The notes below the pieces were generated by a model that worked only from the letters and a program-made list of their open reading frames with translations, had not been told where the DNA came from and ran no database searches. A program made the translations under genes and the position numbers. Below are positions 1 through 64,000 of a stretch of DNA of 64,000 nucleotides, piece by piece. Location of the stretch: the NCBI RefSeq assembly GCF_011682235.2, contig NZ_CP076718.1, forward strand, positions 996,608 through 1,060,607. Reading direction: 5' to 3'. Source of the stretch: Rhodocaloribacter litoris. Its GTDB lineage: Bacteria; Bacteroidota; Rhodothermia; Rhodothermales; ISCAR-4553. Positions within the stretch are counted from its first letter, which is position 1. Each line of letters starts with the position of its first letter.

Positions 1-776
1 GCCAGCTCGTTCACCAGCGCAATGTTCACGCTCCGGAAAATGTTCTCCAGCAGCTTCTCCATCTCGGCCACCTTCGGGCTCGAGACCCGGTGCACGTGCG
101 CCACGATCTGCGCCAGCGCCGTCGCCGCCACCTCCGTACAGGCGGCCGTCACCCCGCCCACGACCACCGGCGTGTTGGCCGTCGTGAACTGCCGGTTGCC
201 CGGGTCGATGCGCTCCGGGCTGAAGGCCAGGAAGTAATCCCGGCCCAGCACCAGCCCCCGCTCCCGGGCAACCCGCTCCAGGATCGGCTGCACCAGCCCC
301 TCGGTCGTGTTCGGGTACGTGGTCGACTTCAGCACGACGAGTTGCCCCCGGTGCAGGTGCGGTGCCAGCGCTTCGGTCGCCCTGCGGATGTAGGACGTGT
401 CCGGGTCCTTGTGCTCGGTCACCGGCGTGGGCACGCAGATGAAGACCACGTCGGCCCCGGCGAGCCCCTCGACGTGGTCCGCCGCCCGCAGGCAGCCCGT
501 CTCGACGAGACGGCGCACCAGGGCGTCGTCGAGGTCGGGGTTGTAGTTCTGTCCCGCGTTGAGACGCAGGACGCGTTCCGAATCGAGATCGATCCCCAGG
601 GTCCGGAAGCCGCGGCCGGCGTATTCCACCGCCAGCGGAAGCCCCACATACCCCAGACCAATCACCCCGATGACGGCTTCCCGGCGCTCCAGACGATCGA
701 GGAGCTCCCGGGCAGGAGCCGGGAGGGGGGCAGGCCGAACGCCATCATATACAAGTGTATCCGACTGGAAATGCAT
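1..776 (-). CDS. UDP-N-acetyl-sugar 6-dehydrogenase (WecC/WbpA/TviB type), 3' end beyond window
   Basis: Read on the minus strand from ATG at 776, the frame stays open to the window edge, so about 258 N-terminal residues are visible. It has a Rossmann motif VIGLGYVGLPLA near residues 37-48, the segment VFICVPTPV, then LKSTTYPNTTEG, FSPERIDPGN and a KLLENIFRSVNIALVNEL stretch. These are hallmarks of NAD-dependent dehydrogenases that oxidise C6 of UDP-HexNAc twice to give the uronic acid. The last motif is closer to WbpA/WecC enzymes than to UDP-glucose dehydrogenase. The catalytic cysteine region lies outside the window. With WecB at 8156 the likely product is UDP-ManNAcA, but UDP-GlcNAcA is also possible. 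A strong GGAGG lies about 30 bases upstream of the ATG, so the exact start is uncertain. Confidence 0.9.
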   Translation of the reverse strand, partial: MHFQSDTLVYDGVRPAPLPAPARELLDRLERREAVIGVIGLGYVGLPLAVEYAGRGFRTLGIDLDSERVLRLNAGQNYNPDLDDALVRRLVETGCLRAADHVEGLAGADVVFICVPTPVTEHKDPDTSYIRRATEALAPHLHRGQLVVLKSTTYPNTTEGLVQPILERVARERGLVLGRDYFLAFSPERIDPGNRQFTTANTPVVVGGVTAACTEVAATALAQIVAHVHRVSSPKVAEMEKLLENIFRSVNIALVNEL

Positions 777-816
777 CAGATAGCTCAAAGCAAGTGAATC
801 AAGGCAGCACCTCCCT

Positions 817-2010
817 CTAGGAAACGGACTCATACCGCTCGGCAACCGCCTTGCGCTCATCCCCGGATTCGATTTTCTCCGCTTCGTGTCTCAAATTCGC
901 CTCCCAGTGGGAAGATGCCTTTGTTTCCGAGACGGCGAAACGGCTCTGAATCTCGGGCCGCGTATACGGCTGGCGATAGACTTTGAGCCGGTTCAGCCCG
1001 ACGAACGAAAGAGAAAGCGCCAGTCCGAACAGCAAGAACCCCGTTGTCGGGGAGGCGACCGACATGAACACAGCTATCGTGCCAAAACAGGTTGCAACGG
1101 CATAGAGCAGGAGCACAGCCTGGCGCTGCGGCCACCGCCGGACCATGCGATGGTGGATGTGATCGTTGTCTGGAGCGAAGAGGGCCCGCCCGCTGAGCAG
1201 CCTGCGAATGATCGCAAATCCGGCGTCGAGCAGCGGCAACCCCATCACGGCCACCAGCGTCAGAAACGACAGCAGGGGATCCAGGTGCGCCTGCCCTTCC
1301 AGCGAATAGGCGGCGAGCATGAAGCCGAGAAAGAGGCTGCCCGAGTCCCCCATGAAAATGCGGGCCGGGTTGAAGTTGTAGAAAAGGAAACCGGCCAGCC
1401 CCCCGACCATGACCAGCGCCGGCAGCACAATGGCGGGTCCACCATGGAAGCTGAAGATCAATCCCAGGTAGGCGAAGGCAATGATCGAGACGCCGGCCGC
1501 CAGCCCGTCGAGCCCGTCGATCAGGTTGATGGCATTCATCACCCCCACGAACCAGAGCAACGTCAGGGGGATGGAGAGGAGCATGTGTTGCGCCGGATCG
1601 TCCCCCATGAAAGGCAGGCCCGAGACATCGATGCGGTAGCCTCCGCAGATCAGGGCATAGGCCACCAGGACCTGCACGGCGAACTTATGCCGGAAGCTCA
1701 ACCCGCGAATGTCATCGATGATGCCGGTAACGAGCATCACGAGCGCCCCGCCCCACAGGAGGGGAGACACCGGCTCCCATCGGAAGGAAAGGTAATCTTC
1801 GGAGAAATAGAGCAGCGCTATGCCGACCACATACCCGAAGGCGATCCCAACCCCCCCCAGCGACGGGACGGGGCGAGCGTGCAGTTTCCGCTCTCCGTCG
1901 GGCACATCTACCCACCCCTTGCGGATCGCCAGCCAGCGAACGACCAGCGTAAGAAGCAGCGTCGCTCCGAGCACCAGCGCGAAGATCCCCAGCAGAAAGA
2001 GGTACTCCAT
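817..2010 (-). CDS. UDP-HexNAc:undecaprenyl-phosphate HexNAc-1-phosphate transferase (WecA/TagO family)
   Basis: This 397-residue polytopic membrane protein of the MraY/WecA family has about ten hydrophobic segments. It carries IIDD (97-100), NAINLIDGLDGLAAG (159-173), FMGDSGSLFLGF (219-230) and the HIHHRMV loop (284-290). That His-rich loop is typical of WecA-type enzymes that use UDP-GlcNAc-like donors. The family transfers HexNAc-1-phosphate to undecaprenyl phosphate at the inner face of the membrane and so starts lipid-linked glycan synthesis. It lies about 40 bases upstream of the nucleotide-sugar dehydrogenase, probably in the same transcript. The C-terminal 60 residues are hydrophilic and cytoplasmic. 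This is the only initiating transferase in the window, so it is the best candidate to prime the repeat unit. Confidence 0.93.
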   Translation of the reverse strand: MEYLFLLGIFALVLGATLLLTLVVRWLAIRKGWVDVPDGERKLHARPVPSLGGVGIAFGYVVGIALLYFSEDYLSFRWEPVSPLLWGGALVMLVTGIIDDIRGLSFRHKFAVQVLVAYALICGGYRIDVSGLPFMGDDPAQHMLLSIPLTLLWFVGVMNAINLIDGLDGLAAGVSIIAFAYLGLIFSFHGGPAIVLPALVMVGGLAGFLFYNFNPARIFMGDSGSLFLGFMLAAYSLEGQAHLDPLLSFLTLVAVMGLPLLDAGFAIIRRLLSGRALFAPDNDHIHHRMVRRWPQRQAVLLLYAVATCFGTIAVFMSVASPTTGFLLFGLALSLSFVGLNRLKVYRQPYTRPEIQSRFAVSETKASSHWEANLRHEAEKIESGDERKAVAERYESVS

Positions 2011-2570
2011 AGGCAGGACTGTTTCGACCGCCCCAGGTCATCACACGGATCGAGAACAACACGAGGAGAGAACGTCTGAAAAGGCGAGGATCCGGATACA
2101 ACCTGAGATGTTTTGGGAAGCAGGTGTTGAGACGACGGTGCTCCGTGACCGCTCCCTTCCGGCCCGAAGGAAGAGAACTATGCCACTTTGCTCTGCCCGC
2201 CCCTCAGGGCAATCCCCGGGACGGCTAACGTTTGTTCATTTGGATCAAGGAATAATGGAAAACAGTACTTTCATACACTCGGACCAGGACGGGGACCCAG
2301 CCCTATGATTTTGAAAAAGCGAAACATATGAACAAAGAAAAGGACATAACCAAATTCAGGACGACACACAACAGGTATGTTCTTTACAGATACGTTTCGA
2401 ACCCTTCGCCGGCAGGTGAAAGGACTGTACCTCTGCTTTCCATACACTGCCCGCGACGACGGGGATAGTGTACTACACGGCGAACGGAAAATAAAGCGGC
2501 CTGCAGCGATACGGCCAAATGTTACAATCTCGCTGCCGCCCGGACGAACCCGGGGCAAAGGAAAAGAGAA
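2011..2570. other. Intergenic region upstream of the WecA-like gene
   Basis: This roughly 560-base stretch has no convincing gene. It is visibly richer in A and T than the flanking coding DNA, especially 2220-2470, as expected for a promoter region. A weak minus-strand match to the Bacteroidota promoter (TATGTTTC near 2320-2330) was seen, but its upstream TTG is badly spaced. Short open frames here do not resemble proteins. Confidence 0.4.
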
Positions 2571-2605
2571 GGGCCCTTCCCGCCGGCCGGTTTCGGGAAG
2601 AGCCC
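2571..2605 (-). terminator. Rho-independent terminator for the T9SS protein gene
   Basis: An 11-base stem (GGGCCCTTCCC pairing with GGGAAGAGCCC, one mismatch) closes a 13-base loop. On the minus strand it is followed by a T-rich run (TTCTCTTTTCCTTT). It sits about 65 bases past the stop of the gene at 2672. Confidence 0.75.
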
Positions 2606-2671
2606 TCCGCGCGTTCGTATGGTGCCCGTCCGGCCGGAGTTGCAACACGCTCCCCGGCCGGCCATGGCGGT

Positions 2672-3661
2672 TTACCGGACAAGCAGGGCGGTGCGGGTCA
2701 CCTCGAAACTTTCCCCCCGTGCCCGGATCAGGTACAACCCGCTGCCCAGGCCGGTGCCCGAAAGCACCAGTTCCTGCCGTCGTCCCGGCGTGAGTTCACC
2801 GGCATAGAGCGTCTGCACGCGCCGGCCGAGGGCATCATAGACGGCCACCTCGACCCGTTCCCGGCGTGCCACTTCCAGGTCCAGGCGCGTCTCCGGGTTG
2901 AACGGGTTCGGATAGGCCGCACTCAGAAGGTACCCGTCCGGCAACCCGACCGACACGCTCACCTCGGCCGAATAGGCAAAGCTGCCGTCGAAGTCGACCT
3001 GCCGGAGGCGGAAACGATGCGTACCCGCCGGCAGGGCCTCGACGCGGTGCCGGTAGGTTCGGGCCTCGTTCGTGGAGCCGTGCCCTTCCACGAAGGCCAG
3101 CGGCGTGAAGGCCGTGTCCCGGGCCGCCGCGTGCTCAACCCAGAAGCCGGCGTTGTTCGTCTCGGAAAGCGTGCGCCAGACGAGCACGGCATCCCGGCCG
3201 TCGGCCAGGGCATCGAACTGCGCCAGTTCCACCGGGAGCGCGGCTCCGGTGCTGATGCTCTCCATGACCTCGATCTCGCTGGTGGTGTAGACGCCGTCCC
3301 CGGACGCATACGTCACCACCACATCATCCACGCTTTCATCAACCGAAGGACGATACACGCTGTACGCGATGGATGCACCTTCCGGCAAGCCCGGATCACC
3401 CGTAAGCGGGTTCTCGCCCCATACGGTGATGCTGGCAGCCTCCCCTTTCTTGAAGGTGACCTGCCCGACACAGAGGGCCCCGTAACGCGCAGTGATGACA
3501 TCACCGGTCTGCAAATCCGTGGTCACGCTGGCGGGCACAACCACCAGCGCACTCTTTCCGGTCTTACAGGCACAACCGGCCTCCGTACCGCATTCATTGG
3601 TCTGTGCTATCAGCGGATTGGCGAGAACAAACGCGAAAAGGAAAAGCACTACTCCTTTCAT
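2672..3661 (-). CDS. Secreted T9SS type A sorting domain protein
   Basis: This 329-residue protein has a short signal peptide ending near ANPLIAQ (residues 14-20). A unique N-terminal part of about 120 residues, with several cysteines, matches no family I know. From about residue 140 it has the Rhodothermota-style T9SS tail: LPVELAQFDALADGRD, then RFRLRQVDFDGSFAYS, then AYPNPFNPETRL and a final GLYLIRARG strand. Such tails direct export through the type IX system and attachment to, or release from, the cell surface. An AGGTG ribosome-binding site precedes the ATG. It has its own candidate promoter and terminator, so it is probably a single transcription unit. Its N-terminal role is unknown. 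Confidence 0.88.
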   Translation of the reverse strand: MKGVVLFLFAFVLANPLIAQTNECGTEAGCACKTGKSALVVVPASVTTDLQTGDVITARYGALCVGQVTFKKGEAASITVWGENPLTGDPGLPEGASIAYSVYRPSVDESVDDVVVTYASGDGVYTTSEIEVMESISTGAALPVELAQFDALADGRDAVLVWRTLSETNNAGFWVEHAAARDTAFTPLAFVEGHGSTNEARTYRHRVEALPAGTHRFRLRQVDFDGSFAYSAEVSVSVGLPDGYLLSAAYPNPFNPETRLDLEVARRERVEVAVYDALGRRVQTLYAGELTPGRRQELVLSGTGLGSGLYLIRARGESFEVTRTALLVR

Positions 3662-3795
3662 GACACCTGCCGATCTTGATCCCCCTCACCGACTGCACTG
3701 GAACCCTCCAGGATAGCGGCGAAGTGTTGTTTGTTTTCACGTTAGCCTTGCGGCGTTCGCTTACGGGATCAGTATCGGCATGGCTGAAGAGTCGA

Positions 3796-3828
3796 TTAAA
3801 CCATAACCTTCTCTTTTTTATGGCAAAA
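3796..3828 (-). promoter_or_regulatory. Candidate Bacteroidota-type promoter
   Basis: On the minus strand a TTTTG is followed after 18 bases by TATGGTTT. This approximates the TTG / TAnnTTTG promoter of Bacteroidota, about 135 bases before the start at 3661. The -7 element is imperfect. Confidence 0.25.
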
Positions 3829-3878
3829 GCATGACACCCGGAATCATCGTTTTAACCCATATTTAACACAGCAAAAAA

Positions 3879-3907
3879 GGGGAGCCTCACCGGACGTGAG
3901 GTTCCCC
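3879..3907 (-). terminator. Rho-independent terminator for the large secreted enzyme gene
   Basis: A 12-base stem (GGGGAGCCTCAC with GTGAGGTTCCCC, one mismatch) and 5-base loop are followed on the minus strand by TTTTTT. It lies about 80 bases past the stop at 3986. Confidence 0.85.
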
Positions 3908-3985
3908 TTTCTCGAACGCGAAGACGGTCTATCCGACGATGCGCCGCGTGACGGGCATCGCCACTGGACGCGTGACGCGTCCACC

Positions 3986-6900
3986 TTACGGACTCAAGGG
4001 ATAGGTCAACACGGCCACCCCGGAAACATACATGCGGTATCCCTGTCCCGGTTTCATGGTGCCGATGTCGTTGATCCCGAACTCGGGGTAATAGATGCGC
4101 CCGAGGTTGTCGATCACGACCACGAGCTTGTCTGCGATCGAGGCCAGGGCCGTTTCCAAAGGCATCTCTTGTGCGGGCAGGAAAGGCACGAGGTTCCACC
4201 CGGTCGTCAGGTTGATCGGCATGGCGACCGGGGAGATCGGCGTCCCCTCGACCGTCAGCGTGGCCGCCGCCCGGGTGTTGACCTCATAGGCCTCAAGCAG
4301 ATTCCACGTTCCGATGTCGTTGATGCCGAACTCGGGATAGTAGACCTTTCCCGTGTTGTTCTGCACCAGGACGAGCTGGTCCCCCAGACCGGCCAGCAGC
4401 GTCTCAACGGCGAGGTTGGTGGGCGACACATTGAGCGAGACGGTGTTCCAGCCTGCCGCGAGCGTAAGGGTCTGGGTCGTGGTCTCGCCTCCCTCGACGT
4501 CATCCGGCTCGGTGGTCGTGATGGTGTACTGCAGCGACTTGTTCGTCGGCATCGAGATCGCCGTGCCAGGGTTGCCGTGCAGGTCGAAATGCACGGTACG
4601 GACACTGGTCTTGGTCTGGTACGGATCGTAATAGATCTGTGTGGAAAGCCGCACTCGCTGGGCTCCCTCGGGAAAACCGACATAAACGTACTGTGGTCCC
4701 TCTCCCAGAAGAAAGTCCCGCCCCAAACGGAGTTTGGTGGTCGTTACGATTTCAGGGATACCATCGCCATTCTGATCTTCCGGCATGGGCTTCCAGGAAG
4801 AACCATTCCAATATTCTATGGTAGTATCATTTAGATACATTTGCGGTTTATCTCCTGGGGTAGAGCTTGTCATTCGCAAGAATACGGGAATAGAAGCCCA
4901 CAGCTCAGTGATCATGTCCGTAGCATCTGAGATAATGGTATGCGTTACACGAGCACCGTTGGAAAGAGCCTCTATCTTGTTCTCAATGATCACTTGCCCC
5001 TCAAGCTCGTAACCTGTCTCCTCACCGGATTTCTTCGAAGTTACATCCACACTTGGATCGTTGAAAAAATTCTTCACAGTCACGCTAGGCGGAAAACGAT
5101 TTAAGTCAAATACTGCGGTTCGTTGGAGATGCTGCCCTCGTAAGTGCAAAGTACTAAATCCCTTGCCAAACTCATCTTTTCCCCAGACATGGTGACCCGC
5201 TTTATAATCAAGGTTATCCCAGCACCCGGAGTCTTCAGTATTGCCATCACATCCCCCTTTACCATGACGATTGATAAGAATGACGCCAGTCGTTTCTGTC
5301 CAAAAGGTTTCGATTTTTCCTCCATACCATCCACCATAACCACCCTGGCGAGATTGAGCCTCCACAAAAAAACCCCAATCACGCACCCCATCGGTGTTCT
5401 TGTAGGCCCAGTACTCGTAGCCCGTTGGTGGGCCACCAAATACCTTGCTATAATAATAGCCAGAACGAGCAATTGGAGGGTAGCTATTATTCGTACCTTC
5501 AAGCGCTTTCAAACGCGAATACCATCCTTTTGCGGGGACATATTCGGTTTCCTTTACCCATGGCGACCACCCATTCCATTCTCTTGGAGTACCCACATAA
5601 ACTGCCTGCATCTCAGATGTACGCTCAACTAAATACTCCGCAATATCCCTGATCATATTAATTCTTGATGGCAGCAAGGGATTGTGCTCATTTCTATAAA
5701 CTCCTTCATACGCCAATTCGTTAGGGAAAAGATCAGCTATAACTTTGTATTTGACCCCTGATGCCTGACCCAAGGGCACACCTGCACCCGTACGCCCTAC
5801 ATATCCGGCTCCACCGTGATACTTATAAGCTGTTCTTGGTCCCTTATTGTTTTGCCAGATTCCTGGTTCGTAAAACATCTGATAGAGGCGAAATTCTTCC
5901 ATTCGACGGATAACTTCAACCATAAACTGCCACTCTGATGGTATCGCACCTGTATTCCGATCTAGGACTGCAGCCACGGCTCCTGTCAAATGATAAAGAG
6001 ATTCTCCACCATAGAAAATGTCAGGCTGATCCCCCTCCATAATGTATCCTGTTGGGCTAAAGACTCCTCCTCTTGGCTCTGTGCCATCCAAAGGAAACAC
6101 TTTATGCTTTGTCTCCAATTCTCCATCTGGGTAACCAAAAAGCCAGCGTTTGACGGCCTGCACTGCTTTAGCCTTAAGTTCTGGATTATTTGTGGCCATG
6201 TAAAATTCTGCTGCACCGTGAATGAAGAACATATCCATGTTGGTATTCACAGCTCGCGGCGCCATATCACTAGTAAGTGCGTGATCAAGGAAATAACCCA
6301 TACCTTCCTCAAAGGCATCACGCACATTCTGCGGCATAACTTCTCCGGCCCAGCGATAAGCTTCAGCCCAGCTAAGGAAAGCTTTCCCAAACATGTCTCC
6401 CCAAGCAGCATAATTATTACTCAAAAGATCTTGGTGATACATTATCATGTCCACGATAGCTACTATCATAGCGCGGCGTCCCATGGCTGGATCTTTGTAG
6501 TATGGGTTACCTTGACCTCCTCCAGATAGAGGAATATCCAAATTATAAATCTGAGCTGGCTCATTAGCCCAACTACGAGCAGGATTGCCACCATATTCGC
6601 TTCCAGGCTCATGCCATATGCGCACTACACCTGTAGCTTCAATACCTTTGCCATTACCTGCATCCAACACATACCACTCTGGTTCTCCACGAACGACACG
6701 ACTTGTTGTCAAGTTTCCTGTTGCAATCCAAAGATCAGCAAGTTCATCATCGGTTAGAATATCCGGATCAAAAGTAAAAGATTTACCCATATCTAAAGCC
6801 ACATCTTCTACAGCAATAGTTTCAAGCCAATCGTATAAGGTAACTTGATATGAATATGTTTGAGGCAGGAGAGCATCCCGATTAAACCCAGGGTCACCAA

Positions 6901-7831
6901 TATTGAATGCTAATGCCATGTTCACATAATAGTCTAATGGCTCTAGCTTATCGTACTCATCGTAAATTATAACCTCAGAAATAAGACCCGTAAAATTATT
7001 ACCACCTACTTCAACATCATCCCCCTCCCTTTCTAAGGCACAATCAGCATCATCAGTCCAAGTCTTGGTTTTCATGAGTGTATTACTTTGCCAAAACTCC
7101 ACCGTATTCAATCCATTTCGCATTACGATGGGAAGAAAGGCTGCCTCCGAAAAAGGAGTAGGACCTATATCTGGTTTACATTTATTAGTATTGACATAAC
7201 TTTGAACTCCTCTGTAAGCCAAACCTTCATGAGCCCTAAGCCGGGAGGAAACCTGTATCATCGTCGGCTCACGCGATGTATCGCCCGTTCTCTGAACGAG
7301 TGCAGCCAACATATAGTCTGTAGTAGAGATCGGTTTTTGCAGATCTTGTACACTAAGCTTTGTGTCTACTAGTCCTCTAGGGTTGTCACTCGCCCGAAGA
7401 AAGAGAATAGTAGGATCATCTGTGTCAGACTTGATCATAACGCCATTTTCCACAACAATCGGCTGTGCACCAGGATCAGACTGACTGACATGCGCTCCAT
7501 TACCACTCTGGTCGTACCATTTCACCACATATCCGTCTCCAGCTCCTACAAACGCAAGAAGGGCTGCTTCGTCAATGAGCCCATCAGCACCAAAGCCGAT
7601 GTCCTGCTCGGCGTTGTCGCTCGAGCGACGCACCCGGATGACCGGGCCGTCATACGAGCTGGAGAGCTTGCGCAGGCTGTAGGCAGCGTAGGCGTCGGGA
7701 TAGTCGTCAAGCAAGTAGGACTGGGCTGCGGCGGGAGACATACCGCAAACCAGCAGCAGGAGACACCCCACCACATACCCCGCCAACATACCCTGCCGCC
7801 GGGTGGAAAATTTTTTCCGCACCGTTTCCAT
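3986..7831 (-). CDS. Large secreted putative polysaccharide-active enzyme (LamG-like + toroid + C-terminal repeats)
   Basis: Starting at the ATG at 7831 gives about 1,281 residues with a classical signal peptide (KKFSTRR, hydrophobic core, cleavage near AAAQS). The frame extends to an ATG at 7888. Residues 25-320 resemble the LamG-like arabinofuranosidase-B-type domain common in Bacteroidota (DAYAAYSLRKLSS, VVKWYDQSGNGAHV). Residues 400-850 are rich in W, Y and G and predicted helical, and look like an alpha/alpha toroid followed by a beta-rich region, as in several polysaccharide lyases. I cannot assign a CAZy family. Residues 1115-1281 are two copies of an 80-residue repeat containing YYPEFGINDIGT. 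The middle (about 4750-7560) is visibly AT-rich while both ends are GC-rich. A role in turnover of the polymer made by this locus is inference. Confidence 0.8.
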   Translation of the reverse strand: METVRKKFSTRRQGMLAGYVVGCLLLLVCGMSPAAAQSYLLDDYPDAYAAYSLRKLSSSYDGPVIRVRRSSDNAEQDIGFGADGLIDEAALLAFVGAGDGYVVKWYDQSGNGAHVSQSDPGAQPIVVENGVMIKSDTDDPTILFLRASDNPRGLVDTKLSVQDLQKPISTTDYMLAALVQRTGDTSREPTMIQVSSRLRAHEGLAYRGVQSYVNTNKCKPDIGPTPFSEAAFLPIVMRNGLNTVEFWQSNTLMKTKTWTDDADCALEREGDDVEVGGNNFTGLISEVIIYDEYDKLEPLDYYVNMALAFNIGDPGFNRDALLPQTYSYQVTLYDWLETIAVEDVALDMGKSFTFDPDILTDDELADLWIATGNLTTSRVVRGEPEWYVLDAGNGKGIEATGVVRIWHEPGSEYGGNPARSWANEPAQIYNLDIPLSGGGQGNPYYKDPAMGRRAMIVAIVDMIMYHQDLLSNNYAAWGDMFGKAFLSWAEAYRWAGEVMPQNVRDAFEEGMGYFLDHALTSDMAPRAVNTNMDMFFIHGAAEFYMATNNPELKAKAVQAVKRWLFGYPDGELETKHKVFPLDGTEPRGGVFSPTGYIMEGDQPDIFYGGESLYHLTGAVAAVLDRNTGAIPSEWQFMVEVIRRMEEFRLYQMFYEPGIWQNNKGPRTAYKYHGGAGYVGRTGAGVPLGQASGVKYKVIADLFPNELAYEGVYRNEHNPLLPSRINMIRDIAEYLVERTSEMQAVYVGTPREWNGWSPWVKETEYVPAKGWYSRLKALEGTNNSYPPIARSGYYYSKVFGGPPTGYEYWAYKNTDGVRDWGFFVEAQSRQGGYGGWYGGKIETFWTETTGVILINRHGKGGCDGNTEDSGCWDNLDYKAGHHVWGKDEFGKGFSTLHLRGQHLQRTAVFDLNRFPPSVTVKNFFNDPSVDVTSKKSGEETGYELEGQVIIENKIEALSNGARVTHTIISDATDMITELWASIPVFLRMTSSTPGDKPQMYLNDTTIEYWNGSSWKPMPEDQNGDGIPEIVTTTKLRLGRDFLLGEGPQYVYVGFPEGAQRVRLSTQIYYDPYQTKTSVRTVHFDLHGNPGTAISMPTNKSLQYTITTTEPDDVEGGETTTQTLTLAAGWNTVSLNVSPTNLAVETLLAGLGDQLVLVQNNTGKVYYPEFGINDIGTWNLLEAYEVNTRAAATLTVEGTPISPVAMPINLTTGWNLVPFLPAQEMPLETALASIADKLVVVIDNLGRIYYPEFGINDIGTMKPGQGYRMYVSGVAVLTYPLSP
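3989..4470 (-). repeat. Two tandem copies of a C-terminal protein repeat
   Basis: Two units (about 3989-4210 and 4240-4470) each encode a GWN start, a VV/LV-x-DN/QN-x-G strand and the shared YYPEFGINDIGT. The shared motif is also nearly identical in DNA. They look like a surface-attachment or carbohydrate-binding repeat rather than a standard T9SS tail. Confidence 0.7.
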
Positions 7832-8071
7832 CGAGGATGACGTGTTGTTGCCTGCCATAATGTCGATCCAGCACATTCCCATGGTCACAAACTACGGTAA
7901 AGACGGTTTTTGGGCCGTGTTCCAAGGTGGGTTAAGACCTGCGGCTAACATCGTCCCCCCGCTCGAGCAGCTTTAATACCATAGCCGGGAAAATGGGGTG
8001 GGAATCTTTCCCGACCTTCGGCGTCACCGGGGCCGGAGAGGCGCCACATGCCCCGCGTCATGTCAAAGAAA

Positions 8072-8101
8072 AGGGCGAAGCGGTACCTACCGCCTCGCCC
8101 T
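8072..8101 (-). terminator. Rho-independent terminator of the WecB operon
   Basis: A 14-base stem (AGGGCGAAGCGGTA with TACCGCCTCGCCCT, one mismatch) and tiny loop are followed on the minus strand by TTTTCTTT. It lies 55 bases after the WecB stop and marks the end of the 8156-20368 block. Confidence 0.85.
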
Positions 8102-8155
8102 CAACAGGGGCAGATGTATAGTATAAAGCAAGACTGTCCCGCAGAGGTCACACAG

Positions 8156-9307
8156 CTATGGCGAGTTTGTAACGACTTCTGAACCTTCGAGCACCCCGGC
8201 CAGGACCTCCACGATGCGCCGGGCGGCCTGGCCGTCCCAGAGCGGCGGAATCCGCCCCGTTTCGTACACGCCGGCCCGCAACGCCGTCACGCACCGGGCA
8301 ATGCGATCGGAGTCGAGCGGCATCAGGGCGTTGGTCCCCAGCTCGATCGTGACGGGACGCTCGGTGTTCTCGCGGAGCGTCAGGCAGGGAACCTGCAGGT
8401 ACGTCGTCTCCTCCTGGATGCCGCCCGAGTCGGTCACGACCACGGCGGCGTGCTCCATCAGACGGAGAAATTCCAGGTAGCCCAGCGGATCGAGCAGGTG
8501 CAGGCGAGGGACGGCGGCCAGCCGGCCAGCCAGATCAAAGTCGGCGAAGCGGTTGCGCGTGCGCGGGTGGATGGGGAAGACGACGGGCAACTGTTCGGTG
8601 AGGGCTTCGAGCGTTTCGAGCAGCTTCTGCAGCCCTTCTTCCCGGTCCACGTTGGAGGGGCGGTGCATCGTCATGAGCACGTAGCCGCCGGGCTTGAGGC
8701 CAAGGTCCTCCAGGATGGTCGTCCGGGCGGCCTTCTCGCGGAACTGCACCAGCGCGTCGATCATCACGTTGCCGACGAAGAAGATCTTCTCCTCCGGCAC
8801 GCCCTCGGCACGGAGGTTGTCCAGCCCGCTCTGTTCGGTGACAAAGAGGAAGTCCGAGACGGCGTCGGTGGCGATGCGGTTGATCTCCTCGGGCATCGTG
8901 CGGTCGCCGCTGCGCAGGCCGGCCTCGACGTGCGCCACGGGCACATGGCACTTCGCCGCCACCAGGCTGCACGCCAGGGTCGAGTTGACGTCGCCGACGA
9001 CCACCACCAGATCGGGCCGCTCGTCGAGGACGATCCGCTCGAAGGCCACCATCACGCGGGCGGTCTGCTCGGCGTGCGTGCCGCTGCCGACGCCCAGGTA
9101 GACGTGCGGCTCGGGCATCTCGAGCTGGCGGAAGAAGATGTCGCTCATCCGGGCGTCGTAGTGCTGGCCCGTGTGGACGATGCGCGAGGCAAACGCCGGG
9201 TGTGCCTCGAAGGCCCGGTGCAGCGGCGCCACCTTCATGAAGTTCGGCCGCGCCCCGACCACGTTCAGCACTTTGATTTTGTCCCTGACTCCTTCGAAAA
9301 TGCTCAT
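8156..9307 (-). CDS. wecB: UDP-N-acetylglucosamine 2-epimerase (non-hydrolysing)
   Basis: This 383-residue protein starts at the ATG at 9307. It shows the family's VVGARPNFMKVAPL near residue 15, VHTGQHYDARMSDIFF, VVGDVNSTLACSLVA, HVEAGLRSGDRTMPEEINR, MHRPSNVD, and the substrate-binding segment TDSGGIQEETTYL. It interconverts UDP-GlcNAc and UDP-ManNAc in the cytoplasm. With the dehydrogenase at the left edge it would supply UDP-ManNAcA. It is the last gene before a strong terminator. An in-frame extension runs far upstream through the neighbouring glycosyltransferase but encodes only arginine/glycine-rich shadow sequence, so I reject it. Confidence 0.95.
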   Translation of the reverse strand: MSIFEGVRDKIKVLNVVGARPNFMKVAPLHRAFEAHPAFASRIVHTGQHYDARMSDIFFRQLEMPEPHVYLGVGSGTHAEQTARVMVAFERIVLDERPDLVVVVGDVNSTLACSLVAAKCHVPVAHVEAGLRSGDRTMPEEINRIATDAVSDFLFVTEQSGLDNLRAEGVPEEKIFFVGNVMIDALVQFREKAARTTILEDLGLKPGGYVLMTMHRPSNVDREEGLQKLLETLEALTEQLPVVFPIHPRTRNRFADFDLAGRLAAVPRLHLLDPLGYLEFLRLMEHAAVVVTDSGGIQEETTYLQVPCLTLRENTERPVTIELGTNALMPLDSDRIARCVTALRAGVYETGRIPPLWDGQAARRIVEVLAGVLEGSEVVTNSP

Positions 9308-9390
9308 GCTTGTCTCGTTTCTTTCGTCTGATTTCGTACCATTTTTCGAGGAATACGCGCAATGAGCCCGGTGCTGGTCCAGCCGGGTCT

Positions 9391-10665
9391 TCATACCGCC
9401 TCGGCTTCGGCGGGTGCCCGCAACTCCGGTGCGGGTGCCGTGCCCGCGATGCGGGCGAGCAGGTCCGCATAACACCGCGCCAGCTTTTTCCGGTCGAAGT
9501 GCGCGTGCACGAACGCGTGGCCGCGCTCGCCCATCTGCGCGTGCAGCACCGGGTCGTTGCGCAGCCGGAGCACCGCCTCGACGAGCTCGCCGGCCTCCTC
9601 GGGCGTGATCGGGATGCCCGCACCCGCGGCCTCGATGATCGCCCTGGTCTCCCCTTCCACCCCCAGCACGATCGGCGTCCGCGTGACCATCGCCTCGAAG
9701 ATCTTCGACGGGATGACCGTCTTGAACAGGTCCGACCGCCTCAGGTGCACGACGCTCACGTCGGTCAGCGCCATCAGGTAGCGCACGTCCTCCTTGGGCA
9801 CCTTGTCCACCAGGCGGACGTTGGGCAGGTTGAGCTCGGCCTGCCGGGCTTCCAGGCGGGCCCGCTCGGCGCCGGTACCGACGACCATGAACACGACGTC
9901 CGGATCGGTGCACCGCTGCGCCGCCTCTAGCATCACGTCGGCGCGGTGCGCCATCCCGATGGTCCCGATGTAGGCGGCGACGAACTTGCCCTCGACGTCG
10001 AGGCGCTTCCGCCAGGCCGCCAGGCGCTCGGGGTCGAGCGGCTGTCCCCAGGCGTCGAGGTCCGCCCCGTTCTTGACGACCGTGATCTTCTCGCGCGGGA
10101 TCCCCCGGTTCGTGATGAACGCCTTGAAGGCATCCGTGACGACGACGATGTGGGCGGCGCGCTCGTAGAGGAACTGCTCGACGCGCTCGAAGAAGCGGAT
10201 GACGGCGTTCCGGCGCACCGCCCCGACGGCCACGACCGACTCCGGCCACAGGTCGCGCACCTCGAAAACGAACGGCACCCGCAGCTTCTTTCCGACCAGA
10301 TACCCGGCGATCCCGGCGAAAAACTGCGGCGACGTGGCCACGACCACGTCCGGCCGCTGCTGCAGGCGCCGCACGTGCCAGCGGGCCGAGAGCATGAAGG
10401 AGATGTAGCTGAGCGTGCGTTTGAGCACGCCTTCGTTCGCCGTGACGTACATCGGCACGCGGGTGACCCGGATGCCGTCGACCACCTCCGTGGCAAAGCG
10501 GTTGGCGTACCCGCGGTACACGCGTCCTTCGGGGAAGTGCGGGGCGCTCGTGAGCACCTCCACCTCGTGCCCGTCGGCCACCCACTGCTTCGCGTGCTCA
10601 TAGAGGCGGGTCGCCGGCGCGTTGACCTCGGGCGGAAAGTTGTTGCTGATAAAGAGAATGCGCAT
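9391..10665 (-). CDS. Family 4 glycosyltransferase (WbuB-like)
   Basis: This is a GT-B fold, family 4 transferase of about 424 residues. The N-terminus MRILFISNNFPPEVNAPATR and the segment FEVRDLWPESVVAVG are typical of WbuB-like fucosyl/amino-sugar transferases. The donor-site region includes VVKNGADLDAW, YIGTIGMAHRAD and VIPSKIFEAMVTRTPIVLG, with the usual lysine and glutamate. The ATG at 10665 gives the canonical N-terminus. A GTG nine codons earlier, with an AGGGA upstream, is an alternative. It is 83 bases upstream of wecB in the same direction, so it may use a HexNAc-type donor, but the sugar cannot be read from sequence. Confidence 0.92.
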   Translation of the reverse strand: MRILFISNNFPPEVNAPATRLYEHAKQWVADGHEVEVLTSAPHFPEGRVYRGYANRFATEVVDGIRVTRVPMYVTANEGVLKRTLSYISFMLSARWHVRRLQQRPDVVVATSPQFFAGIAGYLVGKKLRVPFVFEVRDLWPESVVAVGAVRRNAVIRFFERVEQFLYERAAHIVVVTDAFKAFITNRGIPREKITVVKNGADLDAWGQPLDPERLAAWRKRLDVEGKFVAAYIGTIGMAHRADVMLEAAQRCTDPDVVFMVVGTGAERARLEARQAELNLPNVRLVDKVPKEDVRYLMALTDVSVVHLRRSDLFKTVIPSKIFEAMVTRTPIVLGVEGETRAIIEAAGAGIPITPEEAGELVEAVLRLRNDPVLHAQMGERGHAFVHAHFDRKKLARCYADLLARIAGTAPAPELRAPAEAEAV

Positions 10666-10804
10666 CGTTTCAGGCAGATCGTTCCGTCTCACTTTCCCTA
10701 CTCATCTTCTCATTGCGAGACGGAACGCGGGCTGACGCTCAGGTTCGCAAACGGAAATCAGGTGTATGCACGCCCTGAACAAGCGCCGTGCCGATCACCG
10801 CGCC

Positions 10805-12496
10805 CTATTCGGATAGACGTTCCAGTGAAAAACCTCCCTCGCATGGTGCCGGTGGATAACGCATCACGATCTGTGTGCAGGGATGAGCCTCTCCGAAATC
10901 AGGAAACCACTCGGCCGTTACCAGTTCGACTTCGGCGTCCGTCTCCAGGCAAACATCCACGTCCTCTCGTCGAATCAGCCACGTGTCCGCCTGCTGCTCC
11001 ACGCGACAGCCTGGATGCAACAAGAGCCGGGCTTCCACGTCTTGCCCGGCTCCTCCATGTATCTGGTCCCTCACCACGATTTTTTGCGGAGACACTTCAT
11101 ACCTTCGCCGGTGCACCGGCCGCCCGAGAAGGTATCTGTAGCCGTCATGCTCGCCGACAAGAATGAATCCTCCATTCCGTTCTTCATACTTGATACAGCG
11201 CACACGTGCCAGACGACCTACTCTGAATGCTCCCCAGAATTCACACTGATCCTTACCATCTATGGTAACCGTATTGTGTGCTTTCGTACTTCTGGAATAA
11301 TGCCTCCGTTCTCCGGGATTGTACTCATAGACCCCTGTATCCACGATTATGCGCTTACCGCCGATCGTCCACTCGAAAGAAAGAATGTCTCCATGACCAT
11401 GTGCAGGCAATTCTTCAGGAGCAATGATGCCGCAATCAACCAACACAAAATTCCCATCCCGAAAACCATAGTATCCGGCTTCTTTCAGTGCGAAGGAACG
11501 ACGTGGCGTCTTCCCTCGCCCGCCCAAATTCTGCCATACACGAAGACTTTCGTCCGGTGCAAAGGCCATGTTCAAACCACCGTCATTGAAAAGGCTGACT
11601 TTGCCGTCCGGATGGGTCAAATCTACCAGCACCTGTGCCATCTGATCCAGAACAGAACCCAGATGCTTCTTGAGTTCGCCCTCCTTCAATACGTAGTAAC
11701 ATTCGATCAGGTCGGCAAATACTTGTGCGTGATATGCCGGGGAACGTTCATAGTGCATTCCATCCGGCAGTATCTGCCGTGCCACTTCGCTTCGCAAAAG
11801 TTCTGCGCCCTTTTCATACCATTTGTCAGCTTCCCGAAGATTCCAGAATCTGCCGGCCCATAACAGGGCCTTGATATTCTTGATGAGATGATTGCCTCCG
11901 ATATCTAATTCAATGTTTTCATAGAGGAAACGCTGTTGCACATACAGCGAGATAAGCATACGCTTCCTGAAACTCTCCGGCCACCGTGTCCACCTCACGG
12001 CGTATTGCTGCATCCATACGACACAGCGGATGGAAAGCGCATAGCTGTTCCAGTTGTCGAGCCAGTATTTCTCCTGATACGGCAGCACCCGTTCGATCCA
12101 GTCGTCAATGACCGCCCTGCAGGTTTCATCCGACAGCGCTTCGAGGAACTCCATGTAGTGAAGGTTCAAAAGCCATAGACGGGTGCCGTATTGAAGCTCT
12201 TTCGGACGCCAGTCGAAGGGCAACTGGAACGTACGCGATTCGTTCAGGAACGTCAGAACGACACGATCTGCTTCTTCTCGCGCGAGTTGGGTCCGCGGTG
12301 CAAACAGAGGACGCGGCAGAGGTTCCCGAAGGATCAGTTCAGGAACCGGGGCTTCCAGCAACCGCCGCCGGTATCGTTCCGCGTGGCGAACCCGCCAGTG
12401 ACGGCGAAGCATCAGGTGCAGACGTGCCCAGAGTTGTTCCGGGCGATGATGCCACACCGTGCGCCAGAAACGCATCCACTCGTCAGGCGACTTCAC
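10805..12496 (-). CDS. Heparinase II/III family protein (putative uronate lyase)
   Basis: This 563-residue protein starts at a GTG at 12496 that overlaps the previous stop as GTGA. Residues 70-330 form the alpha-helical toroid (KYWLDNWNSYALS, GNHLIKNIKALLWAGRF, DGMHYERSPAYHAQV). The C-terminal beta-sandwich has HGHGDILSFEW and YSRSTKAHNTVTIDG, which match the heparinase II/III-like domain. It has no signal peptide, so it probably acts in the cytoplasm or periplasm as part of polymer biology rather than as a secreted scavenger. Such genes recur in bacterial exopolysaccharide clusters next to bi-domain oxidoreductases and WbuB-like transferases, as here. The conserved Asn, His and Tyr of the family appear to be present. 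The substrate is probably a uronate-containing chain. Base composition is lower in GC than its neighbours. Confidence 0.88.
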   Translation of the reverse strand: MKSPDEWMRFWRTVWHHRPEQLWARLHLMLRRHWRVRHAERYRRRLLEAPVPELILREPLPRPLFAPRTQLAREEADRVVLTFLNESRTFQLPFDWRPKELQYGTRLWLLNLHYMEFLEALSDETCRAVIDDWIERVLPYQEKYWLDNWNSYALSIRCVVWMQQYAVRWTRWPESFRKRMLISLYVQQRFLYENIELDIGGNHLIKNIKALLWAGRFWNLREADKWYEKGAELLRSEVARQILPDGMHYERSPAYHAQVFADLIECYYVLKEGELKKHLGSVLDQMAQVLVDLTHPDGKVSLFNDGGLNMAFAPDESLRVWQNLGGRGKTPRRSFALKEAGYYGFRDGNFVLVDCGIIAPEELPAHGHGDILSFEWTIGGKRIIVDTGVYEYNPGERRHYSRSTKAHNTVTIDGKDQCEFWGAFRVGRLARVRCIKYEERNGGFILVGEHDGYRYLLGRPVHRRRYEVSPQKIVVRDQIHGGAGQDVEARLLLHPGCRVEQQADTWLIRREDVDVCLETDAEVELVTAEWFPDFGEAHPCTQIVMRYPPAPCEGGFSLERLSE

Positions 12497-13317
12497 GCTG
12501 TGCTCGTGTTTGACGTCGAGAGGTACTGCCCCTGCGCGAGGCGGCGTGCCAGCAGTTCCTTGATGGCAGGGGCCATCACGAAGCACTGCCGGTGCTGCTC
12601 GGCGTGCTGAAGGGGTGGCGGCAACGAGGCCGGGGGATGGAGAACCGTTTCCAGCAGGGCACGCACGCCCATGGCCACACACCGGCGACGTAAGGTCTCG
12701 ATCGTATCCCCGGGGCGAACCGGCACCGGATGAGTGGAGATCACCCCCCCCGTATCGATCCCGCGGTTGATGAGATGAATCGTGACCGTGGGGGCATATC
12801 CCAGAAGCAGTGACCATTCACAGGCATTCATGCCACGAATTTCCGGCAGCGGACCGGAATGCGCATTCAGAATACGGCCTCTGGCTGCATCGATGATCGC
12901 CTCACGGAGGATACCCCCACCGCCGTATACCACCCAGTCCGGTTGCTTCTCGCGCACGAGTTCGACGGCCTCTGACTCATTGATCGAGGAGACCATCCGA
13001 TACGTCACATTCGTCTTGCGCGCCCAGGCACGCAGCGAACCGGCCCGGAGGCCCCACTCCTCCATCAACTCGGCGAGGTCATCGGTTCCTTCTTCGGCCA
13101 CTTCGGTATCCGCTCCCAGCAGACGAGGGATGGCAGTGCGAACAAAGCTTCCTCCTCGCTGCCGGATCAGTCCTCTCAGTCTCTTCCAGTTATACGGGCT
13201 GACAACGATGAGTCCTTCGATACGACATCCTCGCTGCTGCAACGCCTGGGCCAGAATCGATACGTGCGGGGCGCGATCAAATCCCGCCGTCAGTATTACA
13301 CGCGGTTCGTCCTTCAT
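12493..13317 (-). CDS. Formyltransferase-family protein (sugar N-formyltransferase-like)
   Basis: This 274-residue protein starts at the ATG at 13317, which overlaps the upstream stop as ATGA. It belongs to the folate-dependent formyltransferase fold. The catalytic triad is visible as N151 and H153 in RILNAHSGPLPEIRG and D188 in GIDTGGVI. The N-terminal 90 residues are not the standard methionyl-tRNA formyltransferase start, and there is no C-terminal tRNA-binding domain, so a sugar or amino-sugar substrate fits better. Its place between a six-hairpin protein and a heparinase suggests formylation of an amino sugar for the polymer. The acceptor is unknown. Confidence 0.82.
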   Translation of the reverse strand: MKDEPRVILTAGFDRAPHVSILAQALQQRGCRIEGLIVVSPYNWKRLRGLIRQRGGSFVRTAIPRLLGADTEVAEEGTDDLAELMEEWGLRAGSLRAWARKTNVTYRMVSSINESEAVELVREKQPDWVVYGGGGILREAIIDAARGRILNAHSGPLPEIRGMNACEWSLLLGYAPTVTIHLINRGIDTGGVISTHPVPVRPGDTIETLRRRCVAMGVRALLETVLHPPASLPPPLQHAEQHRQCFVMAPAIKELLARRLAQGQYLSTSNTSTA

Positions 13318-14456
13318 GCTTCTCGTTCGAGGCGTTCCATGAGCAGCATCAGGGCATCGGCGTGGAATTTGGCAGCCCAGTTGGGATAGCGTAGGGCCAT
13401 GTAGCGCCCCCACACCGGCCGGGAACCGGCGATGCCCCCACGTATCCCGCCATGCGGGTGACGCAACGACTGCGTCGAACAGACGTAATCGACCAACTTG
13501 CAGGCCGCATTAACCAGACGAAGGTCTTCCGATCGCGCCTCGTATTTGAGCAGGCAGATGGCCGTCTGCACGTTCCCCGTCAGGCAGGAGAAACGGTCAT
13601 CTTTCCTCCAGGCCTCGTCGTAGGCCCCGGCAAGCCTGCCCCGGTACAGTTCGGCCTGCCGGTAGAGACGCTCCAGCGCCGTTTCGGTCGGTGCACCGTA
13701 CGTTTTCCAGTCATCGAGCAGGCGAGCACTTTCCAGCAACCCCCGCAGGGTATACGCAATCGTGTGCGTGAACGCCGGCCGCTCCGGATCAAAGCCCCAG
13801 CCCTGAATCACTCCGTTGGCCCGGCGTCGCGACAGAATACGATCCAGGACACGCACCGCCGCCGCGTGAACCGGCTCGTCGCCGGATCGCTTCCACACCT
13901 CCAGCATCGGCCAGGCGACCCTCGTGTAATAGGAGGGATTGAAACCGTCCCGGTAGTTTCCCTGCTCCCATTCCCCTTCACCATTCACACCCTGCGCCAG
14001 CCAGCGCGCGCCCGCTCTGGCCGCATCGAGCCAGACGGCATCCTCCGTTTCGTCGAACAATGCGCAGAGTCCCAGCAAAATCTGTCCTGTGTTGAAGATA
14101 CTGGGATTCGGCCGCGCGGGCGGATGGGTTCCCCCGTGCCAGTACCCTCCTTCATCCTGAATACCGAGCAGCCAGTTGCCCAGCCCCATGGCACGCTCAC
14201 GCGCCTCCGAGGCACCCGTCACGCGCGCATAGTGCAGCAGGGTTGGAATGATGTAGCCGGTAGTTTCCGGATACGGCGGCGCCCACCGCCCCCAGACTCC
14301 GAAATAGGCACAGGAACCGCCCTTGCCATGGTCGATTGATCGATAGAGCCACGCTACCGTGGCGTCGAGGTGCGTTTTATAACGCTTCAAAGCAGGCCAT
14401 TGCGCTGTGTCTGCTTCCTGCCTGCCATGTGCTTCTACTACCGCGCTCGCGTGCAT
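13314..14456 (-). CDS. Six-hairpin (alpha/alpha barrel) polysaccharide-associated protein
   Basis: This 380-residue protein starts at the ATG at 14456, 11 bases after the upstream stop. It has repeated helical hairpins with aromatic and acidic residues at loop positions (WGRWAPPYPETTGYIIPTLL, WLLGIQDEGGYWHGG, SIFNTGQILLGL, YYTRVAWPMLEVWK), as in six-hairpin glycosidases and related proteins of exopolysaccharide clusters. No signal peptide is seen, so it is probably cytoplasmic. The gene is coupled to the formyltransferase by ATGA. It might act as an epimerase-like, hydrolase or quality-control factor, but function cannot be assigned. A frame extension upstream to 14996 lies inside the oxidoreductase gene and is not coding. 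Confidence 0.8.
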   Translation of the reverse strand: MHASAVVEAHGRQEADTAQWPALKRYKTHLDATVAWLYRSIDHGKGGSCAYFGVWGRWAPPYPETTGYIIPTLLHYARVTGASEARERAMGLGNWLLGIQDEGGYWHGGTHPPARPNPSIFNTGQILLGLCALFDETEDAVWLDAARAGARWLAQGVNGEGEWEQGNYRDGFNPSYYTRVAWPMLEVWKRSGDEPVHAAAVRVLDRILSRRRANGVIQGWGFDPERPAFTHTIAYTLRGLLESARLLDDWKTYGAPTETALERLYRQAELYRGRLAGAYDEAWRKDDRFSCLTGNVQTAICLLKYEARSEDLRLVNAACKLVDYVCSTQSLRHPHGGIRGGIAGSRPVWGRYMALRYPNWAAKFHADALMLLMERLEREA

Positions 14457-14467
14457 ACCAGAGCCGT

Positions 14468-16660
14468 TCAATTCTCGAATATTTTCTCCATTCGATACGG
14501 CGTCAGCTCGACGGGCTGCCCGGAGGCCAGCGACTGCCGGGCCGCAAAGACGGCCTGCATCCCGTTGACCAGTTCGTCGAACGGGATCGGCGCGGCGCCC
14601 TGCGTGCGGAAGGCTGCGACCGTCTCGGCCAGTTGGCGGGCCTGGCCCTTGTCCTGGTTCATCGCCTTCTCCCGCTTCGTCGCACCGCCGCGGGTGATCT
14701 CCAGCCGCCGGAAGTCGTCGAGGACGGCCACCGTGCCGCCGCCGTAGACCTCCAGCCGCTCCTTCGGCGCGGCCTTGTCGCCCACGGTGCTGTAGGCCAG
14801 CGTCCCCACCGAGCCGCCGTCGAACGTGAGAGTGATGACCACGTTGTCGTGGTCGGCCAGGTCGGCGCGGTGGAGGGCCAGCGCCTGCGCGTAGACCCGC
14901 ACGGGCCGCTCGCCGGAGAGGTACTGCATCAGGTCGATGAAGTGGCACATCTCCCCGACGAGCATCCCCCCGCCCTCGTCCGGCTCGTGGAGCCACGTGG
15001 AGGTAGGAATGGCCCCGCTGTTGACCCGGTAGATCATCTGCTTCGCCCCCGCCGGCAGGGCCTCCCGCATCGCCGCCACCATCGGCGCGAAGCGGCGGTT
15101 GAGGCCCACCATCAGCCCGACGGGCCGCTTCGCCAGCGCCGCCTCGTAGGCTGCCTTCACCGCCTCGAGCTGTTCCTCCGAGACCACCATCGGCTTCTCG
15201 ACGAAGACGTGCTTGCCCGCTTCGAGCGCCCGCACGGTGAAGTCGGCGTGGGTGCTGTGGCGCGTGGCGATGAAGACCGCGTCCACATCCGGATCGTCAA
15301 GGACGGCCTGCAGGTCGGTGGTGCAGTACGCGAAGCCGAACTTGTCCGCCTTTTGCCTGGCATTGAGGCCGGTGGCCGTGACCAGCCCGGCGAGCGCAAC
15401 CCGGTCATCCTTCTGCAGGTGCGGCAGCAGGTGGAGCGCCGCGTAGTTGCCGGCTCCCACGAACCCGACGCCGAGGCGATCCTTCGCCGTGTGCGCCGAG
15501 GCCGGCTTCACCCGCACCACGGGCACCTGCGGGCGGTCGACGTCGTACGTGAGCACGATCCCCACGTACGGCTCCTTCCCCTCGCTGATCAGTTCGTAAG
15601 CCTCCAGCGCCCGGTCGATGGGGAAGCGATGGGTGGTGAGGGGCTTCACGTCGAGGTAGCCGCGGACCATCAGGTCGAGGACGGCCTCCATGTTGCGCTG
15701 CTCGGTCCACCGGACGTAGTCGTACGGGTAGTCGATCCCGCCCTCCTCGTACGAGGGGTCGTACCGCCCCGGCCCGTACGACATCGAGATCTTGACCTCG
15801 AGTTCCTTCTTGTAGTAAACGTCGCGCGGGATGTTCATCCCGACCGCCCCGACCGCGATGACCTGCCCCTTCCGACGGGTGATCTCGCCGGCCAGCTCGA
15901 TGGGGCCGTTGCTCTTCGTGGCCGCCGTGATGAGCGTGTAATCGGCACCCCGCCCCCGCGTGAACCGCTCAACGGCGGCCACCGGATCCTCCTGCGAGGA
16001 CACGACCCCGGTGTCCATGCCCAGCTCGAGGCCGAGGGCCACCTTCTTCGGATCGAGGTCGAGGCCGAGGACGCGGCAGCCGCCTGCGCGCAGGAGCTGC
16101 ACCGTGATCAGGCCGATGAGCCCCAGCCCCACGACCACCACGTTGTCCCCCAGTTCGGGGCGGGCCAGGCGCACCCCCTGCAGGGCGATGCTCGCCACGG
16201 TGGTGTACGACGCCTCCTCGAACGAGACGCCATCCGGGATGAGGGCCACCAGGTTCTTCGGCACCACGTTGATCTCGGCGTGGTTGGCGTACCCGGCCCC
16301 GGCGATGGCCACCCGGTCGCCCGCCTTGAAGCCCGTCACCTCGCGCCCCACCGCCTCCACGATACCGGCGGCGCTGTAGCCCAGCGGCATGGGCTTCTCC
16401 ATCTTCGACATCACGTTGCGGAAGGTGTTCAGGAGGCCCTCCTTTTTCACCTTCTGCAGCACCTGCCGCACGAGGTCCGGCCGCGCCTGCGCCTTGCCGA
16501 CCAGGCTCTTCTGCGCCAGGTCGATGAGCATCTTCTCCGTCCCGGCGCTGATGAGCGAAGCCGCCGTGCGCACCCGCACCCCGCCGGCCCAGTCCGCCGG
16601 AGGCGGCACCGTCTCCAGCCGCGTCTCTCCCGATTTTATGTTCTGAAGGATCTGGTACAT
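14468..16660 (-). CDS. Bi-domain oxidoreductase: zinc-type dehydrogenase fused to Gfo/Idh/MocA
   Basis: This 730-residue fusion starts at the ATG at 16660 (MYQILQNIKSGE). Residues 1-390 are a medium-chain dehydrogenase with LGYSAAGIVEAVG, FKAGDRVAIAGAGYANHAE and the nucleotide-binding VVVVGLGLIGLITVQLL. Residues 400-730 are a Gfo/Idh/MocA domain with VGFVGAGNYA, FIATRHSTHADF and the catalytic-type VEKPMVV. This architecture recurs in exopolysaccharide and O-antigen clusters and presumably performs two redox steps on a nucleotide sugar, for example oxidation followed by reduction or epimerisation. Its 5' end is duplicated at 20021-20368. A roughly 300-base gap separates it from the upstream acyltransferase. 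Confidence 0.92.
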   Translation of the reverse strand: MYQILQNIKSGETRLETVPPPADWAGGVRVRTAASLISAGTEKMLIDLAQKSLVGKAQARPDLVRQVLQKVKKEGLLNTFRNVMSKMEKPMPLGYSAAGIVEAVGREVTGFKAGDRVAIAGAGYANHAEINVVPKNLVALIPDGVSFEEASYTTVASIALQGVRLARPELGDNVVVVGLGLIGLITVQLLRAGGCRVLGLDLDPKKVALGLELGMDTGVVSSQEDPVAAVERFTRGRGADYTLITAATKSNGPIELAGEITRRKGQVIAVGAVGMNIPRDVYYKKELEVKISMSYGPGRYDPSYEEGGIDYPYDYVRWTEQRNMEAVLDLMVRGYLDVKPLTTHRFPIDRALEAYELISEGKEPYVGIVLTYDVDRPQVPVVRVKPASAHTAKDRLGVGFVGAGNYAALHLLPHLQKDDRVALAGLVTATGLNARQKADKFGFAYCTTDLQAVLDDPDVDAVFIATRHSTHADFTVRALEAGKHVFVEKPMVVSEEQLEAVKAAYEAALAKRPVGLMVGLNRRFAPMVAAMREALPAGAKQMIYRVNSGAIPTSTWLHEPDEGGGMLVGEMCHFIDLMQYLSGERPVRVYAQALALHRADLADHDNVVITLTFDGGSVGTLAYSTVGDKAAPKERLEVYGGGTVAVLDDFRRLEITRGGATKREKAMNQDKGQARQLAETVAAFRTQGAAPIPFDELVNGMQAVFAARQSLASGQPVELTPYRMEKIFEN
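16313..16660 (-). repeat. 5' end of oxidoreductase gene, duplicated at 20021-20368
   Basis: By eye the two copies differ at about 17 of 348 positions, roughly 95% identity. The match ends abruptly at 16313/20021, which marks a recombination breakpoint in the second copy. Confidence 0.9.
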
Positions 16661-16957
16661 GTAGTATTTTCTCTGTGATGGTATCCCCCCAGGGACGGCA
16701 CGCCGGCGGAGCGAAAAGGACGGAATCCCATGATGCTTTTCAGTTACGGTCGGCAAACCGACACAATCGATCGGCCGCCTGCACCAGGTTCTCCAAGTCC
16801 GCCCCGCCGCCCCAAACACCCGAACCACCCTACCCCGGGATACCGCCGAAAGGTTTCCGTAACGTCTTCAATACAGACTTGTCCCTGATCTCGTTCGAGC
16901 GACCCAAACGGGCCTATCGAGATACTAGGTCAATGTCATCCACAACAAGCATCTTCA
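16661..16957. other. Intergenic gap without gene
   Basis: This 297-base gap lies between the acyltransferase and oxidoreductase genes. Only a weak open frame continues upstream of the oxidoreductase start. No terminator-like hairpin with a T-run is visible. It may hold an internal promoter. Confidence 0.4.
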
Positions 16958-19561
16958 TCAGTTTTCTGTGGCGATTCTATCCACAGAAACGTCCTTTTCT
17001 AATGATTTCAACCCAAGTTCCAGAGCAATATTCTGCTTTAACAACTCCTGGTACAGTCTGTCTGCAACCAGAGCATGACCTTTTGCATTCGGATGCCAAT
17101 CCCACGGCGCAACGATGATGGAAGAAACCTCTTCTCCTTTATAAACTCCTTCCAATTTTATAGTGACGAACCCTGCTTCGTGTGCGAGCTTCTCCAAGTA
17201 AGCAGCTTCCTCTGCTTCACCGGGCATTGCCTCCGGCATGGGCAACAGAATCCATACCGGCCTTGCGCCATAAGCACGTGCTGCAGTTGCAAGTTGTCCA
17301 TATCCCCACCGAATCACTTCCTCTCCATAGGGACGCAACCGGCGCTGGATCTCAACTTCAGTCATCTCTCCATGTACTCCGGCCTGCTCTATGATCTGCC
17401 GAAGTCCCGGATAGGGAATTGGAAAGTTGTGACGTATAATCGAGTTCAGCTTTGTGAGTGTCCGCTCAATCTCACCCGGATGTAACACATAGAAGATCGC
17501 ATCAGGGCGAAAAGACGTGACTTTCTGGTCGTGTACATAGACGATTGGCACAAGACTGTACGCCGTCACCGAAAAATTGAGGACTTCATACCGTTCGTAA
17601 ACCCCTCCGGCGTGTTCTCGGTTCAGTCGTTCTTCCAGTATAGCTTCGAACACCTCTTCGTCTGCAACACCGGATCCCATGGCATGGGATGCTCCCAGGA
17701 CAGCAATCCGGTACGTTTGTGGCGGCTTCGCTTGCTCATAATCCTTGTCCCGCATCCCCCACCGATTGGTACGCAGACGAGCCCGGTTGAATATGACATC
17801 TGATAGCGGAACGAGCTCTTTCACTGCCATGTCATTGGTCTGACGAGTAAAAAGGGGCTCCAGAGCCATACCCCATTCTTTGGGTTTCCAAGCGACTTTC
17901 CAAAGGGTTGAGGTGTATTTGTCCGTATTGAGTAACCCCTCGTAATAGCCACGTTCCATCAACGCTTCGTCGCGCTGGTTAAGACGTTCTTCGCTGAGCG
18001 AGGCCATCAGGGGTGCAATCTGCCCCGGCAACCAGCCTTGTTGCCGCAACTGGCTCATGCCCAGCAATCCCAAGGTACCTGCAAACGTCAGAACCATAGC
18101 CCAGCGAGACGATGGCTGCCCTCCCGCCAGCGACAGGATCCATCCCCGGCTGCCGAGATACTGGATCAACACCCCCAAGAATACGATTCCCAAAAGCCCT
18201 CCTCCTAACAGTATCCAACTCTGCAGATCGCCACGTATCCCTACTTTCAAAAGTGTGACGAACTCCCGGACGCTCGTGCTGCTCCAAAGAGTCCATAGAA
18301 CCATGATAAAGACAAACATGCCTACCACTTGCACGGTGTATTGCAGGGCTCCCCGGAACGACCAAGCCTTCGTGCCTAGGGTACGTTTTCGTCCTCGACG
18401 GGCCTCGCGCAAGGCATTGATCACCACCAGCAGGCCCAGAATGCCCCAGAACAGGCCGTCGGTGGCGGTCACGGGAAACGCTCCCCGGAGCCAGAACCAC
18501 TGGTAGGAGTGCAGCAGCCACGTCCCGAAGAAAACCACTACGGTTGCCAGCCCGATGCCCCAGAACATCCCCAGACGCCGCACCCGCATGAAGACAGGAT
18601 AGTAGACCATCTTCATCATGAAGTCTTTCCAGTAGATGTTGATCCGGCGCCAGTAATCGGTAAACGACGAGGCCAGAAAGTAGAGATGATGCGTCTCCGG
18701 CAGATTGAAACCGAACAGGCACAGAATACCGATGATCAGATGAAACTGCCCCGAGATGCGCAGGTAGAGCAGATAGGTCGTCAACATATACTGTATGACC
18801 CCCCCTAGATTCACGACCTCTGCCGGAGCAAGCACCAGATGATGATAGATAAATCTATAGAGTAAAAGATGGGTCACCCCTCTAAAAACCCATAAGATTC
18901 CCTTCTGATAGATGTCTTGAGCACTCTGATCATAGTAAGTACGGCGAAAAGTCTGGTAGTCTATCACGGGGAATAATAAAAAAAACAGGTTTGGAAGCAT
19001 AAAGAAATAAGCAAGACGCTCCCAGAGGGTAGCCGGCTGTTTCTCATGTCGGAGTTCGTAGAGATAGATCGCCAGCCGGAACATGAACATGGCCCCCAGC
19101 ACCGGCAGTACCAGTGTAGGAAGGGCCGTCCACCGGGTCTGAATCCACTCGGCCCGTATAGAGGCAAGCCCGACTCCCACGACCAACAAGAGTCCCACTC
19201 GAACATAGAACGGAACCGGTAGATGACATAGACCGATCAGCCCAACACCAAGACCAATCAGCATGATGCCATGTACAAAACCAAAGTTCAAGACAATGGC
19301 AACGAGGGTGAGCAGCAGAAAGAAAGGCAAACGATAGATGCGGGGAAGCCAAGCATGCACAAGAAACCCCAATAAGATAAGTGGGGCTATACGTAATAAA
19401 CCAGATGCTTCCTCAATACGATACTGCTGCATTACCAGCAGCACCAAGGCAAGCTGCAAGCTCAGAAGAACAAATGAACTCCTCTTGAGGTCGCCACCGA
19501 AATAACGAACTGGGGTTGTCCCCCCGTCGACACCCAGACCAGACTGCATCTTATTGATCAT
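16958..19561 (-). CDS. MBOAT O-acyltransferase fused to an SGNH hydrolase domain
   Basis: This 867-residue membrane protein has ten or more hydrophobic segments in residues 25-510. The MBOAT signature is clear: SFTDYWRRINIYWKDFMM, then the likely catalytic histidine in FFGTWLLHSYQWFWLRGAF. Residues 590-867 are a soluble SGNH/GDSL-like domain with AVLGASHAMGSGV (block I, serine after GAS) and a late APWDWHPNAKGH block (Asp and His). Separate AlgI- and AlgJ/X-like partners normally do these jobs in alginate and cellulose acetylation. Here they are in one chain, with the SGNH part expected outside the inner membrane. It probably O-acetylates the polymer. A divergent remnant of a related SGNH domain follows at 19717. 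GC content is lower than that of the oxidoreductase. Confidence 0.87.
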   Translation of the reverse strand: MINKMQSGLGVDGGTTPVRYFGGDLKRSSFVLLSLQLALVLLVMQQYRIEEASGLLRIAPLILLGFLVHAWLPRIYRLPFFLLLTLVAIVLNFGFVHGIMLIGLGVGLIGLCHLPVPFYVRVGLLLVVGVGLASIRAEWIQTRWTALPTLVLPVLGAMFMFRLAIYLYELRHEKQPATLWERLAYFFMLPNLFFLLFPVIDYQTFRRTYYDQSAQDIYQKGILWVFRGVTHLLLYRFIYHHLVLAPAEVVNLGGVIQYMLTTYLLYLRISGQFHLIIGILCLFGFNLPETHHLYFLASSFTDYWRRINIYWKDFMMKMVYYPVFMRVRRLGMFWGIGLATVVVFFGTWLLHSYQWFWLRGAFPVTATDGLFWGILGLLVVINALREARRGRKRTLGTKAWSFRGALQYTVQVVGMFVFIMVLWTLWSSTSVREFVTLLKVGIRGDLQSWILLGGGLLGIVFLGVLIQYLGSRGWILSLAGGQPSSRWAMVLTFAGTLGLLGMSQLRQQGWLPGQIAPLMASLSEERLNQRDEALMERGYYEGLLNTDKYTSTLWKVAWKPKEWGMALEPLFTRQTNDMAVKELVPLSDVIFNRARLRTNRWGMRDKDYEQAKPPQTYRIAVLGASHAMGSGVADEEVFEAILEERLNREHAGGVYERYEVLNFSVTAYSLVPIVYVHDQKVTSFRPDAIFYVLHPGEIERTLTKLNSIIRHNFPIPYPGLRQIIEQAGVHGEMTEVEIQRRLRPYGEEVIRWGYGQLATAARAYGARPVWILLPMPEAMPGEAEEAAYLEKLAHEAGFVTIKLEGVYKGEEVSSIIVAPWDWHPNAKGHALVADRLYQELLKQNIALELGLKSLEKDVSVDRIATEN

Positions 19562-19716
19562 GGATTATGAAATGGTTCTCTGTTTGACATAAGCGGAATA
19601 TCCAGGTACGAAAAACCAGGCGCATGCAACACGATCAACGAGGATGATGCCTTACAAATGCTCCAAGCACCCAAATAGTGAGTCTTCGAACTGACTGCCT
19701 CAAGTCCCTCCCCGAG

Positions 19717-20368
19717 TCAATGAGCCAAGTTCACCTCAGTCCTGCTTCCATTTCCGGTCGAGAGTTGCAGGCCGAAGGTATTACCATGATCCAGTAGTTC
19801 CTGGTACAACCGACCAGCCACCAAGCGATGTCCCAGCGTGTTGGGATGCGTATCCCAGGGCGCCAGGTGAATTCGGTCGCGGTCATAGGTGTCGTACATT
19901 CCTTCCAAGCTCAAGGTAATAAAACCTTCCTCACGGGCCAGGCGGGACAAGTACGCAAACTCACCGCTGCGAGTTGACCGACCCGCCAGCGGCAAAAAAA
20001 CCCATACCGGTGCCCACCCTCCGGTCGCCCGCCTTGAAGCCCGTCACCTCGCGCCCCACTGCCTCCACGATGCCAGTGGCGCTGTAGCCCAGCGGCATGG
20101 GCTTCTCCATCTTCGACATCACGTTGCGGAAGGTGTTCGGGAGGCCATCCTTCTTCACCTTCTGCAGCACCTGCCGTACGAGGTCCGGCCGCGCCTGCAC
20201 CTTGCCGACCAGGCTCTTCTGCACCAGGTCGATGAGCATCTTCTCCGTCCCGGCGCTGATGAGCGAAGCCGCCGTGCGCACCCGCACCCCGCCGGCCCAG
20301 TCCGCCGGCGGCGGCACCGTCTCCAGCCGCGTCTCACCCGATTTTATGTTTTGGAGGATTTGTTGCAT
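19717..20368 (-). pseudogene. Chimeric relic: truncated oxidoreductase 5' end joined to an SGNH domain 3' end
   Basis: From the ATG at 20368, two bases after the sulfotransferase stop, the frame reproduces the first roughly 116 residues of the bi-domain oxidoreductase. It breaks off at GFKAGDR and ends at a stop near 19961. In another frame, 19717-20020 encodes the C-terminus of an MBOAT-SGNH-like protein (PVWVFLPLAG, LAPWDTHPNTLGHRLVAGRLYQE), homologous to but diverged from the intact protein at 16958. The junction is at about 20020/20021. The simplest reading is deletion of everything between an upstream oxidoreductase copy and a second SGNH gene. Neither half can be a working enzyme. Confidence 0.85.
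20021..20368 (-). repeat. Second copy of the oxidoreductase 5' end
   Basis: This copy is about 95% identical to 16313-16660 by eye. The 5' boundary coincides with the start codon region and the 3' boundary is abrupt. Confidence 0.9.
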
Positions 20369-20370
20369 AT

Positions 20371-21195
20371 CTATTTCTTTTCATGAAGCACACCGATTTC
20401 TCCACCCAGTCTCACCATCGTTTCGCCACACACGTCATCAATCAATTTTCTCACCTCATCTTCAGAATAAACATCAAGAATATCCAATACATATTTTCGT
20501 CTATTTTCATGGACATTCGTTTCACACAAAGAAACACCCTGCAATCCAACAAAATCCCACACAACAGCTAAGTTGCCCTTGAGAACACTTTCCAAGTCCA
20601 ACACAAGCAATTTATTTTTAGGCACATTTTCCAAAACAAATTGATTATGACTAACCCAATATTCTAAATAGGGACGCAACCCATCAATGCCATTTTTCAC
20701 ATGGAATGCATCACAATGAAACTTCCTTTGATACCACTCACTCCACCAATTATCTCTTTTTGTAGAAACACTCTTGTTTATCATTGACCGCAACCATTTC
20801 ATAGGATCTCTTGTAGTCAAAATGAACTTGGATTCTTCAAACAGATCAAGCAACACAGGAGTGAGAGGGTATAAATAATGAGAAGATTCCATCTCCAAAG
20901 ATAGAAACCTATCCCTTCCTATAAGCATCTTTTCTATAGTCTTACGATCAAATCTACCTTCTTCAAAGTCAGTTACCAACTTCAAAGTAGGCCGGGTAAG
21001 AGGCTCATGTGCTGCTCTGCACACCCTTGCAAAAAGAGCAGCCAGACTTTTCGTGCCACTACGTGGTGCACCAACACAGTACACTTGAAAATTTCTTTTT
21101 TTGACAGGACAAAATTTTCCTATCCTAAAAACAAATTCCATTATTCTAGAACTGAAAAGCATTCTATTTTTTGCAATCATATTTTCTTCAAACAT
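20371..21195 (-). CDS. Sulfotransferase family protein (AT-rich gene)
   Basis: This 274-residue protein has a PAPS-binding loop VYCVGAPRSGTKSLAALF near residues 38-55 and a second nucleotide-binding segment FILTTRDPMKWLRSMIN near 125-141. An EMESSHYLYP segment sits between them. These fit a cytosolic-type sulfotransferase moving sulfate from PAPS to a hydroxyl, here presumably on sugar. The gene is strikingly AT-rich relative to its surroundings and ends two bases before the relic at 20368. The start at 21195 is the first ATG; later methionines at residues 6, 12 and 19 are possible. The base composition indicates acquisition from another lineage. Confidence 0.85.
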   Translation of the reverse strand: MFEENMIAKNRMLFSSRIMEFVFRIGKFCPVKKRNFQVYCVGAPRSGTKSLAALFARVCRAAHEPLTRPTLKLVTDFEEGRFDRKTIEKMLIGRDRFLSLEMESSHYLYPLTPVLLDLFEESKFILTTRDPMKWLRSMINKSVSTKRDNWWSEWYQRKFHCDAFHVKNGIDGLRPYLEYWVSHNQFVLENVPKNKLLVLDLESVLKGNLAVVWDFVGLQGVSLCETNVHENRRKYVLDILDVYSEDEVRKLIDDVCGETMVRLGGEIGVLHEKK

Positions 21196-21203
21196 TATCT
21201 AAT

Positions 21204-22190
21204 CTATCGCACTTGTCTCCAGCCAATATTTTTCTTATGCAAAGCCCATCCATACTCATCTTTCTCAAAATAGCTCCCTCTTTTCAGAGTATCCCACAGA
21301 TGCAATATAACATGACCTAGCGTAGCATATCGACGCCCACTATAATAAACAGGATCGGCAATTTCCTCACTCATGTTAGCGGAGTTAAGATGCATTTTAT
21401 TAGCTTTAGCCCATCTTGCCAATTGGAAATGACGGTATTGATCTTCACCAAATAAAACTGACGTGTCTATTCCACCACTTTCTGCCAACACTCTTTTTCG
21501 AACAAACTGATTTGAACCTGACCAGCAGCTATATTTACTTGTTCGCTTCAACTTCAGAGCAAGAATATGAATTAACCGATAGCTCCAATGTGCATGCTCA
21601 ATGACGGCACCGGTAGACACCCCCACCGTACGCGGATGGGCTTCTAAAAAGCGATAGGCCGTTTGAAACACCGTTCCAGGCCTCAGCAGATCCTCTTCCC
21701 TCTTGATGGGCGGCACCACGCGAACATCTCCGTCTGACATCCAGATGTATTCGGTATCAGGATGTGAGGCCGCCAGCCCGGCTGCCCGGGCAAACGGTGT
21801 CCCTTGCTCTTTACACAGCACATATCGAGCCCCACAGGCCTGAATAACATCTCGCGTGCGATCGGTGGAGTTGTTATCTACAACGATAAGCTCTGCCAGT
21901 CCCGGCGGACAATCGAGCAGCGTATACGAGAGAAGTGTCGGAATGAGTTCACGCTCTTCGTTGTACGCAACCAGCGCAATCGAAACGCGCGGAGATTCAC
22001 TCCGGCCAAATTTTTCTTCGATCCGCGTCCGGATAGGTGCGCAGAATTGCCACAGTTCATTGTCTGTCAACGCATCGAGTGGGAATCCTCGGCCCTTCAT
22101 GCGCTGCCTGACACCTTCAATACTCAGAAAGTATCGAAGGTAATCTTCGTACTGCCAGGTTCTCCAGTTTCCAGGGTCCGGTCGTTTCAT
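21204..22190 (-). CDS. Family 2 glycosyltransferase
   Basis: This 328-residue GT-A transferase starts at the ATG at 22190, overlapping the upstream stop as ATGA. It has SIALVAYNEERELIPTLLSY near residue 70, LIVVDNNSTDRTRD, the DxD-like WMSDGDVRVVPP, and FGEDQYRHFQLARW as the catalytic acidic segment. An 80-residue N-terminal extension precedes the catalytic domain. The 5' half is GC-rich and the 3' third (below about 21600) is AT-rich like the adjoining sulfotransferase, so a composition boundary falls inside the gene. The donor sugar cannot be inferred. Confidence 0.88.
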   Translation of the reverse strand: MKRPDPGNWRTWQYEDYLRYFLSIEGVRQRMKGRGFPLDALTDNELWQFCAPIRTRIEEKFGRSESPRVSIALVAYNEERELIPTLLSYTLLDCPPGLAELIVVDNNSTDRTRDVIQACGARYVLCKEQGTPFARAAGLAASHPDTEYIWMSDGDVRVVPPIKREEDLLRPGTVFQTAYRFLEAHPRTVGVSTGAVIEHAHWSYRLIHILALKLKRTSKYSCWSGSNQFVRKRVLAESGGIDTSVLFGEDQYRHFQLARWAKANKMHLNSANMSEEIADPVYYSGRRYATLGHVILHLWDTLKRGSYFEKDEYGWALHKKNIGWRQVR

Positions 22191-22840
22191 GACAAAACGC
22201 CATTTGCATCGAAGGAGTAACCAAAATAGCTCAGATCCGAAGCGTATACATCAGCTATGATCTGAGCCGTCTCGTCATCGTAATACGTCCGGTAGTCTTT
22301 GCGCCGGTGCGAGCTGTTCTGATGGGGAAGTTGTCGTTCAACACCGATACGCCTGCACACCTCGGCGAAGTCCGCCTCGAACCGTTCGAAGCGCCCTACA
22401 TAGTCGACCAGTTGTTTCCCCTCCAGATCCATAATCCATTCCGTCTGAGGCGCAAAATGCAGGGGCTTGGATATGTATCTAGGATTCCGATCGACAAAAA
22501 CCAGTCGCACCCACGAACGAAAGTCAATATTGTCCTCTTCGAGAAAATCCTGACCCGTCTTTTTCAAATAGGCATAGTGGGATACGGCTTTATCCCAGGG
22601 ATTGCGCACGAAAGTGAACGTAAACTTTGCACTCCAGACATCGAACCCCACTTCTCTTCGCTTCTGCAAAGCCGTTTTGTGCTCATAGAGACACCCCAGA
22701 GCCGTCTCGATACTCCGTCCGCCGGTTTTGGGGATATGAATGAACAGGTAGTTCTGGAAATAGCGCTCTCGCAGTCGCCAGTACACCCTAGTCCCTTTGA
22801 GGACGACCTTTCGCAGTCTCGGGTAAGCTCGAAGATTCAT
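22187..22840 (-). CDS. Sulfotransferase family 2 protein (carbohydrate type)
   Basis: This 217-residue protein has the PAPS loop LFIHIPKTGGRSIETAL near 33-49 and the 3'-phosphate segment FTFVRNPWDKAVSHYAYLK near 75-93. It closes with SYFGYSFD, a typical C-terminus of the Sulfotransfer_2 family that includes carbohydrate and heparan 2-O type enzymes. It is coupled by ATGA to the glycosyltransferase downstream, suggesting sulfation and chain building are coordinated. It has no transmembrane segment, unlike animal Golgi relatives. Confidence 0.9.
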   Translation of the reverse strand: MNLRAYPRLRKVVLKGTRVYWRLRERYFQNYLFIHIPKTGGRSIETALGCLYEHKTALQKRREVGFDVWSAKFTFTFVRNPWDKAVSHYAYLKKTGQDFLEEDNIDFRSWVRLVFVDRNPRYISKPLHFAPQTEWIMDLEGKQLVDYVGRFERFEADFAEVCRRIGVERQLPHQNSSHRRKDYRTYYDDETAQIIADVYASDLSYFGYSFDANGVLS

Positions 22841-22866
22841 GGGGTCTTTCAGGTATAGCCTAGCTG

Positions 22867-23784
22867 TCAGAGATCACGCGTCTCATGCTTCATTTCCAAC
22901 TCATACCACTTCGCCTTGGCGTGAAAACGCTGCACGCCTTTGAGGGTGCAGTAGATCAGCCCGGGACGACCGTCGAGAAAACCGAGACGAAAGACATAGT
23001 GATAAAAAAACGTGAGCAGCGGAAAACCGGGAAGGCGCACCAGGCGAGCCTTCAGCCAGCGCCGGCGCTCGGCCTGGGTGCCGAAGAAGCGGGGCGGGAC
23101 TTCCCCACCATGCCCTTCGAAATACACCCGCGCCTCCCACTCCGAGTACTCGTTGTGCTTCTCGATGTACCGGTAGAGCGAGTTCCAGTTCTCGTGCCGG
23201 ATCGGATTGCGGAGCCGGCCTACCCGGCCGTCGACCACCACGTGCTCGTGCACCTCGATGTCGGCCATGTGGGGCGTCTGCTCGCCGTCGATGCGCCGCT
23301 CGTAGTGTCCCCTGCCTTTGCGAAAGAGGAACAGCTTCCAGAGGTCGAATCCGCCGTGGCGGAGCTGGCGGCCGAGGAAGTGGAGCTGGAAGCGAAGCCA
23401 GTAGCCGTCGTGGTCGTCGCGCCGGATGGCCTCGGCGATCTCGGCCTTGATGGGGTCGAGCAGGATCTCGTCGGCGTCCAGGATCAGAATCCAGTCGTTG
23501 CGGAAGTCAAACGTCTCCAGCGCCCACTGCCGCTTCTTGGGCCAGCCGCCGTTGTAATGGAACTGCAGGACCGTGGCGCCGTGTGCCTCGGCGATCTCGA
23601 CCGTCCCGTCGGTGCTCTGCGAGTCGACCACCACCACCTCGTCCGCCCAGCCGTCGAGTGCGGCCAGGCAGCGCGGCAGGTTCTGCGCCTCGTTGCGGAC
23701 GGCGATCAGTACGGAGACCGGCACGGTCCCCCGCCGTTCAACCCGATGCGTATGCGTTTCCGTCACCGGCTCGGTCGTGTTCAT
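22867..23784 (-). CDS. Family 2 glycosyltransferase (WaaE/KdtX-like)
   Basis: This 305-residue protein has SVLIAVRNEAQNLPRCLAAL near residue 25, EVVVVDSQSTDGTVEIA, GGWPKKRQWALE, LILDADEILL, and RRIDGEQTPHMADIEVHEH. This pattern matches the WaaE/KdtX group of lipopolysaccharide and capsule glucosyltransferases. A C-terminal hydrophobic stretch (PLLTFFYHYVFRLGFLDG) suggests membrane association. The start overlaps the upstream GT4 stop as ATGA. Confidence 0.9.
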   Translation of the reverse strand: MNTTEPVTETHTHRVERRGTVPVSVLIAVRNEAQNLPRCLAALDGWADEVVVVDSQSTDGTVEIAEAHGATVLQFHYNGGWPKKRQWALETFDFRNDWILILDADEILLDPIKAEIAEAIRRDDHDGYWLRFQLHFLGRQLRHGGFDLWKLFLFRKGRGHYERRIDGEQTPHMADIEVHEHVVVDGRVGRLRNPIRHENWNSLYRYIEKHNEYSEWEARVYFEGHGGEVPPRFFGTQAERRRWLKARLVRLPGFPLLTFFYHYVFRLGFLDGRPGLIYCTLKGVQRFHAKAKWYELEMKHETRDL

Positions 23785-24977
23785 GCCACCACCTCCTGTG
23801 GTTTCCTCTCGGACGCCACCAGATCACGAAAACATGCCATCAATGTGTCCACGTACTGCTGCCAGGAGAACGCCTGCGCCCGCCGGAGCGCCGCCTGCCG
23901 CATCCGCTCGCGCACGGCCGGCTCACAGAGCACTTGCCCGATCCGATCGGCACAGGCGGCGGCGTCGAACACCGGGAAGTACACCCCCGCCGCCTCGCAC
24001 ACCTCCACGTTCACCGGCATGTCGGACGCCACCACGGGCAGGCCGGACGCCATCGCCTCCACGAGCGAATGTCCGAACGACTCCGTAAACGACGGAAACA
24101 CGTACACGTCGGCCCGCGCATAGAGGCTGCGGAGCGCCTCGTAGGGCACGTAGCCCAGTTCGCACCAGTCCTCCCGCACCCCCAGAGCTTCGGCCCTTCG
24201 TACCAGCGCATCGTACTCGGCCTTGTCGGTCGTCTTCTCTCGTGAGGTCGTGGTCACCAATTTCACCCGGTGCCCGGCCGTCTTCAGGTGGGGCAGCGCC
24301 TCGACGAGCACCTCGAAGCTTTTGTGGACGGCATACGTCGACACGTTGAGGAGGACCGTATAGCCTTCCGCCCGCCAGCGGTCAAGGCGCTCGAACCGTG
24401 CGTCTTCCGCCCGCCGCGCCGCGAAGGCCTCGTGGTCGAACCCGTAGTGGATCACCTCCGTCCGCCGGCCGCGCAGGTCGATCCAGTCCCCCACCATCTC
24501 CTGCATCGCCCGCGTGGGGAAGAGCGTAACGTCGGCCGCCCGGATCGAGGCCAGGCTCAGCCAGCGCCGGACCGTATTGCGCCGCAGGCTCCGCCCCAGT
24601 TCGCGGTACATCTGCTGAAATTCCGGGCTGAAATAGGCTGCATTGCGTACGAGGAGCACCTGCGGGCACGGGCTCCGGAACGTCCCGAAGCCGGTGGAGG
24701 AGAACAGCACGTCCGCCTGCAGGCGACGCACCATCCGCGGGATCTCCACCTGGTCGAAGTAATTCCGCGCCAGTCCTCCGGTATCGGCATGGGGGTAATC
24801 GACCAGCGTCACGTTGGGAAACGGTCCGAACGTCTCCACCTTCGGGCGCGACGCCGCCGGCAAGACGACCGTGAACCGGTTCTCCGGCGCCCGGGCCGGC
24901 AACTGCCGCACCACGTTGATCAGGTAGGTGAGCGCCCCGCCCATGTTGGCCGAGGCCGCGTTGATCAGCACATGCAT
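23781..24977 (-). CDS. Family 4 glycosyltransferase
   Basis: Starting at the ATG at 24977 (MHVLINAASANMGGALTYL) gives 398 residues. The GT4 donor site is clear in LLNVSTYAVHKSFEVLVEAL and in FPSFTESFGHSLVEAMASG, followed by LPVVASDMPVN. An N-terminal extension to 25025 is open but has no support. It ends in an ATGA overlap with the GT2 gene, so the pair is co-translated. The sugar is unknown. Confidence 0.9.
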   Translation of the reverse strand: MHVLINAASANMGGALTYLINVVRQLPARAPENRFTVVLPAASRPKVETFGPFPNVTLVDYPHADTGGLARNYFDQVEIPRMVRRLQADVLFSSTGFGTFRSPCPQVLLVRNAAYFSPEFQQMYRELGRSLRRNTVRRWLSLASIRAADVTLFPTRAMQEMVGDWIDLRGRRTEVIHYGFDHEAFAARRAEDARFERLDRWRAEGYTVLLNVSTYAVHKSFEVLVEALPHLKTAGHRVKLVTTTSREKTTDKAEYDALVRRAEALGVREDWCELGYVPYEALRSLYARADVYVFPSFTESFGHSLVEAMASGLPVVASDMPVNVEVCEAAGVYFPVFDAAACADRIGQVLCEPAVRERMRQAALRRAQAFSWQQYVDTLMACFRDLVASERKPQEVVA

Positions 24978-25151
24978 ACCGGATGTCCGTTCCGTACCCA
25001 CACGCGCCTGAACTCCAGCAAGCAAACGCTTGAGCCTGTCATAAAAACATGCCTGTTACGAGATGATACGAAATCGGCCCGTTCGAAGGCCTCCAGCACG
25101 CGCCCCTGCCGGTGATCTCCGGAAAAAGTCCTGAAAATCTCCACACAATTA

Positions 25152-26663
25152 TCAGACACCGGATCGTGCAGGCGACGCTTCCAGGACCGGTCCGCCGGCC
25201 CGCTTCGTTTCGCGCCGGAACTCGCTCCCGTACGCCCTCATCGTGCCGGCCGTCACGTAGGCCAGGCTCAGGACGAGCCAGACAAACAGCCCGTTCCCCC
25301 CGATGGCGAACAGGATGGCTTCCCCCATGTTCACCAGCAGGGCCGCCGTGACCATCCAGGCCAGCGGAAGGGTTCCCCGGATAAAGACCGGCCACAGCAA
25401 CGTGGCGAGAAACAAGACCAGCAGCATCGCACCGGCCACCCCGGTTTCCTCCAGCACGGCGGCCGGCTGAAACCCTTTTTCCACACTGGCGCTGACGGGT
25501 ACCCCGAACGGTCCATACTCCACCCGGGCACCGGCCGGATCGGAAGGCACACCGAGTCCGATGCCCGTCACGGGCGCCCTGCGGAAGTTGTCCATGGAAC
25601 GTTCGATCAGGGCACCCCGGGAATCCTCCAGGGCCGTCGTCACGTCCTGTGCGGCCTCGTCCTTGAGCAGAAACGTCACGATTCCTTCCGAGAGACGAGG
25701 ACCGTAGACGTAGCCGAAGGCCGCCACGGCCAGCACGCCCAGCGCGATCACGGGCAGGTTGAAGGCACGCCGTATGTGCGGCAGCCAGGTGCGGGTTTTG
25801 AGCAGGCCGGCGATCACCACCAGCACCCCGGCCAGTACGAGCGCCAGCATGCCGGTACGCGACTGCGAGAAATAGATGCCGGCCCAGCCGGCGGCGACCG
25901 TCAACCAGAGCAAGGGCGACCGGAGCCGGTCGAAGAGCACCCGGCCGGTCACGTAGGCCGTCAGAATGGCCGTCATCGGCCCGTAGGTCTGCGGGTGGGT
26001 CAGGATCCCCTGAAAGCCGACGCCGTTGCGCGCGTAGGCATACTGGGGCAAAGCGTAGAGGGGCAAACTGCCCAGGATGGTAAAAACGGCCAGCGTGAGC
26101 AACCAGGCCTCCCAGTAACGGGCCAGGTGCCGGGTGCGGTACAGGGCCACGAGACCGGTCCCTACGCCGAGAAAGAAGGAGATCGCCTTGAAAACGGAAA
26201 CGGTCGGCATCCAGCTGACGACCAGTCCCAGGAAGACCAGGGTGACCGTGAGCACCACCAGGGCTCCGAACGCCGGCGGCAGGGCCTCGTCGCTGAAAAG
26301 GCTGTCCCAGATCGTGCGCCCGGCGGCGGCGGCCAGTACCACCCAGCGCAACAGGGAGATGTCCACCGGCACCAGGGCCTTGTTGATCATGATGGCCAGC
26401 GCCAGGATGAACAACGCCTCGACCGTCTGCCGGGCTCCCCGCAAAGCATGCAGCGCTGCGCCAATCAAGACGATCTCACCACCGAACGGCATCACGGCCG
26501 CAAAGGCGGTCAGTCCCACGGCCCAGGCGAGCACATGCCACAACACCGGCGCCGTGCGCCACCGCTGGAGAAGACCAGGCTGCCCCTGCCCGTCCGTGTC
26601 TGGCTCAGGCCGGCCGGAATACGGCACGATCGTGCGTGTGGATGACGGAGAAAATTGTCTCAT
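25152..26663 (-). CDS. O-antigen ligase/polymerase-like membrane protein (Wzy candidate)
   Basis: This protein of about 503 residues has a dozen or so hydrophobic segments and a large periplasmic loop (about residues 335-405) carrying DSRGALIERSMDNF and TGIGLGVPSD. YFSQSRTGMLALVLAG precedes the loop. These fit the Wzy_C/O-antigen ligase family (PF04932), which includes polymerases and WaaL-type ligases. It is the only such protein in the window, so polymerising lipid-linked repeats at the outer face of the membrane is the likely job. The start may instead be a GTG at 26687. Confidence 0.85.
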   Translation of the reverse strand: MRQFSPSSTRTIVPYSGRPEPDTDGQGQPGLLQRWRTAPVLWHVLAWAVGLTAFAAVMPFGGEIVLIGAALHALRGARQTVEALFILALAIMINKALVPVDISLLRWVVLAAAAGRTIWDSLFSDEALPPAFGALVVLTVTLVFLGLVVSWMPTVSVFKAISFFLGVGTGLVALYRTRHLARYWEAWLLTLAVFTILGSLPLYALPQYAYARNGVGFQGILTHPQTYGPMTAILTAYVTGRVLFDRLRSPLLWLTVAAGWAGIYFSQSRTGMLALVLAGVLVVIAGLLKTRTWLPHIRRAFNLPVIALGVLAVAAFGYVYGPRLSEGIVTFLLKDEAAQDVTTALEDSRGALIERSMDNFRRAPVTGIGLGVPSDPAGARVEYGPFGVPVSASVEKGFQPAAVLEETGVAGAMLLVLFLATLLWPVFIRGTLPLAWMVTAALLVNMGEAILFAIGGNGLFVWLVLSLAYVTAGTMRAYGSEFRRETKRAGGPVLEASPARSGV

Positions 26664-26782
26664 GCCGATACGTTCGTTCCCGGACACCCAGCCTTGTCAA
26701 ACACCATACCAGTCACCATGTTCATCTGTACGCACCGCCCGTTCAGTCCACCCCTCCGTCGCTTTGGGACACCACCCAAGCC

Positions 26783-26821
26783 CTTCCCCCTGGCCGCGCC
26801 AGGCGGCCCTGCAGGGGGAAG
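26783..26821. repeat. Strong inverted repeat between the GT4 and polymerase genes
   Basis: CTTCCCCCTG (26783-26792) pairs perfectly with CAGGGGGAAG (26812-26821), and an inner GGCCGC/GCGGCC stem extends it. No T-run follows on either strand, so it is an attenuator-like or mRNA-stability hairpin rather than a clear terminator. Confidence 0.6.
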
Positions 26822-26860
26822 TACCCCGAAGAGGGGATGGGGGTTCATGCCGACCCCACC

Positions 26861-27943
26861 TCAGAGGTGCGCAACGGACACGGGCAAGCTGCCGCCCCCA
26901 AGGGCGACGACGCCCTGCACGAACGTCTCCGCCCAGCGTCCCGGCGTGAACTGCTGCGAGAGCAGGTGGCTGGCCCGGCTCATGGCGAGGCGCTCCGCCG
27001 GGGTCATCCGGGTGAGACGCAGCATCAGAGCGGCCAGATGGTCGGCATCTTTCGGCTCGAAGAGAAAGCCGTTGTACCCGTCCTGGACCAGATGGACCGA
27101 GGCGCCCGAGGCCGTCGAGCAGAGGAGGGGCAGCCCGGCGGCGGCGGCTTCCTGCACGACCACGCCCCACGGCTCACGGCGGCTGGGCAGTACAAACGCG
27201 CCTGCCCCGGCAAAGATCTCCGGGAGCCGGTCCGGCTGGACGAACCCCAGGTCGGTCACCCCCTCCTCCCCTTCGAGAAGCGACGCCAGCTCGCCCGTGC
27301 CGGCACAGTACAGGGCCCACGGCTCGGGCGTCATGGCCCGGTAGCGGCGGTAGGCAGCCAACAGCGTGTCGAGCCCCTTGATGGGGATGTAGCGCCCGAC
27401 GAACAGCAAGACCCGGGGCCGTGCCTGTCCCTCACGGTACACGGCGGCAAAGCGCGCATGGTCACAGGCGTAGATGCCGGTCCAGCACCGGGGCCCGGCA
27501 TACCCCAGACGACGCGCCAGCTGGCGTTGCCGCTCGCCCGAGACCCACAGCACATCGATGGCGGGGTGCAGGTACCAGGGCGCTACCACGGACGCCATCC
27601 GCTGGCGCAGCGAGCCGGTCCATTGCGTATCACAGCCCGCAATCACCGGGATGCCATCCTTTCGCATCGCCCGGGCCACCGCCAGGTAGTCGCGGTCGAA
27701 CCACCCGGCCATGAACAGCACATCCGGGCGGAAATCCCGGATCTTCTCCAGCATCTCCGCACGGGAAAGGGTGTGCCGGTCGTACAACCGGTCGATCCAG
27801 GCGAAGAGCGAGGGGTCGTAGGGTGCATCGGGGGCCGGCGCATGGCGAACGACCAGCAACGTCCCACCGGTTCGCGCCCGGAGCGCCTGCAAACACGCCG
27901 ACATGTACCCCGAAAGCCGGGAGAAAAGGACGGCTACCCGCAT
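26861..27943 (-). CDS. Family 4 glycosyltransferase
   Basis: This 360-residue GT4 enzyme starts at the ATG at 27943 and shares one base with the previous stop (TGATG). It has VRVLLFVGRYIPIKGLDTLL in outline, VLPSRREPWGVVVQEAAAAG as the donor-site motif, and QDGYNGFLFEPKD. The N-terminal acceptor domain is shorter than in most GT4 proteins. It is the third of three consecutive GT4 genes. Confidence 0.88.
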   Translation of the reverse strand: MRVAVLFSRLSGYMSACLQALRARTGGTLLVVRHAPAPDAPYDPSLFAWIDRLYDRHTLSRAEMLEKIRDFRPDVLFMAGWFDRDYLAVARAMRKDGIPVIAGCDTQWTGSLRQRMASVVAPWYLHPAIDVLWVSGERQRQLARRLGYAGPRCWTGIYACDHARFAAVYREGQARPRVLLFVGRYIPIKGLDTLLAAYRRYRAMTPEPWALYCAGTGELASLLEGEEGVTDLGFVQPDRLPEIFAGAGAFVLPSRREPWGVVVQEAAAAGLPLLCSTASGASVHLVQDGYNGFLFEPKDADHLAALMLRLTRMTPAERLAMSRASHLLSQQFTPGRWAETFVQGVVALGGGSLPVSVAHL

Positions 27944-29136
27944 CAACGAACCCCCACGGCTTGTCCCAGTAACTGCCGGTAGACCGAGAGCGTGATCTCC
28001 GCGTTCCGCTCCCAGCTGTAGTGCCGTTCATACGCTTCGAAGGCATGGGCATGGCCGGCGGCCAGCCGCTCGTTCATCCGCCGGATCCCCTCCACCAGGG
28101 CCTCCACCGTATCGCCGGGCGCCACGACGCCGATGTCGCACGTCTCGACCGTCTCACGCAGCACGGGCGCCGAGCTCACGAGGACGGGACGCCGGTAGTG
28201 CGCCGCCACATTGAGAACACCGCTCTGCGAGGTGAAGTCCTCCCGGTAGGGCAGGGCCACCCAGTCCGATGCCACGAACAGCTCACCCACCTCCTCTTCT
28301 TCGATGAACCGATCCAGGAACATGACCCGGCGTTCCAGGCCGAGTTGCCGGGCCCTTTTCCGATAAAAAGGCCCGTCCCGGTGCCGCGAGGAAGAAGCCC
28401 CCGCCACCAGCAGGTACAGGTGATCGCCCGCCCGTGCCATCGCTTCGAGGAAGCCGTCCAGGTTTTTCTCATCGCGGAGCTGGCCGAAGAACAGGGCCAC
28501 GGGCCGGTCGGCGGGCAACCCCAGACCAGCCCGGATCTCCTCCCGTGCCCGTCTCACCGGCCGGTGAGGGTAGGGCCCGTGCGGCACCACATGGATCCGC
28601 TCCGGTGCGACCCCGGCGAAATCGATCAGCTCCCGTTCCTGGTAGCGGGAATGCACGAACAGGGCGTCCGCGCGGCGATAGAATGCCTGCAATTGCCGCT
28701 CCTCCCAGCCCCGGTGCAGGATCGGCTTCTGTCGCCGGATGTCGTGGGCCGAAAGCACCACCGGCACGCCGCTCTCATCGAGGGCACGGCGCCACAGGGG
28801 AAAGGTCAGGTGGTTGACGTTGGCCAGATGCAGCACATCGATCCCCTGTGCCCGCACGTAATCGATGGCCCGCCGCGGGTTGACGAACTGCCCGATCACA
28901 AAATTGGCCCGCCGCAGAACCGGTACCGGATGAGAGAGGGTCCACAACCCTTCCCATGCCCGGTACGAAGGATCCCGCTTCCACTCGAAGTCGGGGCTGC
29001 ACAGCACCTCCACCTCGACCCCGGCGTGCCGGCCCAGCGCCCGCATCAACTCGTGCGTGTAGCGGCCGATCCCGCCGCTCGGGAAGAACACGTAGAAGCC
29101 AACCCGAAGGCGGGAAACCGCCGGGGGCTCAGACAT
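27943..29136 (-). CDS. Family 4 glycosyltransferase
   Basis: Starting at the ATG at 29136 (MSEPPAVSRLRVGFYVFF) gives 397 residues and an 8-base overlap with the upstream GT4. It has PSGGIGRYTHELMRALG, HVVPHGPYPHRP, LFFGQLRDEKNLDGFLEAM and VALPYREDFTSQSGVLNVA. This is GT4-like, but the usual Ex7E segment is altered, with S-Q-S-G around it. That variant is known in GT4 subgroups acting on membrane-bound intermediates. The sugar is unknown. Confidence 0.87.
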   Translation of the reverse strand: MSEPPAVSRLRVGFYVFFPSGGIGRYTHELMRALGRHAGVEVEVLCSPDFEWKRDPSYRAWEGLWTLSHPVPVLRRANFVIGQFVNPRRAIDYVRAQGIDVLHLANVNHLTFPLWRRALDESGVPVVLSAHDIRRQKPILHRGWEERQLQAFYRRADALFVHSRYQERELIDFAGVAPERIHVVPHGPYPHRPVRRAREEIRAGLGLPADRPVALFFGQLRDEKNLDGFLEAMARAGDHLYLLVAGASSSRHRDGPFYRKRARQLGLERRVMFLDRFIEEEEVGELFVASDWVALPYREDFTSQSGVLNVAAHYRRPVLVSSAPVLRETVETCDIGVVAPGDTVEALVEGIRRMNERLAAGHAHAFEAYERHYSWERNAEITLSVYRQLLGQAVGVR

Positions 29137-30322
29137 GGACAGACCGTGTTGCAATGACTTTTCGATACGTCTCCTCCAGGACAGCCACATGTCGTTCGGG
29201 AAGAAAGCGCTCGCGAATCAGTTCGATGCCGCGCCGGCCGAACGCCACCAGGCGCGCCTCGTCGTCGAGCAGGTGCCGCACGGCCTCCGCAATAGCCCGG
29301 CCGTCTTTCGGCGGCACGCGGTAGCCCGTCTCGCCGTCGAGGCACCACTCGGCGGTACCGCCCAGGGCGGAGGCCACCACCGGCACGCCGCGGGCCAGCG
29401 CCTCCAGCCCCACGATGCCGAGCGTCTCGGGCCAGAGCGAGGGGAAGACGAAGACGGACGTCTCGTCGAGCAGCCGCTCCACCTCCTCGCGCGAGGCCCA
29501 TCCCCGCAGCTCCAGCCGGTCCGCACACCCGTGCCGCGCGGCCAGGTTCCGCATGGCCTCTTCCCCGCCCTCACCCAGGTTGCCCACCATCACGCCGCGG
29601 ACCTCCGGCGGCAGCAGCCCCAGCGCCTCGACGAAGTACTCCTGCCCCTTGTTCGGCGCGATGCGGCCCAGGAACGTGATCGTCGGCCGGGCCGGCACGG
29701 GCCGGGGCGCTTCGGACGGCGGCACCGGGCAGAAGTACGGCAGCACCGTGATCCGCTCCGGCGGGAACCCGGCCTGCACGTAGCGCTCCTTCGCCCCGTG
29801 GCTCGGCGCGATGACCCGGGCCAGACGCCCGCCGTGCCGGATGGCCCACGTCGCCCGCCGGTAGAACGCCAGCGCATAATGCGGGCGGGGCGTCAGGCAA
29901 TGCTTGCGGAGCGTCGTCGTGAAGCAGCCCGGCCCGCAGGTGCGGAAGCACGTCTCGCGCGTGCGCTTGTAGAAAAACGTGTTCGCCGGGCAGACCCAGC
30001 GGTAGTCGTGCGTGGTCAGCACCGTGGGGCCGTAGTCCAGGCAGGCCGCCAGCACCCCCTCGTTCTGCACGTTGTGCACGTGGATGAGGTCCGGCCGCTC
30101 GCGGCGCAGCACGTCCGCCACCTCCGCCTGCGCCTGACGGGCCGCCCGCGCCTGCCGGATGGCCGGCACCCGCACCGACGCCGGCCACAGAGCCGGGTCG
30201 CCGTCGCCGTAGAGCACCCGGCAGGAGTGCCCCCGCGCCTCCAGCATGGGCATGAGGGCGAACAGATACGTCTCCACCCCGCCCTTCCGCGCCAGGTGCT
30301 CGTTGATGTGGAGAATGGTCAC
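29129..30322 (-). CDS. Family 4 glycosyltransferase with cysteine cluster
   Basis: This 397-residue protein begins at a GTG (30322; MTILHINEHLARKGGVETYL). The donor site includes ITFLGRIAPNKGQEYFVEAL and FPSLWPETLGIVGLEALARG. A cysteine-containing stretch (WVCPANTFFYKRTRETCF, then RTCGPGC and KHC) around residues 108-140 is a recurring feature in a GT4 subfamily and may bind a metal. It overlaps the next GT4 gene. Confidence 0.9.
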   Translation of the reverse strand: MTILHINEHLARKGGVETYLFALMPMLEARGHSCRVLYGDGDPALWPASVRVPAIRQARAARQAQAEVADVLRRERPDLIHVHNVQNEGVLAACLDYGPTVLTTHDYRWVCPANTFFYKRTRETCFRTCGPGCFTTTLRKHCLTPRPHYALAFYRRATWAIRHGGRLARVIAPSHGAKERYVQAGFPPERITVLPYFCPVPPSEAPRPVPARPTITFLGRIAPNKGQEYFVEALGLLPPEVRGVMVGNLGEGGEEAMRNLAARHGCADRLELRGWASREEVERLLDETSVFVFPSLWPETLGIVGLEALARGVPVVASALGGTAEWCLDGETGYRVPPKDGRAIAEAVRHLLDDEARLVAFGRRGIELIRERFLPERHVAVLEETYRKVIATRSVHV

Positions 30323-30380
30323 GGCGATGTACGATCCCTCAAGATGCGTTCGTCTTCCATACAGCAGTTCATAAGCCCGG

Positions 30381-31293
30381 TCAGAAACGAAGCAGGTCGC
30401 GATCCTCCGGCGCCACGTAACGGTCGAGAAACGGATCGAGCCAGTGGCTCACCAGGTCCCGCAACCGATCGATCTCCGCATGCGACACGAGCGCGTCCGG
30501 AAGGCCGATGCCGGTAATCGCACGCACGAGATGCCCTTTCATGCCGGAACGACCCACCTGAGCCCGCAACCGGGCCGGCCAGCCACGTCGTCGCTGCGTA
30601 TCGCCGGCCCACCACGTCAGGCGGTTGATGCGGCGCATCATCTCGATCTGGAGATCCGGTGGTGAGACGTTCGCCGGCTTGTCCACGAAGTCACGCAACG
30701 GCTCGAAATCGGCCCCGATCACCCCGCAGAAGTCGGCCTCCAGCCCCGGATCCACCTTCACCTTGTCGAACAGCCGCAGGTGCACTCGTTCCGGTCCCAG
30801 TACGGTGGCCCAGCGATCCACCAGCGCCCCATAGTCCAGCCGACCGGCTTGCTCGCTCACAAAGGTCCCGAAGCTCTTCCGGTATGTGCCCATCTTGATA
30901 CGCTGCTTGTAGGAAGAGTGCATGTAGCCCAGCGGATTGCGCACATAGATCAGCACATGGAGATCATGAGGTGCGAGACAGGTCTTCACTTGACCGATAC
31001 GGGCTACATCAAGGCCATCAAAGGCATCCGCCGGACCAGGCTTCCAGTTCGTTTGCAAGCTGGTGCCAGGCTTCGTCTGTTTTTACCCCATGCTTGCCCA
31101 ATAACGACCAGGCGAGTTCGTGATGGCCGGCCGATACAACTCCTTTCCTATCGGGACGTCCGGAACGCGGATAAAGCACGCCCTGCTCAGCCAATAAGAC
31201 CTGGGTCTTCGCCAGAAAAACTTGCAGGGAGGTAGATCCTGTTTTGTGCGTACCGGCATGAACAAAAACTTTCTTCACGACCGGGACAACCAT
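30381..31293 (-). pseudogene. Sulfotransferase gene broken by a frameshift
   Basis: The 5' part, from the ATG at 31293, encodes KVFVHAGTHKTGSTSLQVFL (PAPS loop) and runs to a stop at 31018. The rest of the same enzyme continues in another frame: DAFDGLDVARIGQVK, LHVLIYVRNPLGYMHSSYKQ (second binding site) and a complete C-terminus ending at 30381. Comparison with the intact relative at 35064 shows that several residues, of the VVISCEGF type, are missing at the break near 31030-31050. This suggests a small out-of-frame deletion rather than a single-base error. Together the parts would make about 300 residues. Confidence 0.82.
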
Positions 31294-32210
31294 TCAATTT
31301 GCCTCAAGTACGATTGCCAGCATACGGTATCGTTCGTCCGCGACCCCAGTCGCCCGATCAACCCACCAACATCCCTCGCGGCCTGCAACACGACGTCCGG
31401 CGGCTGCGACGAGGGCGTGCGCAACAGTCCCCGGATCAGCCGGTGCGGTACTTCGTGCCCAAAAAAGCGTGCCAGTTCCAGCCAGCGCGGCCGCCGGTCC
31501 TCGCGGAGTCGATAGATGAGCCGGTTGCGTAGCAGGAGCCGCATCCGCCGGCGCTCCTTCTCCGGCGTGTCGGTGGTGGAGCCGGAGAAATGCCGCACAC
31601 GGGCCGACGGCACGAAGGCGATCCGGTAACCGGCCCGCCGGATGCGCCGGCACAGGTCGTAGTCCTCGTAATAGCTGCCGTAGATGGGGTCGAACGGCCC
31701 GACCTGGCGCAGGACGGGAGTCCGCACGAGCAACGCCGGGGCCGGCGCCACCTCCACCTCCCAACCGGCCGCGTCCGGCTCCTCGTCCAGCCGGCGGCGT
31801 TGCGCTTCGCTCAGGCAGGCCGTGAAGCTCGGGTCCCAGCCGTCGTCATCGTACGTGCGGATCAGCGGCGAGACGGCCCCCAGCGAAGGATCGCCCGCCA
31901 GTGCTTCCAGGCAGCGGTCGATCCATCCCGGCGGGCTGATGGTGTCCTGGTTCAGAAACAGCACCACCTCTTCCAGATGCCCGGCCCTGGTGAGGGCGAA
32001 GTTGTTGGCCTCGGCGAAGCCCAGCGGTCGCGGCGTGGTCAGGATCTCGGCCTTGAAAGGCGAAAGGTCCTGCTCATACAACACGGTATTGCCGCTGTTA
32101 TCCACCAGCACCAGGTGCATCCGCCGCGCCGATGCCCCCGCCAGCGACGCCAGGCACGCCGGCAGCCACCGGTCGGCGTGATAGGCGATGAGGATGATGG
32201 AGGCGCTCAT
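31275..32210 (-). CDS. Family 2 glycosyltransferase (rhamnosyltransferase-like)
   Basis: Starting at the ATG at 32210 (MSASIILIAYHADRWLPACL) gives 311 residues. It has LVLVDNSGNT, PLGFAEANNFAL, VLFLNQDTISPPGWID, and FDPIYGSYYEDYDLCRRIRRAGYRI in outline, with the ED-x-DL catalytic motif of the WbbL-type GT2 group. Its 3' end overlaps the broken sulfotransferase start by about 19 bases. The donor is often dTDP-rhamnose in this group, but no rhamnose genes are in the window. Confidence 0.9.
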   Translation of the reverse strand: MSASIILIAYHADRWLPACLASLAGASARRMHLVLVDNSGNTVLYEQDLSPFKAEILTTPRPLGFAEANNFALTRAGHLEEVVLFLNQDTISPPGWIDRCLEALAGDPSLGAVSPLIRTYDDDGWDPSFTACLSEAQRRRLDEEPDAAGWEVEVAPAPALLVRTPVLRQVGPFDPIYGSYYEDYDLCRRIRRAGYRIAFVPSARVRHFSGSTTDTPEKERRRMRLLLRNRLIYRLREDRRPRWLELARFFGHEVPHRLIRGLLRTPSSQPPDVVLQAARDVGGLIGRLGSRTNDTVCWQSYLRQIEWLSRS

Positions 32211-32239
32211 AATGTCCTTTATGGCGGGTTGCTCGATGT

Positions 32240-33052
32240 CTAAGATTCCCTGCCGGGGACCGGAGCCGCCACGCCGGAACCTGTACCGGCAGACCCGAGC
32301 CACCGCATCGGCATAGTGATGCGACATCCATCGAAGGTATAACCCATATACTCCAGCTCGGCGGCATACAGGTGTTCGATGAGCCGGCGACTGAAGGTGT
32401 TATAATACTCCGTGTAGGCCCGCTTTCCGGGCGTAAGATTCTTTCTGGGCAGATGCACCGGCCCGGTAACCCCCTGGTGTTGCAGCACGGCATTCAACCC
32501 AACCTCCAGTTGCTCCTGCCGCAACACAACGTTCACCTTTTCCAGCATCGGAAAGAGGTGGTTCAAAAAGCGGGGTCCATCCGAATGGACCGGCTTGCGG
32601 TCGCCAAGCCGCCGGCGCAGAACGGCCCACACGACCCACGTGTTGAAGCCGATGCCCCGTATGATACGCACCCGGCGCCGTTTCCGCTTTTCCTCCCGCT
32701 CGATCCGCTGCTGTTCTCGTTCGACGTCGGCCTCGCTCAACCCCTCTCGCTGTCTTCGCCGTTCGAGGTCACGACGACGGAACGCAAAGTATTCGTCGAT
32801 CCATACACCGTTCAAACGCTGGTAGTACGTCACGAGCCGGTCGAAGGGATTGCGCACGTTGGCAACGACCAGCAGCCGCTCCACTTCAGACGAAGACAGC
32901 ACTCCGCTTGCCAGCAACCGAGGGACGTCATCGTGCTTCCGCCCGACGTCTTCGCCATCGAACTGTTTTTTGAGGATCTGTCCTACGACGCTGCACCCGG
33001 TAGCCGGAACCTGCACGTACAGGAGGTTGAGGTTTCTACAGAGAATGGCCAT
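32240..33052 (-). CDS. Sulfotransferase family 2-like protein
   Basis: Starting at the ATG at 33052 (MAILCRNLNLLYVQVPATGC) gives 270 residues. The PAPS-loop equivalent is YVQVPATGCSVVGQIL, where the usual K-T/A-A/G is replaced by A-T-G-C. The second site is VVANVRNPFDRLVTYYQRLN. A highly charged R/E-rich helix (about residues 105-140) is inserted between the core elements. The C-terminus ELEYMGYTFDG is typical of Sulfotransfer_2. Its 5' end overlaps the upstream GT4 gene by 17 bases. The altered loop lysine leaves activity less certain. Confidence 0.8.
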   Translation of the reverse strand: MAILCRNLNLLYVQVPATGCSVVGQILKKQFDGEDVGRKHDDVPRLLASGVLSSSEVERLLVVANVRNPFDRLVTYYQRLNGVWIDEYFAFRRRDLERRRQREGLSEADVEREQQRIEREEKRKRRRVRIIRGIGFNTWVVWAVLRRRLGDRKPVHSDGPRFLNHLFPMLEKVNVVLRQEQLEVGLNAVLQHQGVTGPVHLPRKNLTPGKRAYTEYYNTFSRRLIEHLYAAELEYMGYTFDGCRITMPMRWLGSAGTGSGVAAPVPGRES

Positions 33053-34229
33053 CGGTGTTGCCTCCTGTTTGGGAAACGAGGTCTCCGAGGCGGGTCTGGT
33101 ATACCCGCTCATGAAACCGCTCGCAGGCATCCCGGCGGGCCGCCTCCACCAGACGCGCGCGCAGATCGGCGTCCCCGAGCAGGCGGTCGAGGGCCGATGC
33201 CAGCGCGGTGTGATCGCCGTACGGCACCAGCAGCCCCGTCTCCTCATGACGCACGATCTCCCGGATGCCTCCGACGGCCGTGGCGACGACCGGCGTGCCC
33301 ACCGCCATCGCCTCGATCACCGTCCGGCCGAACGGCTCGGCCCGCGATGGCACGCAGACGACATCGCAGGCCCGGTAGAAGGCCGGCATGTTGGCGATGC
33401 TGCCCAGGAACCGGGTGCGCCCGGCTAGCCCCAGCTCCTGCACCCGGGCCTGCAGGGCTTGCTCGTACGCCTCTGCGCCGTGCCCGGTGATCGCCAGCGT
33501 CAGCGACGGATACCGGGCGGCAAGGGACGCGACGGCCTCGAAAAAGAATGTATGCCCCTTCATGGGACGCAGCGTACCCGGTACCCCGAGTATCAGGCCG
33601 TTTTCCGGTAACCGAAGCACCCGGCGCGCCTCACCCCTGGTGCGCTCCTCCTCAAAGAACCGCCGCCCCGCGGCATTGGGCACAAGGGTCACCTGCTCCG
33701 CCGCCGCGCCCAGCAAGTTCTCTGCGATGGCCCGGGAAGGCGCCACGAGCCGATCCGGCAGACGGGCGATGATCCGCCGGACGAGCGGTTTCAAAAGGAC
33801 TGGCGCATGCATCTCGCCACCGACATCGGCGAACAACTCGCGCAGGTGCCAGACGACCGGCACCCCGGCCCGCCGCGCTGCCACCACAGCCGCCAGGCTC
33901 ACGACGCTGTTGACGTAGACGACGTCTGGCCGCACCTGCGCGATGCACCGGTCGAAGGCTCTCGCCCGCCGGTATTCGGTAATCGCGTCTTTCATGAACC
34001 TTGCCGGATGCGCCCGGCGTAGCCAGTTCTTGTGCGGCACCACGGACGTTGCGTGTCCGCGCTCGGCATAGACAGCCTCCATCGGACCGGGATGTCCGAA
34101 GACCACGTGCACCCACCAGCCGGCGTCCCGCAACCCGTCGGCCAGCAGCAGACCGCTGAAGGTGGAGCCGTCCCGCGACGCGCTGTGCTGCACCAGCAGC
34201 ACCCGCCCTGCCGGATCAGGTCTCGTCAC
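33036..34229 (-). CDS. Family 4 glycosyltransferase
   Basis: Starting at the GTG at 34229 (VTRPDPAGRVLLVQHSAS) gives 397 residues. It has FSGLLLADGLRDAGW, VVWHLRELFADVGGE, GVPGTLRPMKGHTFFFEAVA, and CVPSRAEPFGRTVIEAMAVG, a typical GT4 donor site. The start overlaps the preceding stop by 14 bases. The frame is open further upstream to 34298 but without family similarity. Confidence 0.88.
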   Translation of the reverse strand: MTRPDPAGRVLLVQHSASRDGSTFSGLLLADGLRDAGWWVHVVFGHPGPMEAVYAERGHATSVVPHKNWLRRAHPARFMKDAITEYRRARAFDRCIAQVRPDVVYVNSVVSLAAVVAARRAGVPVVWHLRELFADVGGEMHAPVLLKPLVRRIIARLPDRLVAPSRAIAENLLGAAAEQVTLVPNAAGRRFFEEERTRGEARRVLRLPENGLILGVPGTLRPMKGHTFFFEAVASLAARYPSLTLAITGHGAEAYEQALQARVQELGLAGRTRFLGSIANMPAFYRACDVVCVPSRAEPFGRTVIEAMAVGTPVVATAVGGIREIVRHEETGLLVPYGDHTALASALDRLLGDADLRARLVEAARRDACERFHERVYQTRLGDLVSQTGGNTDGHSL

Positions 34230-35067
34230 GGCGCCTCCATCGATCCTGAAAGGCCTCGATCTCTTCGGCATAGAAGTGCCGGGCATAGCGCGTGGCATAG
34301 ATACGATCCAGCAGCGCCTCCGGCAATTGCAACGTCGCCTTCACTTCTCGAAGCGATGCACCGTAGGCTTTGCCCTCACCCACATTGGCCCGGGCCACGT
34401 GGATGCGTTCCTCGGGCAAGTCCAGAAACGCCGCCAGGGCCGGCGCCAGCACCCGGTTCAGGTCCTCCAGCCGCAACACCAGGGCCGAGACACCACCCTG
34501 CTCCAGGATCTGGTATCCCCGTTCGTGATCGAACGGCCGTGCAAACACGTCGATGCCCAGCATCTCGTGCAGTTCGCTATCGAACCAGCGGGTCGGATCT
34601 GCAATACCGTTCTCTCCTTCCAGCAGTTCGAGCACCTTGTGCCGGACCCGGCCGGCGTCTACCGATCCGTCGCCCTGTACCGCCTCGGGGACTTTCTTCC
34701 AGCGATCCTCGAACACGAACGAAATCGCTCGTGCGACGGGGTCACGCACCAGCGTGATCACCCGGCACGGAAACGGCAGCCGCGGGATGAGCCGTTCCGA
34801 GACCAGCAAATGCGTGTGGAGCCGAGGCCGCACCGACGCACGCTGTCGTTCGACGGCCCGGCGCAGGGTCTCCGGGTTGAGCGTGTGCAGATGCAACACC
34901 GGCTCGGACAGGCCCAGCGACGCCAGGGTTCGCGTCACCGTGCTCGATCCGACCTTGCCCATCTGGTAGACCAGGATCGGGTTCCGGTGCTCCACATCAC
35001 GCAGGGCATACCGGAGGCAGAGCCGCTCCGTGCCTTCCCGGATGCGATCACGCAGGCTCCGTGTCAT
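34216..35067 (-). CDS. Putative capsular polysaccharide synthesis / sulfotransferase-like protein
   Basis: Starting at the ATG at 35067, preceded by GGAGGGGG, gives 283 residues. ILVYQMGKVGSSTVTRTLAS near residue 30 and VITLVRDPVARAISFVFED near 98 match the CPS_put family (PF10364), which has the sulfotransferase fold and is found in capsule clusters. The ATGA overlap with the upstream sulfotransferase couples their translation. It may be a genuine sulfotransferase; the acceptor is unknown. Confidence 0.82.
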   Translation of the reverse strand: MTRSLRDRIREGTERLCLRYALRDVEHRNPILVYQMGKVGSSTVTRTLASLGLSEPVLHLHTLNPETLRRAVERQRASVRPRLHTHLLVSERLIPRLPFPCRVITLVRDPVARAISFVFEDRWKKVPEAVQGDGSVDAGRVRHKVLELLEGENGIADPTRWFDSELHEMLGIDVFARPFDHERGYQILEQGGVSALVLRLEDLNRVLAPALAAFLDLPEERIHVARANVGEGKAYGASLREVKATLQLPEALLDRIYATRYARHFYAEEIEAFQDRWRRRDET

Positions 35068-35894
35068 ACCCCCTCCTCCGTAGCCAGCAACACCTTCAGG
35101 TCTTCCTCCGGCACATAGCGGCGCATCACGTCCAGGTCCCATGCCTGCACCACCTCCCGGCCGTACCGGCGAAGCGGTTCGTCATCGATCGGAGGCAGAA
35201 AGTCGAAGCGCCACCCCGAACGACGAACAGCCCGGCGTACCCTCCAGGACAGAAAGGCCGGCAGCAACCGGTTGGCCCAGAGCATGACCTGATGCGCCCC
35301 GTCCGACGGGGTCACGTTGACCACGCGGCGCCGCACGTCGATCCGATCGAGCGGGGCACCGATGGCCTGCATGAAGTCGGCTTCGATAGCGCCACGCACC
35401 GCCTCGTAGGCCCGCACGCGGAGCGAAAAATGCCGCCCCCACCGCTCCAGCAAGCGCGGATAGTTCATGCGGTCTTCTTTCCGAACGCCGGCCAGGTACG
35501 TCTCGACCGATCGTGTCCGTCCCTTTTGCTTGATACCCTGGCGATAGGACGAGGACAAATAGCTTCCAGGGTGACGGAGATAGAGCACAACCTGTACTTT
35601 CCGTTCGCCCATTGTCTCCGCCAGGCAGGCAACTTCGTCATCGCCCAGAAGCCAGAACCCTTCACAACTTATCACGACCGTTTCAACGCGTTCCGCCTCT
35701 ACCAGCGCCCTTTGCAGGTGATCCGTTGCGCGACGACGCCGCAGGTCCTCGTTGATCTTGAAGTGCGCGTTTCCACGCCTGCCGCTAAGCGGATAGATGA
35801 TTCCACACGTACGCAAAACGGCATCGTTATCCACCAGTGCCTGCTGAATGGCCGACGAGCCGGCCTTCGACATACCGATGTGTAAAAACACCAT
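35064..35894 (-). CDS. Sulfotransferase family protein
   Basis: This 276-residue protein opens with the PAPS loop VFLHIGMSKAGSSAIQQAL, directly at the N-terminus. TVVISCEGFWLL (about residue 73) and VQVVLYLRHPGSYLSSSYRQ (about 100) follow. It is related to the broken enzyme at 30381-31293 and gives the best template for what that gene has lost. ATGA overlap to the CPS_put-like gene suggests the two are made together. Confidence 0.85.
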   Translation of the reverse strand: MVFLHIGMSKAGSSAIQQALVDNDAVLRTCGIIYPLSGRRGNAHFKINEDLRRRRATDHLQRALVEAERVETVVISCEGFWLLGDDEVACLAETMGERKVQVVLYLRHPGSYLSSSYRQGIKQKGRTRSVETYLAGVRKEDRMNYPRLLERWGRHFSLRVRAYEAVRGAIEADFMQAIGAPLDRIDVRRRVVNVTPSDGAHQVMLWANRLLPAFLSWRVRRAVRRSGWRFDFLPPIDDEPLRRYGREVVQAWDLDVMRRYVPEEDLKVLLATEEGV

Positions 35895-35945
35895 CCCGCT
35901 CAGATCAGGCCTCAGAAGTAATATCCCCTCGAGCTACGGTCAGAT

Positions 35946-37640
35946 TCACTGTAGTCGCTTCAGATACGCCACGAGCGCATCCAGCATAGCCTCGTCCACC
36001 AGAACGGGATCCGGCATGGTAGTACCCGGTGCAAAACCCTGCGGATCGGACAGAAAAGCTTTCAATGCACCTTCATCCCACTTTCCCCTGACGCGACGAA
36101 GTGCATTAGAATAGTTCGAAAACTCGGACCCGGCGATATCCCGGCCCCATACCCCCCAGAGCGACGGAGCACTAGTTCCCCCTGCTGCTCTGCTGAAGCT
36201 ATGACAGGTGGAACAGTAATTTATCACCTCATCCAGCCCCAGTTCTCGCTCCTGTTCGGTAAACTGCAAGGTAACATCTTCGTCCTCCTGGCCAGCAGGC
36301 TTTAACTCAATAAACCTGGCATTATCGGCAAAAAGAAGAATCGCACCATCATCCAGCATCAGCAGGTCACGTATCCGCTCGCCAATACGAATGGGTTCAG
36401 CAAGCACTACGCGTCCCTCCCGGATATGTAGCCTGTACAGGCTCAAACCAGCGAGCGATGACACCAAGAGATCTCCATCCCAGGGATGCGCGGCGTTATC
36501 AACCTGTGTTAGATTAGAAATGCCTATTGAAGGTACCCAGGCATATACGGGCCGCACATATTCATCATGATGTCCCTGCCGCTTATTGTGTGGCCACACA
36601 AACGCGTTTTCCTCGGTTCCATAGGTGACGAGGGGCCATCCGTAATTATTTCCCTCGCGGATCAGATTCAACTCATCTCCTCCCCGAGGACCATGCTCGG
36701 TCTCCCAGAGATTCCCATCTCGATCTAGCAACATACCCTGAGGATTACGCACCCCTTTGGCATAGACGCCGGTCTGTCCTGTCTCAAGGTCGATTCGAAT
36801 CAACTTGCCATAGCTGCTTGTGTCGTCCTGGGCGGCAATCTGTGGATACGATATTCCGTCGAACCGGTGCTCGCCCACCCCAACGATCAGATTCCCCTGT
36901 CGATCCAAGGCCATTCGGCCACCGGTATGATTGGTTATGATCGCTTTGTGTGGTGGATCTCCAAACGGAATGGGCGGATAGCTTTCATAAAGCACTTCCC
37001 ATGCCTCGGCCCCGACACGTTGCCCTTCGAGCAAAGCCTTCAGGTCATTCACCAGCAGGCGAGAAACACGCATCCGCTTACCCTGTGCCTCGTCATCCCA
37101 GTAATGATGAGAAACCACCAACTCCACCCCTCTTTCGGTTTCCCTTGCTACCAGATCCAGCACCCTGAAATACCGATCCGCGTTCCGCCTCGTCCCCTCC
37201 CTTTCTATATGCTCCTGCATATAACCCAGGAAAGAGTTTTTATTCATATCAACATGAATATTTATTTTGATAACAACCCCTCCTGGTTCATAGAAAAAGA
37301 AGGTTCCCTCCCTATCAACACCTAGCACTACATCACCCACCTGTTCCAGAGCCCCGCCGTCGCCCATCAAACCATGTTCTCCCATGATATTATACTTATG
37401 AGCCTCCAGCACCATAAGATTGGTTTCAATCATTGATTTCTCCTGCCCACTGACCGTACCCTCCAATGCGGGCGCTACCACCTTCTTCACACCCGATGCT
37501 GAAGACCAGACATTTTTCAAGCTATCGTAGGGAAATATCTTAAATCTTCCAACAAGAATGCCATACGAAAAGCTGATCACAAGAGTACTCACAAAAAACA
37601 AAACCAACAGATACTTGCTTTTCAGAAAACCGAGTTTCAT
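35946..37640 (-). CDS. Membrane-anchored PQQ-type sugar dehydrogenase with C-terminal cytochrome c
   Basis: The ATG at 37640, preceded by GGAG, gives 564 residues. A single transmembrane helix (about 7-27) is followed by a roughly 430-residue six-bladed propeller of the glucose/sorbosone dehydrogenase type, with TNHTGGRMALDRQGNLIVGV, GVRNPQGMLLDRDGNLWETE, HGPRGGDELNLI and NNYGWPLVTYG. The C-terminal 90 residues are a monohaem cytochrome c: CSTCH at 476-480 and a likely distal methionine at 542 (TTMPDP). It would face the periplasm and oxidise a sugar, passing electrons to its own haem. Its place among polymer genes is unusual. Composition is AT-richer than its neighbours, suggesting transfer. 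Confidence 0.85.
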   Translation of the reverse strand: MKLGFLKSKYLLVLFFVSTLVISFSYGILVGRFKIFPYDSLKNVWSSASGVKKVVAPALEGTVSGQEKSMIETNLMVLEAHKYNIMGEHGLMGDGGALEQVGDVVLGVDREGTFFFYEPGGVVIKINIHVDMNKNSFLGYMQEHIEREGTRRNADRYFRVLDLVARETERGVELVVSHHYWDDEAQGKRMRVSRLLVNDLKALLEGQRVGAEAWEVLYESYPPIPFGDPPHKAIITNHTGGRMALDRQGNLIVGVGEHRFDGISYPQIAAQDDTSSYGKLIRIDLETGQTGVYAKGVRNPQGMLLDRDGNLWETEHGPRGGDELNLIREGNNYGWPLVTYGTEENAFVWPHNKRQGHHDEYVRPVYAWVPSIGISNLTQVDNAAHPWDGDLLVSSLAGLSLYRLHIREGRVVLAEPIRIGERIRDLLMLDDGAILLFADNARFIELKPAGQEDEDVTLQFTEQERELGLDEVINYCSTCHSFSRAAGGTSAPSLWGVWGRDIAGSEFSNYSNALRRVRGKWDEGALKAFLSDPQGFAPGTTMPDPVLVDEAMLDALVAYLKRLQ

Positions 37641-37832
37641 ATCAAGCTCCGGTTTAAGGGTGGTATCAAGCGGGTCATAGCCATTGAAGGCGTCGGTGTG
37701 CAGCGCGATGTAGCCGCACCCTTCACGGGTGCGCCCCATGGCCCACAGGAGAGCCCGGGCCAACGGGACGTGCAACGCGTCCAGATCCGCGGCTACACGT
37801 GGGCCGTTCGCGAAGGGCAACCATGCCCTCAA
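37641..37832 (-). other. Possible gene remnant upstream of the sugar dehydrogenase
   Basis: This GC-rich 64-codon stretch is open and in frame with the dehydrogenase, from a TTG at 37832 that has GGAGGT eight bases upstream. It reads like globular protein (ALLWAMGRTREGCGYIALHT) but ends where the AT-rich dehydrogenase begins. It could be the tail of a lost gene or an N-terminal extension. I do not recognise the family. Confidence 0.3.
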
Positions 37833-37914
37833 TAAAAATGACCTCCGCTATACTATCTTCTCATAGGCGAGGCTTCCGAGAAAAGGTCTTTCTGACGGCT
37901 GTCCGTTGTCACCT

Positions 37915-39045
37915 TCATCCCAGCCCCAGCACCTGCTCCACCTCCTGCCACATGTCCCGCGTCTGCGCCATGAACGCCCCGGCGCGGGCCTGTAGCGTCT
38001 CGACCAGGCCCTCCCGCCCGGGGCCGAGCGTGCGCGTCATGGCAGCGTGGACCTGCTCCGCATCGGTCGGGACGGGCAGCACCAGATCCGGGCAGCCGTA
38101 GTCGGCGAAGAGCATCTCGTACTTGTGGCTCCAGCTCGTAGCGATGGCAGGTACGCCCTGTGTCAGCGCGCTCACCAGCGCGTGGAAGCGCGAAGCCACC
38201 ACCAGCCGGCTCCGGCCCAGTTCGGCCTTGATCCGGACCGGGTCGCGCTCCTCGATCACGGGCAGCGAACGGCCCAGGTGCTGCTGCACGGCCTCCACCA
38301 GCGGGACGTCGTGCGCACCGTGGATCAGCAACACCGGCTCCACCCCGTGCGCCTCCACGGCCCGGACGACCGTCCCGAGCAGCGGCACGTAAGCCTCGGC
38401 CTCTTCCCGGCTCGTGGCCTTTTCGACCATCCGCTGGTTCGGCACGATGCAGGCCCGGTTCAGCGAACCGATCTCCGCCGGCTCCAGCGGCTTGACGAGG
38501 TTGGTAAAGTCGGGCGCCAGGCGCAGGTTCTGCGCATCGGGGACCACCGATCGGGCATGCTCCAGCGAGATCGGATCCCGCGCGTAGACCCGCGTCGCCG
38601 CCCGCAGCACCCGGGCGAAGGCCTCCCGCATGGCCGGCTGCTCGAACGGCCCCAGCGCCTGGGGCAGCAGCACGACCGGCTTGGCCTGCCGCCGCCACCG
38701 CTCCACGTCCTCGGCAAAGCGCACCGTACGCTGGAGCGGGTGCTGATCCCCGAAGGCAAACCCGGAAGCATCCAGGATGGCATCCACCTCCTCCTCGACG
38801 ACGACGCCAAACGACCGGCGAAGCGGGACCGGCAGGAACTGCAGGGCGAGCCAGGCACGCCCTTTACGCAACGGCGGCAGCAGGTAGCGCAGACCGTACT
38901 GCGCCCGCTCCTCGTACGTGCCGAAATCGCCCGGCACCGCCAGCACCACCCCGGGATCCCGGCGATGCAGGTGCTCCTGGATGGCGACCTGCATCAGCTC
39001 GGCTCCCTTGTTCCAGGCATTGGTTCCAACGATGCCGACGGTCAT
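37915..39045 (-). CDS. Polysaccharide pyruvyl transferase family protein
   Basis: This 376-residue protein has VGIVGTNAWNKGAELMQVAI at its start, LDASGFAFGDQ, PVVLLPQALGPFEQPAM, and SRLVVASRFHALVSALTQGV near residue 285, followed by PAIATSWSHKYEML. These are hallmarks of the PS_pyruv_trans family, which transfers pyruvate from PEP to sugars as a ketal, adding negative charge. The ATGA overlap with the nitroreductase-like gene upstream suggests the two proteins work on the same step. The cysteine or histidine residues important in CsaB-like enzymes were not checked individually. Confidence 0.9.
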   Translation of the reverse strand: MTVGIVGTNAWNKGAELMQVAIQEHLHRRDPGVVLAVPGDFGTYEERAQYGLRYLLPPLRKGRAWLALQFLPVPLRRSFGVVVEEEVDAILDASGFAFGDQHPLQRTVRFAEDVERWRRQAKPVVLLPQALGPFEQPAMREAFARVLRAATRVYARDPISLEHARSVVPDAQNLRLAPDFTNLVKPLEPAEIGSLNRACIVPNQRMVEKATSREEAEAYVPLLGTVVRAVEAHGVEPVLLIHGAHDVPLVEAVQQHLGRSLPVIEERDPVRIKAELGRSRLVVASRFHALVSALTQGVPAIATSWSHKYEMLFADYGCPDLVLPVPTDAEQVHAAMTRTLGPGREGLVETLQARAGAFMAQTRDMWQEVEQVLGLG

Positions 39046-40211
39046 TCGAAGTTGTACCGGCAGATCTGCGAATTGGGCTTTTTCTGAGAGTAGGCCACCA
39101 TCCCCTCCGGATCCGGAAAACCCACGGCGATGAACATGATGGGACGCTGATCCGGCGCCAGTTGCAACATCTCCTCCGCCCGCTTTTCATCCTCCTCGAT
39201 ATCCGGCCAGTTGATACAGCATGTTCCGAGCCCCAGCGTCTCACAGGCAAAGACGAAGCTCATGGCTGCCAGAGAAGCATCGATGTAAATCAGGTGCCGA
39301 TCCCGCTCGCCGTAATAATTCCTGAGTTCGCCAACCAGCACAACAATGACCGGGAACTGATGGTAGAACCCGGCGGTGCCCCCGGGCAACGACGCCACCT
39401 TCGGCACGAGGTCCGGATCGTCGAATACCCGGAACTGAAAGGGTTGACGATTACATGCACTGGGAGACAGCTTCGCCACGTCAATGGCCTTCTCGATGAG
39501 TTCCCGCGGAACCGGATCGGGAAGAAACCAGCGGACGGAGCGCCGGCGCCAGGCCAACGCCAGCAGGTCCTCGTACTCGACGGTAGGCGGTACCGAAAGA
39601 TCGCGTTTGTATGGCCTCCAGGGACGATCCTCTTGCGATGGCCGGGAAGGCTGGGGAAGCCGAAAGAAACGCTCCCGCAAACCGTCCAGCCTGGGATGGG
39701 CATCCGTCACGGTGAAGTATTCCCGCAGCACGTCATGCGCCCAGTGCAGCTCCTCCACCGTCAACGGCAGGTGCTCCCCCTGCTTCAACACCGCAGCTTC
39801 GTAAAAAAGAAACGTCTCTTCGATGTAGTCCAGTGCAAAGAGGCGCCGTCGCGGCCGCATGAGCAGGCCCTTCTCCAGCCTGTGTACATTGCGCCGCAAC
39901 AGGCTTGACGTCGCCCCTTCCGCCGTTCGACTGCGCTCCCAGGCCAGCCGTCCCACCAGCACGGCCCGGTGTTCCCGGTCGAAACTGCGGTCAAAGAGGG
40001 CATAATACCAGGAACTGAGACGACCCGACCTTGCGGCAAGACGCATCAGTGCCGGTTCCAGCCGTTGCCAGATTCGCCGCATCCGGCGCCCCACAGCCGC
40101 CCACAACCGATGGGCAAAGGTCCTTGGGGCAGACGAGATCTGCCGTTCCCCCGCGTCCGGGAATGATACGACGCGTGAGGACTCCTTCTGAACAACTTGT
40201 GTGCTTTCCAT
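39042..40211 (-). CDS. Nitroreductase-family flavoprotein with N-terminal extension
   Basis: This protein is about 389 residues from the ATG at 40211; a TTG at 40220 would give a TTGA overlap. Residues 215-389 form a nitroreductase/FMN domain: RRSVRWFLPDPVPRELIEKA, AKLSPSACNRQPFQFRVFDD, and LGLGTCCINWPDIEEDEK. The N-terminal 200 residues (LLRRNVHRLEKGLLM, LREYF) are an extension found in nitroreductases that sit beside pyruvyl transferases in polysaccharide clusters. A redox step linked to the pyruvyl modification is likely, but the substrate is unknown. Confidence 0.85.
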   Translation of the reverse strand: MESTQVVQKESSRVVSFPDAGERQISSAPRTFAHRLWAAVGRRMRRIWQRLEPALMRLAARSGRLSSWYYALFDRSFDREHRAVLVGRLAWERSRTAEGATSSLLRRNVHRLEKGLLMRPRRRLFALDYIEETFLFYEAAVLKQGEHLPLTVEELHWAHDVLREYFTVTDAHPRLDGLRERFFRLPQPSRPSQEDRPWRPYKRDLSVPPTVEYEDLLALAWRRRSVRWFLPDPVPRELIEKAIDVAKLSPSACNRQPFQFRVFDDPDLVPKVASLPGGTAGFYHQFPVIVVLVGELRNYYGERDRHLIYIDASLAAMSFVFACETLGLGTCCINWPDIEEDEKRAEEMLQLAPDQRPIMFIAVGFPDPEGMVAYSQKKPNSQICRYNFE

Positions 40212-40216
40212 GTTGC

Positions 40217-41230
40217 TCAAGTTGTGGATTGATCGCCCGCAAACGTCGGCCAGTATGCCGCCAGGTCAATCTCCAGCAGGTCGGGGAGCCCCGCGTTGCG
40301 CCTTCGCAGGAAGCCCGACAACCATCTACGCGTGGCCGGATCCATGGCAGGAGGACGCCGGGCCGTCATCGGGTTAATCCATCGAAACACTTTTTCCATA
40401 ACCCGATGCGACAACGCGGGCGACTCAGACGCCTGCAACCGGGGAACCTGCATCCGGTAAGAGGATCCGAATTTCCGACGCAGACAATAATTTTCCAGGC
40501 ATTTCAGTCGAGGAAAACGGGGATAACGCCCCGGGTTGGCATGCTGACCCACCTTGATGTCCGCAATGAAAGGCACCCCGATGAATTCGAGAACCTCTCT
40601 CAGAACGGCAAGCTGATTCCTTATAAAATGCTCGAAAATCAAAATCTTGACCTGTTTTCGGGAAAACCGCTCCAGGCAGTACCGAAGGTGTTCCTCGTAA
40701 TAACTTCTCTGCAACAGGTTACCGTGCCCATAACGTATCGAATCCTCGAAGGAAGCAATGGCCCGTCCAGTACGGACCCAGTGCCAGTAATGGGAATACG
40801 TTCGGGCAACCGGGTCTCTGAGAAGTACGATGAGTTTGGCCTCAGATGCATATCTGGCAATACGGTCTATAGCCAGCCTGGAAGACAGATACGTAGCTGA
40901 ATCCTCACCCTTTATCTGATCCGGTTTAGAGAGAGCAAAATGCCTCGCGTACCATGCTGCATAGACATCAAAAAATGATTCAAAATCCTGTTCCACCCAG
41001 CAACCATCCCACTGGGCCTGTGGAAAAGCATCAAGATCATCTATTGCAAAGAAATGCAATTCCCCCCGGGGTATGTAGACGTCCGGATGCTGCTCGAGCA
41101 GATGGTGCAGCGTTGTGGTGCCGCTTTTCATGGCCCCGATGATGAGAAAATCGGGGACGACCGGAAGCGCACGTGAGGCGCTTTCATCCGGCTTTCCCCG
41201 CCACAACGAGGCGGTGGCGTCCATCTTCAT
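40217..41230 (-). CDS. Sulfotransferase (Sulfotransfer_1 type)
   Basis: This 337-residue protein has the canonical PAPS loop FLIIGAMKSGTTTLHHLLEQ near residues 28-47, HFFAIDD, KGEDSATYLSS, and the 3'-phosphate site LIVLLRDPVARTYSHYWHWV near 133-152. This resembles heparan N/O-sulfotransferase relatives. The start overlaps the stop of the IS-interrupted paralogue as ATGA, so the two once formed a translationally coupled pair. It appears intact. Confidence 0.92.
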   Translation of the reverse strand: MKMDATASLWRGKPDESASRALPVVPDFLIIGAMKSGTTTLHHLLEQHPDVYIPRGELHFFAIDDLDAFPQAQWDGCWVEQDFESFFDVYAAWYARHFALSKPDQIKGEDSATYLSSRLAIDRIARYASEAKLIVLLRDPVARTYSHYWHWVRTGRAIASFEDSIRYGHGNLLQRSYYEEHLRYCLERFSRKQVKILIFEHFIRNQLAVLREVLEFIGVPFIADIKVGQHANPGRYPRFPRLKCLENYCLRRKFGSSYRMQVPRLQASESPALSHRVMEKVFRWINPMTARRPPAMDPATRRWLSGFLRRRNAGLPDLLEIDLAAYWPTFAGDQSTT

Positions 41231-41897
41231 CCGTCCCAGTCAAAATGCTTTCCGATCAACCTGAAGAGCGCTTCATTGGGCTCGCGAAAGCGCTCATACA
41301 GCATCTCATGTTCCCTGGTACGTTTTCGCTCGTAATTGCCCCGATTTCGAACACGGACGTCGGCAATGGGGCGAGGTTCGAGATCCAGAAACCGAGACAC
41401 TTCATCCACGACCTGTTGCGGATTCGAGAGCATTACTTCACTCTGCACAACGTATACCTGTCCTCGATCGAACAGTTCGAAATACCGCTCTAACTGCCTG
41501 GCATAAAGACCACGTGCCACATAGGAATAAGCATAGAATGCATGACTATGATATTCAGGATCTTCCAGCATTCGTTCCTCTTCCCCGGCCGTGCGTTCGG
41601 CCTCTTCCGCCAGGGCTTCGGCAAACGAAAGTTCTTCGAATCCTTTTCGCTTCGTATGTTGATAGTGTGAGTAGGCACGATCTACAGGATTACGAAGCAC
41701 CGCAATAAGTTTTACATCCGGCAGGTTCTCATGAATCCGCTTTGCAACGACTGGATGGAACAAATACGAAGGACTCGCCTCCCCCGTCACACGGGACCCA
41801 TGCACATACTTCAGAGGAAAGAAGGTTCGATACCAGAGTAGCCCTTTCTTGTAATGCCGGTCGAAGAAATGCACCTCTTTCCGCAAAGCCGGTAAGA

Positions 41898-41908
41898 TAT
41901 AGCGCTAC
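41898..41908 (+). repeat. Left terminal inverted repeat with TA target duplication
   Basis: TATAGCGCTAC: the first TA is target sequence, and TAGCGCTAC mirrors the right end. Confidence 0.85.
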
Positions 41909-41986
41909 GCAGTAACATGGTCCGCAACAATTGTGGTTGCTTCAAGTTATTAGTAGCTCGTCTCCGCTCCGCTTGCTCCAGTGCTC

Positions 41987-42340
41987 ATGAAAGCCCTCTC
42001 CCCTGATCTCAGAGAACGTATCGTGAAGGCCTACCTCAACGGGGAAGGCTCACAAAAACACATCGCCCAGCGCTTTTCCGTCTCTCAACGCACCGTCAGA
42101 CGTCTGGTCAAACTCTACCGAAGCACCGGTTCGCTCTTACCCCGTACGCGCTTCAATGGCCGTAGCCCCATCCTCGGCCCACAAGACCGACAATGGCTGC
42201 TGCAACTGTTCAAGGAAAACCCGGATCTGACGCAGGAGCAACTGGCCCATCGCCTCACCGAAGCCGGACGTCCGGTCAGCCAACAGACCGTCAGCCGGGC
42301 CCTTAAGCGCCTGGGGATCACACGAAAAAAAAGACCTTGA
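41987..42340 (+). CDS. IS630 transposase, first frame (DNA-binding part)
   Basis: This 117-residue frame from the ATG at 41987 has a helix-turn-helix region (GSQKHIAQRFSVSQRTVRRL) and a second Leu-rich HTH (TQEQLAHRLTEAGRPVSQQT), typical of the paired N-terminal domains of IS630 transposases. It ends just after a run of eight A (42325-42332). A -1 slip there would continue into the catalytic frame, giving a fusion of about 320 residues. Confidence 0.9.
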   Translation: MKALSPDLRERIVKAYLNGEGSQKHIAQRFSVSQRTVRRLVKLYRSTGSLLPRTRFNGRSPILGPQDRQWLLQLFKENPDLTQEQLAHRLTEAGRPVSQQTVSRALKRLGITRKKRP

Positions 42341-42939
42341 GACCTTCCCAACAAGATCGTCCAGCGGTTCAAGCCGAGCGCATGGCTTTCAGGCAGCGTC
42401 TGTCCGAGATCGCCCCTGAGCGGATCAAGGTGGTCGATGAGAGCCGGGTGGAGGTGGGCATGCGGCTCCCCTACGGCTACAGTGTTCGCGGTGCGCGCTG
42501 CCATGAGCGCGCGCCGCTGCGCAGTCCGATTCGGCGTAGCTTGATCGGCTGGATGGGATTCGATGGGTCGGGGGTCGTGGCCACGCACGCAGGCACGGTG
42601 CGTGGGTGGACCTTTCGCGGGTTTGTGCGCCGGCACCTGGTCCCGTATCTGAGGCAGGGAGACGTCGTCATCTGGGACAATGCCACGATTCATGGTGTCG
42701 AGGGGATCAAGGACCTGATCGAGGCGGCCGGGGCGGAGGTATTGCCGCTGCCGCGTTATAGTCCGGATCTGAGCCCGATCGAGTTGGCCTGGAACAAAAT
42801 CAAGCATGTGGTCAAACGCGCGCGTGCAGAGACGGCGCAGGCGTTGGAGGCGTCCGTGGAGCAGGGGGTGGCCGCGGTTAGGCCCTCCGATGCCGTGGGG
42901 TGGTTCAAACACTGTGGTTATTTGGGTCAAAGTCCCTGA
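42337..42939 (+). CDS. IS630 transposase, second frame (DDE catalytic part)
   Basis: This is the RNase-H-like domain with the DDE triad: IKVVDESRVEVGM (first D), VIWDNATIHGVEGI (second D), and YSPDLSPIELAWNKIK (E). It has no convincing start of its own, so it is probably translated by -1 frameshifting at the A8 run as a fusion with the first frame. The stop abuts the right terminal repeat. All catalytic residues are present, so the element may still be mobile. Confidence 0.9.
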   Translation: MRPSQQDRPAVQAERMAFRQRLSEIAPERIKVVDESRVEVGMRLPYGYSVRGARCHERAPLRSPIRRSLIGWMGFDGSGVVATHAGTVRGWTFRGFVRRHLVPYLRQGDVVIWDNATIHGVEGIKDLIEAAGAEVLPLPRYSPDLSPIELAWNKIKHVVKRARAETAQALEASVEQGVAAVRPSDAVGWFKHCGYLGQSP

Positions 42940-42950
42940 GTAGCGCTATA
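42940..42950 (+). repeat. Right terminal inverted repeat with TA target duplication
   Basis: GTAGCGCTATA is the exact reverse complement of the left end, with the outer TA being duplicated target. Confidence 0.85.
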
Positions 42951-43153
42951 TCCGGATGCTGGATCAGGTAATTGTACAACGCCGTCGAACCGCATTTCAT
43001 CCCGCCCAGAATGATGAAATGCGGCAACATGCGTAGTGCACTCGTGCCCCTACGCACCGTCCACCTGATCCGATCCATTCGCACTTCCGAGAGATGCCTC
43101 GACGGGTGGCCTGCCGGGCGAAAAGACCAGTCCTGCGGCAAGCCCACCGACGT

Positions 43154-45307
43154 TCAACGCACGAGCACGACGGGTACCGTGCGAAGGAACTGCTCGCCCC
43201 GGACACGGACAAAATACATCCCGGCCGGAAGATTTTCTGCTTCAATCACTATATCGTGTTCCGTGTTCGGCTCGACGGTGCGCTCGAGGATCGTGCGGAC
43301 GTGGCGTCCTGTAGCGTCGTAGAGCATCACCTGTACGCCCTGCGGGCGTGCCACGGCCAGGCGCAGGGTTGCCCGCCCCTGAAAGGGATTCGGGAACGGC
43401 GGTTCCAACTCCAGGCTGCCGGTCACGGCATGGGCCAGCGTTACCTCGGGCGAATAGGCGAACGATCCGTCGAAGTCGACCTGCCTGAGGCGGAACGTGT
43501 AGGTACCCGGCGGCAGGTCGGACAGGCGCAGTTCGTAGGTCTGGGGCTCCGAGGTCGTGCCCTGCCCGTCCACGAAGCGGACCGTCCGGAACGCCGTGTC
43601 CCCGGTCGAACGCTGCTGTACCTCGAAGCCGGCGTTGTCGGTCTCCGAAGCCGTGGCCCAGGCCAGCAGCACGTCCCGGCCGTCCGAGACGGCTTCGAAG
43701 CGGGTCAGCTCGACGGGAAGCTGGCTGCAGTCCGACGCACGTGAAGCCTTGGAGGAAGACGTGCCCCCGCCGAAGGTTCCGACTGCAACCGCCCAGTCCG
43801 AAACGTAGGGCAGCTCCCACACGTTGAGGCCGGCGGTCGCCTCACATCCATCCACCTCCACATAGGGGGCCTTCGTGTCGACAAAGACCACGTCGAGTTG
43901 CCCCAGCACCCCGGTCAGATCGCCCTGTATCTGATCGGTTTCCTCCTTATAAAACACAAAGGACGCCCGGGCCGGGTCGCCCAGACAATAGCCGTCCGAC
44001 AGTTCGCTGCAGGGCTCCATGTCGTTGAGGAAACGGTTTTCCCAGAAAACAAAGTGCGTCTTAAACCAGTGAGGGTTAGAATAAGGATCTCGCTTATAAC
44101 TACCGTCCCATCCCCATATGGCACTGACGCCCCCGGCCATGACCAAGGTCCACAACTGCCGGCGCTGGCTTTCTTCGTCCATGCGGGATGCATACCATCG
44201 TTCATCAAAAGAATGAGGAACGGTTGGGTCAGATTCAATAACCGCTACTGTTGCATTGTAATCGACGCCATTGAACCAATTACCCCGCGAGTACCAATCG
44301 GCACCAGGCCAAAACGTGTAATTTATATTTTCTCCCTGGTCACGAGCTCCGAGGGGGTGCTGCCAACCCATATGCTCACGCAGATAAGTCCCCCAGCCAT
44401 TCAACTCGGTAACATCCGCAAACTCATGCAAGTCATACCCATAACCCATGATCCAGCCTGGTAACGGCCCCAATCGGGCGGCAATGTAACGCAAGAGCCG
44501 CTGCTCGCCTATCGTTGAGGCTCCAGCTTCCCCGAAACCAGCTTCAACACATTGAGACCGCTTGCAATCGCCATTGTACCAGATATGAACGACCCCGCCC
44601 CGGGCATAAACCTTGGTTATGATTTCCTCCAACACACGGAAAGAATCCATATCGGGGTCGTTGTTTGTAAAATCTGCTCCGGTAGCATTGATATCCACCC
44701 AGTAGCCAGCCATGAACACGAAAACACCATTAAAGCCCTCCGAAGTCATCCATTGATCCAGGTATCCATCAATCTCTGCCGACGACCAGTTGAAACTGTT
44801 CTTTTTTTCAAAACCCATACGAAACTGTGGAACGAAGGCCTCGATCTCCCCGTCGTTCCCCTTCTGCCGCGCCCACTTCGTATGCGTGGCCGACTCGTAC
44901 TCCGTCACGAACCCGTACGCCTCCGTATCCGGGTTCGGATTGATCGTCACCGTGCCCGAAAGCCCGTCCAGCTCCGCATCCGCACTCGCACTCTCGAACG
45001 TCCACGTGCCGACCTCCGTCCCCGTGAAACGCCACTTCCACGTGTCGCCCCCGTCGTAGAACATCTCCGTCGTGTGCGTGGCCCCGCTGGCGCTGTGCGT
45101 GAAGGTGACCGTGGCGACCAGGTCGAACGGGTTGCCGCTGTAGCTCGGGTTCTCCACCTCCCACTCCAGGTACGGCGCCCACAGCGTGCCCGTACGGTCG
45201 AGGGAGTTTGTGTTCGTTTGTTGTACCCGGGTTTCACCGGCAGCACCCGGAAGGATCATATGGGCCAGAATGAAGAGGAAGAGAAAGATCCGAATCCTGT
45301 CGTGCAT
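43154..45307 (-). CDS. Secreted DUF5060 glycoside-hydrolase-like protein with T9SS sorting tail
   Basis: This 717-residue protein has a signal peptide (hydrophobic 6-20, cleavage near GAAGE). Residues 35-130 are the DUF5060 beta-sandwich (LWAPYLEWEVENPSYSGNPF). Residues 165-490 form a TIM-barrel-like domain (GVFVFMAGYWVDIN, GGVVHIWYNGD, GWIMGYGYDLHEF, MAGGVSAIWGWDG), as in DUF4038/apiosidase-like hydrolases. From about residue 535 comes the T9SS tail (LPVELTRFEAVSDGRD, FRLRQVDFDGSFAYS, PPFPNPFQG). It is probably a surface or released enzyme acting on a plant-like or self-made glycan; the substrate is unknown. Its DUF5060 coding DNA is almost identical to that of the neighbour at 45464. Confidence 0.86.
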   Translation of the reverse strand: MHDRIRIFLFLFILAHMILPGAAGETRVQQTNTNSLDRTGTLWAPYLEWEVENPSYSGNPFDLVATVTFTHSASGATHTTEMFYDGGDTWKWRFTGTEVGTWTFESASADAELDGLSGTVTINPNPDTEAYGFVTEYESATHTKWARQKGNDGEIEAFVPQFRMGFEKKNSFNWSSAEIDGYLDQWMTSEGFNGVFVFMAGYWVDINATGADFTNNDPDMDSFRVLEEIITKVYARGGVVHIWYNGDCKRSQCVEAGFGEAGASTIGEQRLLRYIAARLGPLPGWIMGYGYDLHEFADVTELNGWGTYLREHMGWQHPLGARDQGENINYTFWPGADWYSRGNWFNGVDYNATVAVIESDPTVPHSFDERWYASRMDEESQRRQLWTLVMAGGVSAIWGWDGSYKRDPYSNPHWFKTHFVFWENRFLNDMEPCSELSDGYCLGDPARASFVFYKEETDQIQGDLTGVLGQLDVVFVDTKAPYVEVDGCEATAGLNVWELPYVSDWAVAVGTFGGGTSSSKASRASDCSQLPVELTRFEAVSDGRDVLLAWATASETDNAGFEVQQRSTGDTAFRTVRFVDGQGTTSEPQTYELRLSDLPPGTYTFRLRQVDFDGSFAYSPEVTLAHAVTGSLELEPPFPNPFQGRATLRLAVARPQGVQVMLYDATGRHVRTILERTVEPNTEHDIVIEAENLPAGMYFVRVRGEQFLRTVPVVLVR
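44823..45201 (-). repeat. 379-base tract nearly identical to 46623-47001
   Basis: By direct comparison the two tracts, exactly 1,800 bases apart, differ at three positions. Each encodes the DUF5060 domain. Flanking sequence is not alignable at DNA level. Confidence 0.93.
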
Positions 45308-45463
45308 GTGGCTGGTCGTAGCTTACAGGTGGTGGGAAGGAAGGATACCGGCAAGACAAGCGAGCGGTCGATTATCTTCAATTTTTCCACGTCATTCCAC
45401 GTAGAAGTATCCTTCTTTTGCTACGATATCGTCACGGGCGCCGCGGGGATAAGCGGCGACGTG

Positions 45464-47122
45464 TCATTTCCCCATGAAGCGCTCACAGAGCGGGTCATCC
45501 TGCCCGGAATGCTCCAGTGCCACGGCCCAGTCGGAAACGTGGGGAAAGGAAACCCCGGCCACACGCCCCGTCACCATCCTGCAAAATCCCTGTTCTTCAT
45601 AAGGTTGCCGCGTATCGACGTATACCACCCGAAAGGCGGTGGTGTCCGGCATGGCATGGAGACCTAGAACCACCTCTCCTGCCTCTTCTACATAGACCAC
45701 GTACATGCCTTCTCTGGGATCTCCCAGACAATACTCAGCGAGTTCGGGACAGGGCTCCATATCCGGCAGGAAACGCTCTTTCCAGAACGTCGCATACGTC
45801 CTGATCCAGTCCGGACGTGGATACGGGCGCGAGCCGGTACGACGCCCGAAGAGACGACGCACCCGGTACCAGAGGCCCTGGTCCGGGATACCGGCCAGGT
45901 TGCCCCAGATGTTGGCGACCCCGCCGGCCAGGGTGGAATGCCAGAGGCCGCGCCGTGTATCCTCCATCGAATAATCCTTCTCGCGGAAAGGTGCCCCGTC
46001 GCGTATGCGAAAGCGATCCTCTGAGAAGGCCGGCTTATCGGGGCGTGCCCGGATCGTCTCCAGATAAAGCGGATAATCCGGCCGGTGCTGTTCGTAGGAG
46101 GCATAGTCGAGCTTTTCGCTCAGCTGGGTGAGCCTGTTCTTGTGCGACCTTGCCCCCAGCAGGTGCGGCCATCCGAAATGGGCATGGAGGTAGTCGTGCC
46201 AGGCATCTAGGGTCGCGCCGTCGACCCACTCCCAGAGATCGAAGCCATAGCCCATGGTCCACCCGGGCAGCGGCCCCAGCCGCGCCGCAATGTAGCGCTG
46301 CAGGCGACGGTCCGCCTGGCCGTTGAGGCCCCAGCGTGCCGGCGTCTGGGTTCGGGATTCATCGCCCCACATCCAGAGATGCACGACCCCGCCGGCCGCG
46401 TGGGTCTTCGTGATCAGCAACTCCAGCGCCTCGAACGTGCGCGGGTCCGGATCCGGGTCTTCTGCATCAATCGAACGGCAGCGCTCGGTCCCCAGCTCAA
46501 ACCAGTGACATAAGACGGGAACGTGAAAGCCCGTGAACCCGTGCTCCTGAAGAAATACGCGGATGTCTTCGTCGATGGCCTCCCGATGCCGGTAGATATA
46601 ATCCGGCGCCTCGTACATGACGAACTGTGGAACGAAGGTCTCGATCTCCCCGTCGTTCCCCTTCTGCCGCGCCCACTTCGTATGCGTGGCCGACTCGTAC
46701 TCCGTCACGAACCCGTACGCCTCCGTATCCGGGTTCGGATTGATCGTCACCGTGCCCGAAAGCCCGTCCAGCTCCGCATCCGCACTCGCACTCTCGAACG
46801 TCCACGTGCCGATCTCCGTCCCCGTGAAACGCCACTTCCACGTGTCGCCCCCGTCGTAGAACATCTCCGTCGTGTGCGTGGCCCCGCTGGCGCTGTGCGT
46901 GAAGGTGACCGTGGCGACCAGGTCGAACGGGTTGCCGCTGTAGCTCGGGTTCTCCACCTCCCACTCCAGGTACGGCGCCCACAGTGTGCCCGTACGGTCG
47001 AAGCCGGATACGACACCAGACCCCGGATTCGGCGTACCACAACCCCACACCATGCACAAGGGTATTCCAACAAACATAAAGCATATATAATTCATTTTAT
47101 TTAAACTGTTATTTAAAACCAT
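45464..47122 (-). CDS. DUF5060 glycoside-hydrolase-like lipoprotein
   Basis: This is about 552 residues from the ATG at 47122. The N-terminus has a lipoprotein-like signal ending in VWGC, so it is probably lipid-anchored rather than T9SS-exported. The DUF5060 domain follows and is nearly identical to the neighbour's. The TIM-barrel-like part (GFHVPVLCHWFELG, GGVVHLWMWGDES, GWTMGYGFDLWEWVD, LAGGVANIWGNLAG) is homologous to the paralogue but clearly diverged, and there is no sorting tail. Co-localisation suggests that both act on related glycans from different cellular positions. The substrate is unknown. Confidence 0.85.
   Translation of the reverse strand: MVLNNSLNKMNYICFMFVGIPLCMVWGCGTPNPGSGVVSGFDRTGTLWAPYLEWEVENPSYSGNPFDLVATVTFTHSASGATHTTEMFYDGGDTWKWRFTGTEIGTWTFESASADAELDGLSGTVTINPNPDTEAYGFVTEYESATHTKWARQKGNDGEIETFVPQFVMYEAPDYIYRHREAIDEDIRVFLQEHGFTGFHVPVLCHWFELGTERCRSIDAEDPDPDPRTFEALELLITKTHAAGGVVHLWMWGDESRTQTPARWGLNGQADRRLQRYIAARLGPLPGWTMGYGFDLWEWVDGATLDAWHDYLHAHFGWPHLLGARSHKNRLTQLSEKLDYASYEQHRPDYPLYLETIRARPDKPAFSEDRFRIRDGAPFREKDYSMEDTRRGLWHSTLAGGVANIWGNLAGIPDQGLWYRVRRLFGRRTGSRPYPRPDWIRTYATFWKERFLPDMEPCPELAEYCLGDPREGMYVVYVEEAGEVVLGLHAMPDTTAFRVVYVDTRQPYEEQGFCRMVTGRVAGVSFPHVSDWAVALEHSGQDDPLCERFMGK
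46623..47001 (-). repeat. 379-base tract nearly identical to 44823-45201
   Basis: This is the second copy of the DUF5060-coding tract. Identity starts and stops abruptly at the domain edges. Confidence 0.93.
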
Positions 47123-47200
47123 ATCAATCAATCACATCCAAATCCAAAGTCCATTTCCCGCCAAGCATAAACAACACATTACTCATTAAAATACAATGAT

Positions 47201-48274
47201 TCACAATATCCTACAGAGCAAACGATATTTAAGTTTACGCAATCTATACTGAAGATCCCAAGCAATCACATATGGGTGAAACAGCTTGCGTACGCGGCGA
47301 ACGGTTCTGTCCAAAATCCATGCCACACACCGTTCAACAAAAGAGGGGCTTTTAGGATTTATATACTCACGTACATAGCCAAAATTTTCCAACGCATTTC
47401 CTGCCTCATACTCAATGAGCTCAATTTCTCTAGGTGTAAATCGCTTCTTGTATATCTGTATCTTATCTGCTCGAATTCCGGTAGTGAGCGACGAATGCCA
47501 GGGTTGTTTCGTGTATGTCTGGCTAAGTGCAGAAGCCTGATAACGATTTGTGGTATCAATGTATGATTCGCCAAGAAAATCAAAAATACACTCCAAAACA
47601 TTCTGTGTATCTACAACAAGATCTTCGTAACGAATTTGCAAGATTCTACTTGAATCAATACAATCTTTTGCCGTCTTCCATGCCAGCACTTCATCCCGCC
47701 ACATTCTACCTAGACCAATAGCGGAAACCGGCCCATAGACCATACGCCTCATTGCTTCTGCAACATCACGTCCGTCGCGCACGAGATGAATAAATAGAGC
47801 ATTAGGAAAATCAGTATTTATAAGAGATAGATAGCGAACATGTTCAGGGGTTTTATCACCCCATCGTGACGCCCCTCTACTTCGCGCATAATATTGAAAC
47901 AGAACCGAAACTATTTCTGCACGAGAATAGACCTTCAACTCAGATTCCACCTGATCTACGGTCAGAGACAATCCCCACATTCGAATCTGTGCATCTGCAA
48001 GCAGATCCCGTATAAAGCGACGCCTTTTCGCAGGTATGCGTAAATCCCCGTAACAATGAAAAATATCAGCAAATCTAAGATATAACTGACTTTCCGGAGG
48101 AATAGTAATGCGCGGATGCGCATCAATCAGTGCCTGCAGCAAAGTTGATCCAGATCGGCTACAGCCAACGATAAAAAACGGCGCCTCTGAAACATCGCCT
48201 GACACAGCGCGAGAAGATGTATGTAAATGCGGCTGATTCATATATACATCAAGCGGAAACAGACTGTGAATCAT
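47201..48274 (-). CDS. Sulfotransferase (Sulfotransfer_3 type)
   Basis: This 357-residue protein starts at the ATG at 48274 with AGGTGGAGG directly upstream, which overlaps the previous gene by 26 bases; an ATG at 48241 is an alternative. It has PFFIVGCSRSGSTLLQALID near residues 32-51, SRWGDKTPEHVRYL, and FIHLVRDGRDVAEAMRRMV near 160-178. These match the Sulfotransfer_3 family, close to tyrosyl/glycan sulfotransferases. It is AT-richer than the genes to its right. Confidence 0.9.
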   Translation of the reverse strand: MIHSLFPLDVYMNQPHLHTSSRAVSGDVSEAPFFIVGCSRSGSTLLQALIDAHPRITIPPESQLYLRFADIFHCYGDLRIPAKRRRFIRDLLADAQIRMWGLSLTVDQVESELKVYSRAEIVSVLFQYYARSRGASRWGDKTPEHVRYLSLINTDFPNALFIHLVRDGRDVAEAMRRMVYGPVSAIGLGRMWRDEVLAWKTAKDCIDSSRILQIRYEDLVVDTQNVLECIFDFLGESYIDTTNRYQASALSQTYTKQPWHSSLTTGIRADKIQIYKKRFTPREIELIEYEAGNALENFGYVREYINPKSPSFVERCVAWILDRTVRRVRKLFHPYVIAWDLQYRLRKLKYRLLCRIL

Positions 48275-49253
48275 CCTCCACCTGCGCGGGTGTTGCTTTT
48301 ACACTCCAAACAACTCCTGGCAAAAGAGAAAACAGGAAAAAAACAAACATCATCGTGCTGACGACCAGGACATCCGCATAGGATATTCCGAGCAAACCAA
48401 ACAAAAATACCAGTGCCCCCTCTCGAATACCGATGCCGGCATAGCCAATGGGAAGCCGCTGCAGCAACATACCAAGAGGAAGTACCGCCAAGCACATTAT
48501 GAAGGGAACAGGCACATGAAACATTCGAAAGCCCAGATAGAACGACAGTACGGGAAAAAGTTGTTCTGCAGCTGACAGGCCATAGTTGATCAAAATAATG
48601 CGCTGCTGAACCTGGTACTGCTTCAATGTATCGATGAAGCTTTGGAACCGGCTGAATTGTCTGAACGGACGACCATGTTTCAGGCAACCGTATAACCACC
48701 GCTGCAAGGGTTTACAGAATAACAGGGCTCCCAGTACAAAGGCAAATAATGTCCCTCCCCATACGATTCCGCTCTCCACTGGAACGAGAGAAACGTCAAG
48801 TTGCAACAGAAGTAGCCCTATGGAAACCGCTGTGACGGTCAGGGTAGCCAGTAGTCCGACCAGACGTTCCAGAACAATAGAAGCCGCTACGGCCTGTGGT
48901 GAAGCTCCCGAGAAACGCAGGTGGACATATCGGACCAGATCGGGGCCAAGACCACCCAAAGGCAGCAACAACCCTTGAAAACTACTCATGTAATAGACCC
49001 TTACCGCATCGTACAACCCCGGTGCCGGAGCAATGGCTCGTAGCAGCATCCGCCACTTCCACGCCATCCAGACTCGACTGGCCATCATGATCAGGATCAG
49101 AACAGGCAAGTAGACGAGTTCGGCTCGCCCAAGCATGTCCCAGACCTGCGCCCAGTCGAGTCGACTGTACAGAAATACCAGCAACCCGAGGCTGACCGCG
49201 AAACGAACCAGCAGTTTAGCAGCCGGCCTCACAGCAACTCTGCATGATGGCAC
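48249..49253 (-). CDS. YbhN/UPF0104-type membrane protein (LPG synthase TM region family)
   Basis: This 334-residue protein begins at a GTG and has about eight hydrophobic segments. GLLLPLGGLGPDLVRYVHLR and the late RLPIGYAGIGIREGALVFLF fit the LPG_synthase_TM/UPF0104 family (PF03706). Members are often found in polysaccharide and lipid-glycan loci and are proposed to move lipid-linked substrates across membranes. No standard Wzx flippase is present in the window, so this could have such a role, but that is inference. Confidence 0.82.
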   Translation of the reverse strand: MPSCRVAVRPAAKLLVRFAVSLGLLVFLYSRLDWAQVWDMLGRAELVYLPVLILIMMASRVWMAWKWRMLLRAIAPAPGLYDAVRVYYMSSFQGLLLPLGGLGPDLVRYVHLRFSGASPQAVAASIVLERLVGLLATLTVTAVSIGLLLLQLDVSLVPVESGIVWGGTLFAFVLGALLFCKPLQRWLYGCLKHGRPFRQFSRFQSFIDTLKQYQVQQRIILINYGLSAAEQLFPVLSFYLGFRMFHVPVPFIMCLAVLPLGMLLQRLPIGYAGIGIREGALVFLFGLLGISYADVLVVSTMMFVFFLFSLLPGVVWSVKATPAQVEDDSQSVSA

Positions 49254-49278
49254 AAGAAAAGCACCCGCATTGCCCCTG

Positions 49279-50409
49279 TCAATAGACCCGTCCCCCCTCC
49301 AATCGTCGCCTGAGCTTTCCTCGATAAACCTGTGTCAAGGACCGACGTCCTACTCCGGGAAGACGCCAGATAAAGTCCGCCTTGAGGCGGCATATCCGCA
49401 GCGGATCTATGCCGGGTGCATTATAGACCTGTCCGGGGATGATCCCCCACACACAACTGGGAACTTCCAGACGACGCAGCACCCGCGTGCTGAGGGCACT
49501 GCCCAGCGTATAAGGCAAACAAAAATGACGACCGGCACGCTGATCCACCCGACTCTGAAGCAGTTCGCGTGCTCTGATGACATCTCGTTCGATACAACGC
49601 TCCGTCGCGGTCAGGTCCTGGTAGCGCATAATGGCACGCAGATCATCACCCGGATGAACCGGGGACCGCGCTGCCAGACGTTCAATGTCCAGCTTCCAGA
49701 ATGAGGTTCCGCGAAACAGGGACGTCGTCCGGAAAAGTGGCAACCCGTAGTAACGGGACGGTTGAATACCCCGCCCGACATCGTCCAACCCGAGATAGGC
49801 CGTCACCGAGGTTTGATAAGGCACGTAACTGCTTTCCGGTCCCAGAATCCCCATGACGCGGGTATCACAAAACACTTCCCGATGAAACAGCGAATGCGAT
49901 TCGATCTCCACCCATCCGGAGCGGTACATTTCCCGGAGTTCGGGCCAGGTACACAGGGTCGTGTCCTCCGCATCCAGGCGTTCGATATCCGACAGGGTGG
50001 CGCGCCCTTCCCACACGTCCCGCAAATTACTTCGAACATCCGGTGCATCCAGCGTCAGACCCGCAATCACGAACAGCACGCCCTTCATCTGATAACGCTG
50101 CAGTAACGGGAAGCCGTAACGCCAAAAACTGGACCGCGCGTCATCGAACGTCAGCACGACATGCTTGTCCGGCAGTACCTGCCGCCCCTCCAGAAAAGCA
50201 ACCAGCTCCTCCATTCCCACCGTACTGTAACCATTCTCGCCGAGAAACTGCAGATCGGCTTCGAAGGCATGGGGATCCACCGTGTGATAGACAAACACCG
50301 GGACGTATCCCCGCAGAGGCTCCGGTTTTCGCGCGTATACGAAATCAGGATACCCGCGTAACAGGGAATCCAGTTCATGCCGAAACTGATCAACGAACGT
50401 GAAATCCAT
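49279..50409 (-). CDS. Polysaccharide deacetylase family protein
   Basis: This 376-residue protein has the NodB-domain start VPVFVYHTVDP (36-46), the metal/catalytic motif LTFDDARSSFW (86-96), and a second motif VEIESHSLFHRE near 168 with His residues for metal binding. No signal peptide or transmembrane segment is visible, so a cytoplasmic or membrane-associated role is likely. It could remove N- or O-acetyl groups from a precursor or lipid-linked sugar. Free amino groups made this way could be sites for N-sulfation or N-formylation by neighbours. Confidence 0.85.
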   Translation of the reverse strand: MDFTFVDQFRHELDSLLRGYPDFVYARKPEPLRGYVPVFVYHTVDPHAFEADLQFLGENGYSTVGMEELVAFLEGRQVLPDKHVVLTFDDARSSFWRYGFPLLQRYQMKGVLFVIAGLTLDAPDVRSNLRDVWEGRATLSDIERLDAEDTTLCTWPELREMYRSGWVEIESHSLFHREVFCDTRVMGILGPESSYVPYQTSVTAYLGLDDVGRGIQPSRYYGLPLFRTTSLFRGTSFWKLDIERLAARSPVHPGDDLRAIMRYQDLTATERCIERDVIRARELLQSRVDQRAGRHFCLPYTLGSALSTRVLRRLEVPSCVWGIIPGQVYNAPGIDPLRICRLKADFIWRLPGVGRRSLTQVYRGKLRRRLEGGRVY

Positions 50410-50432
50410 ACTGAATGACTATGCCGCTCACC

Positions 50433-51506
50433 CTAGGTGGGTACATGGATCTTCACCGTCCTTTTCGCCAGCAGAGGACGCACCAGACGCCAGTAATACG
50501 ATAAAAGCCGGCTTACTATGCGGACACCGAAAGCAACCAGCCGTCCTAAGCCCCCCCCGGCCGGCCGCACATACAGAGGCCCCCCACTCAGTACGTCTCG
50601 ATCGGCCACTTCCCGTAGGGCCTGGATCTCCCGGCGTCGCCGTACAAACTGCGGGAGGTGCCGGAGAGCCTTCCAGGTACCCTTGAGATACAGATGCGGT
50701 ATGCCACGCATCAAGAAAAAGCCACATTGCACTACCTCGAACAACACAAGGGCCGGGGCGATCACCAGCAGGGTACGCACGGCGTAGTGCGTGGTGATGA
50801 ACCGCCACCGATTGTAGACCTGCCCGCTGGCCCGATAATGACGTGCCCGGCCGAAGGGCTTGTACTCATGATAACCCACCGCCGCAGGCACCACCATACT
50901 CAGATAACCTGCGAGTAAAAAGCGCTGGTGCAATTCACCGTCATCCCCCCAGGCCAGTTCATAACCCTCATCGAACCCCCCGACTTCCCACAGCTTCTTC
51001 CTGTCTATCAGTGCAATTCCCCCCCCGATGGCTACCCTCGGTCTGTTCTCGAGTTGCCCGGCGATCCGGTCGCGTCCCATGGCTTCCGTAGCGCCACAAT
51101 AATGGACCCGCGTGCCGGCCTGATATACACGGGCTGGCTCCTCAAGATACATCAGACGGGGAATGCATATCGCCACACGGTCGTCAACTTCCATCACCTC
51201 CAGCAGACGCAGCAAGGCATCCGGCTCGAACACAACGTCATTGTCCGTCAAGAAAACACGGTCGGTATGAGCCAGGTTGAGCCCCAGGTTACGCAGCCGG
51301 TTCACCTGACGGGTGTTCCTTGGCTCCCGGTGGATCCGAACCTCGGGAAATGCCGCCCGCACCATCTCCACACTTCCGTCGGAAGACCCATCATCCACCA
51401 CCACGATGTGCGGCCGGACTCCCTCTTGCCCCTGAAGTGAACGAATCGTCTCCAGCAGGGTCGACCGGCCATTGTAGTTGACGATGACAACGGACAGCTC
51501 CCGCAT
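50433..51506 (-). CDS. Family 2 glycosyltransferase
   Basis: This 357-residue protein has LSVVIVNYNGRSTLLETIRS at its start, IVVVDDGSSDGSVEMV, VFLTDNDVVFEPDALLRLLE as the DxD-type site, and GGFDEGYELAWGDDGELHQR as the catalytic acidic segment. A hydrophobic C-terminal stretch (VLFEVVQCGFFLMRGI) suggests membrane association. It is a typical polysaccharide GT2; the sugar is unknown. Confidence 0.9.
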   Translation of the reverse strand: MRELSVVIVNYNGRSTLLETIRSLQGQEGVRPHIVVVDDGSSDGSVEMVRAAFPEVRIHREPRNTRQVNRLRNLGLNLAHTDRVFLTDNDVVFEPDALLRLLEVMEVDDRVAICIPRLMYLEEPARVYQAGTRVHYCGATEAMGRDRIAGQLENRPRVAIGGGIALIDRKKLWEVGGFDEGYELAWGDDGELHQRFLLAGYLSMVVPAAVGYHEYKPFGRARHYRASGQVYNRWRFITTHYAVRTLLVIAPALVLFEVVQCGFFLMRGIPHLYLKGTWKALRHLPQFVRRRREIQALREVADRDVLSGGPLYVRPAGGGLGRLVAFGVRIVSRLLSYYWRLVRPLLAKRTVKIHVPT

Positions 51507-51558
51507 TGCCTCCCTAAGCTTTCGAATCTTCCCGGTCAGCGATGCTTCGTTGACGGCA

Positions 51559-52413
51559 TCATTCCGTCTTTTCCACTCCGCCTGCTTTCCTCGACCGAAT
51601 GACGCGGCACGGTACCCCTGCGGCCAGGCTGCGGGGTGGAATGGCCGAGCGAACCACAGCCCCGGCCCCGATCACCGCACCCTCCCCGATGGTAACCCCG
51701 TCCATCACCTTCACGCCGGCCCCCAGCCAGCAATGCGCCCCGATGTCAATACCGCGGCTCTCCAGTCCTTCCTGATCGGCAAACGCCGGAGCACCTGCAG
51801 CGATATCGTAGTTTCCTCCGCCGACCAGGTAACAGTAGGCCGCCAGCAGGGTCCCCTCCCCGACCGTCACACGGCTGGAGGAAAAAATCTCACAGTTGAA
51901 CCCGATGTTGACGCGATCTTCCAGACGGATGTCGCCATCCTTGCAACTGAGGATGGTGTTGCGCCCCACGAACACACCGTTTCCGATGGAAATGCCCTGG
52001 TTGGTGGCGCCTTTGGCATCCAGCAGACAGTTATCGTCGATGACCACGTTATCCCCGATCACGATTTTATGCGGGTGACGCAGCACCACCCCGGTGCCAA
52101 ACACCACCCCCTTCCCCACATGGCCCAGTACCAGCGGGTAGAGCCTGCTTCGCAGGAAGAGCCCCAGCACGCCGGGCACCCAGCTACTGAGGAGCATGAC
52201 GAGTTCATACTTGATCAGCGCTCCCCAGCCGGGTTGACCCACGACCAGCATCCTGTACCGGTCCGCACGGGAACGCCCGGTCTCGTCCAGCAGCTTGCGA
52301 ACCTTGGTGTCGCGCCGAACGATTCCCCTTTTGCGAACCGGCCGTCCTTCCCCGTTCCGAAGGCCCCTGTTAGACCGGCGCTTACGGAAAGGAAGCAACT
52401 TCAGCATGGCCAT
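51559..52413 (-). CDS. Hexapeptide-repeat acyltransferase
   Basis: This 284-residue protein has, after a positively charged N-terminal 100 residues, a left-handed beta-helix made of hexapeptide repeats (VVFGTGVVLRHPHKIVIGDN, GISIGNGVFVGRNTIL, IDIGAHCWLGAGVKVMDGV). It resembles O-acetyltransferases of capsule clusters that use acetyl-CoA. It would add a second acetylation route besides the MBOAT-SGNH protein. Confidence 0.88.
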   Translation of the reverse strand: MAMLKLLPFRKRRSNRGLRNGEGRPVRKRGIVRRDTKVRKLLDETGRSRADRYRMLVVGQPGWGALIKYELVMLLSSWVPGVLGLFLRSRLYPLVLGHVGKGVVFGTGVVLRHPHKIVIGDNVVIDDNCLLDAKGATNQGISIGNGVFVGRNTILSCKDGDIRLEDRVNIGFNCEIFSSSRVTVGEGTLLAAYCYLVGGGNYDIAAGAPAFADQEGLESRGIDIGAHCWLGAGVKVMDGVTIGEGAVIGAGAVVRSAIPPRSLAAGVPCRVIRSRKAGGVEKTE

Positions 52414-52490
52414 CTCATCAGTACGTCATCACGCCCGGGCGGCGTGCGCACTTTCTCGCGGTCTACCTCCCCCGGACGGCGCACGGGGCC

Positions 52491-54221
52491 TCAAGGCGCT
52501 TCACCTCCGGCCAGCATCAGATGTGATCCCAGCACCAGCGCATCCAGTTTGCTTTGCATGAAGGCCTGGATGGCTTCCTCCGGCGTACACACGATGGGTT
52601 CCTCGTGCATGTTGAAGCTGGTATTGATCAGGCTGGGTATGCCGGTGAGGGCCTTGTATTCCTTCAAAATGGCATAATAGGAAGGATTGTCTTCTTCCCG
52701 TATCAGCTGTGGCCGGGCGGTGCCGTCGACATGGACGACCGCCGGAGAGCAGCGCTTCATGGCTTCCGTGCAATCGAACGTGATGGTCATGAAGCGCGCC
52801 GTCTCCTCCGCTCCCTCCAGGTCTTCATAACATAAGGCCCGGTCTTCCCATAGCGTCACGGGCGCAAAGGGCATGAACTCGGTGCGTGATAACCGCTTGT
52901 TGAGCCAGTCATTGACGGTCGGATCGGTGGTCTGGTACATGATGGTGCGGTTGCCGAGAGCACGGGGCCCGTATTCCATACGCCCGTCGAACCGGGCCAC
53001 CACCTTCCCCCCGGCCAGCAACCGGGCCACCGTACGCTCCAGCGTATCTTGCAAGGGGATCGGGCGCACGCCGGCCGAACGCATAGCGCGTCCCACGTCC
53101 TTCTCTGTGAAGTCAGGACCGAGGTAAACGTCCCGTAGAACCGGTTCCGGCCGGTAGCCCTGCACGCGGCTGTGCTGGTACAGCGCAGCCCCCACCGCGA
53201 GCCCGTCGTCCCCCATGCCGGGATGGACGAACACCTTCTCGACCGACGGCAGTTCGTGAACACGCTGGTTCAACTTGACGTTCGCGAAAACACCACCGGC
53301 CAGCGCCACCTGCTTCACCCCGGACTGGCGGACCCAGTAGTCACAATAACGGGTTACGGCCTCCTCCAGCAGCACCTGCACGCTGGCACTCAGGTTCTCA
53401 TGCGAGAAACCGCGAGGTAAGGCACGCTCCAGCTTCCTGATGGCGGAGTGATCGAAGCACTTTCCGGTGTTGCGAATCGCCTCGCCGTCCCAGGCGACGA
53501 AACGACGAAGCAGGTCCAGGTATTCCGGTTCCCCGTAGGCGGCCAGCCCCGTGATCTTCCCCTCATGCCGGTGTGCCTTGAATCCACACAGGTGGGTGAC
53601 ATAGGCGTAGTAGTTCCCCACCGAATCGTAGCTGTCCAGATCCTTCAGGTGCTCGAAGGTGCCCCGCCGTACCCGGTAGACCCGGGAGCACTTGCCATCC
53701 CCCGCGCCATCCTGCGTGATGACCGTCGCCTCTTCGAAACCACTCGTAAAATAGGCCGAGGCAGCGTGGCAGAGGTGGTGATCGTGAAACGTGACCGGCG
53801 CCTCGATCCCGAACGTATCACGAAGCACGTCGCGCATCTTGCGCTGGCGGGAACGGGTAAGGCGTCGCTTGGCCTCGTAATAGGCCTGTCGTGCCAGCCT
53901 GAAGTTACCTGCTACCGTTGAAAAGGCGCCACCCAGCGACAGGAACATCTCGCGCGCCGTGCCCTTGGGTTCGCGGAAGTAATCCTTGATGGGGATGCAG
54001 TCGGGTTGCCAGAAAAGATGCTCTGTGGCCACCGCCACCTGGTCGATATCCCCGGCTTCCACACCGGCAATACGCATGACTTCGGCGATGCTGCGTCGCG
54101 GAAACCCCATACACATCTTGCAGCGATTCAACCGTTCCTCATTCACTGCTGCCACGACGCGTCCATCGATTACGACGGCAGCTCCGCTGGTAATGCTGTC
54201 GGCGATACCCAGAATAATCAT
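52491..54221 (-). CDS. Carbamoyltransferase (NodU/CmcH family)
   Basis: This 576-residue protein has an N-terminal Kae1-like ATPase domain with MIILGIADSITSGAAVVIDG, HDHHLCHAASAYF near residue 144 (metal histidines), TQDGAGDG, and ITGLAAYGEPEYL. The C-terminal domain has ARFDGRMEYGPRALGNRTIM and GIPSLINTSFNMHEEPIVCT. The family makes O-carbamoyl groups from carbamoyl phosphate and ATP on sugars such as Nod factors and antibiotics. Full length for the family. It adds carbamoylation to the likely decorations. Confidence 0.94.
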   Translation of the reverse strand: MIILGIADSITSGAAVVIDGRVVAAVNEERLNRCKMCMGFPRRSIAEVMRIAGVEAGDIDQVAVATEHLFWQPDCIPIKDYFREPKGTAREMFLSLGGAFSTVAGNFRLARQAYYEAKRRLTRSRQRKMRDVLRDTFGIEAPVTFHDHHLCHAASAYFTSGFEEATVITQDGAGDGKCSRVYRVRRGTFEHLKDLDSYDSVGNYYAYVTHLCGFKAHRHEGKITGLAAYGEPEYLDLLRRFVAWDGEAIRNTGKCFDHSAIRKLERALPRGFSHENLSASVQVLLEEAVTRYCDYWVRQSGVKQVALAGGVFANVKLNQRVHELPSVEKVFVHPGMGDDGLAVGAALYQHSRVQGYRPEPVLRDVYLGPDFTEKDVGRAMRSAGVRPIPLQDTLERTVARLLAGGKVVARFDGRMEYGPRALGNRTIMYQTTDPTVNDWLNKRLSRTEFMPFAPVTLWEDRALCYEDLEGAEETARFMTITFDCTEAMKRCSPAVVHVDGTARPQLIREEDNPSYYAILKEYKALTGIPSLINTSFNMHEEPIVCTPEEAIQAFMQSKLDALVLGSHLMLAGGEAP

Positions 54222-54332
54222 TTGTTTTATGAGCTAAATGATAGAAAATGCAGAAAGGCTAGGGGACTTTCCGAGCATACCGAATGCTCTTTACATAACG
54301 CACTGGAGGAAGGCAACTTTGCCCAATGTCTC

Positions 54333-55346
54333 TCACAACCAACCAGCCTTCAGATATCCCTGCACCGTATCGGCAATACCCGTTTCATTCGTAAAACGCG
54401 GAGAAAAACCCAGGTGCTCGCGAACTTTCCTCGTATCGAAGGCACGGTCCTTCGTGAAGAAGGCTAGCCGACGCCGATACAGGATAGGTTCGATACCCAG
54501 ACGCTTGGAGATCCACTCCACGCCGTCGGCCAGAAGGAACAGCGGTGCCGACGGCAATGAAACAAAACGTACTCGCCTGCCCAGCAAAGTACCGATCTGT
54601 GTGAGCATGGACACAACGTCGGTCGGCTCAGTATTTCCGCAGATGTAAACTTCACCCCGGGCGGCCGGATGACGAGCACAAAGCAGGATGCACGAAACCA
54701 GATCCTTTACATGAATCAGGTGGTAGCGGGTATTGTGCCCATCGAGCAGGGGAAAGACCCCACGTCGGGCAAACTTAAAGAGTTTGAGCAACCGACGATC
54801 CCCCGGTCCGAGAATAGCAGCAGGACGCACAACGGTCAGGGGCAATTCGGTCTGAGCTGCCCAACTCCGAACCCATTGTTCACCGGCTAACTTTGTCTCT
54901 TGATAGATGTCGCCCGGCTGAAAAGGTGCTGTCTCGTCGGCCAGTCCGGTAGCGACGTGCCCGTGCACACCGACCGTAGAAACATGAACAAAGCGACGAA
55001 AATCGGGTTGCTGCCGAGCAGCTTCGGCCAGCAATCGAGTACTGACAACATGTACTTTCTCGTATTCGTCATCGGCGGCGCCAGCGTTCCGGTAGCAGGC
55101 AGCCAGGTGAAACACGTAGCGAATACCCGGCATTGAGGCCCTCACAACCTCGGGATCGTACACATTGCCCTGGTACACCTCCACCGCGTCCCGGAGTCCA
55201 TCCGGCAGGCGAGCCGGAGAACGCACAATTGCCCGCACCCTGGCACCGGTCGTCAAAAGCCGGTGTACCAGAACTCGCCCTGTAAATCCGGTTGCCCCGG
55301 TTACCAGTACACGTTCCCCTGCAAAACCGGTAACCTCAGGATGCAT
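54333..55346 (-). CDS. NAD-dependent epimerase/dehydratase (extended SDR)
   Basis: This 337-residue protein has RVLVTGATGFTGRVLVHRLL at its start, FVHVSTVGVHGH, and the YxxxK motif in IYQETKLAGEQW near 170. VRPAAILGPGDRR follows. The fold is extended SDR; the group resembles dihydroflavonol-reductase or 3-beta-HSD-like sugar reductases more than GalE. The start overlaps the preceding GT4 stop by 11 bases. The nucleotide-sugar substrate is unknown. Confidence 0.88.
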   Translation of the reverse strand: MHPEVTGFAGERVLVTGATGFTGRVLVHRLLTTGARVRAIVRSPARLPDGLRDAVEVYQGNVYDPEVVRASMPGIRYVFHLAACYRNAGAADDEYEKVHVVSTRLLAEAARQQPDFRRFVHVSTVGVHGHVATGLADETAPFQPGDIYQETKLAGEQWVRSWAAQTELPLTVVRPAAILGPGDRRLLKLFKFARRGVFPLLDGHNTRYHLIHVKDLVSCILLCARHPAARGEVYICGNTEPTDVVSMLTQIGTLLGRRVRFVSLPSAPLFLLADGVEWISKRLGIEPILYRRRLAFFTKDRAFDTRKVREHLGFSPRFTNETGIADTVQGYLKAGWL

Positions 55347-56502
55347 GGCGCAATGCGTCTAGTTCGGCATACAGCGTCAGTAGCCGCTGCTTGAAGGTAG
55401 CATAGCTGTGTTCCCGCTCGATGAGATCCACAGCCCGGCCGGCACGTTGCCGGGCATGCTCCCGGTCCCGCAACACTTCCAGCAGGGTGTTCGCCATGGC
55501 CTCCGGCGTCGGATCACACAAAAAGGCAACAGCGTCGGTCAATACCTGGGTATGCGTCGGCAGGTTGGTAGCCACAACAGGAATGCCGGTATGCAGGTAG
55601 GAATATATCTTCATCGGTGTGTTCGTCCCTTCGAGACGGGGTGAAACCAGCACATCAGCCTGTTGAAGATAGGCCTGCAAATGAGCAACCGGTCGCGGTC
55701 CGGTAAAATGAACCCGGCGGGTAAGTCCCTGCGCTGTACACCAGGAGCGATACCGCTCCACATCAGCCGCTTTGCCACCGATGACCACAAGATGAGCAGA
55801 ATCCTGATCGGCCAATAACTTGAATGCCTCCAGCAAAAGATCTATCCCCTGGTACCGTTCAAGATTGCCTACGTAGAGAAGAAGCGCACCGCTAATCTCG
55901 TAGGTCTTCCTCAAATCCTCTACAACCCCGCAAGATGATTTTCCTTCCAGCAAGGATATATCTTTAAGAACAGTAATATGCCGGGCCCCCTGTTCCGCAG
56001 CATAAGTTGCCAGTGCATCGCATACGGGAACCACCGCTGCGGCCTGTCGAATGGGTGCCCGCTCCAGTCGTTGCATCAGCCCGCGCAGTCGCGTCCCCAC
56101 CTGGAAAGCTGCCGCCAGTTGCTCAGACAGCACCGAATCCATGTCGTAAACAAACGGAAGACCATACCAGCGGGCCAGGGGACGTACCCAGAAGACAGCT
56201 TCTTCGACGGCATGAACACAATCGTAGCATTCTCGGCGCAGTTGCCGGAGTGTAGTACCGATCAGAAGTCCGTCATAGAGTATCTTGGCCAGACTGAAGC
56301 CGGGCGATACGGTTGCCAGTCCGGGAAGGCGCCAGGTCCGGATGATACGCAGTCCCCGGTAGGCTCGCGACTGCCCCATGGGATACGTCACAAGATCCAC
56401 CTCATGCCCCCCCTCCGTCAGAGCACGCACGAGATGATCTACCGCGATGGGGGTTCCCCGCTCCTCGTAGAATGGCTGAGGTGCGACAACCAGAATCTTC
56501 AT
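55336..56502 (-). CDS. Family 4 glycosyltransferase
   Basis: This 388-residue protein has ILVVAPQPFYEERGTPIAVD, FVYDMDSVLSEQLAA, LLLYVGNLERYQGIDLLLEA, and SPRLEGTNTPMKIYSYLHTG followed by IPVVAT. The EGTNTPMKIYSYL form is seen in GT4 proteins acting on phosphoinositol or lipid-like acceptors, but that is weak evidence. It is coupled to the methyltransferase by an ATGA overlap. Confidence 0.9.
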   Translation of the reverse strand: MKILVVAPQPFYEERGTPIAVDHLVRALTEGGHEVDLVTYPMGQSRAYRGLRIIRTWRLPGLATVSPGFSLAKILYDGLLIGTTLRQLRRECYDCVHAVEEAVFWVRPLARWYGLPFVYDMDSVLSEQLAAAFQVGTRLRGLMQRLERAPIRQAAAVVPVCDALATYAAEQGARHITVLKDISLLEGKSSCGVVEDLRKTYEISGALLLYVGNLERYQGIDLLLEAFKLLADQDSAHLVVIGGKAADVERYRSWCTAQGLTRRVHFTGPRPVAHLQAYLQQADVLVSPRLEGTNTPMKIYSYLHTGIPVVATNLPTHTQVLTDAVAFLCDPTPEAMANTLLEVLRDREHARQRAGRAVDLIEREHSYATFKQRLLTLYAELDALRHAS

Positions 56503-57239
56503 ACGGCACCTTGCCTCTCATACCGGGCAATGACCGGAGAACCGATGTGATGATGCAGCCTGAGCCACGCGGCTCCTCGCTCCAGCATGCGCGAAACCGA
56601 TACTCGCTGCAAGGCACGATGCATCGCCATGGGCCACACGAACTGCCCGATGCGTCCATCGCATCGGAAGCCTTCCCGCGCAAATGCTGCGTCCACATCT
56701 CTGCTTGCAAGCACCCGATAGGGACGTGTGTCATGCTCAATCCGCTTCTTGGCAGCGAAGAACCAACCCGCCACGGCATTGACACTTTGCTTCGACGGGT
56801 AATCAACCAAAACCATCTTGCGTGCTACCCGGCATAGTTCTGCCACGAAGGCCGGCCAGTCTTCAACATGCGCCAGCAACCTGTATGCGATAACTACATC
56901 GAACTCCTGCGACGCAAAAGGCAGAGAGGTCAGCGGGCCCACGACGAAACGCACCGCCCCCTGTTCCGTCCAGGGCCTGATGTGCATTTCACAGGCAGGA
57001 CTGCTCCCATGCACCACCACCGTATCGAAGCGCTCGGTAAGAACCGGAAGATTCTGCCCATGCCCGCCGCCAACGTCCAGTACCGAACCATCCTGGTCGC
57101 CCAGCAATCGACGCGTCACCTGCGCCTGGACATCCAGCAGCCAGGTTCCCACGGAACCGGCAAACCGCATGGCATATGCGGCTGTCGCCGTTTCAACGTC
57201 CGGTGCCGTCTCTTCGTCCTTGATCTCTGGAAACGTCAT
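56499..57239 (-). CDS. Class I SAM-dependent methyltransferase
   Basis: The ATG at 57239, preceded by TTAGGAAA, gives 246 residues. Motif I is SVLDVGGGHGQNLPVL near residue 52, followed by FDVVIAYRLLAHVEDW (post-motif I acidic and motif II-like) and KMVLVDYPSK. It would transfer a methyl group from SAM, probably to a sugar or a lipid-linked intermediate. The overlap with the GT4 downstream links the two steps. Confidence 0.87.
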   Translation of the reverse strand: MTFPEIKDEETAPDVETATAAYAMRFAGSVGTWLLDVQAQVTRRLLGDQDGSVLDVGGGHGQNLPVLTERFDTVVVHGSSPACEMHIRPWTEQGAVRFVVGPLTSLPFASQEFDVVIAYRLLAHVEDWPAFVAELCRVARKMVLVDYPSKQSVNAVAGWFFAAKKRIEHDTRPYRVLASRDVDAAFAREGFRCDGRIGQFVWPMAMHRALQRVSVSRMLERGAAWLRLHHHIGSPVIARYERQGAV

Positions 57240-57340
57240 TTTCCTAATCTCCAGGCTCAGCCCGGCACAGGCCACGCACGCGATCACCCGCTTTCCGATG
57301 TCGACTCTGCTTTCCTCTGTGCCCGGCAAATCGAAACTGA

Positions 57341-58624
57341 TCAGGCATCACCCGTCTCTGCCAGAAGGTCCTGGGAAGGGAGCACTGGCGACGACATCGA
57401 CCCTACCCTTCCACGTGGTGGATCCGGCACATAGCGCCGGACAAGACGCTGCACGACGCGCTCGGCAACAGCGCGGGCTGTGGTGTACTTGACTCCTACA
57501 ACGCTGATGAAACCCTGCGCCCCCCCCTGGCGCCCGTGATCGACGAGGACAGGCCTAGTGGAGGGCTCCGACGGATTGGAAGACCCGGCAGGGACATAGC
57601 CAGCATACACACGGTCGATCGCGGAAGCAGAGAGACGAAGTGCGGGCAGCGCCGCGTTGAGATCATCAAGAAATGCTTGCATCTCACTTGTCGTCGGCTC
57701 AGGGCGATCCATAACCGCATTCCGTACCGCATAGCCGGTTCCTGCTGCCAGTCTCCCTTCCCAGTCCGTAAGGAAATAAGTCCGGCGTCCGCGTCCGGGC
57801 GGTTTCACAGCCAGGACATCCTTCCCCCCCAGAGCAGGATGATCAAACCGAACGTTCCAGGCAAGCAAAGGCCGGCACAGATCTGGTGTGTTCACCCCCG
57901 CCCGTGTGGCAACAAGCGGCGACCAGGGACCGGCGGCATTCAACACCACCCGGGCAAAGAGCTGCCAATCCAGACCACGCTGCTGCTCCCTGAAACGTAC
58001 ACCCTGTACGACACCGTCGCGTACCACAACTTCCGTGACTTCCATATGGCTTAAAGCCCGAGCTCCGAGTGTACAGGCCTCAGCCAGCACCTGCCGTAGA
58101 ATCTGGTTGGGCTGCAGCATACGCGCATCGTACCAGACCGCCGCTGCCTTCAATCCTGTTGCCGGGACAACGGGGAAAATCTCCCGAACGGCCTCAGGTG
58201 AGAGAAGGGTACCCGAAGGTAAGTGCCTGTCGGGCCGCACACCCCGGTTTCGGTCGACAGCGAGACTATCGTTAAACCACAAGGCAGTACGCATGATGAG
58301 GGGACGCAGGAAGCCTTCGCCGTAGAGCGGCATCACACAACGAAGCGGCTCCACCAGATCCGGATACTTCCGCAAAAACCAACGACGTTCGCGGACGGAC
58401 ATTCGAGAGCGGGCAACGTCCAGCGTCTGAAGATAGCGCAGCCCCCCATGCAAAATACGGAAATGGTTTGAACTCGTCGCCGCACCGAAATCGTCTCGCT
58501 CAATCAACACGGCCCGATACCCGGCCCGTGTCGCCTCTGACAGCAGCATAACCCCGTAAATGCCGCCGCCGATGATCGCGACGTCGAAATGTTCATCGAC
58601 TACCGCTTCAGGGTCATACACCAT
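57341..58624 (-). CDS. FAD-dependent oxidoreductase, glycerol-3-phosphate dehydrogenase-like
   Basis: This is about 427 residues from the ATG at 58624; a GTG at 58642 is possible. The FAD-binding GxGxxG is in FDVAIIGGGIYGVMLLSEA. It is followed by RDDFGAATSSNHFRILHGGL, close to the GlpD signature. Late motifs GRLAAGTGY and FISVVGVKYTTARAVAE are also GlpD-like. The C-terminal GlpD domain is absent, so the substrate may differ from glycerol-3-phosphate. A role in making a glycerol-type or ketose decoration is possible. Confidence 0.82.
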   Translation of the reverse strand: MVYDPEAVVDEHFDVAIIGGGIYGVMLLSEATRAGYRAVLIERDDFGAATSSNHFRILHGGLRYLQTLDVARSRMSVRERRWFLRKYPDLVEPLRCVMPLYGEGFLRPLIMRTALWFNDSLAVDRNRGVRPDRHLPSGTLLSPEAVREIFPVVPATGLKAAAVWYDARMLQPNQILRQVLAEACTLGARALSHMEVTEVVVRDGVVQGVRFREQQRGLDWQLFARVVLNAAGPWSPLVATRAGVNTPDLCRPLLAWNVRFDHPALGGKDVLAVKPPGRGRRTYFLTDWEGRLAAGTGYAVRNAVMDRPEPTTSEMQAFLDDLNAALPALRLSASAIDRVYAGYVPAGSSNPSEPSTRPVLVDHGRQGGAQGFISVVGVKYTTARAVAERVVQRLVRRYVPDPPRGRVGSMSSPVLPSQDLLAETGDA

Positions 58625-58650
58625 GATTCTGTGTGAGATCACTCTTGCCC

Positions 58651-60081
58651 TTACCGACCTACTCTGTACAATTCAAACCCCATCTGCTGGTAATCGAGGC
58701 GCCACTCGTATTTGCGCCACTTCAGGACAGCGTGTTCCGTCAGCCAGGCAAACAATCCATCATCGTATCGCTGGTTACGGTACGTATCCACCAGCACCCA
58801 GACGCGTTGCTCGCCGCCCGTGTAGGGCGGCAGAACGGTTCGCCAGCGTGCCTTGCCGCCCAGTACTTGCAGCATACCCTCCGGTATTTGCTGTTCCAGA
58901 TGATATCCGAGTGAGCGAGAAAACACGACCACGTGATCGCCGGGCCGGTAGCGTTCCTCCACCGCTTCGATCGCATCCAGGATGTCCAGGCTGGCCCTGC
59001 CGGTATAATGGGATATGAAGCCCGGCAAAAGGGCAACCAGCACCAGCCCGGTCACGGCATGACGCACCGGCCCGAAATTGAGTCGTGCCAGGGTCGCCGA
59101 CACGACCGCACACAGATGGGCAGCCAGCGCAATGAAAAGCGGCAGCGTCGAAATGATATACTTGGCCCGCACCGGAGGCAGAATGAGAGCCATCACCAGC
59201 AGTCCAAGCACGGGAATCCCTATCCCCGTGACAAAGAACGTGCCCTGCAACAGGTCTCGGTGAAACAGGTGGACCAACCCGAACAGAGCCGCTATCCCGA
59301 TCACCGGCTCCACATGCTGCACCAGCTGCAACATAACCTGCACCGGCTCGGCCCAGGACTCGGCCGTCAGGGCCTTCACGCCCCACGACAACGCAACCCG
59401 CACGAAAAGCGAAAGTGACACAAGCCCCAGCAATCCGGTTATCAGGACGTGCATGCGGGCAATCCGCCGGGAATAGCCCCGGGCGTCGGCGTCGCGCCGG
59501 CTCCAGATCCAGGCTGAAAAGACCACACACGAGGCAGGCACCAGTACGGCCGTGGCGTGGAACAGCACCCCCAGCACGTTCGCCAGCAGGGCCGCTGCCA
59601 GCAACCCGTAGCGATCCTCCCGCAACGCCCGGTAATACAAAAAGTAGGACAGGACGCCGAAGAGGAAAACCCCGCCGTAGAACCGGGCCAGCTGGGTATG
59701 ATACAGATGCCAGCCGCTGAGCAGCACCAACACGCCACCGATCAGCGCGGTGGGACGCCCGAGCACCCGGCGACAGGCCCAGTAAAACACGGGGACACTC
59801 GCCGCCCCCAGCAACGCAGCCGGTAGACGTGCCGCCCAGGCCGTCTCTCCGAAAAGCGCCGTGCTCCAGACCACCAGAACATAATAGGCCGGCTGTACCA
59901 GGCTACGGGCCCGCTCGGCGGCGTACGCCACCGTGTAGAACTCGTCCCCGGCGATCCCGCCCTGCCAGATGCCCCACCCCCGGGTGATCAGAGCCAGCAA
60001 GGTCAACCCGGCGAGGGTGATCAACTCCCGCCGCGAATACCGATCGTCCAGCCGGTCCACACGCACCGTAGCAATACCCAT
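58651..60081 (-). CDS. GT39/ArnT-like membrane glycosyltransferase
   Basis: This 476-residue protein has about ten hydrophobic segments. The N-terminal loop has GIAGDEFYTVAYAAERARS, with the acidic pair typical of GT-C enzymes of the ArnT/PMT group, and HTQLARFYGGVFLF lies in a later loop. Such enzymes use polyprenyl-phosphate sugars at the outer face of the membrane. Two GtrB/DPM-like transferases at 60966 and 61925 could make its lipid-linked donor, which fits a side-branch or decoration system. Confidence 0.84.
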   Translation of the reverse strand: MGIATVRVDRLDDRYSRRELITLAGLTLLALITRGWGIWQGGIAGDEFYTVAYAAERARSLVQPAYYVLVVWSTALFGETAWAARLPAALLGAASVPVFYWACRRVLGRPTALIGGVLVLLSGWHLYHTQLARFYGGVFLFGVLSYFLYYRALREDRYGLLAAALLANVLGVLFHATAVLVPASCVVFSAWIWSRRDADARGYSRRIARMHVLITGLLGLVSLSLFVRVALSWGVKALTAESWAEPVQVMLQLVQHVEPVIGIAALFGLVHLFHRDLLQGTFFVTGIGIPVLGLLVMALILPPVRAKYIISTLPLFIALAAHLCAVVSATLARLNFGPVRHAVTGLVLVALLPGFISHYTGRASLDILDAIEAVEERYRPGDHVVVFSRSLGYHLEQQIPEGMLQVLGGKARWRTVLPPYTGGEQRVWVLVDTYRNQRYDDGLFAWLTEHAVLKWRKYEWRLDYQQMGFELYRVGR

Positions 60082-60082
60082 G

Positions 60083-60946
60083 TTACCCGTGCTCGAGACA
60101 GTGAGCCGACGCCTTCCGGACCCGCTTCAAAAACTGCATACCAGCCTGGTTGCGAACGAAGCGCCCGGGTGAATCCCTCCGGCCGAATGCGCGGAGCGTA
60201 AGAGAAGAAGCCGCCAGCAGGGTCTTTATGTGATGCGCGGGCCCGGCGTGATCGACGGAGCCCGGAAGCATCACCCCGAAGCTACCCGCACGCCGGTACT
60301 CGTCCCGGAAAGGCAACGGGTCGCTCCCGGGCAACACAGGCACACCTCGTGCCGCCGCCAGGCGAAAGAGCGGCGAACGCGGCCAGAAAACGGGCCGTTT
60401 GGCACTGTCCCCCAGAAAAAAGAGCGGGAGGTCCGGGCGGGTCAACAACCTCCGAAGACGACGCCCCCGGGCCCCGAACCATTTCCCGAAACCCCAGGGC
60501 ACGATCGGCAACGCACCGGCCCCTGCTACCGCCCGGATCACGTCTTCGATCGGCTGCCCGTCTTCAAAACGCCGGCGTGTACCAACCGCCAGCACTTCCA
60601 TGTGCTCCCGGGTCACGATCTGGCGTCCGGCCAGAACCACCAGCATCTCTTCCGCATCGGACGTGAAGACCAGCCCCACCCCCCCGTCCGTCTCACGGCG
60701 ACGCCACACGCGCCCTCCGGATCCCCCCGGAAAAGCCTGTCCGAGCGCCCTCAGTCGTTCGAATCCACATTCCCCGGCCCCTTCCGTCAGGAACAAAACC
60801 CCGGTGAACCGCCGGTTTCCTCCCTCCTGCCGCGCCACCCCGCTAAAGTTCGCGTGCGCGGCCTCCAGAAAAGCGACCGGGACAAAACAGTCGTGCAGAT
60901 GAACGTGTGCGTCAATCAGCAGCAATTCGGCCGGGGCGAGATTCAT
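60083..60946 (-). CDS. PHP/amidohydrolase-like protein of unknown role
   Basis: This 287-residue protein has an N-terminal metal-binding motif LIDAHVHLHDCF (HxH) as in PHP or amidohydrolase-like TIM barrels. PIVPWGFGKWFG, FFLGDSAKRP and VLPGSDPLPF lie at positions where other strands of the barrel are expected. It is located between the GT39-like and the GtrB-like genes. A hydrolase role is plausible, but neither substrate nor link to the polymer is evident. Confidence 0.65.
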   Translation of the reverse strand: MNLAPAELLLIDAHVHLHDCFVPVAFLEAAHANFSGVARQEGGNRRFTGVLFLTEGAGECGFERLRALGQAFPGGSGGRVWRRRETDGGVGLVFTSDAEEMLVVLAGRQIVTREHMEVLAVGTRRRFEDGQPIEDVIRAVAGAGALPIVPWGFGKWFGARGRRLRRLLTRPDLPLFFLGDSAKRPVFWPRSPLFRLAAARGVPVLPGSDPLPFRDEYRRAGSFGVMLPGSVDHAGPAHHIKTLLAASSLTLRAFGRRDSPGRFVRNQAGMQFLKRVRKASAHCLEHG

Positions 60947-60965
60947 GGGATCGACAGGATGTACC

Positions 60966-61922
60966 CTAATTGACGATCTGCTCGATCCGGTATTCTTTCA
61001 GGTCCTTCGCGTGGACGAAAATGATCAACTCTCCGACCAGCCCGATCGCAAAGAGCAGCACGCCCAGCACGATCAACAAAACGCCAAAGAGCAGTGCCGG
61101 GCGATCCGCCAGCCCCTCTCCCAGGAACAATCGCTGTACCACCAGGACGACGGAGAAAAGCACCCCGCCCAGGAAAACGAACAGCCCGCTGAGCCCGAAA
61201 AAACGAAGCGGCTTGGAGGTAAACTTGACCAGAAAGAAGATCGACAACAGGTCCAGCAACCGCCGGATGTAGACCCCGGCCGGGAAATACCTGGAGAAGG
61301 CATCCTGCTCTGCCTGCGGTGCTTCCACCTCCACCACCTTGAAACCGTAACTGCCGGCCAGGATCGGGAAAAACCGTTGCTGGTCTCCGTACATGTGCAC
61401 TTCTTCGATCACGGCCCGCTTCATCACGCGTACACTGCACGTCAGGTCCTGAAACGTGACCCCGAGCAACTTCCGCAGGATAAAATGGAAAAACCGGGTT
61501 TGCAGCCGGTTCAGCCGGCTGTCGACGCGCGGCCAGCGTCGTACGATCACCATGTCGCTCTCTCCCAGCCCTTTCACAAGCGAGGGGATCACCGCAGGGT
61601 CGATCTGGTGGTAAGCCGGCAGGGTGAGGATGACGTCGCCTGTCGCCTGCTCGAAACCGGCGTTCAGCGCCGTGGCCTCCCCGTACCACTTTGCAAAAAC
61701 CAGGATCTTCACCGGCTCACCCTGCTCCTTCAACCGCATGAGCGGGTCAAAAACGCGCGGATGCCGGCCCTCGATGACGAAAATGAACTCATACGACCGT
61801 CCCGTCTGCTCGAGTTGCCGCTTGTAGTCAACGTAGAGTTGCTCGATCGGCGGGATCCGTTCGGGATCGCGCACGGCAATCACCACCGACAACGCTACCC
61901 CGGATGCAACCGCATTGTCCAT
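60966..61922 (-). CDS. Family 2 glycosyltransferase with two C-terminal TM helices (GtrB/DPM-like)
   Basis: This 318-residue protein has LSVVIAVRDPERIPPIEQLY, FVIEGRHPRVFDPL, YGEATALNAGFEQATGDVIL, and a DLTCSVRVMKRAVIEEV segment. The catalytic DxD region reads LTLPAYHQIDP, so the usual DADLQ pattern is altered. The C-terminus has two hydrophobic hairpins (LFVFLGGVLFSVVLVV and LLIVLGVLLFAIGLVG). It probably makes, or once made, a polyprenyl-phosphate sugar. The altered DxD leaves activity uncertain. Confidence 0.82.
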   Translation of the reverse strand: MDNAVASGVALSVVIAVRDPERIPPIEQLYVDYKRQLEQTGRSYEFIFVIEGRHPRVFDPLMRLKEQGEPVKILVFAKWYGEATALNAGFEQATGDVILTLPAYHQIDPAVIPSLVKGLGESDMVIVRRWPRVDSRLNRLQTRFFHFILRKLLGVTFQDLTCSVRVMKRAVIEEVHMYGDQQRFFPILAGSYGFKVVEVEAPQAEQDAFSRYFPAGVYIRRLLDLLSIFFLVKFTSKPLRFFGLSGLFVFLGGVLFSVVLVVQRLFLGEGLADRPALLFGVLLIVLGVLLFAIGLVGELIIFVHAKDLKEYRIEQIVN

Positions 61923-61924
61923 AT

Positions 61925-62923
61925 TCAGAGAATGTCAACTTTCAAAAGGTGCTCGGCACGAAAGTTCGCCCGGGTGTAGACCAGCCCGCAGAGCACACCG
62001 AAGAGCAACAACGCGACGCCGAGCAACCCCCAGAGCATGCCTACGCCGAGGTACACGTACGCGGTGCTTTCCGGATGCATCATCACGTGAACCCCACTGA
62101 ATCCCAGGGCTGCCACGCTGAAGGCCAGGCAGAGCAGGGACGTGATACCGAATCCGAAAAACGGCAGCCGGAAAGCCGTCATGATCGTTTTCAGGGCAAT
62201 GATATCGAACAAGACCTTGTAGACCCTGGAGAGCCCGTACTTCGAATGCCCGTACTTCCGGGGGTGGTGGCGCACCTTGAGCTGGGCAATGGCCGCCCCC
62301 GAGAGGGCCAGCATCGTCGGCAAGAGCCGGTGCATCTCGGAATACAACCGGAACTTTTTGATCACTTCGGCCCGGTAGGCCCGGAGGGCGCAGCCGTTGT
62401 CCCGGATGGGCGTACCCATCACTTTCCGGATCAACCAGTTGGCAATGCGCGAGGGGATCTTCCGGGAAATCAGGCGATCCTTGCGTTGCTCCCGCCAGCC
62501 GGCCACCAGGTCATAGCCCTCGTAGACCTTTTCGACGAGCCGGCCGATGTCCTCGGGATCGTTCTGCAGATCACCGTCCATGGTCACGATGACGTCCCCG
62601 CGTGCCTGCTCGAAGCCTGCATAGAGCGCAAGCGTCTGCCCGAAATTTTTGCTCAGCTTGATGAGGCGCAACCGCCGGTCCTGCCGGGCCAGTTGGAGCG
62701 CCTGTTCGAAGGTGCCGTCCGTGCTGCCGTCGTCGACCAGCAACACCTCGAAGGTGTACCCCAGCGGCGCCACGGCCCGCACGATGGCCTCGCAGAGCGG
62801 CCGGATCGACTCCCGTTCGTTGTAGACCGGGACGACGATGGACAGCGCCACCGCCTGTTCGGAATCGGGGGTTCCAAGGCCGCGTCTCGCCCCGGCCAGT
62901 TGATCGGCAACGTCCGTGTTCAC
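61925..62923 (-). CDS. GtrB/ArnC-type polyprenyl-phosphate glycosyltransferase
   Basis: This 332-residue protein starts at a GTG at 62923 that overlaps the upstream stop as GTGA. It has SIVVPVYNERESIRPLCEAI, VLLVDDGSTDGTFEQAL, KNFGQTLALYAGFEQARGDV, and a canonical VTMDGDLQNDPEDIGRLVE, then DNGCALRAYR and KYGLSRVYKVLFD. Two transmembrane helices end the protein. It should transfer a sugar to undecaprenyl phosphate in the cytoplasm for use by a GT-C enzyme such as the one at 58651. Confidence 0.92.
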   Translation of the reverse strand: MNTDVADQLAGARRGLGTPDSEQAVALSIVVPVYNERESIRPLCEAIVRAVAPLGYTFEVLLVDDGSTDGTFEQALQLARQDRRLRLIKLSKNFGQTLALYAGFEQARGDVIVTMDGDLQNDPEDIGRLVEKVYEGYDLVAGWREQRKDRLISRKIPSRIANWLIRKVMGTPIRDNGCALRAYRAEVIKKFRLYSEMHRLLPTMLALSGAAIAQLKVRHHPRKYGHSKYGLSRVYKVLFDIIALKTIMTAFRLPFFGFGITSLLCLAFSVAALGFSGVHVMMHPESTAYVYLGVGMLWGLLGVALLLFGVLCGLVYTRANFRAEHLLKVDIL

Positions 62924-63960
62924 AGGCTCCAGGAGATAGAGGCAATGCGTTTCCAGGGAGGAGCGCTCCGGGCCCGCTCCAGCCAGGCCAGGAAAGCACG
63001 CAGGCCCTCGCGAAACCCGGTGGTGGGTTGATACCCCAGCAGCGCCCGTGCACGCCCGATGTCCGCCCAGGTCTGGGGAACCTCGCCGGGTTGTGCCGGC
63101 AGGTGCACGCGCCGGGCCCGAACGCCCAGTTCCTCCTCGATCGCGTCCACCATCTCGAGCAGCCCGATGGCCCGGTTGCTGCCCAGGTTGATCACCTCGT
63201 AGTTCGTTCGGTCGTAGTGCATGGCCGCCCGGATACCGGCAACGATGTCGTCGATATAGGTGTAGTCCCGCCGCGTCCGGCCATCGCCGAAGAGCGGGAC
63301 GGGTTCGCCGGCGAGCATCAAACGGGCGAACTTGTGAATCGCCAGGTCGGGACGCTGACGCGGGCCGTAGACCGTGAAGAAGCGCAGGGCGATGAACCGG
63401 ATGCCGTAGAGATGGCTGTAGACGTGCCCGAGCAGCTCTCCGCTCACCTTCGTGCTCGCATACGGGCTAATGGGCCGCAGCACGTGGTCCTCTTCGCGCC
63501 AGGGTACGTTGGGATTGACCCCGTAGACGCTGCTGGACGAACCGAAGACGAACTGCCGCACCCCCCACTCATGCGCCAGTTCCAGCAGGTTCTGCGTCCC
63601 GTTGACGTTGACCTGCTGATACTCGACCGGCGCCTTGATGGAGGGACGCACGCCTGCCCGGGCCGCCAGGTGCACGATCACGTCGTACCCTCCCGCAAGC
63701 CGTTTCCGCAGCCCCTCCAGGTCGCGGATATCCGCCTCCACGAGCCGGTACCGCTCGTAGTCCCGGTGGGAGACAATGTTGGCGTGCTTGATAGCCGGGT
63801 CGTAAAACGGGTCGAAGTTGTCGACGACGGTGACGCTGGCACCCGCTGCAAGCAACTGCCCGACGAGGTGGCTTCCGATGAAGCCGGCACCGCCGGTCAC
63901 GAGGATGGCCTTCCCGGCGTGAACCTGCTCCAGATGCGGCTGATCGTTCAATGCATACAC
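62920..63960 (-). CDS. NAD-dependent epimerase, UDP-glucuronate 4-epimerase-like
   Basis: This 346-residue protein begins at a GTG. It has AILVTGGAGFIGSHLVGQLL near residue 19, FDPFYDPAIK, VIVHLAARAGVRPSIKAPVE, the YxxxK motif in SPYASTKVSGELLGHV, FFTVYGPRQRPDLAIHKFAR, and RRDYTYIDDIVAGI. The RAGVRPS and GPRQRPDLA signatures are those of the UDP-glucuronate epimerases (CapI/LspL type) that make UDP-galacturonate. This gives the locus a second uronic acid precursor. Confidence 0.9.
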   Translation of the reverse strand: MYALNDQPHLEQVHAGKAILVTGGAGFIGSHLVGQLLAAGASVTVVDNFDPFYDPAIKHANIVSHRDYERYRLVEADIRDLEGLRKRLAGGYDVIVHLAARAGVRPSIKAPVEYQQVNVNGTQNLLELAHEWGVRQFVFGSSSSVYGVNPNVPWREEDHVLRPISPYASTKVSGELLGHVYSHLYGIRFIALRFFTVYGPRQRPDLAIHKFARLMLAGEPVPLFGDGRTRRDYTYIDDIVAGIRAAMHYDRTNYEVINLGSNRAIGLLEMVDAIEEELGVRARRVHLPAQPGEVPQTWADIGRARALLGYQPTTGFREGLRAFLAWLERARSAPPWKRIASISWSL

Positions 63961-64000
63961 ACGTTTTAGGTGATCTTTTCTGTGACCCTCAAAACAACCG

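Follow-up and report, generated by a model that had tools for sequence, protein, structure and literature searches.

We propose that HEP, a heparinase II/III-fold protein encoded in the 64,000-nt stretch of Rhodocaloribacter litoris DNA analysed here (the window), acts inside the cell as a C5-epimerase of N-acetylhexosaminuronates, and that OR, an oxidoreductase encoded in the same operon, is a fused C3-epimerising dehydrogenase. A biosynthetic role for the cassette is well supported; the reaction we infer. That OR, SIX, FT and HEP together serve a cytoplasmic, probably membrane-associated pathway to a rare C5-inverted N-acetylhexosaminuronic acid for exopolysaccharide is, in our judgement, an evenly balanced proposition.

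The four genes are tightly joined (Table 1), with an 11-nt gap between OR and SIX, an ATGA overlap between SIX and FT (13317-13314) and a GTGA overlap between FT and HEP (12496-12493); all four lie on the minus strand, and their coordinates and junctions agree with the initial annotation. The operon continues past HEP with a WcaI-family GT4 and then a 2-epimerase, and these, the most important partners, sit just outside the four-gene boundary drawn there. An Rfam scan of the window returned 0 hits.

Table 1. Coordinates of the cassette and associated features in the window
Feature	Position	Strand	Remarks
OR: bi-domain oxidoreductase, 730 aa	16660..14468	-	ATG start; MDR + Gfo/Idh/MocA fusion
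SIX: (alpha/alpha)6-barrel protein, 380 aa	14456..13314	-	ATG start; no family model
FT: sugar-type N-formyltransferase, 274 aa	13317..12493	-	PF00551 59.9 bits
HEP: heparinase II/III-fold protein, 563 aa	12496..10805	-	GTG start; PF16889 + PF07940
GT4: WcaI-family glycosyltransferase	10665..9391	-	3' of HEP
Non-hydrolysing UDP-sugar 2-epimerase	about 9280..8156, start codon approximate	-	TIGR00236 over cut-off
Nucleotide-sugar 6-dehydrogenase, 501 aa	1..860, extends past window start	-	PF03721 match
Truncated second copy of OR 5' end, pseudogene remnant	19937..20368	-	

Neighbourhoods were surveyed in the best 80 of 517 HEP relatives, and the counts thus describe near relatives rather than all heparinase-fold genes. 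Within these 80 loci a WcaI-family GT4 is the commonest neighbour, adjoining HEP in 64, with OR present in 46 and a UDP-sugar 2-epimerase in 38; across many phyla HEP is accompanied by genes for sugar-nucleotide enzymes and transferases, which bears out the earlier view of one biosynthetic unit handling a nucleotide sugar. In 59 related genomes (own genome left out; E-value limits of 1e-10 for HEP and 1e-60 for OR), both genes occur in five, HEP alone in one, OR alone in one and neither in 52 (Fisher p = 7e-6). Counting against a HEP-OR pathway, 11 of the 32 loci that have 9 kb or more of flanking sequence on each side (within the best 80 of 517) lack OR. The SIX-FT-HEP arrangement is found in four of the best 80 loci (L013, L014, L016 and L018), with its order kept; among the matches listed, OR accompanies it in one of the four (Glycocaulis), and all four genes come together only in the window and L018. 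SIX is absent from 76 of the 80 loci, short contigs included, and SIX-FT undergoes three label changes on a quick HEP tree in which the placement of the long-branch rows L009 and L101 is unsure. The widespread unit is HEP with the WcaI-family glycosyltransferase; SIX-FT is an accessory insertion carried by a single subclade of HEP. The neighbourhood survey that the initial annotation had called for therefore upholds its "conserved block" for OR-HEP-GT4-epimerase, with OR and HEP co-occurring, and contradicts it for the four genes as a set.

The patchiness of SIX-FT on the tree would suit a reading in which the four genes are neighbours only through the mosaic nature of polysaccharide loci and share no pathway, as would the local shuffling recorded by the OR remnant (residues 1-144, 82% identity, one stop) and by a segmental duplication (300-nt direct repeat at 96%). 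The overlapping reading frames, the order kept in the four SIX-FT-HEP loci and the co-occurrence of OR with HEP argue against such a reading, which we consider very unlikely. Chance neighbourhood was rejected on the same co-occurrence and on the split of WecC by 2-epimerase class described below.

HEP carries PF16889 and PF07940 over cut-off, and its predicted model (pLDDT 95.4) gives a full-length match to heparinase III (4mmi, Z 35.9) as well as a match to human DS-epi1 (6hzn, Z 20.5, rmsd 4.3 over 473 residues, 15% identity), whose toroid and beta-sandwich fold, common to lyases too, it adopts. Heparinase III and HepC (PL12) are the best fold and sequence relatives, with the active-site positions GNH, Y, H and H kept in the alignment; they are degradative, however, their N-termini are some 47 residues shorter, and where an H-x-H-x-D motif (H366, H368, D370) is invariant in 43/43 HEP homologues (alignment of 43 of 83 HEPs), the aligned heparinase III sequences carry Q instead of the second His. 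H366 and H368 resemble the His450/His452 loop of DS-epi1, as matched by motif and not by superposition. DS-epi1 (PMC8006597) shares with HEP the (alpha/alpha)6 toroid, beta-sandwich and H-x-H loop and acts in synthesis, but works on polymer in the Golgi. Its His205, the carboxylate partner, has no obvious counterpart by motif, a point against an epimerase; HEP has Asn202-His203, invariant across the 43 aligned HEPs. Judged by N-terminal hydropathy, HEP has no signal-like segment (maximum mean -0.21 over the first 45 residues), while the genome's two other PF07940 proteins have strong ones (2.17 and 2.54). HEP, which the initial annotation already described as lacking a signal peptide, probably stays inside the cell, and a secreted degradative lyase was set aside as its identity.

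On another reading HEP is a genuine lyase that works while polymer is being made, editing or removing wrongly assembled uronate chains in the manner of AlgL in alginate synthesis, though on the cytoplasmic side. Such a role would account for the full-length heparinase III match and the retained active-site positions. It sits poorly with the missing signal-like segment, since Wzy-made polymer forms in the periplasm and the window encodes a Wzy_C protein (25152-26687), with how tightly HEP is paired with glycosyltransferase and sugar-nucleotide epimerase genes, and with a score of 82 bits that lies far under the cut-off of 700 for the NCBIfam HepC heparin-sulfate lyase equivalog.

Published relatives bear on both readings. 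The zbdP-hepP pair (PA14_23420/23430), an OR-HEP operon of Pseudomonas aeruginosa PA14, resembles the window in that a gene for an MDR plus Gfo/Idh/MocA dehydrogenase immediately precedes one with a heparinase II/III domain, the pair belonging to an O-antigen cluster, and differs in that the genes are eight bp apart with no SIX or FT between; in the available sections of the report HepP is described as a heparin-degrading virulence factor, and its likeness to HEP is one of description, not sequence (PMC5732420). The same sections record normal or better biofilm for a zbdP insertion mutant and not for a hepP mutant (PMC5732420), a difference that does not have the look of one shared pathway; a further PA14 screen, though, has both genes among those required to kill nematodes. 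In a plate assay, 28 ug of recombinant HepP cleared heparin as heparinase III does, which counts against an epimerase and in favour of a lyase. The PA14 cluster also holds two predicted 6-dehydrogenases, and its O-antigen is built of L-GalNAcA, D-QuiNAc and L-Rha. A single strain of known structure underlies the connection with L-GalNAcA, a point against the proposal. In Vibrio vulnificus YJ016, deletions of VV0357 and VV0358, a zinc-binding-dehydrogenase gene and a heparinase-like gene that resemble OR-HEP by description, not sequence, leave cells without capsule; in the accessible text the authors take VV0357 for a membrane dehydrogenase and suggest a heparosan- or alginate-like capsule as well as a lyase role for VV0358 (PMC6037467). 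The suggested lyase role supports the lyase reading and the loss of capsule opposes it, and taken together we regard a lyase as unlikely. An epimerase-like HEP acting during synthesis, as first suggested from the sequence, is now the best reading, given the DS-epi1 fold, the H-x-H loop and the relatives required for capsule; the reaction itself is our proposal.

In OR, the ADH_N/ADH_zinc_N domains and the GFO_IDH_MocA domain and its C-terminal partners that follow them all score over cut-off. Across an alignment of 29 of 40 ORs, Lys489 (EKP), His573 and Asp576 of the Gfo half are invariant (29/29), presumably as the catalytic motif of a UDP-HexNAcA 3-dehydrogenase of WbpB/WlbA type, and OR falls below the equivalog cut-off of the related archaeal UDP-GlcNAc 3-dehydrogenase model (70.8 bits vs 450). 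The MDR half has S38-x-G40-T41-E42 and G94-Y95 invariant in the same 29 homologues (sequence positions only), in stretches where we take the Cys/His ligands of zinc alcohol dehydrogenases to lie, and looks zinc-less. A literature search for the fused oxidoreductase by name returned one hit, which looked unrelated. HEP might instead be an elimination enzyme whose 4,5-unsaturated product OR reduces to a uronic acid that is 4-deoxy or remodelled in some other way: the MDR superfamily includes C=C reductases, quinone reductases are among the matches of this half, and OR and HEP are paired. We give this little credence, as HEP often occurs without OR (the 11 of 32 full loci above) and the PA14 O-antigen contains no 4-deoxy sugar.

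We favour C5 epimerisation of a uronic acid whose likely source is the window's 6-dehydrogenase, which exceeds the TIGR03026 cut-off but falls short of that of the UDP-ManNAc dehydrogenase model (261 bits vs 459). The window's 2-epimerase scores 336 bits to 8sxv vs 177 to 1vgv, which we take to be WecB of E. coli, and is nearest, among solved structures, to UDP-2,3-diacetamido-2,3-dideoxy-glucuronate 2-epimerases. Among the matches listed, the 2-epimerases neighbouring HEP fall into two classes, WecB-like and that of the window, and WecC is in the locus for 9 of 11 in the former and 0 of 27 in the latter (p = 3e-7), the pattern that two routes leading to a single uronic acid would produce. WecC-WecB lie just upstream in L013 and L016, where WecC passes the UDP-ManNAc dehydrogenase cut-off (563 vs 459 bits); on plasmids, wecB/wecC accompany HEP-GT4 in loci where no OR is annotated; and in the relative G008 a dehydrogenase directly precedes OR. 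The presence of OR does not follow the 2-epimerase class, which counts against the proposed pathway.

The initial annotation was right to call SIX six-hairpin: without any Pfam, NCBIfam or PDB-sequence match, its model folds as an (alpha/alpha)6 barrel, closest to the 2-epimerase 3wkf (Z 33.6 over 352 residues, 13% identity) with the GH88 enzyme 3wiw close behind (Z 31.5). All SIX homologues found were aligned, and in the ten-row set, from which the three remotest (L111-L113) were dropped, E64, H231, E242, K363 and D367 are invariant (10/10), H231 being the single invariant His against the catalytic His pair of the 2-epimerase superfamily; H231 is not kept in L111-L113. The formyltransferase identity of FT holds, with PF00551 over cut-off and catalytic N-x-H...D residues in this Formyl_trans_N domain conserved in 5/5. 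The WbpA-WbpB-WbpE-WbpD-WbpI pathway likewise combines a 6-dehydrogenase, a Gfo/Idh/MocA 3-dehydrogenase and a 2-epimerase on UDP-HexNAcA, whereas OR has a second dehydrogenase domain and no aminotransferase family was found among 50 window ORFs scanned with Pfam, on which ground a WbpB/WbpE-type amino-sugar route feeding FT in the window was rejected. SIX rather than HEP could be the operon's C5-epimerase, HEP having another role: Agl32 of Halobacterium salinarum, a C5-epimerase of a short glycan, has a 2-epimerase-like helical fold in the available portion of PMC13308652, matching SIX by description, not sequence, and in Haladaptatus 89 nt separate SIX from HEP, with wecB and a gene for a nucleotide-sugar dehydrogenase next to it. 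The lack of SIX in most of the surveyed HEP loci makes this assignment highly doubtful.

What the data show is gene order, co-occurrence, fold, a conserved active site and a missing signal-like segment; for HEP as the epimerase, we infer every reaction, their order and the timing of HEP action, before or after transfer to lipid. The 6-dehydrogenase and 2-epimerase would yield UDP-D-HexNAcA of D-ManNAcA type, and OR would oxidise C3 at one dehydrogenase site and re-reduce it at the other, inverting C3. HEP would abstract H5 beside the carboxylate, like a heparinase; with O4 free on a nucleotide sugar or chain tip there would be no glycosidic leaving group, and the proton would return on the opposite face, inverting C5. 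From D-ManNAcA, C5 inversion alone would give L-GulNAcA, and C3 plus C5 inversion L-GalNAcA. The adjoining GT4 would transfer, or work with, the C5-inverted sugar, FT would add an N-formyl group, and SIX, with its 2-epimerase/GH88-like fold, may be an accessory partner of FT or HEP. GulNAcA, probably L, occurs in V. cholerae VPS and has been proposed to arise from D-ManNAcA by C5 inversion, the enzyme not being named; the accessible parts of papers on L-AltNAcA clusters (P. shigelloides O17, WbgV) name no C5-epimerase and mention no heparinase. Literature searches, with most subscription journals outside their coverage, found no link between heparinase-like genes and L-GalNAcA or L-GulNAcA synthesis, and nothing useful on heparinase with exopolysaccharide or PEP-CTERM. 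As a tentative possibility, a heparinase-fold C5-epimerase and a two-site C3-inverting dehydrogenase may form a widespread bacterial and archaeal route to L-hexosaminuronic acids, taking UDP-D-GlcNAcA/ManNAcA to L-GalNAcA, or to L-GulNAcA with HEP alone.

In many phyla, loci for capsule, O-antigen or exopolysaccharide contain genes labelled heparinase or alginate lyase, one of these genes being published as a degradative virulence factor; if the proposal is true, such labels would be wrong in kind in many capsule and O-antigen loci. Were these proteins C5-epimerases, the unnamed steps to L-GalNAcA in PA14-type O-antigen, and perhaps those to GulNAcA in Vibrio biofilm polysaccharide, would become directly testable. 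Prokaryotes would then have turned a lyase fold to synthesis, as happened in human dermatan sulfate formation. The proposal, if true, would further provide enzymes for making hard-to-synthesise sugars and explain how some bacterial coats acquire rare ones.

Inspection of the four-gene run recovered, each at its claimed place, the 11-base gap and the two overlaps, ATGA and GTGA, by which the initial annotation had joined the genes for a bi-domain oxidoreductase (OR; MDR plus Gfo/Idh/MocA), a six-hairpin protein (SIX), a formyltransferase (FT) and a heparinase-fold protein (HEP). The most economical reading of this set is that, before or just after transfer of a hexosaminuronate, HEP would invert its C5 and OR its C3, and that the neighboring glycosyltransferase GT4 would be the cognate transferase. 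In Fischer projection, C5 inversion converts D-ManNAcA to L-GulNAcA, and inversion at both C3 and C5 gives L-GalNAcA. WcaI- and WbuB-type enzymes use L-fucose-type (L-galacto) donors, which would fit the role given to GT4.

Operon genes and selected surrounding features, as nucleotide positions in the window
Feature	Positions	Strand	Description
OR	16660-14468	minus	bi-domain oxidoreductase, 730 aa
SIX	14456-13314	minus	six-hairpin protein, 380 aa
FT	13317-12493	minus	formyltransferase, 274 aa
HEP	12496-10805	minus	heparinase II/III fold, 563 aa
GT4	10665-9391		WcaI-family glycosyltransferase; same run, after HEP
UDP-sugar 2-epimerase	about 9280-8156		same run, after GT4
Nucleotide-sugar 6-dehydrogenase	1-860	minus	at the window's start
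Sulfotransferase-domain ORF	20371-21195	minus	over Pfam cut-off
Sulfotransferase-domain ORF	22187-22840	minus	over Pfam cut-off
Sulfotransferase-domain ORF	32240-33247	minus	over Pfam cut-off
Sulfotransferase-domain ORF	40217-41230	minus	over Pfam cut-off
Sulfotransferase-domain ORF	41227-41886	minus	over Pfam cut-off
Sulfotransferase-domain ORF	47201-48274	minus	over Pfam cut-off

The HEP model is confident (pLDDT 95.4), and among solved structures it comes closest to heparinase III (4mmi, Z 35.9) and further uronate lyases, ahead of human dermatan sulfate epimerase 1 (DS-epi1; 6hzn, Z 20.5 over 473 residues); a common fold does not by itself demonstrate function. Residues N202, H203, Y255, H366, H368, D370 and H407 are invariant in all 43 aligned homologues. 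At the second histidine of the H-x-H motif the aligned heparinase III chains carry glutamine, whereas HEP has histidine; in DS-epi1, His450 and His452 are reported on one loop, with manganese bound by His452 (PMC8006597). Residues 1-47 are helical and lie beyond the heparinase III match. No export signal was seen in HEP, whose maximum 15-residue hydropathy is -0.21; the genome's two other PF07940 proteins reach 2.17 and 2.54, and the HEP family, with approximate homologue start codons, has a median of 0.55 and a maximum of 1.31.

A heparinase alignment searched against 84,980 prokaryote genomes matched 517 relatives, of which the best 80 loci were retained, short-contig loci being scored as misses. 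Among these 80, GT4 adjoins HEP in 64 and lies somewhere in the locus in 69, the corresponding figures for OR are 32 and 46, a 2-epimerase is found in 38, and SIX and FT in 4; the 32 of them with at least 9 kb on each side hold GT4 in 29, OR in 21, 2-epimerase in 17 and SIX-FT in 3. The order SIX-FT-HEP recurs in L013, L014, L016 and L018, and of these four loci L018 (Glycocaulis albus) alone also has OR. A quickly built tree of 83 HEPs places the window's protein in a 13-row subclade (SH-aLRT 100), and SIX-FT presence needs three changes on it. Across 59 related genomes, HEP and OR occur together in 5, singly in 2 and not at all in 52; the sole OR adjoins a 2-epimerase near a contig end, and after the sole HEP come an NAD-epimerase, a WcaI-family glycosyltransferase, an XrtA-type polysaccharide deacetylase, a formyltransferase and a 2-epimerase. 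SIX is also found at about 41% identity on two haloarchaeal plasmids; in Haladaptatus 89 nt separate it from the preceding HEP, and the same run also holds wecB, a nucleotide-sugar dehydrogenase and a GT4. On such plasmids (L114 8805-13065, L115 16470-19161) a sulfatase-family gene adjoins SIX and/or HEP in biosynthetic surroundings. A small HEP-GT4 cluster with wecC is carried by Enterobacter plasmid pEhoE1-2, where IS26 flanks the cluster, and by E. coli plasmids; of 5426 E. coli genomes, 5 have identical HEP-GT4, every time plasmid-borne.

Within the best 80 loci retained, two classes of 2-epimerase occur near HEP, a WecB-like one (11 loci) and the window's own (27 loci), and WecC accompanies 9/11 of the former versus 0/27 of the latter (p = 3e-7). 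The window's enzyme scores 336 bits against UDP-2,3-diacetamido-2,3-dideoxy-glucuronate 2-epimerases and 313 against 4neq, another UDP-GlcNAc 2-epimerase entry, versus 177 against 1vgv, E. coli WecB. WecC and WecB directly precede SIX-FT-HEP in L013 and L016, where WecC exceeds the UDP-ManNAc dehydrogenase cut-off (563 vs 459 bits), and on Enterobacter and Citrobacter plasmids wecC or wecB-wecC lies beside HEP-GT4 with no annotated OR. These classes fit a single D-ManNAcA-type uronic acid reached by two routes; a more distant WecC would fit as well, the window's own dehydrogenase being 10 kb away. In a related genome a dehydrogenase stands just before OR. In the R. litoris genome, two nucleotide-sugar dehydrogenases (L093 and L094) about 1.96 Mb apart have equal PF03721 and near-equal NCBIfam scores, which suggests duplication.

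The Gfo/Idh/MocA residues K489, H573 and D576 of OR are kept in 29/29 homologues, and its MDR half looks zinc-free from its sequence because S-x-G-T-E and G-Y stand at the expected zinc-ligand positions. FT keeps N-x-H and D in 5/5, and a deacetylase-FT pair in locus L126 suggests, by analogy, a possible route of N-deacetylation then N-formylation. SIX folds into an (alpha/alpha)6 barrel that most resembles cellobiose/N-acylglucosamine 2-epimerases (Z 33.6) and, next, unsaturated glucuronyl hydrolase (Z 31.5), with E64, H231, E242, K363 and D367 invariant in 10/10 aligned homologues; the archaeal glucuronate C5-epimerase Agl32 is reported to have the same kind of fold (PMC13308652).

The genes around the run belong to a large polysaccharide locus that also encodes glycosyltransferases, a Wzy_C protein and the six sulfotransferase-domain ORFs, and its product is probably a sulfated, heavily decorated polymer. 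Pyruvyl- and carbamoyltransferase genes lie in the same locus. The 5' end of OR recurs in truncated form at 19937-20368 (minus), with 300 nt 96% identical to 16313-16612, as a segmental duplication with decayed OR; a duplicated-looking stretch adjoins the OR copies, before or after them. An asparagine-synthase-like protein (L098:5026-7113, minus), some 1.5-3.6 kb beyond the window's start, passes the lasso-peptide-cyclase cut-off and lies near an MsbA-like ABC transporter; a lasso-peptide cluster may border the polysaccharide locus there.

Published descriptions offer possible counterparts to these genes. The P. aeruginosa PA14 operon zbdP-hepP is described as pairing the gene for an MDR-Gfo/Idh/MocA protein with a heparinase gene (PMC5732420); both genes are listed within the O-antigen cluster (PMC1794565), as are, by locus number, two predicted 6-dehydrogenases (PMC12654532), and that O-antigen is reported to consist of L-GalNAcA, D-QuiNAc and L-Rha (PMC2997053). 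hepP is listed as mutated in three ceftazidime-resistant mutants, as is orfN/wbpL (PMC10187892), in keeping with involvement in LPS synthesis. V. vulnificus YJ016 is reported to lose its capsule when either VV0357 (dehydrogenase) or VV0358 (heparinase-like) is deleted, with wild-type phenotypes returning on complementation (PMC6037467). V. cholerae VPS is described as containing GulNAcA, most probably in the L form; its suggested origin is D-ManNAcA inverted at C5 by an unnamed enzyme (PMC3901696). The epimerase reading of HEP and OR is weakened because 28 ug of recombinant HepP is reported to have cleared heparin, without product analysis, because the zbdP mutant phenotype is mild (PMC5732420), and because some HEP loci lack OR. 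Action of OR at C3 with L-GalNAcA as product is a tentative proposal, C5-epimerase activity of HEP is modestly favored, and HEP very probably works in synthesis, inside the cell.

Follow-up and report, generated by a model that had tools for sequence, protein, structure and literature searches.

Near-identical DUF5060 tract inside two diverged tandem paralogues of a Rhodocaloribacter litoris exopolysaccharide cluster suggests recent copying of a single module

The 64,000-nucleotide stretch of Rhodocaloribacter litoris DNA analysed here (hereafter the window) carries two genes, g1 and g2, arranged head to tail (Table 1). Since their neighbours comprise three sulfotransferases, a deacetylase, a glycosyltransferase, an acetyltransferase and an LPG_synthase_TM protein, the region is assigned to an exopolysaccharide (slime or capsule) biosynthesis cluster. 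The C-terminal sorting domain of g1 passes the curated cut-offs of both TIGR04183 (38.5 vs 23 bits) and PF18962 (38.2 vs 27 bits). The structure model of g2 (pLDDT 75, pTM 0.80) shows a (beta/alpha)8 barrel fold, and its best solved matches are 4n0r, the mannanase ManDH5 (GH5) and GH140 enzymes; the barrel stands between an N-terminal and a C-terminal sandwich. The whole-chain architecture of g2 resembles that of PDB 4n0r (BVU_0362) and ManDH5 (PDB 9gpa), with VIA Z of 28.3 and 27.1, although the identity to g2 is only 15–17%. In an HMM alignment, a Tyr-Gly of the g1/g2 family (MGYGFD) stands opposite the Asn-Glu of the NEWD motif of 4n0r; in clan GH-A, an Asn-Glu motif behind strand 4 carries the catalytic acid/base Glu. 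A literature search on ManDH5 and BVU_0362 found nothing, and one on DUF5060 found nearly nothing. Judging from the cluster context and the predicted fold, g1 and g2 are likely surface- or envelope-located putative glycosidases that act on the polysaccharide of their own cluster, and DUF5060 is likely a putative structural or docking module that tolerates exchange.

Table 1 Features of the g1/g2 locus and its surroundings (window positions)
Feature	Position	Strand	Remarks
Gene g1, 717 aa	43154..45307	-	signal sequence, DUF5060 tract, diverged barrel, T9SS type A sorting tail
C-terminal tail of g1	43154..43783	-	includes Por_Secre_tail sorting domain; shares about 49% identity with the tail of the Roseithermus gene
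Catalytic part of g1	43784..44822	-	GC3 about 0.59 vs 0.91 in the tract; longest branch of the catalytic tree
Tract copy in g1 (379 bp)	44823..45201	-	residues ~37-161; mismatches at 44839, 45013, 45185
Gene g2, 555 aa	45464..47131	-	probable lipoprotein-type signal (MVWGC, by eye), DUF5060 tract, GH-A-like barrel, C-terminal beta-sandwich; without T9SS tail
Catalytic part of g2	45464..46622	-	GC3 about 0.73; closest relatives Woeseiaceae and Nitrospirota MAGs, 50-52% protein identity
Tract copy in g2 (379 bp)	46623..47001	-	residues ~45-169; DUF5060 beta-sandwich and connection to barrel
IS630-type transposase (two ORFs)	41981..42939	+	adjoins the 3' end of g1; context only
Nitroreductase-family protein and two sulfotransferases	39042..41886	-	cluster context
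Sulfotransferase, LPG_synthase_TM protein, polysaccharide deacetylase, glycosyltransferase, hexapeptide acetyltransferase	47201..52413	-	cluster context

When the window is set against a copy of itself shifted by 1,800 bases, 376 of the 379 bases match between the tract copies of g1 and g2, and BLASTN aligns the two copies without gaps at 99.2% over 379 bp. This direct comparison confirms the claim of the first-pass annotation that the two genes share 379 bases with three differences, exactly 1,800 bases apart. All three mismatches are C/T on the plus strand; one leaves the protein unchanged, and the other two are amino-acid substitutions (A/T and V/I). The tract is in frame within both genes. 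Identity per full 30-bp bin is 96.7–100% within the tract and about 10–40% directly outside it, so that similarity between g1 and g2 drops abruptly to chance level at both ends. The 5' edge lies in the linker behind the signal sequence, and the 3' edge coincides with the FVPQ motif (residues 169–172), adjoining the first strand of the predicted barrel. In the g2 model, the tract likewise comprises the first sandwich together with the connection to the barrel, and reaches as far as the first barrel strand. Since one edge falls in a linker and the other at the first barrel strand, the borders fit a structural domain junction, and it is in this sense that the edges of identity coincide with domain edges as first described; the Pfam DUF5060 match itself is shorter than the tract (residues 55–116 of the 555-aa protein). 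The two DUF5060 (PF16586) matches pass the curated cut-off (49.5 and 48.5 bits vs 27.2).

The genome is a single contig of 4,502,320 bp, in which the tract and Pfam DUF5060 are each present exactly twice; no third tract or donor copy was found anywhere in it. That the identity arose as an assembly or collapsed-repeat artefact is hardly credible, given one 4.5-Mb contig and two in-frame copies that lie in distinct full-length genes, have different flanks and carry three differences. Moreover, an independently sequenced genome, described below, carries the same module with the same borders.

Silent sites separate the tract sharply from the remainder of the two genes. The dS between the tract copies is 0.024, whereas the catalytic parts share only 39–40% protein and 47% DNA identity and are saturated at synonymous sites; the catalytic domains and tails are thus distant, as had been noted, and their synonymous divergence is not equally low. 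Residues shared by g1 and g2 are encoded by identical codons at 115 of 117 positions in the tract vs 39 of 117 in the catalytic part (Fisher p 2e-29). Upstream of the tract, the signal sequences show 11% protein identity. Since these are unrelated, the tract is an island, and it is the tract itself that would have moved. GC3 is 0.90–0.91 in the tract and lower in both adjoining catalytic parts (Table 1), which may give only a hint of the copying direction. The outgroup, with a third residue in the codons of two of the three mismatch sites, gives no direction of copying.

A search of 114 genomes of the order revealed one further gene of this kind, g3, in Roseithermus sacchariphilus MEBiC09517 (G008), also located in an exopolysaccharide cluster with sulfotransferases. 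Only one of the 114 genomes has two copies, and the Roseithermus copy is single. The other relatives belong to Woeseiaceae, Nitrospirota, Planctomycetota, Bacteroidota and others, and all of them have a DUF5060 domain at this place; no relatives were found on viral contigs. We compared tree distances of the tract and the catalytic part in a set of eleven relatives, mostly from other phyla. The tract/catalytic ratio has a median of 0.53 and a minimum of 0.19 in the 88 other pairs, vs 0.006 for g1–g2, 0.039 for g1–g3 and 0.064 for g2–g3. Ratios so far below those of the other pairs indicate that the three Rhodothermales genes are mosaics, whose two borders coincide in each of the three comparisons. 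The second genus thus shows the same mosaic, and the distant relatives lack such conservation of the tract. A same-genome pair on one Nitrospirae MAG contig (L022/L028) is not homogenised, its tracts being about 0.61 and its barrels about 0.40 apart in branch lengths. Intrinsic conservation of DUF5060 was rejected as an explanation, since tract and barrel diverge at similar rates in relatives from other phyla.

Trees of the two parts of the protein also differ. The tract tree unites g1, g2 and g3 (98/97), and almost no distance separates g1 from g2. The catalytic tree places g1 beside g3 at moderate support (80/94), weakly rejects g1+g2 as a pair (AU p 0.039) and gives only weak support to a group of all three Rhodothermales genes (77/92). 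Forcing the tract of g2 beside the catalytic neighbours of g2 is rejected (AU p 0.006).

The same mosaic would also result if the 5' module or the whole gene had been duplicated recently and a foreign catalytic domain had then replaced the resident one, so that the barrel would be the new part. The atypical GC3 of the g1 barrel (0.59 vs 0.91 in the tract) and the closeness of the g2 barrel to Woeseiaceae and Nitrospirota proteins are in line with this, and partial 5' duplications are tolerated in the cluster, as the fragment at 20021–20368, 95% identical to 16313–16660, illustrates. However, low GC3 is common across the cluster. Replacement of the barrel would also require that both flanks were replaced, since the signal-sequence ends differ too, and because DUF5060 already occupies this place in all relatives, simply replacing the module would take fewer steps. 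We therefore regard barrel replacement as unlikely.

The tract of g3 is 89% identical to the window copies in DNA and 90–91% in protein, with a dS of 0.52, whereas its catalytic part shares just 41–46% protein identity with those of g1 and g2. For a background, we took 185 equally long windows from orthologues of both genomes, in which the median dS is 0.72 and the lowest 5% reach 0.45 or less. The tract value lies at the low end of ordinary orthologue values, and 26 of the 185 windows are as low. Since 0.52 is within the orthologue range, it is by itself compatible with both descent and transfer, and an older exchange could have occurred near the species split rather than later. A recent cross-lineage patch in the middle of the tract, where differences are few, was also considered and is unconvincing (silent changes, p 0.55 and 0.09; changes of any kind, p 0.14 and 0.03).

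Without recombination, very strong purifying selection on DUF5060, combined with codon bias that keeps silent sites alike, would have to account for the tract. The protein identity to the Roseithermus tract, which exceeds that of all 185 background windows, and the strongly biased GC3 (0.79–0.91) are what such selection would leave. Nevertheless, even at the 95th percentile of the orthologue windows (0.73), the probability of identical codons at 115 of 117 positions is about 1e-13, and silent changes do accumulate relative to Roseithermus (28 of 125 codons). In other family members, DUF5060 is not so much more conserved than the barrel. Selection is thus a very improbable cause, already refuted for g1 and g2 by the silent sites. 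Constraint at the DNA level by an RNA or regulatory element was likewise rejected, since a search of the tract against Rfam gave no match and silent changes relative to Roseithermus occur.

The surroundings of g1 and g2 are more telling than the tract dS about the link to Roseithermus. The window from 20.3 to 40.2 kb corresponds to a Roseithermus block at about 2,018–2,038 kb. Several genes in this block are 85–95% identical with dS of 0.08–0.36 (vs the median of 0.72), and other cluster genes are 58–65% identical with dS of at least 1.0. At the end of the Roseithermus block lies a truncated dehydrogenase fragment that is 92% identical to the full-length gene of the window genome and 77% to that of its own genome. 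The low-dS genes and this fragment together indicate that pieces of the cluster were exchanged between both lineages. An exchange of the DUF5060 module with Roseithermus is consistent with such traffic.

We consider that the DUF5060 module was recently copied between old tandem paralogues by homologous recombination and that an earlier exchange involved Roseithermus, and we assign this reading a probability of roughly 0.8. Both genes would belong to one rare family, composed of a DUF5060 sandwich and a GH-A-type barrel, in the sulfotransferase-rich cluster. One gene would recently have received its 5' module from the other, or from a third native source, recombination being confined to the sole stretch with enough identity. 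The copied stretch would end where homology ends, on one side at the unrelated linker of the signal sequence and on the other at the barrel, which has diverged strongly. The 89%-identical copy in Roseithermus may stem from an earlier exchange in which this module moved with the same borders, most likely when pieces of the cluster passed between the lineages. Because the flanks have diverged, any later recombination would have to stop at the same borders, and such a self-reinforcing island of homology may explain how borders are shared without any special signal. We infer RecA-type recombination or gene conversion as the mechanism, and likewise the order of events and the function.

The proposal of the first-pass annotation, a recent conversion or swap of the module, is thus strongly supported by a tract dS of 0.024 beside saturated catalytic parts, by the same mosaic in a second genus and by relatives in which the domain is less conserved. 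The annotation had also suggested conversion that keeps a binding domain homogenised while the catalytic domains diversify. Recombination stands as part of that proposal, whereas continuing homogenisation and a binding role of the domain reach further than the data do; a single event is sufficient for the identity of g1 and g2. As for diversification, the catalytic domains are already old and diverged, and that they are diversifying goes beyond this observation.

Domain-limited gene conversion between diverged bacterial paralogues is already known from domain 3 of RF1 and RF2, where it was found with phylogenetic and sliding-window methods, with one case in Bacteroidia (PMC4530459). As in g1 and g2, the paralogues are diverged and conversion is confined to nearly one whole domain, whose function RF1 and RF2 share. 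Those events are ancient, concern housekeeping genes and were recovered from phylogenies, whereas the present one is recent, retains 99% DNA identity and lies in tandem accessory genes of a polysaccharide cluster. Copying between duplicate genes of one chromosome is also seen for tuf in Salmonella, but the tuf copies are near-identical throughout (PMC5485169), while in g1 and g2 an island alone is homogenised inside paralogues of 40% identity. In long-lasting concerted evolution in prokaryotes (PMC6053082), same-genome paralogues are more alike than to orthologues elsewhere, as in the g1/g2 tract, but whole genes are affected over very long times, in contrast to a single domain known from one genome. 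The g1/g2 pair is a new and unusually clean case of a known process. In it, recombination uncouples the history of one domain from that of the remaining protein, and a second genome as well as the unhomogenised relatives serve as controls. In a fast-exchanging polysaccharide cluster, the line between conserved and variable can thus cut through the middle of a gene, which bears on how accessory glycosidases acquire catalytic domains and why whole-gene enzyme trees mislead.

Polymorphic Rhs/CDI-type proteins are modular, with a constant N-terminus and a variable C-terminus. The g1/g2 pair resembles them in its near-constant N-terminal module on variable C-terminal catalytic domains and in its tandem arrangement. 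Unlike these proteins, g1, g2 and g3 have no toxin or immunity features, and their C-terminal parts, all barrels, are homologous and belong to one glycosidase-like family. Arrays of spare C-terminal cassettes were not found for g1 and g2. A bolder idea, possible but doubtful in our judgement, is that DUF5060 serves as an exchangeable constant cassette that has been recombined repeatedly onto different polysaccharide-active barrels within and between Rhodothermales lineages, reusing the self-reinforcing borders. Enzymes of variable specificity would then keep a common docking or secretion-compatible front end.

The fragment at 20021–20368, a solitary 5' piece of the dehydrogenase gene, was evaluated as a second case of concerted evolution and rejected, since the corresponding Roseithermus fragment resembles the full gene of the window genome and not its own. 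It is a duplicated fragment that travelled with the transferred block.

When the 555-aa DUF5060 protein g2 and its relatives (L021-L030 and L073) are aligned by hidden Markov model with the solved structure of BVU_0362 (PDB 4n0r), the canonical Asn-Glu that follows strand 4 faces Tyr-Gly: the g2 family carries MGYGFD where PDB 4n0r carries MANEWD. This replacement suggests that the g2 family may have unusual catalytic residues. In the Nitrospirae MAG bearing the L022/L028 gene pair, a stop and a frame change break the second DUF5060 gene (contig JAQBUF010000060.1); since coverage is low (0.66), the break is likely a sequencing error.

Many genes of the exopolysaccharide-cluster block are 85-95% identical to those of Roseithermus sacchariphilus, well over the genomic background, with dS of 0.08-0.36 for several of them, and genes at 58-68% are interspersed among them. 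This mixture indicates a patchwork of horizontal exchange. A solitary dehydrogenase fragment (~120 codons) matches the full gene at 95% identity. This fragment is also present in Roseithermus, at the corresponding end of the block, where it is closer to the full gene of the window genome (92%) than to the full gene of Roseithermus itself (77%).

The dispersed repeat (~170 bp) has 57 matches genome-wide and one strong match in Roseithermus; an Rfam search with it returned no match. One gene is duplicated in tandem in Roseithermus (L104, G008:C1:2031975-2034329; 1,165 bp at 96% identity), and its counterpart in the window is one copy.

Features in the window
Positions	Strand	Feature
14468-16828		dehydrogenase/oxidoreductase fusion gene, full
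16313-16660		full-gene stretch matched by fragment
20021-20368		5' fragment of fusion gene
20300-40200		exopolysaccharide-cluster block
23781-25025		counterpart of L104
37684-37853		dispersed repeat, one copy
45464-47131	-	g2
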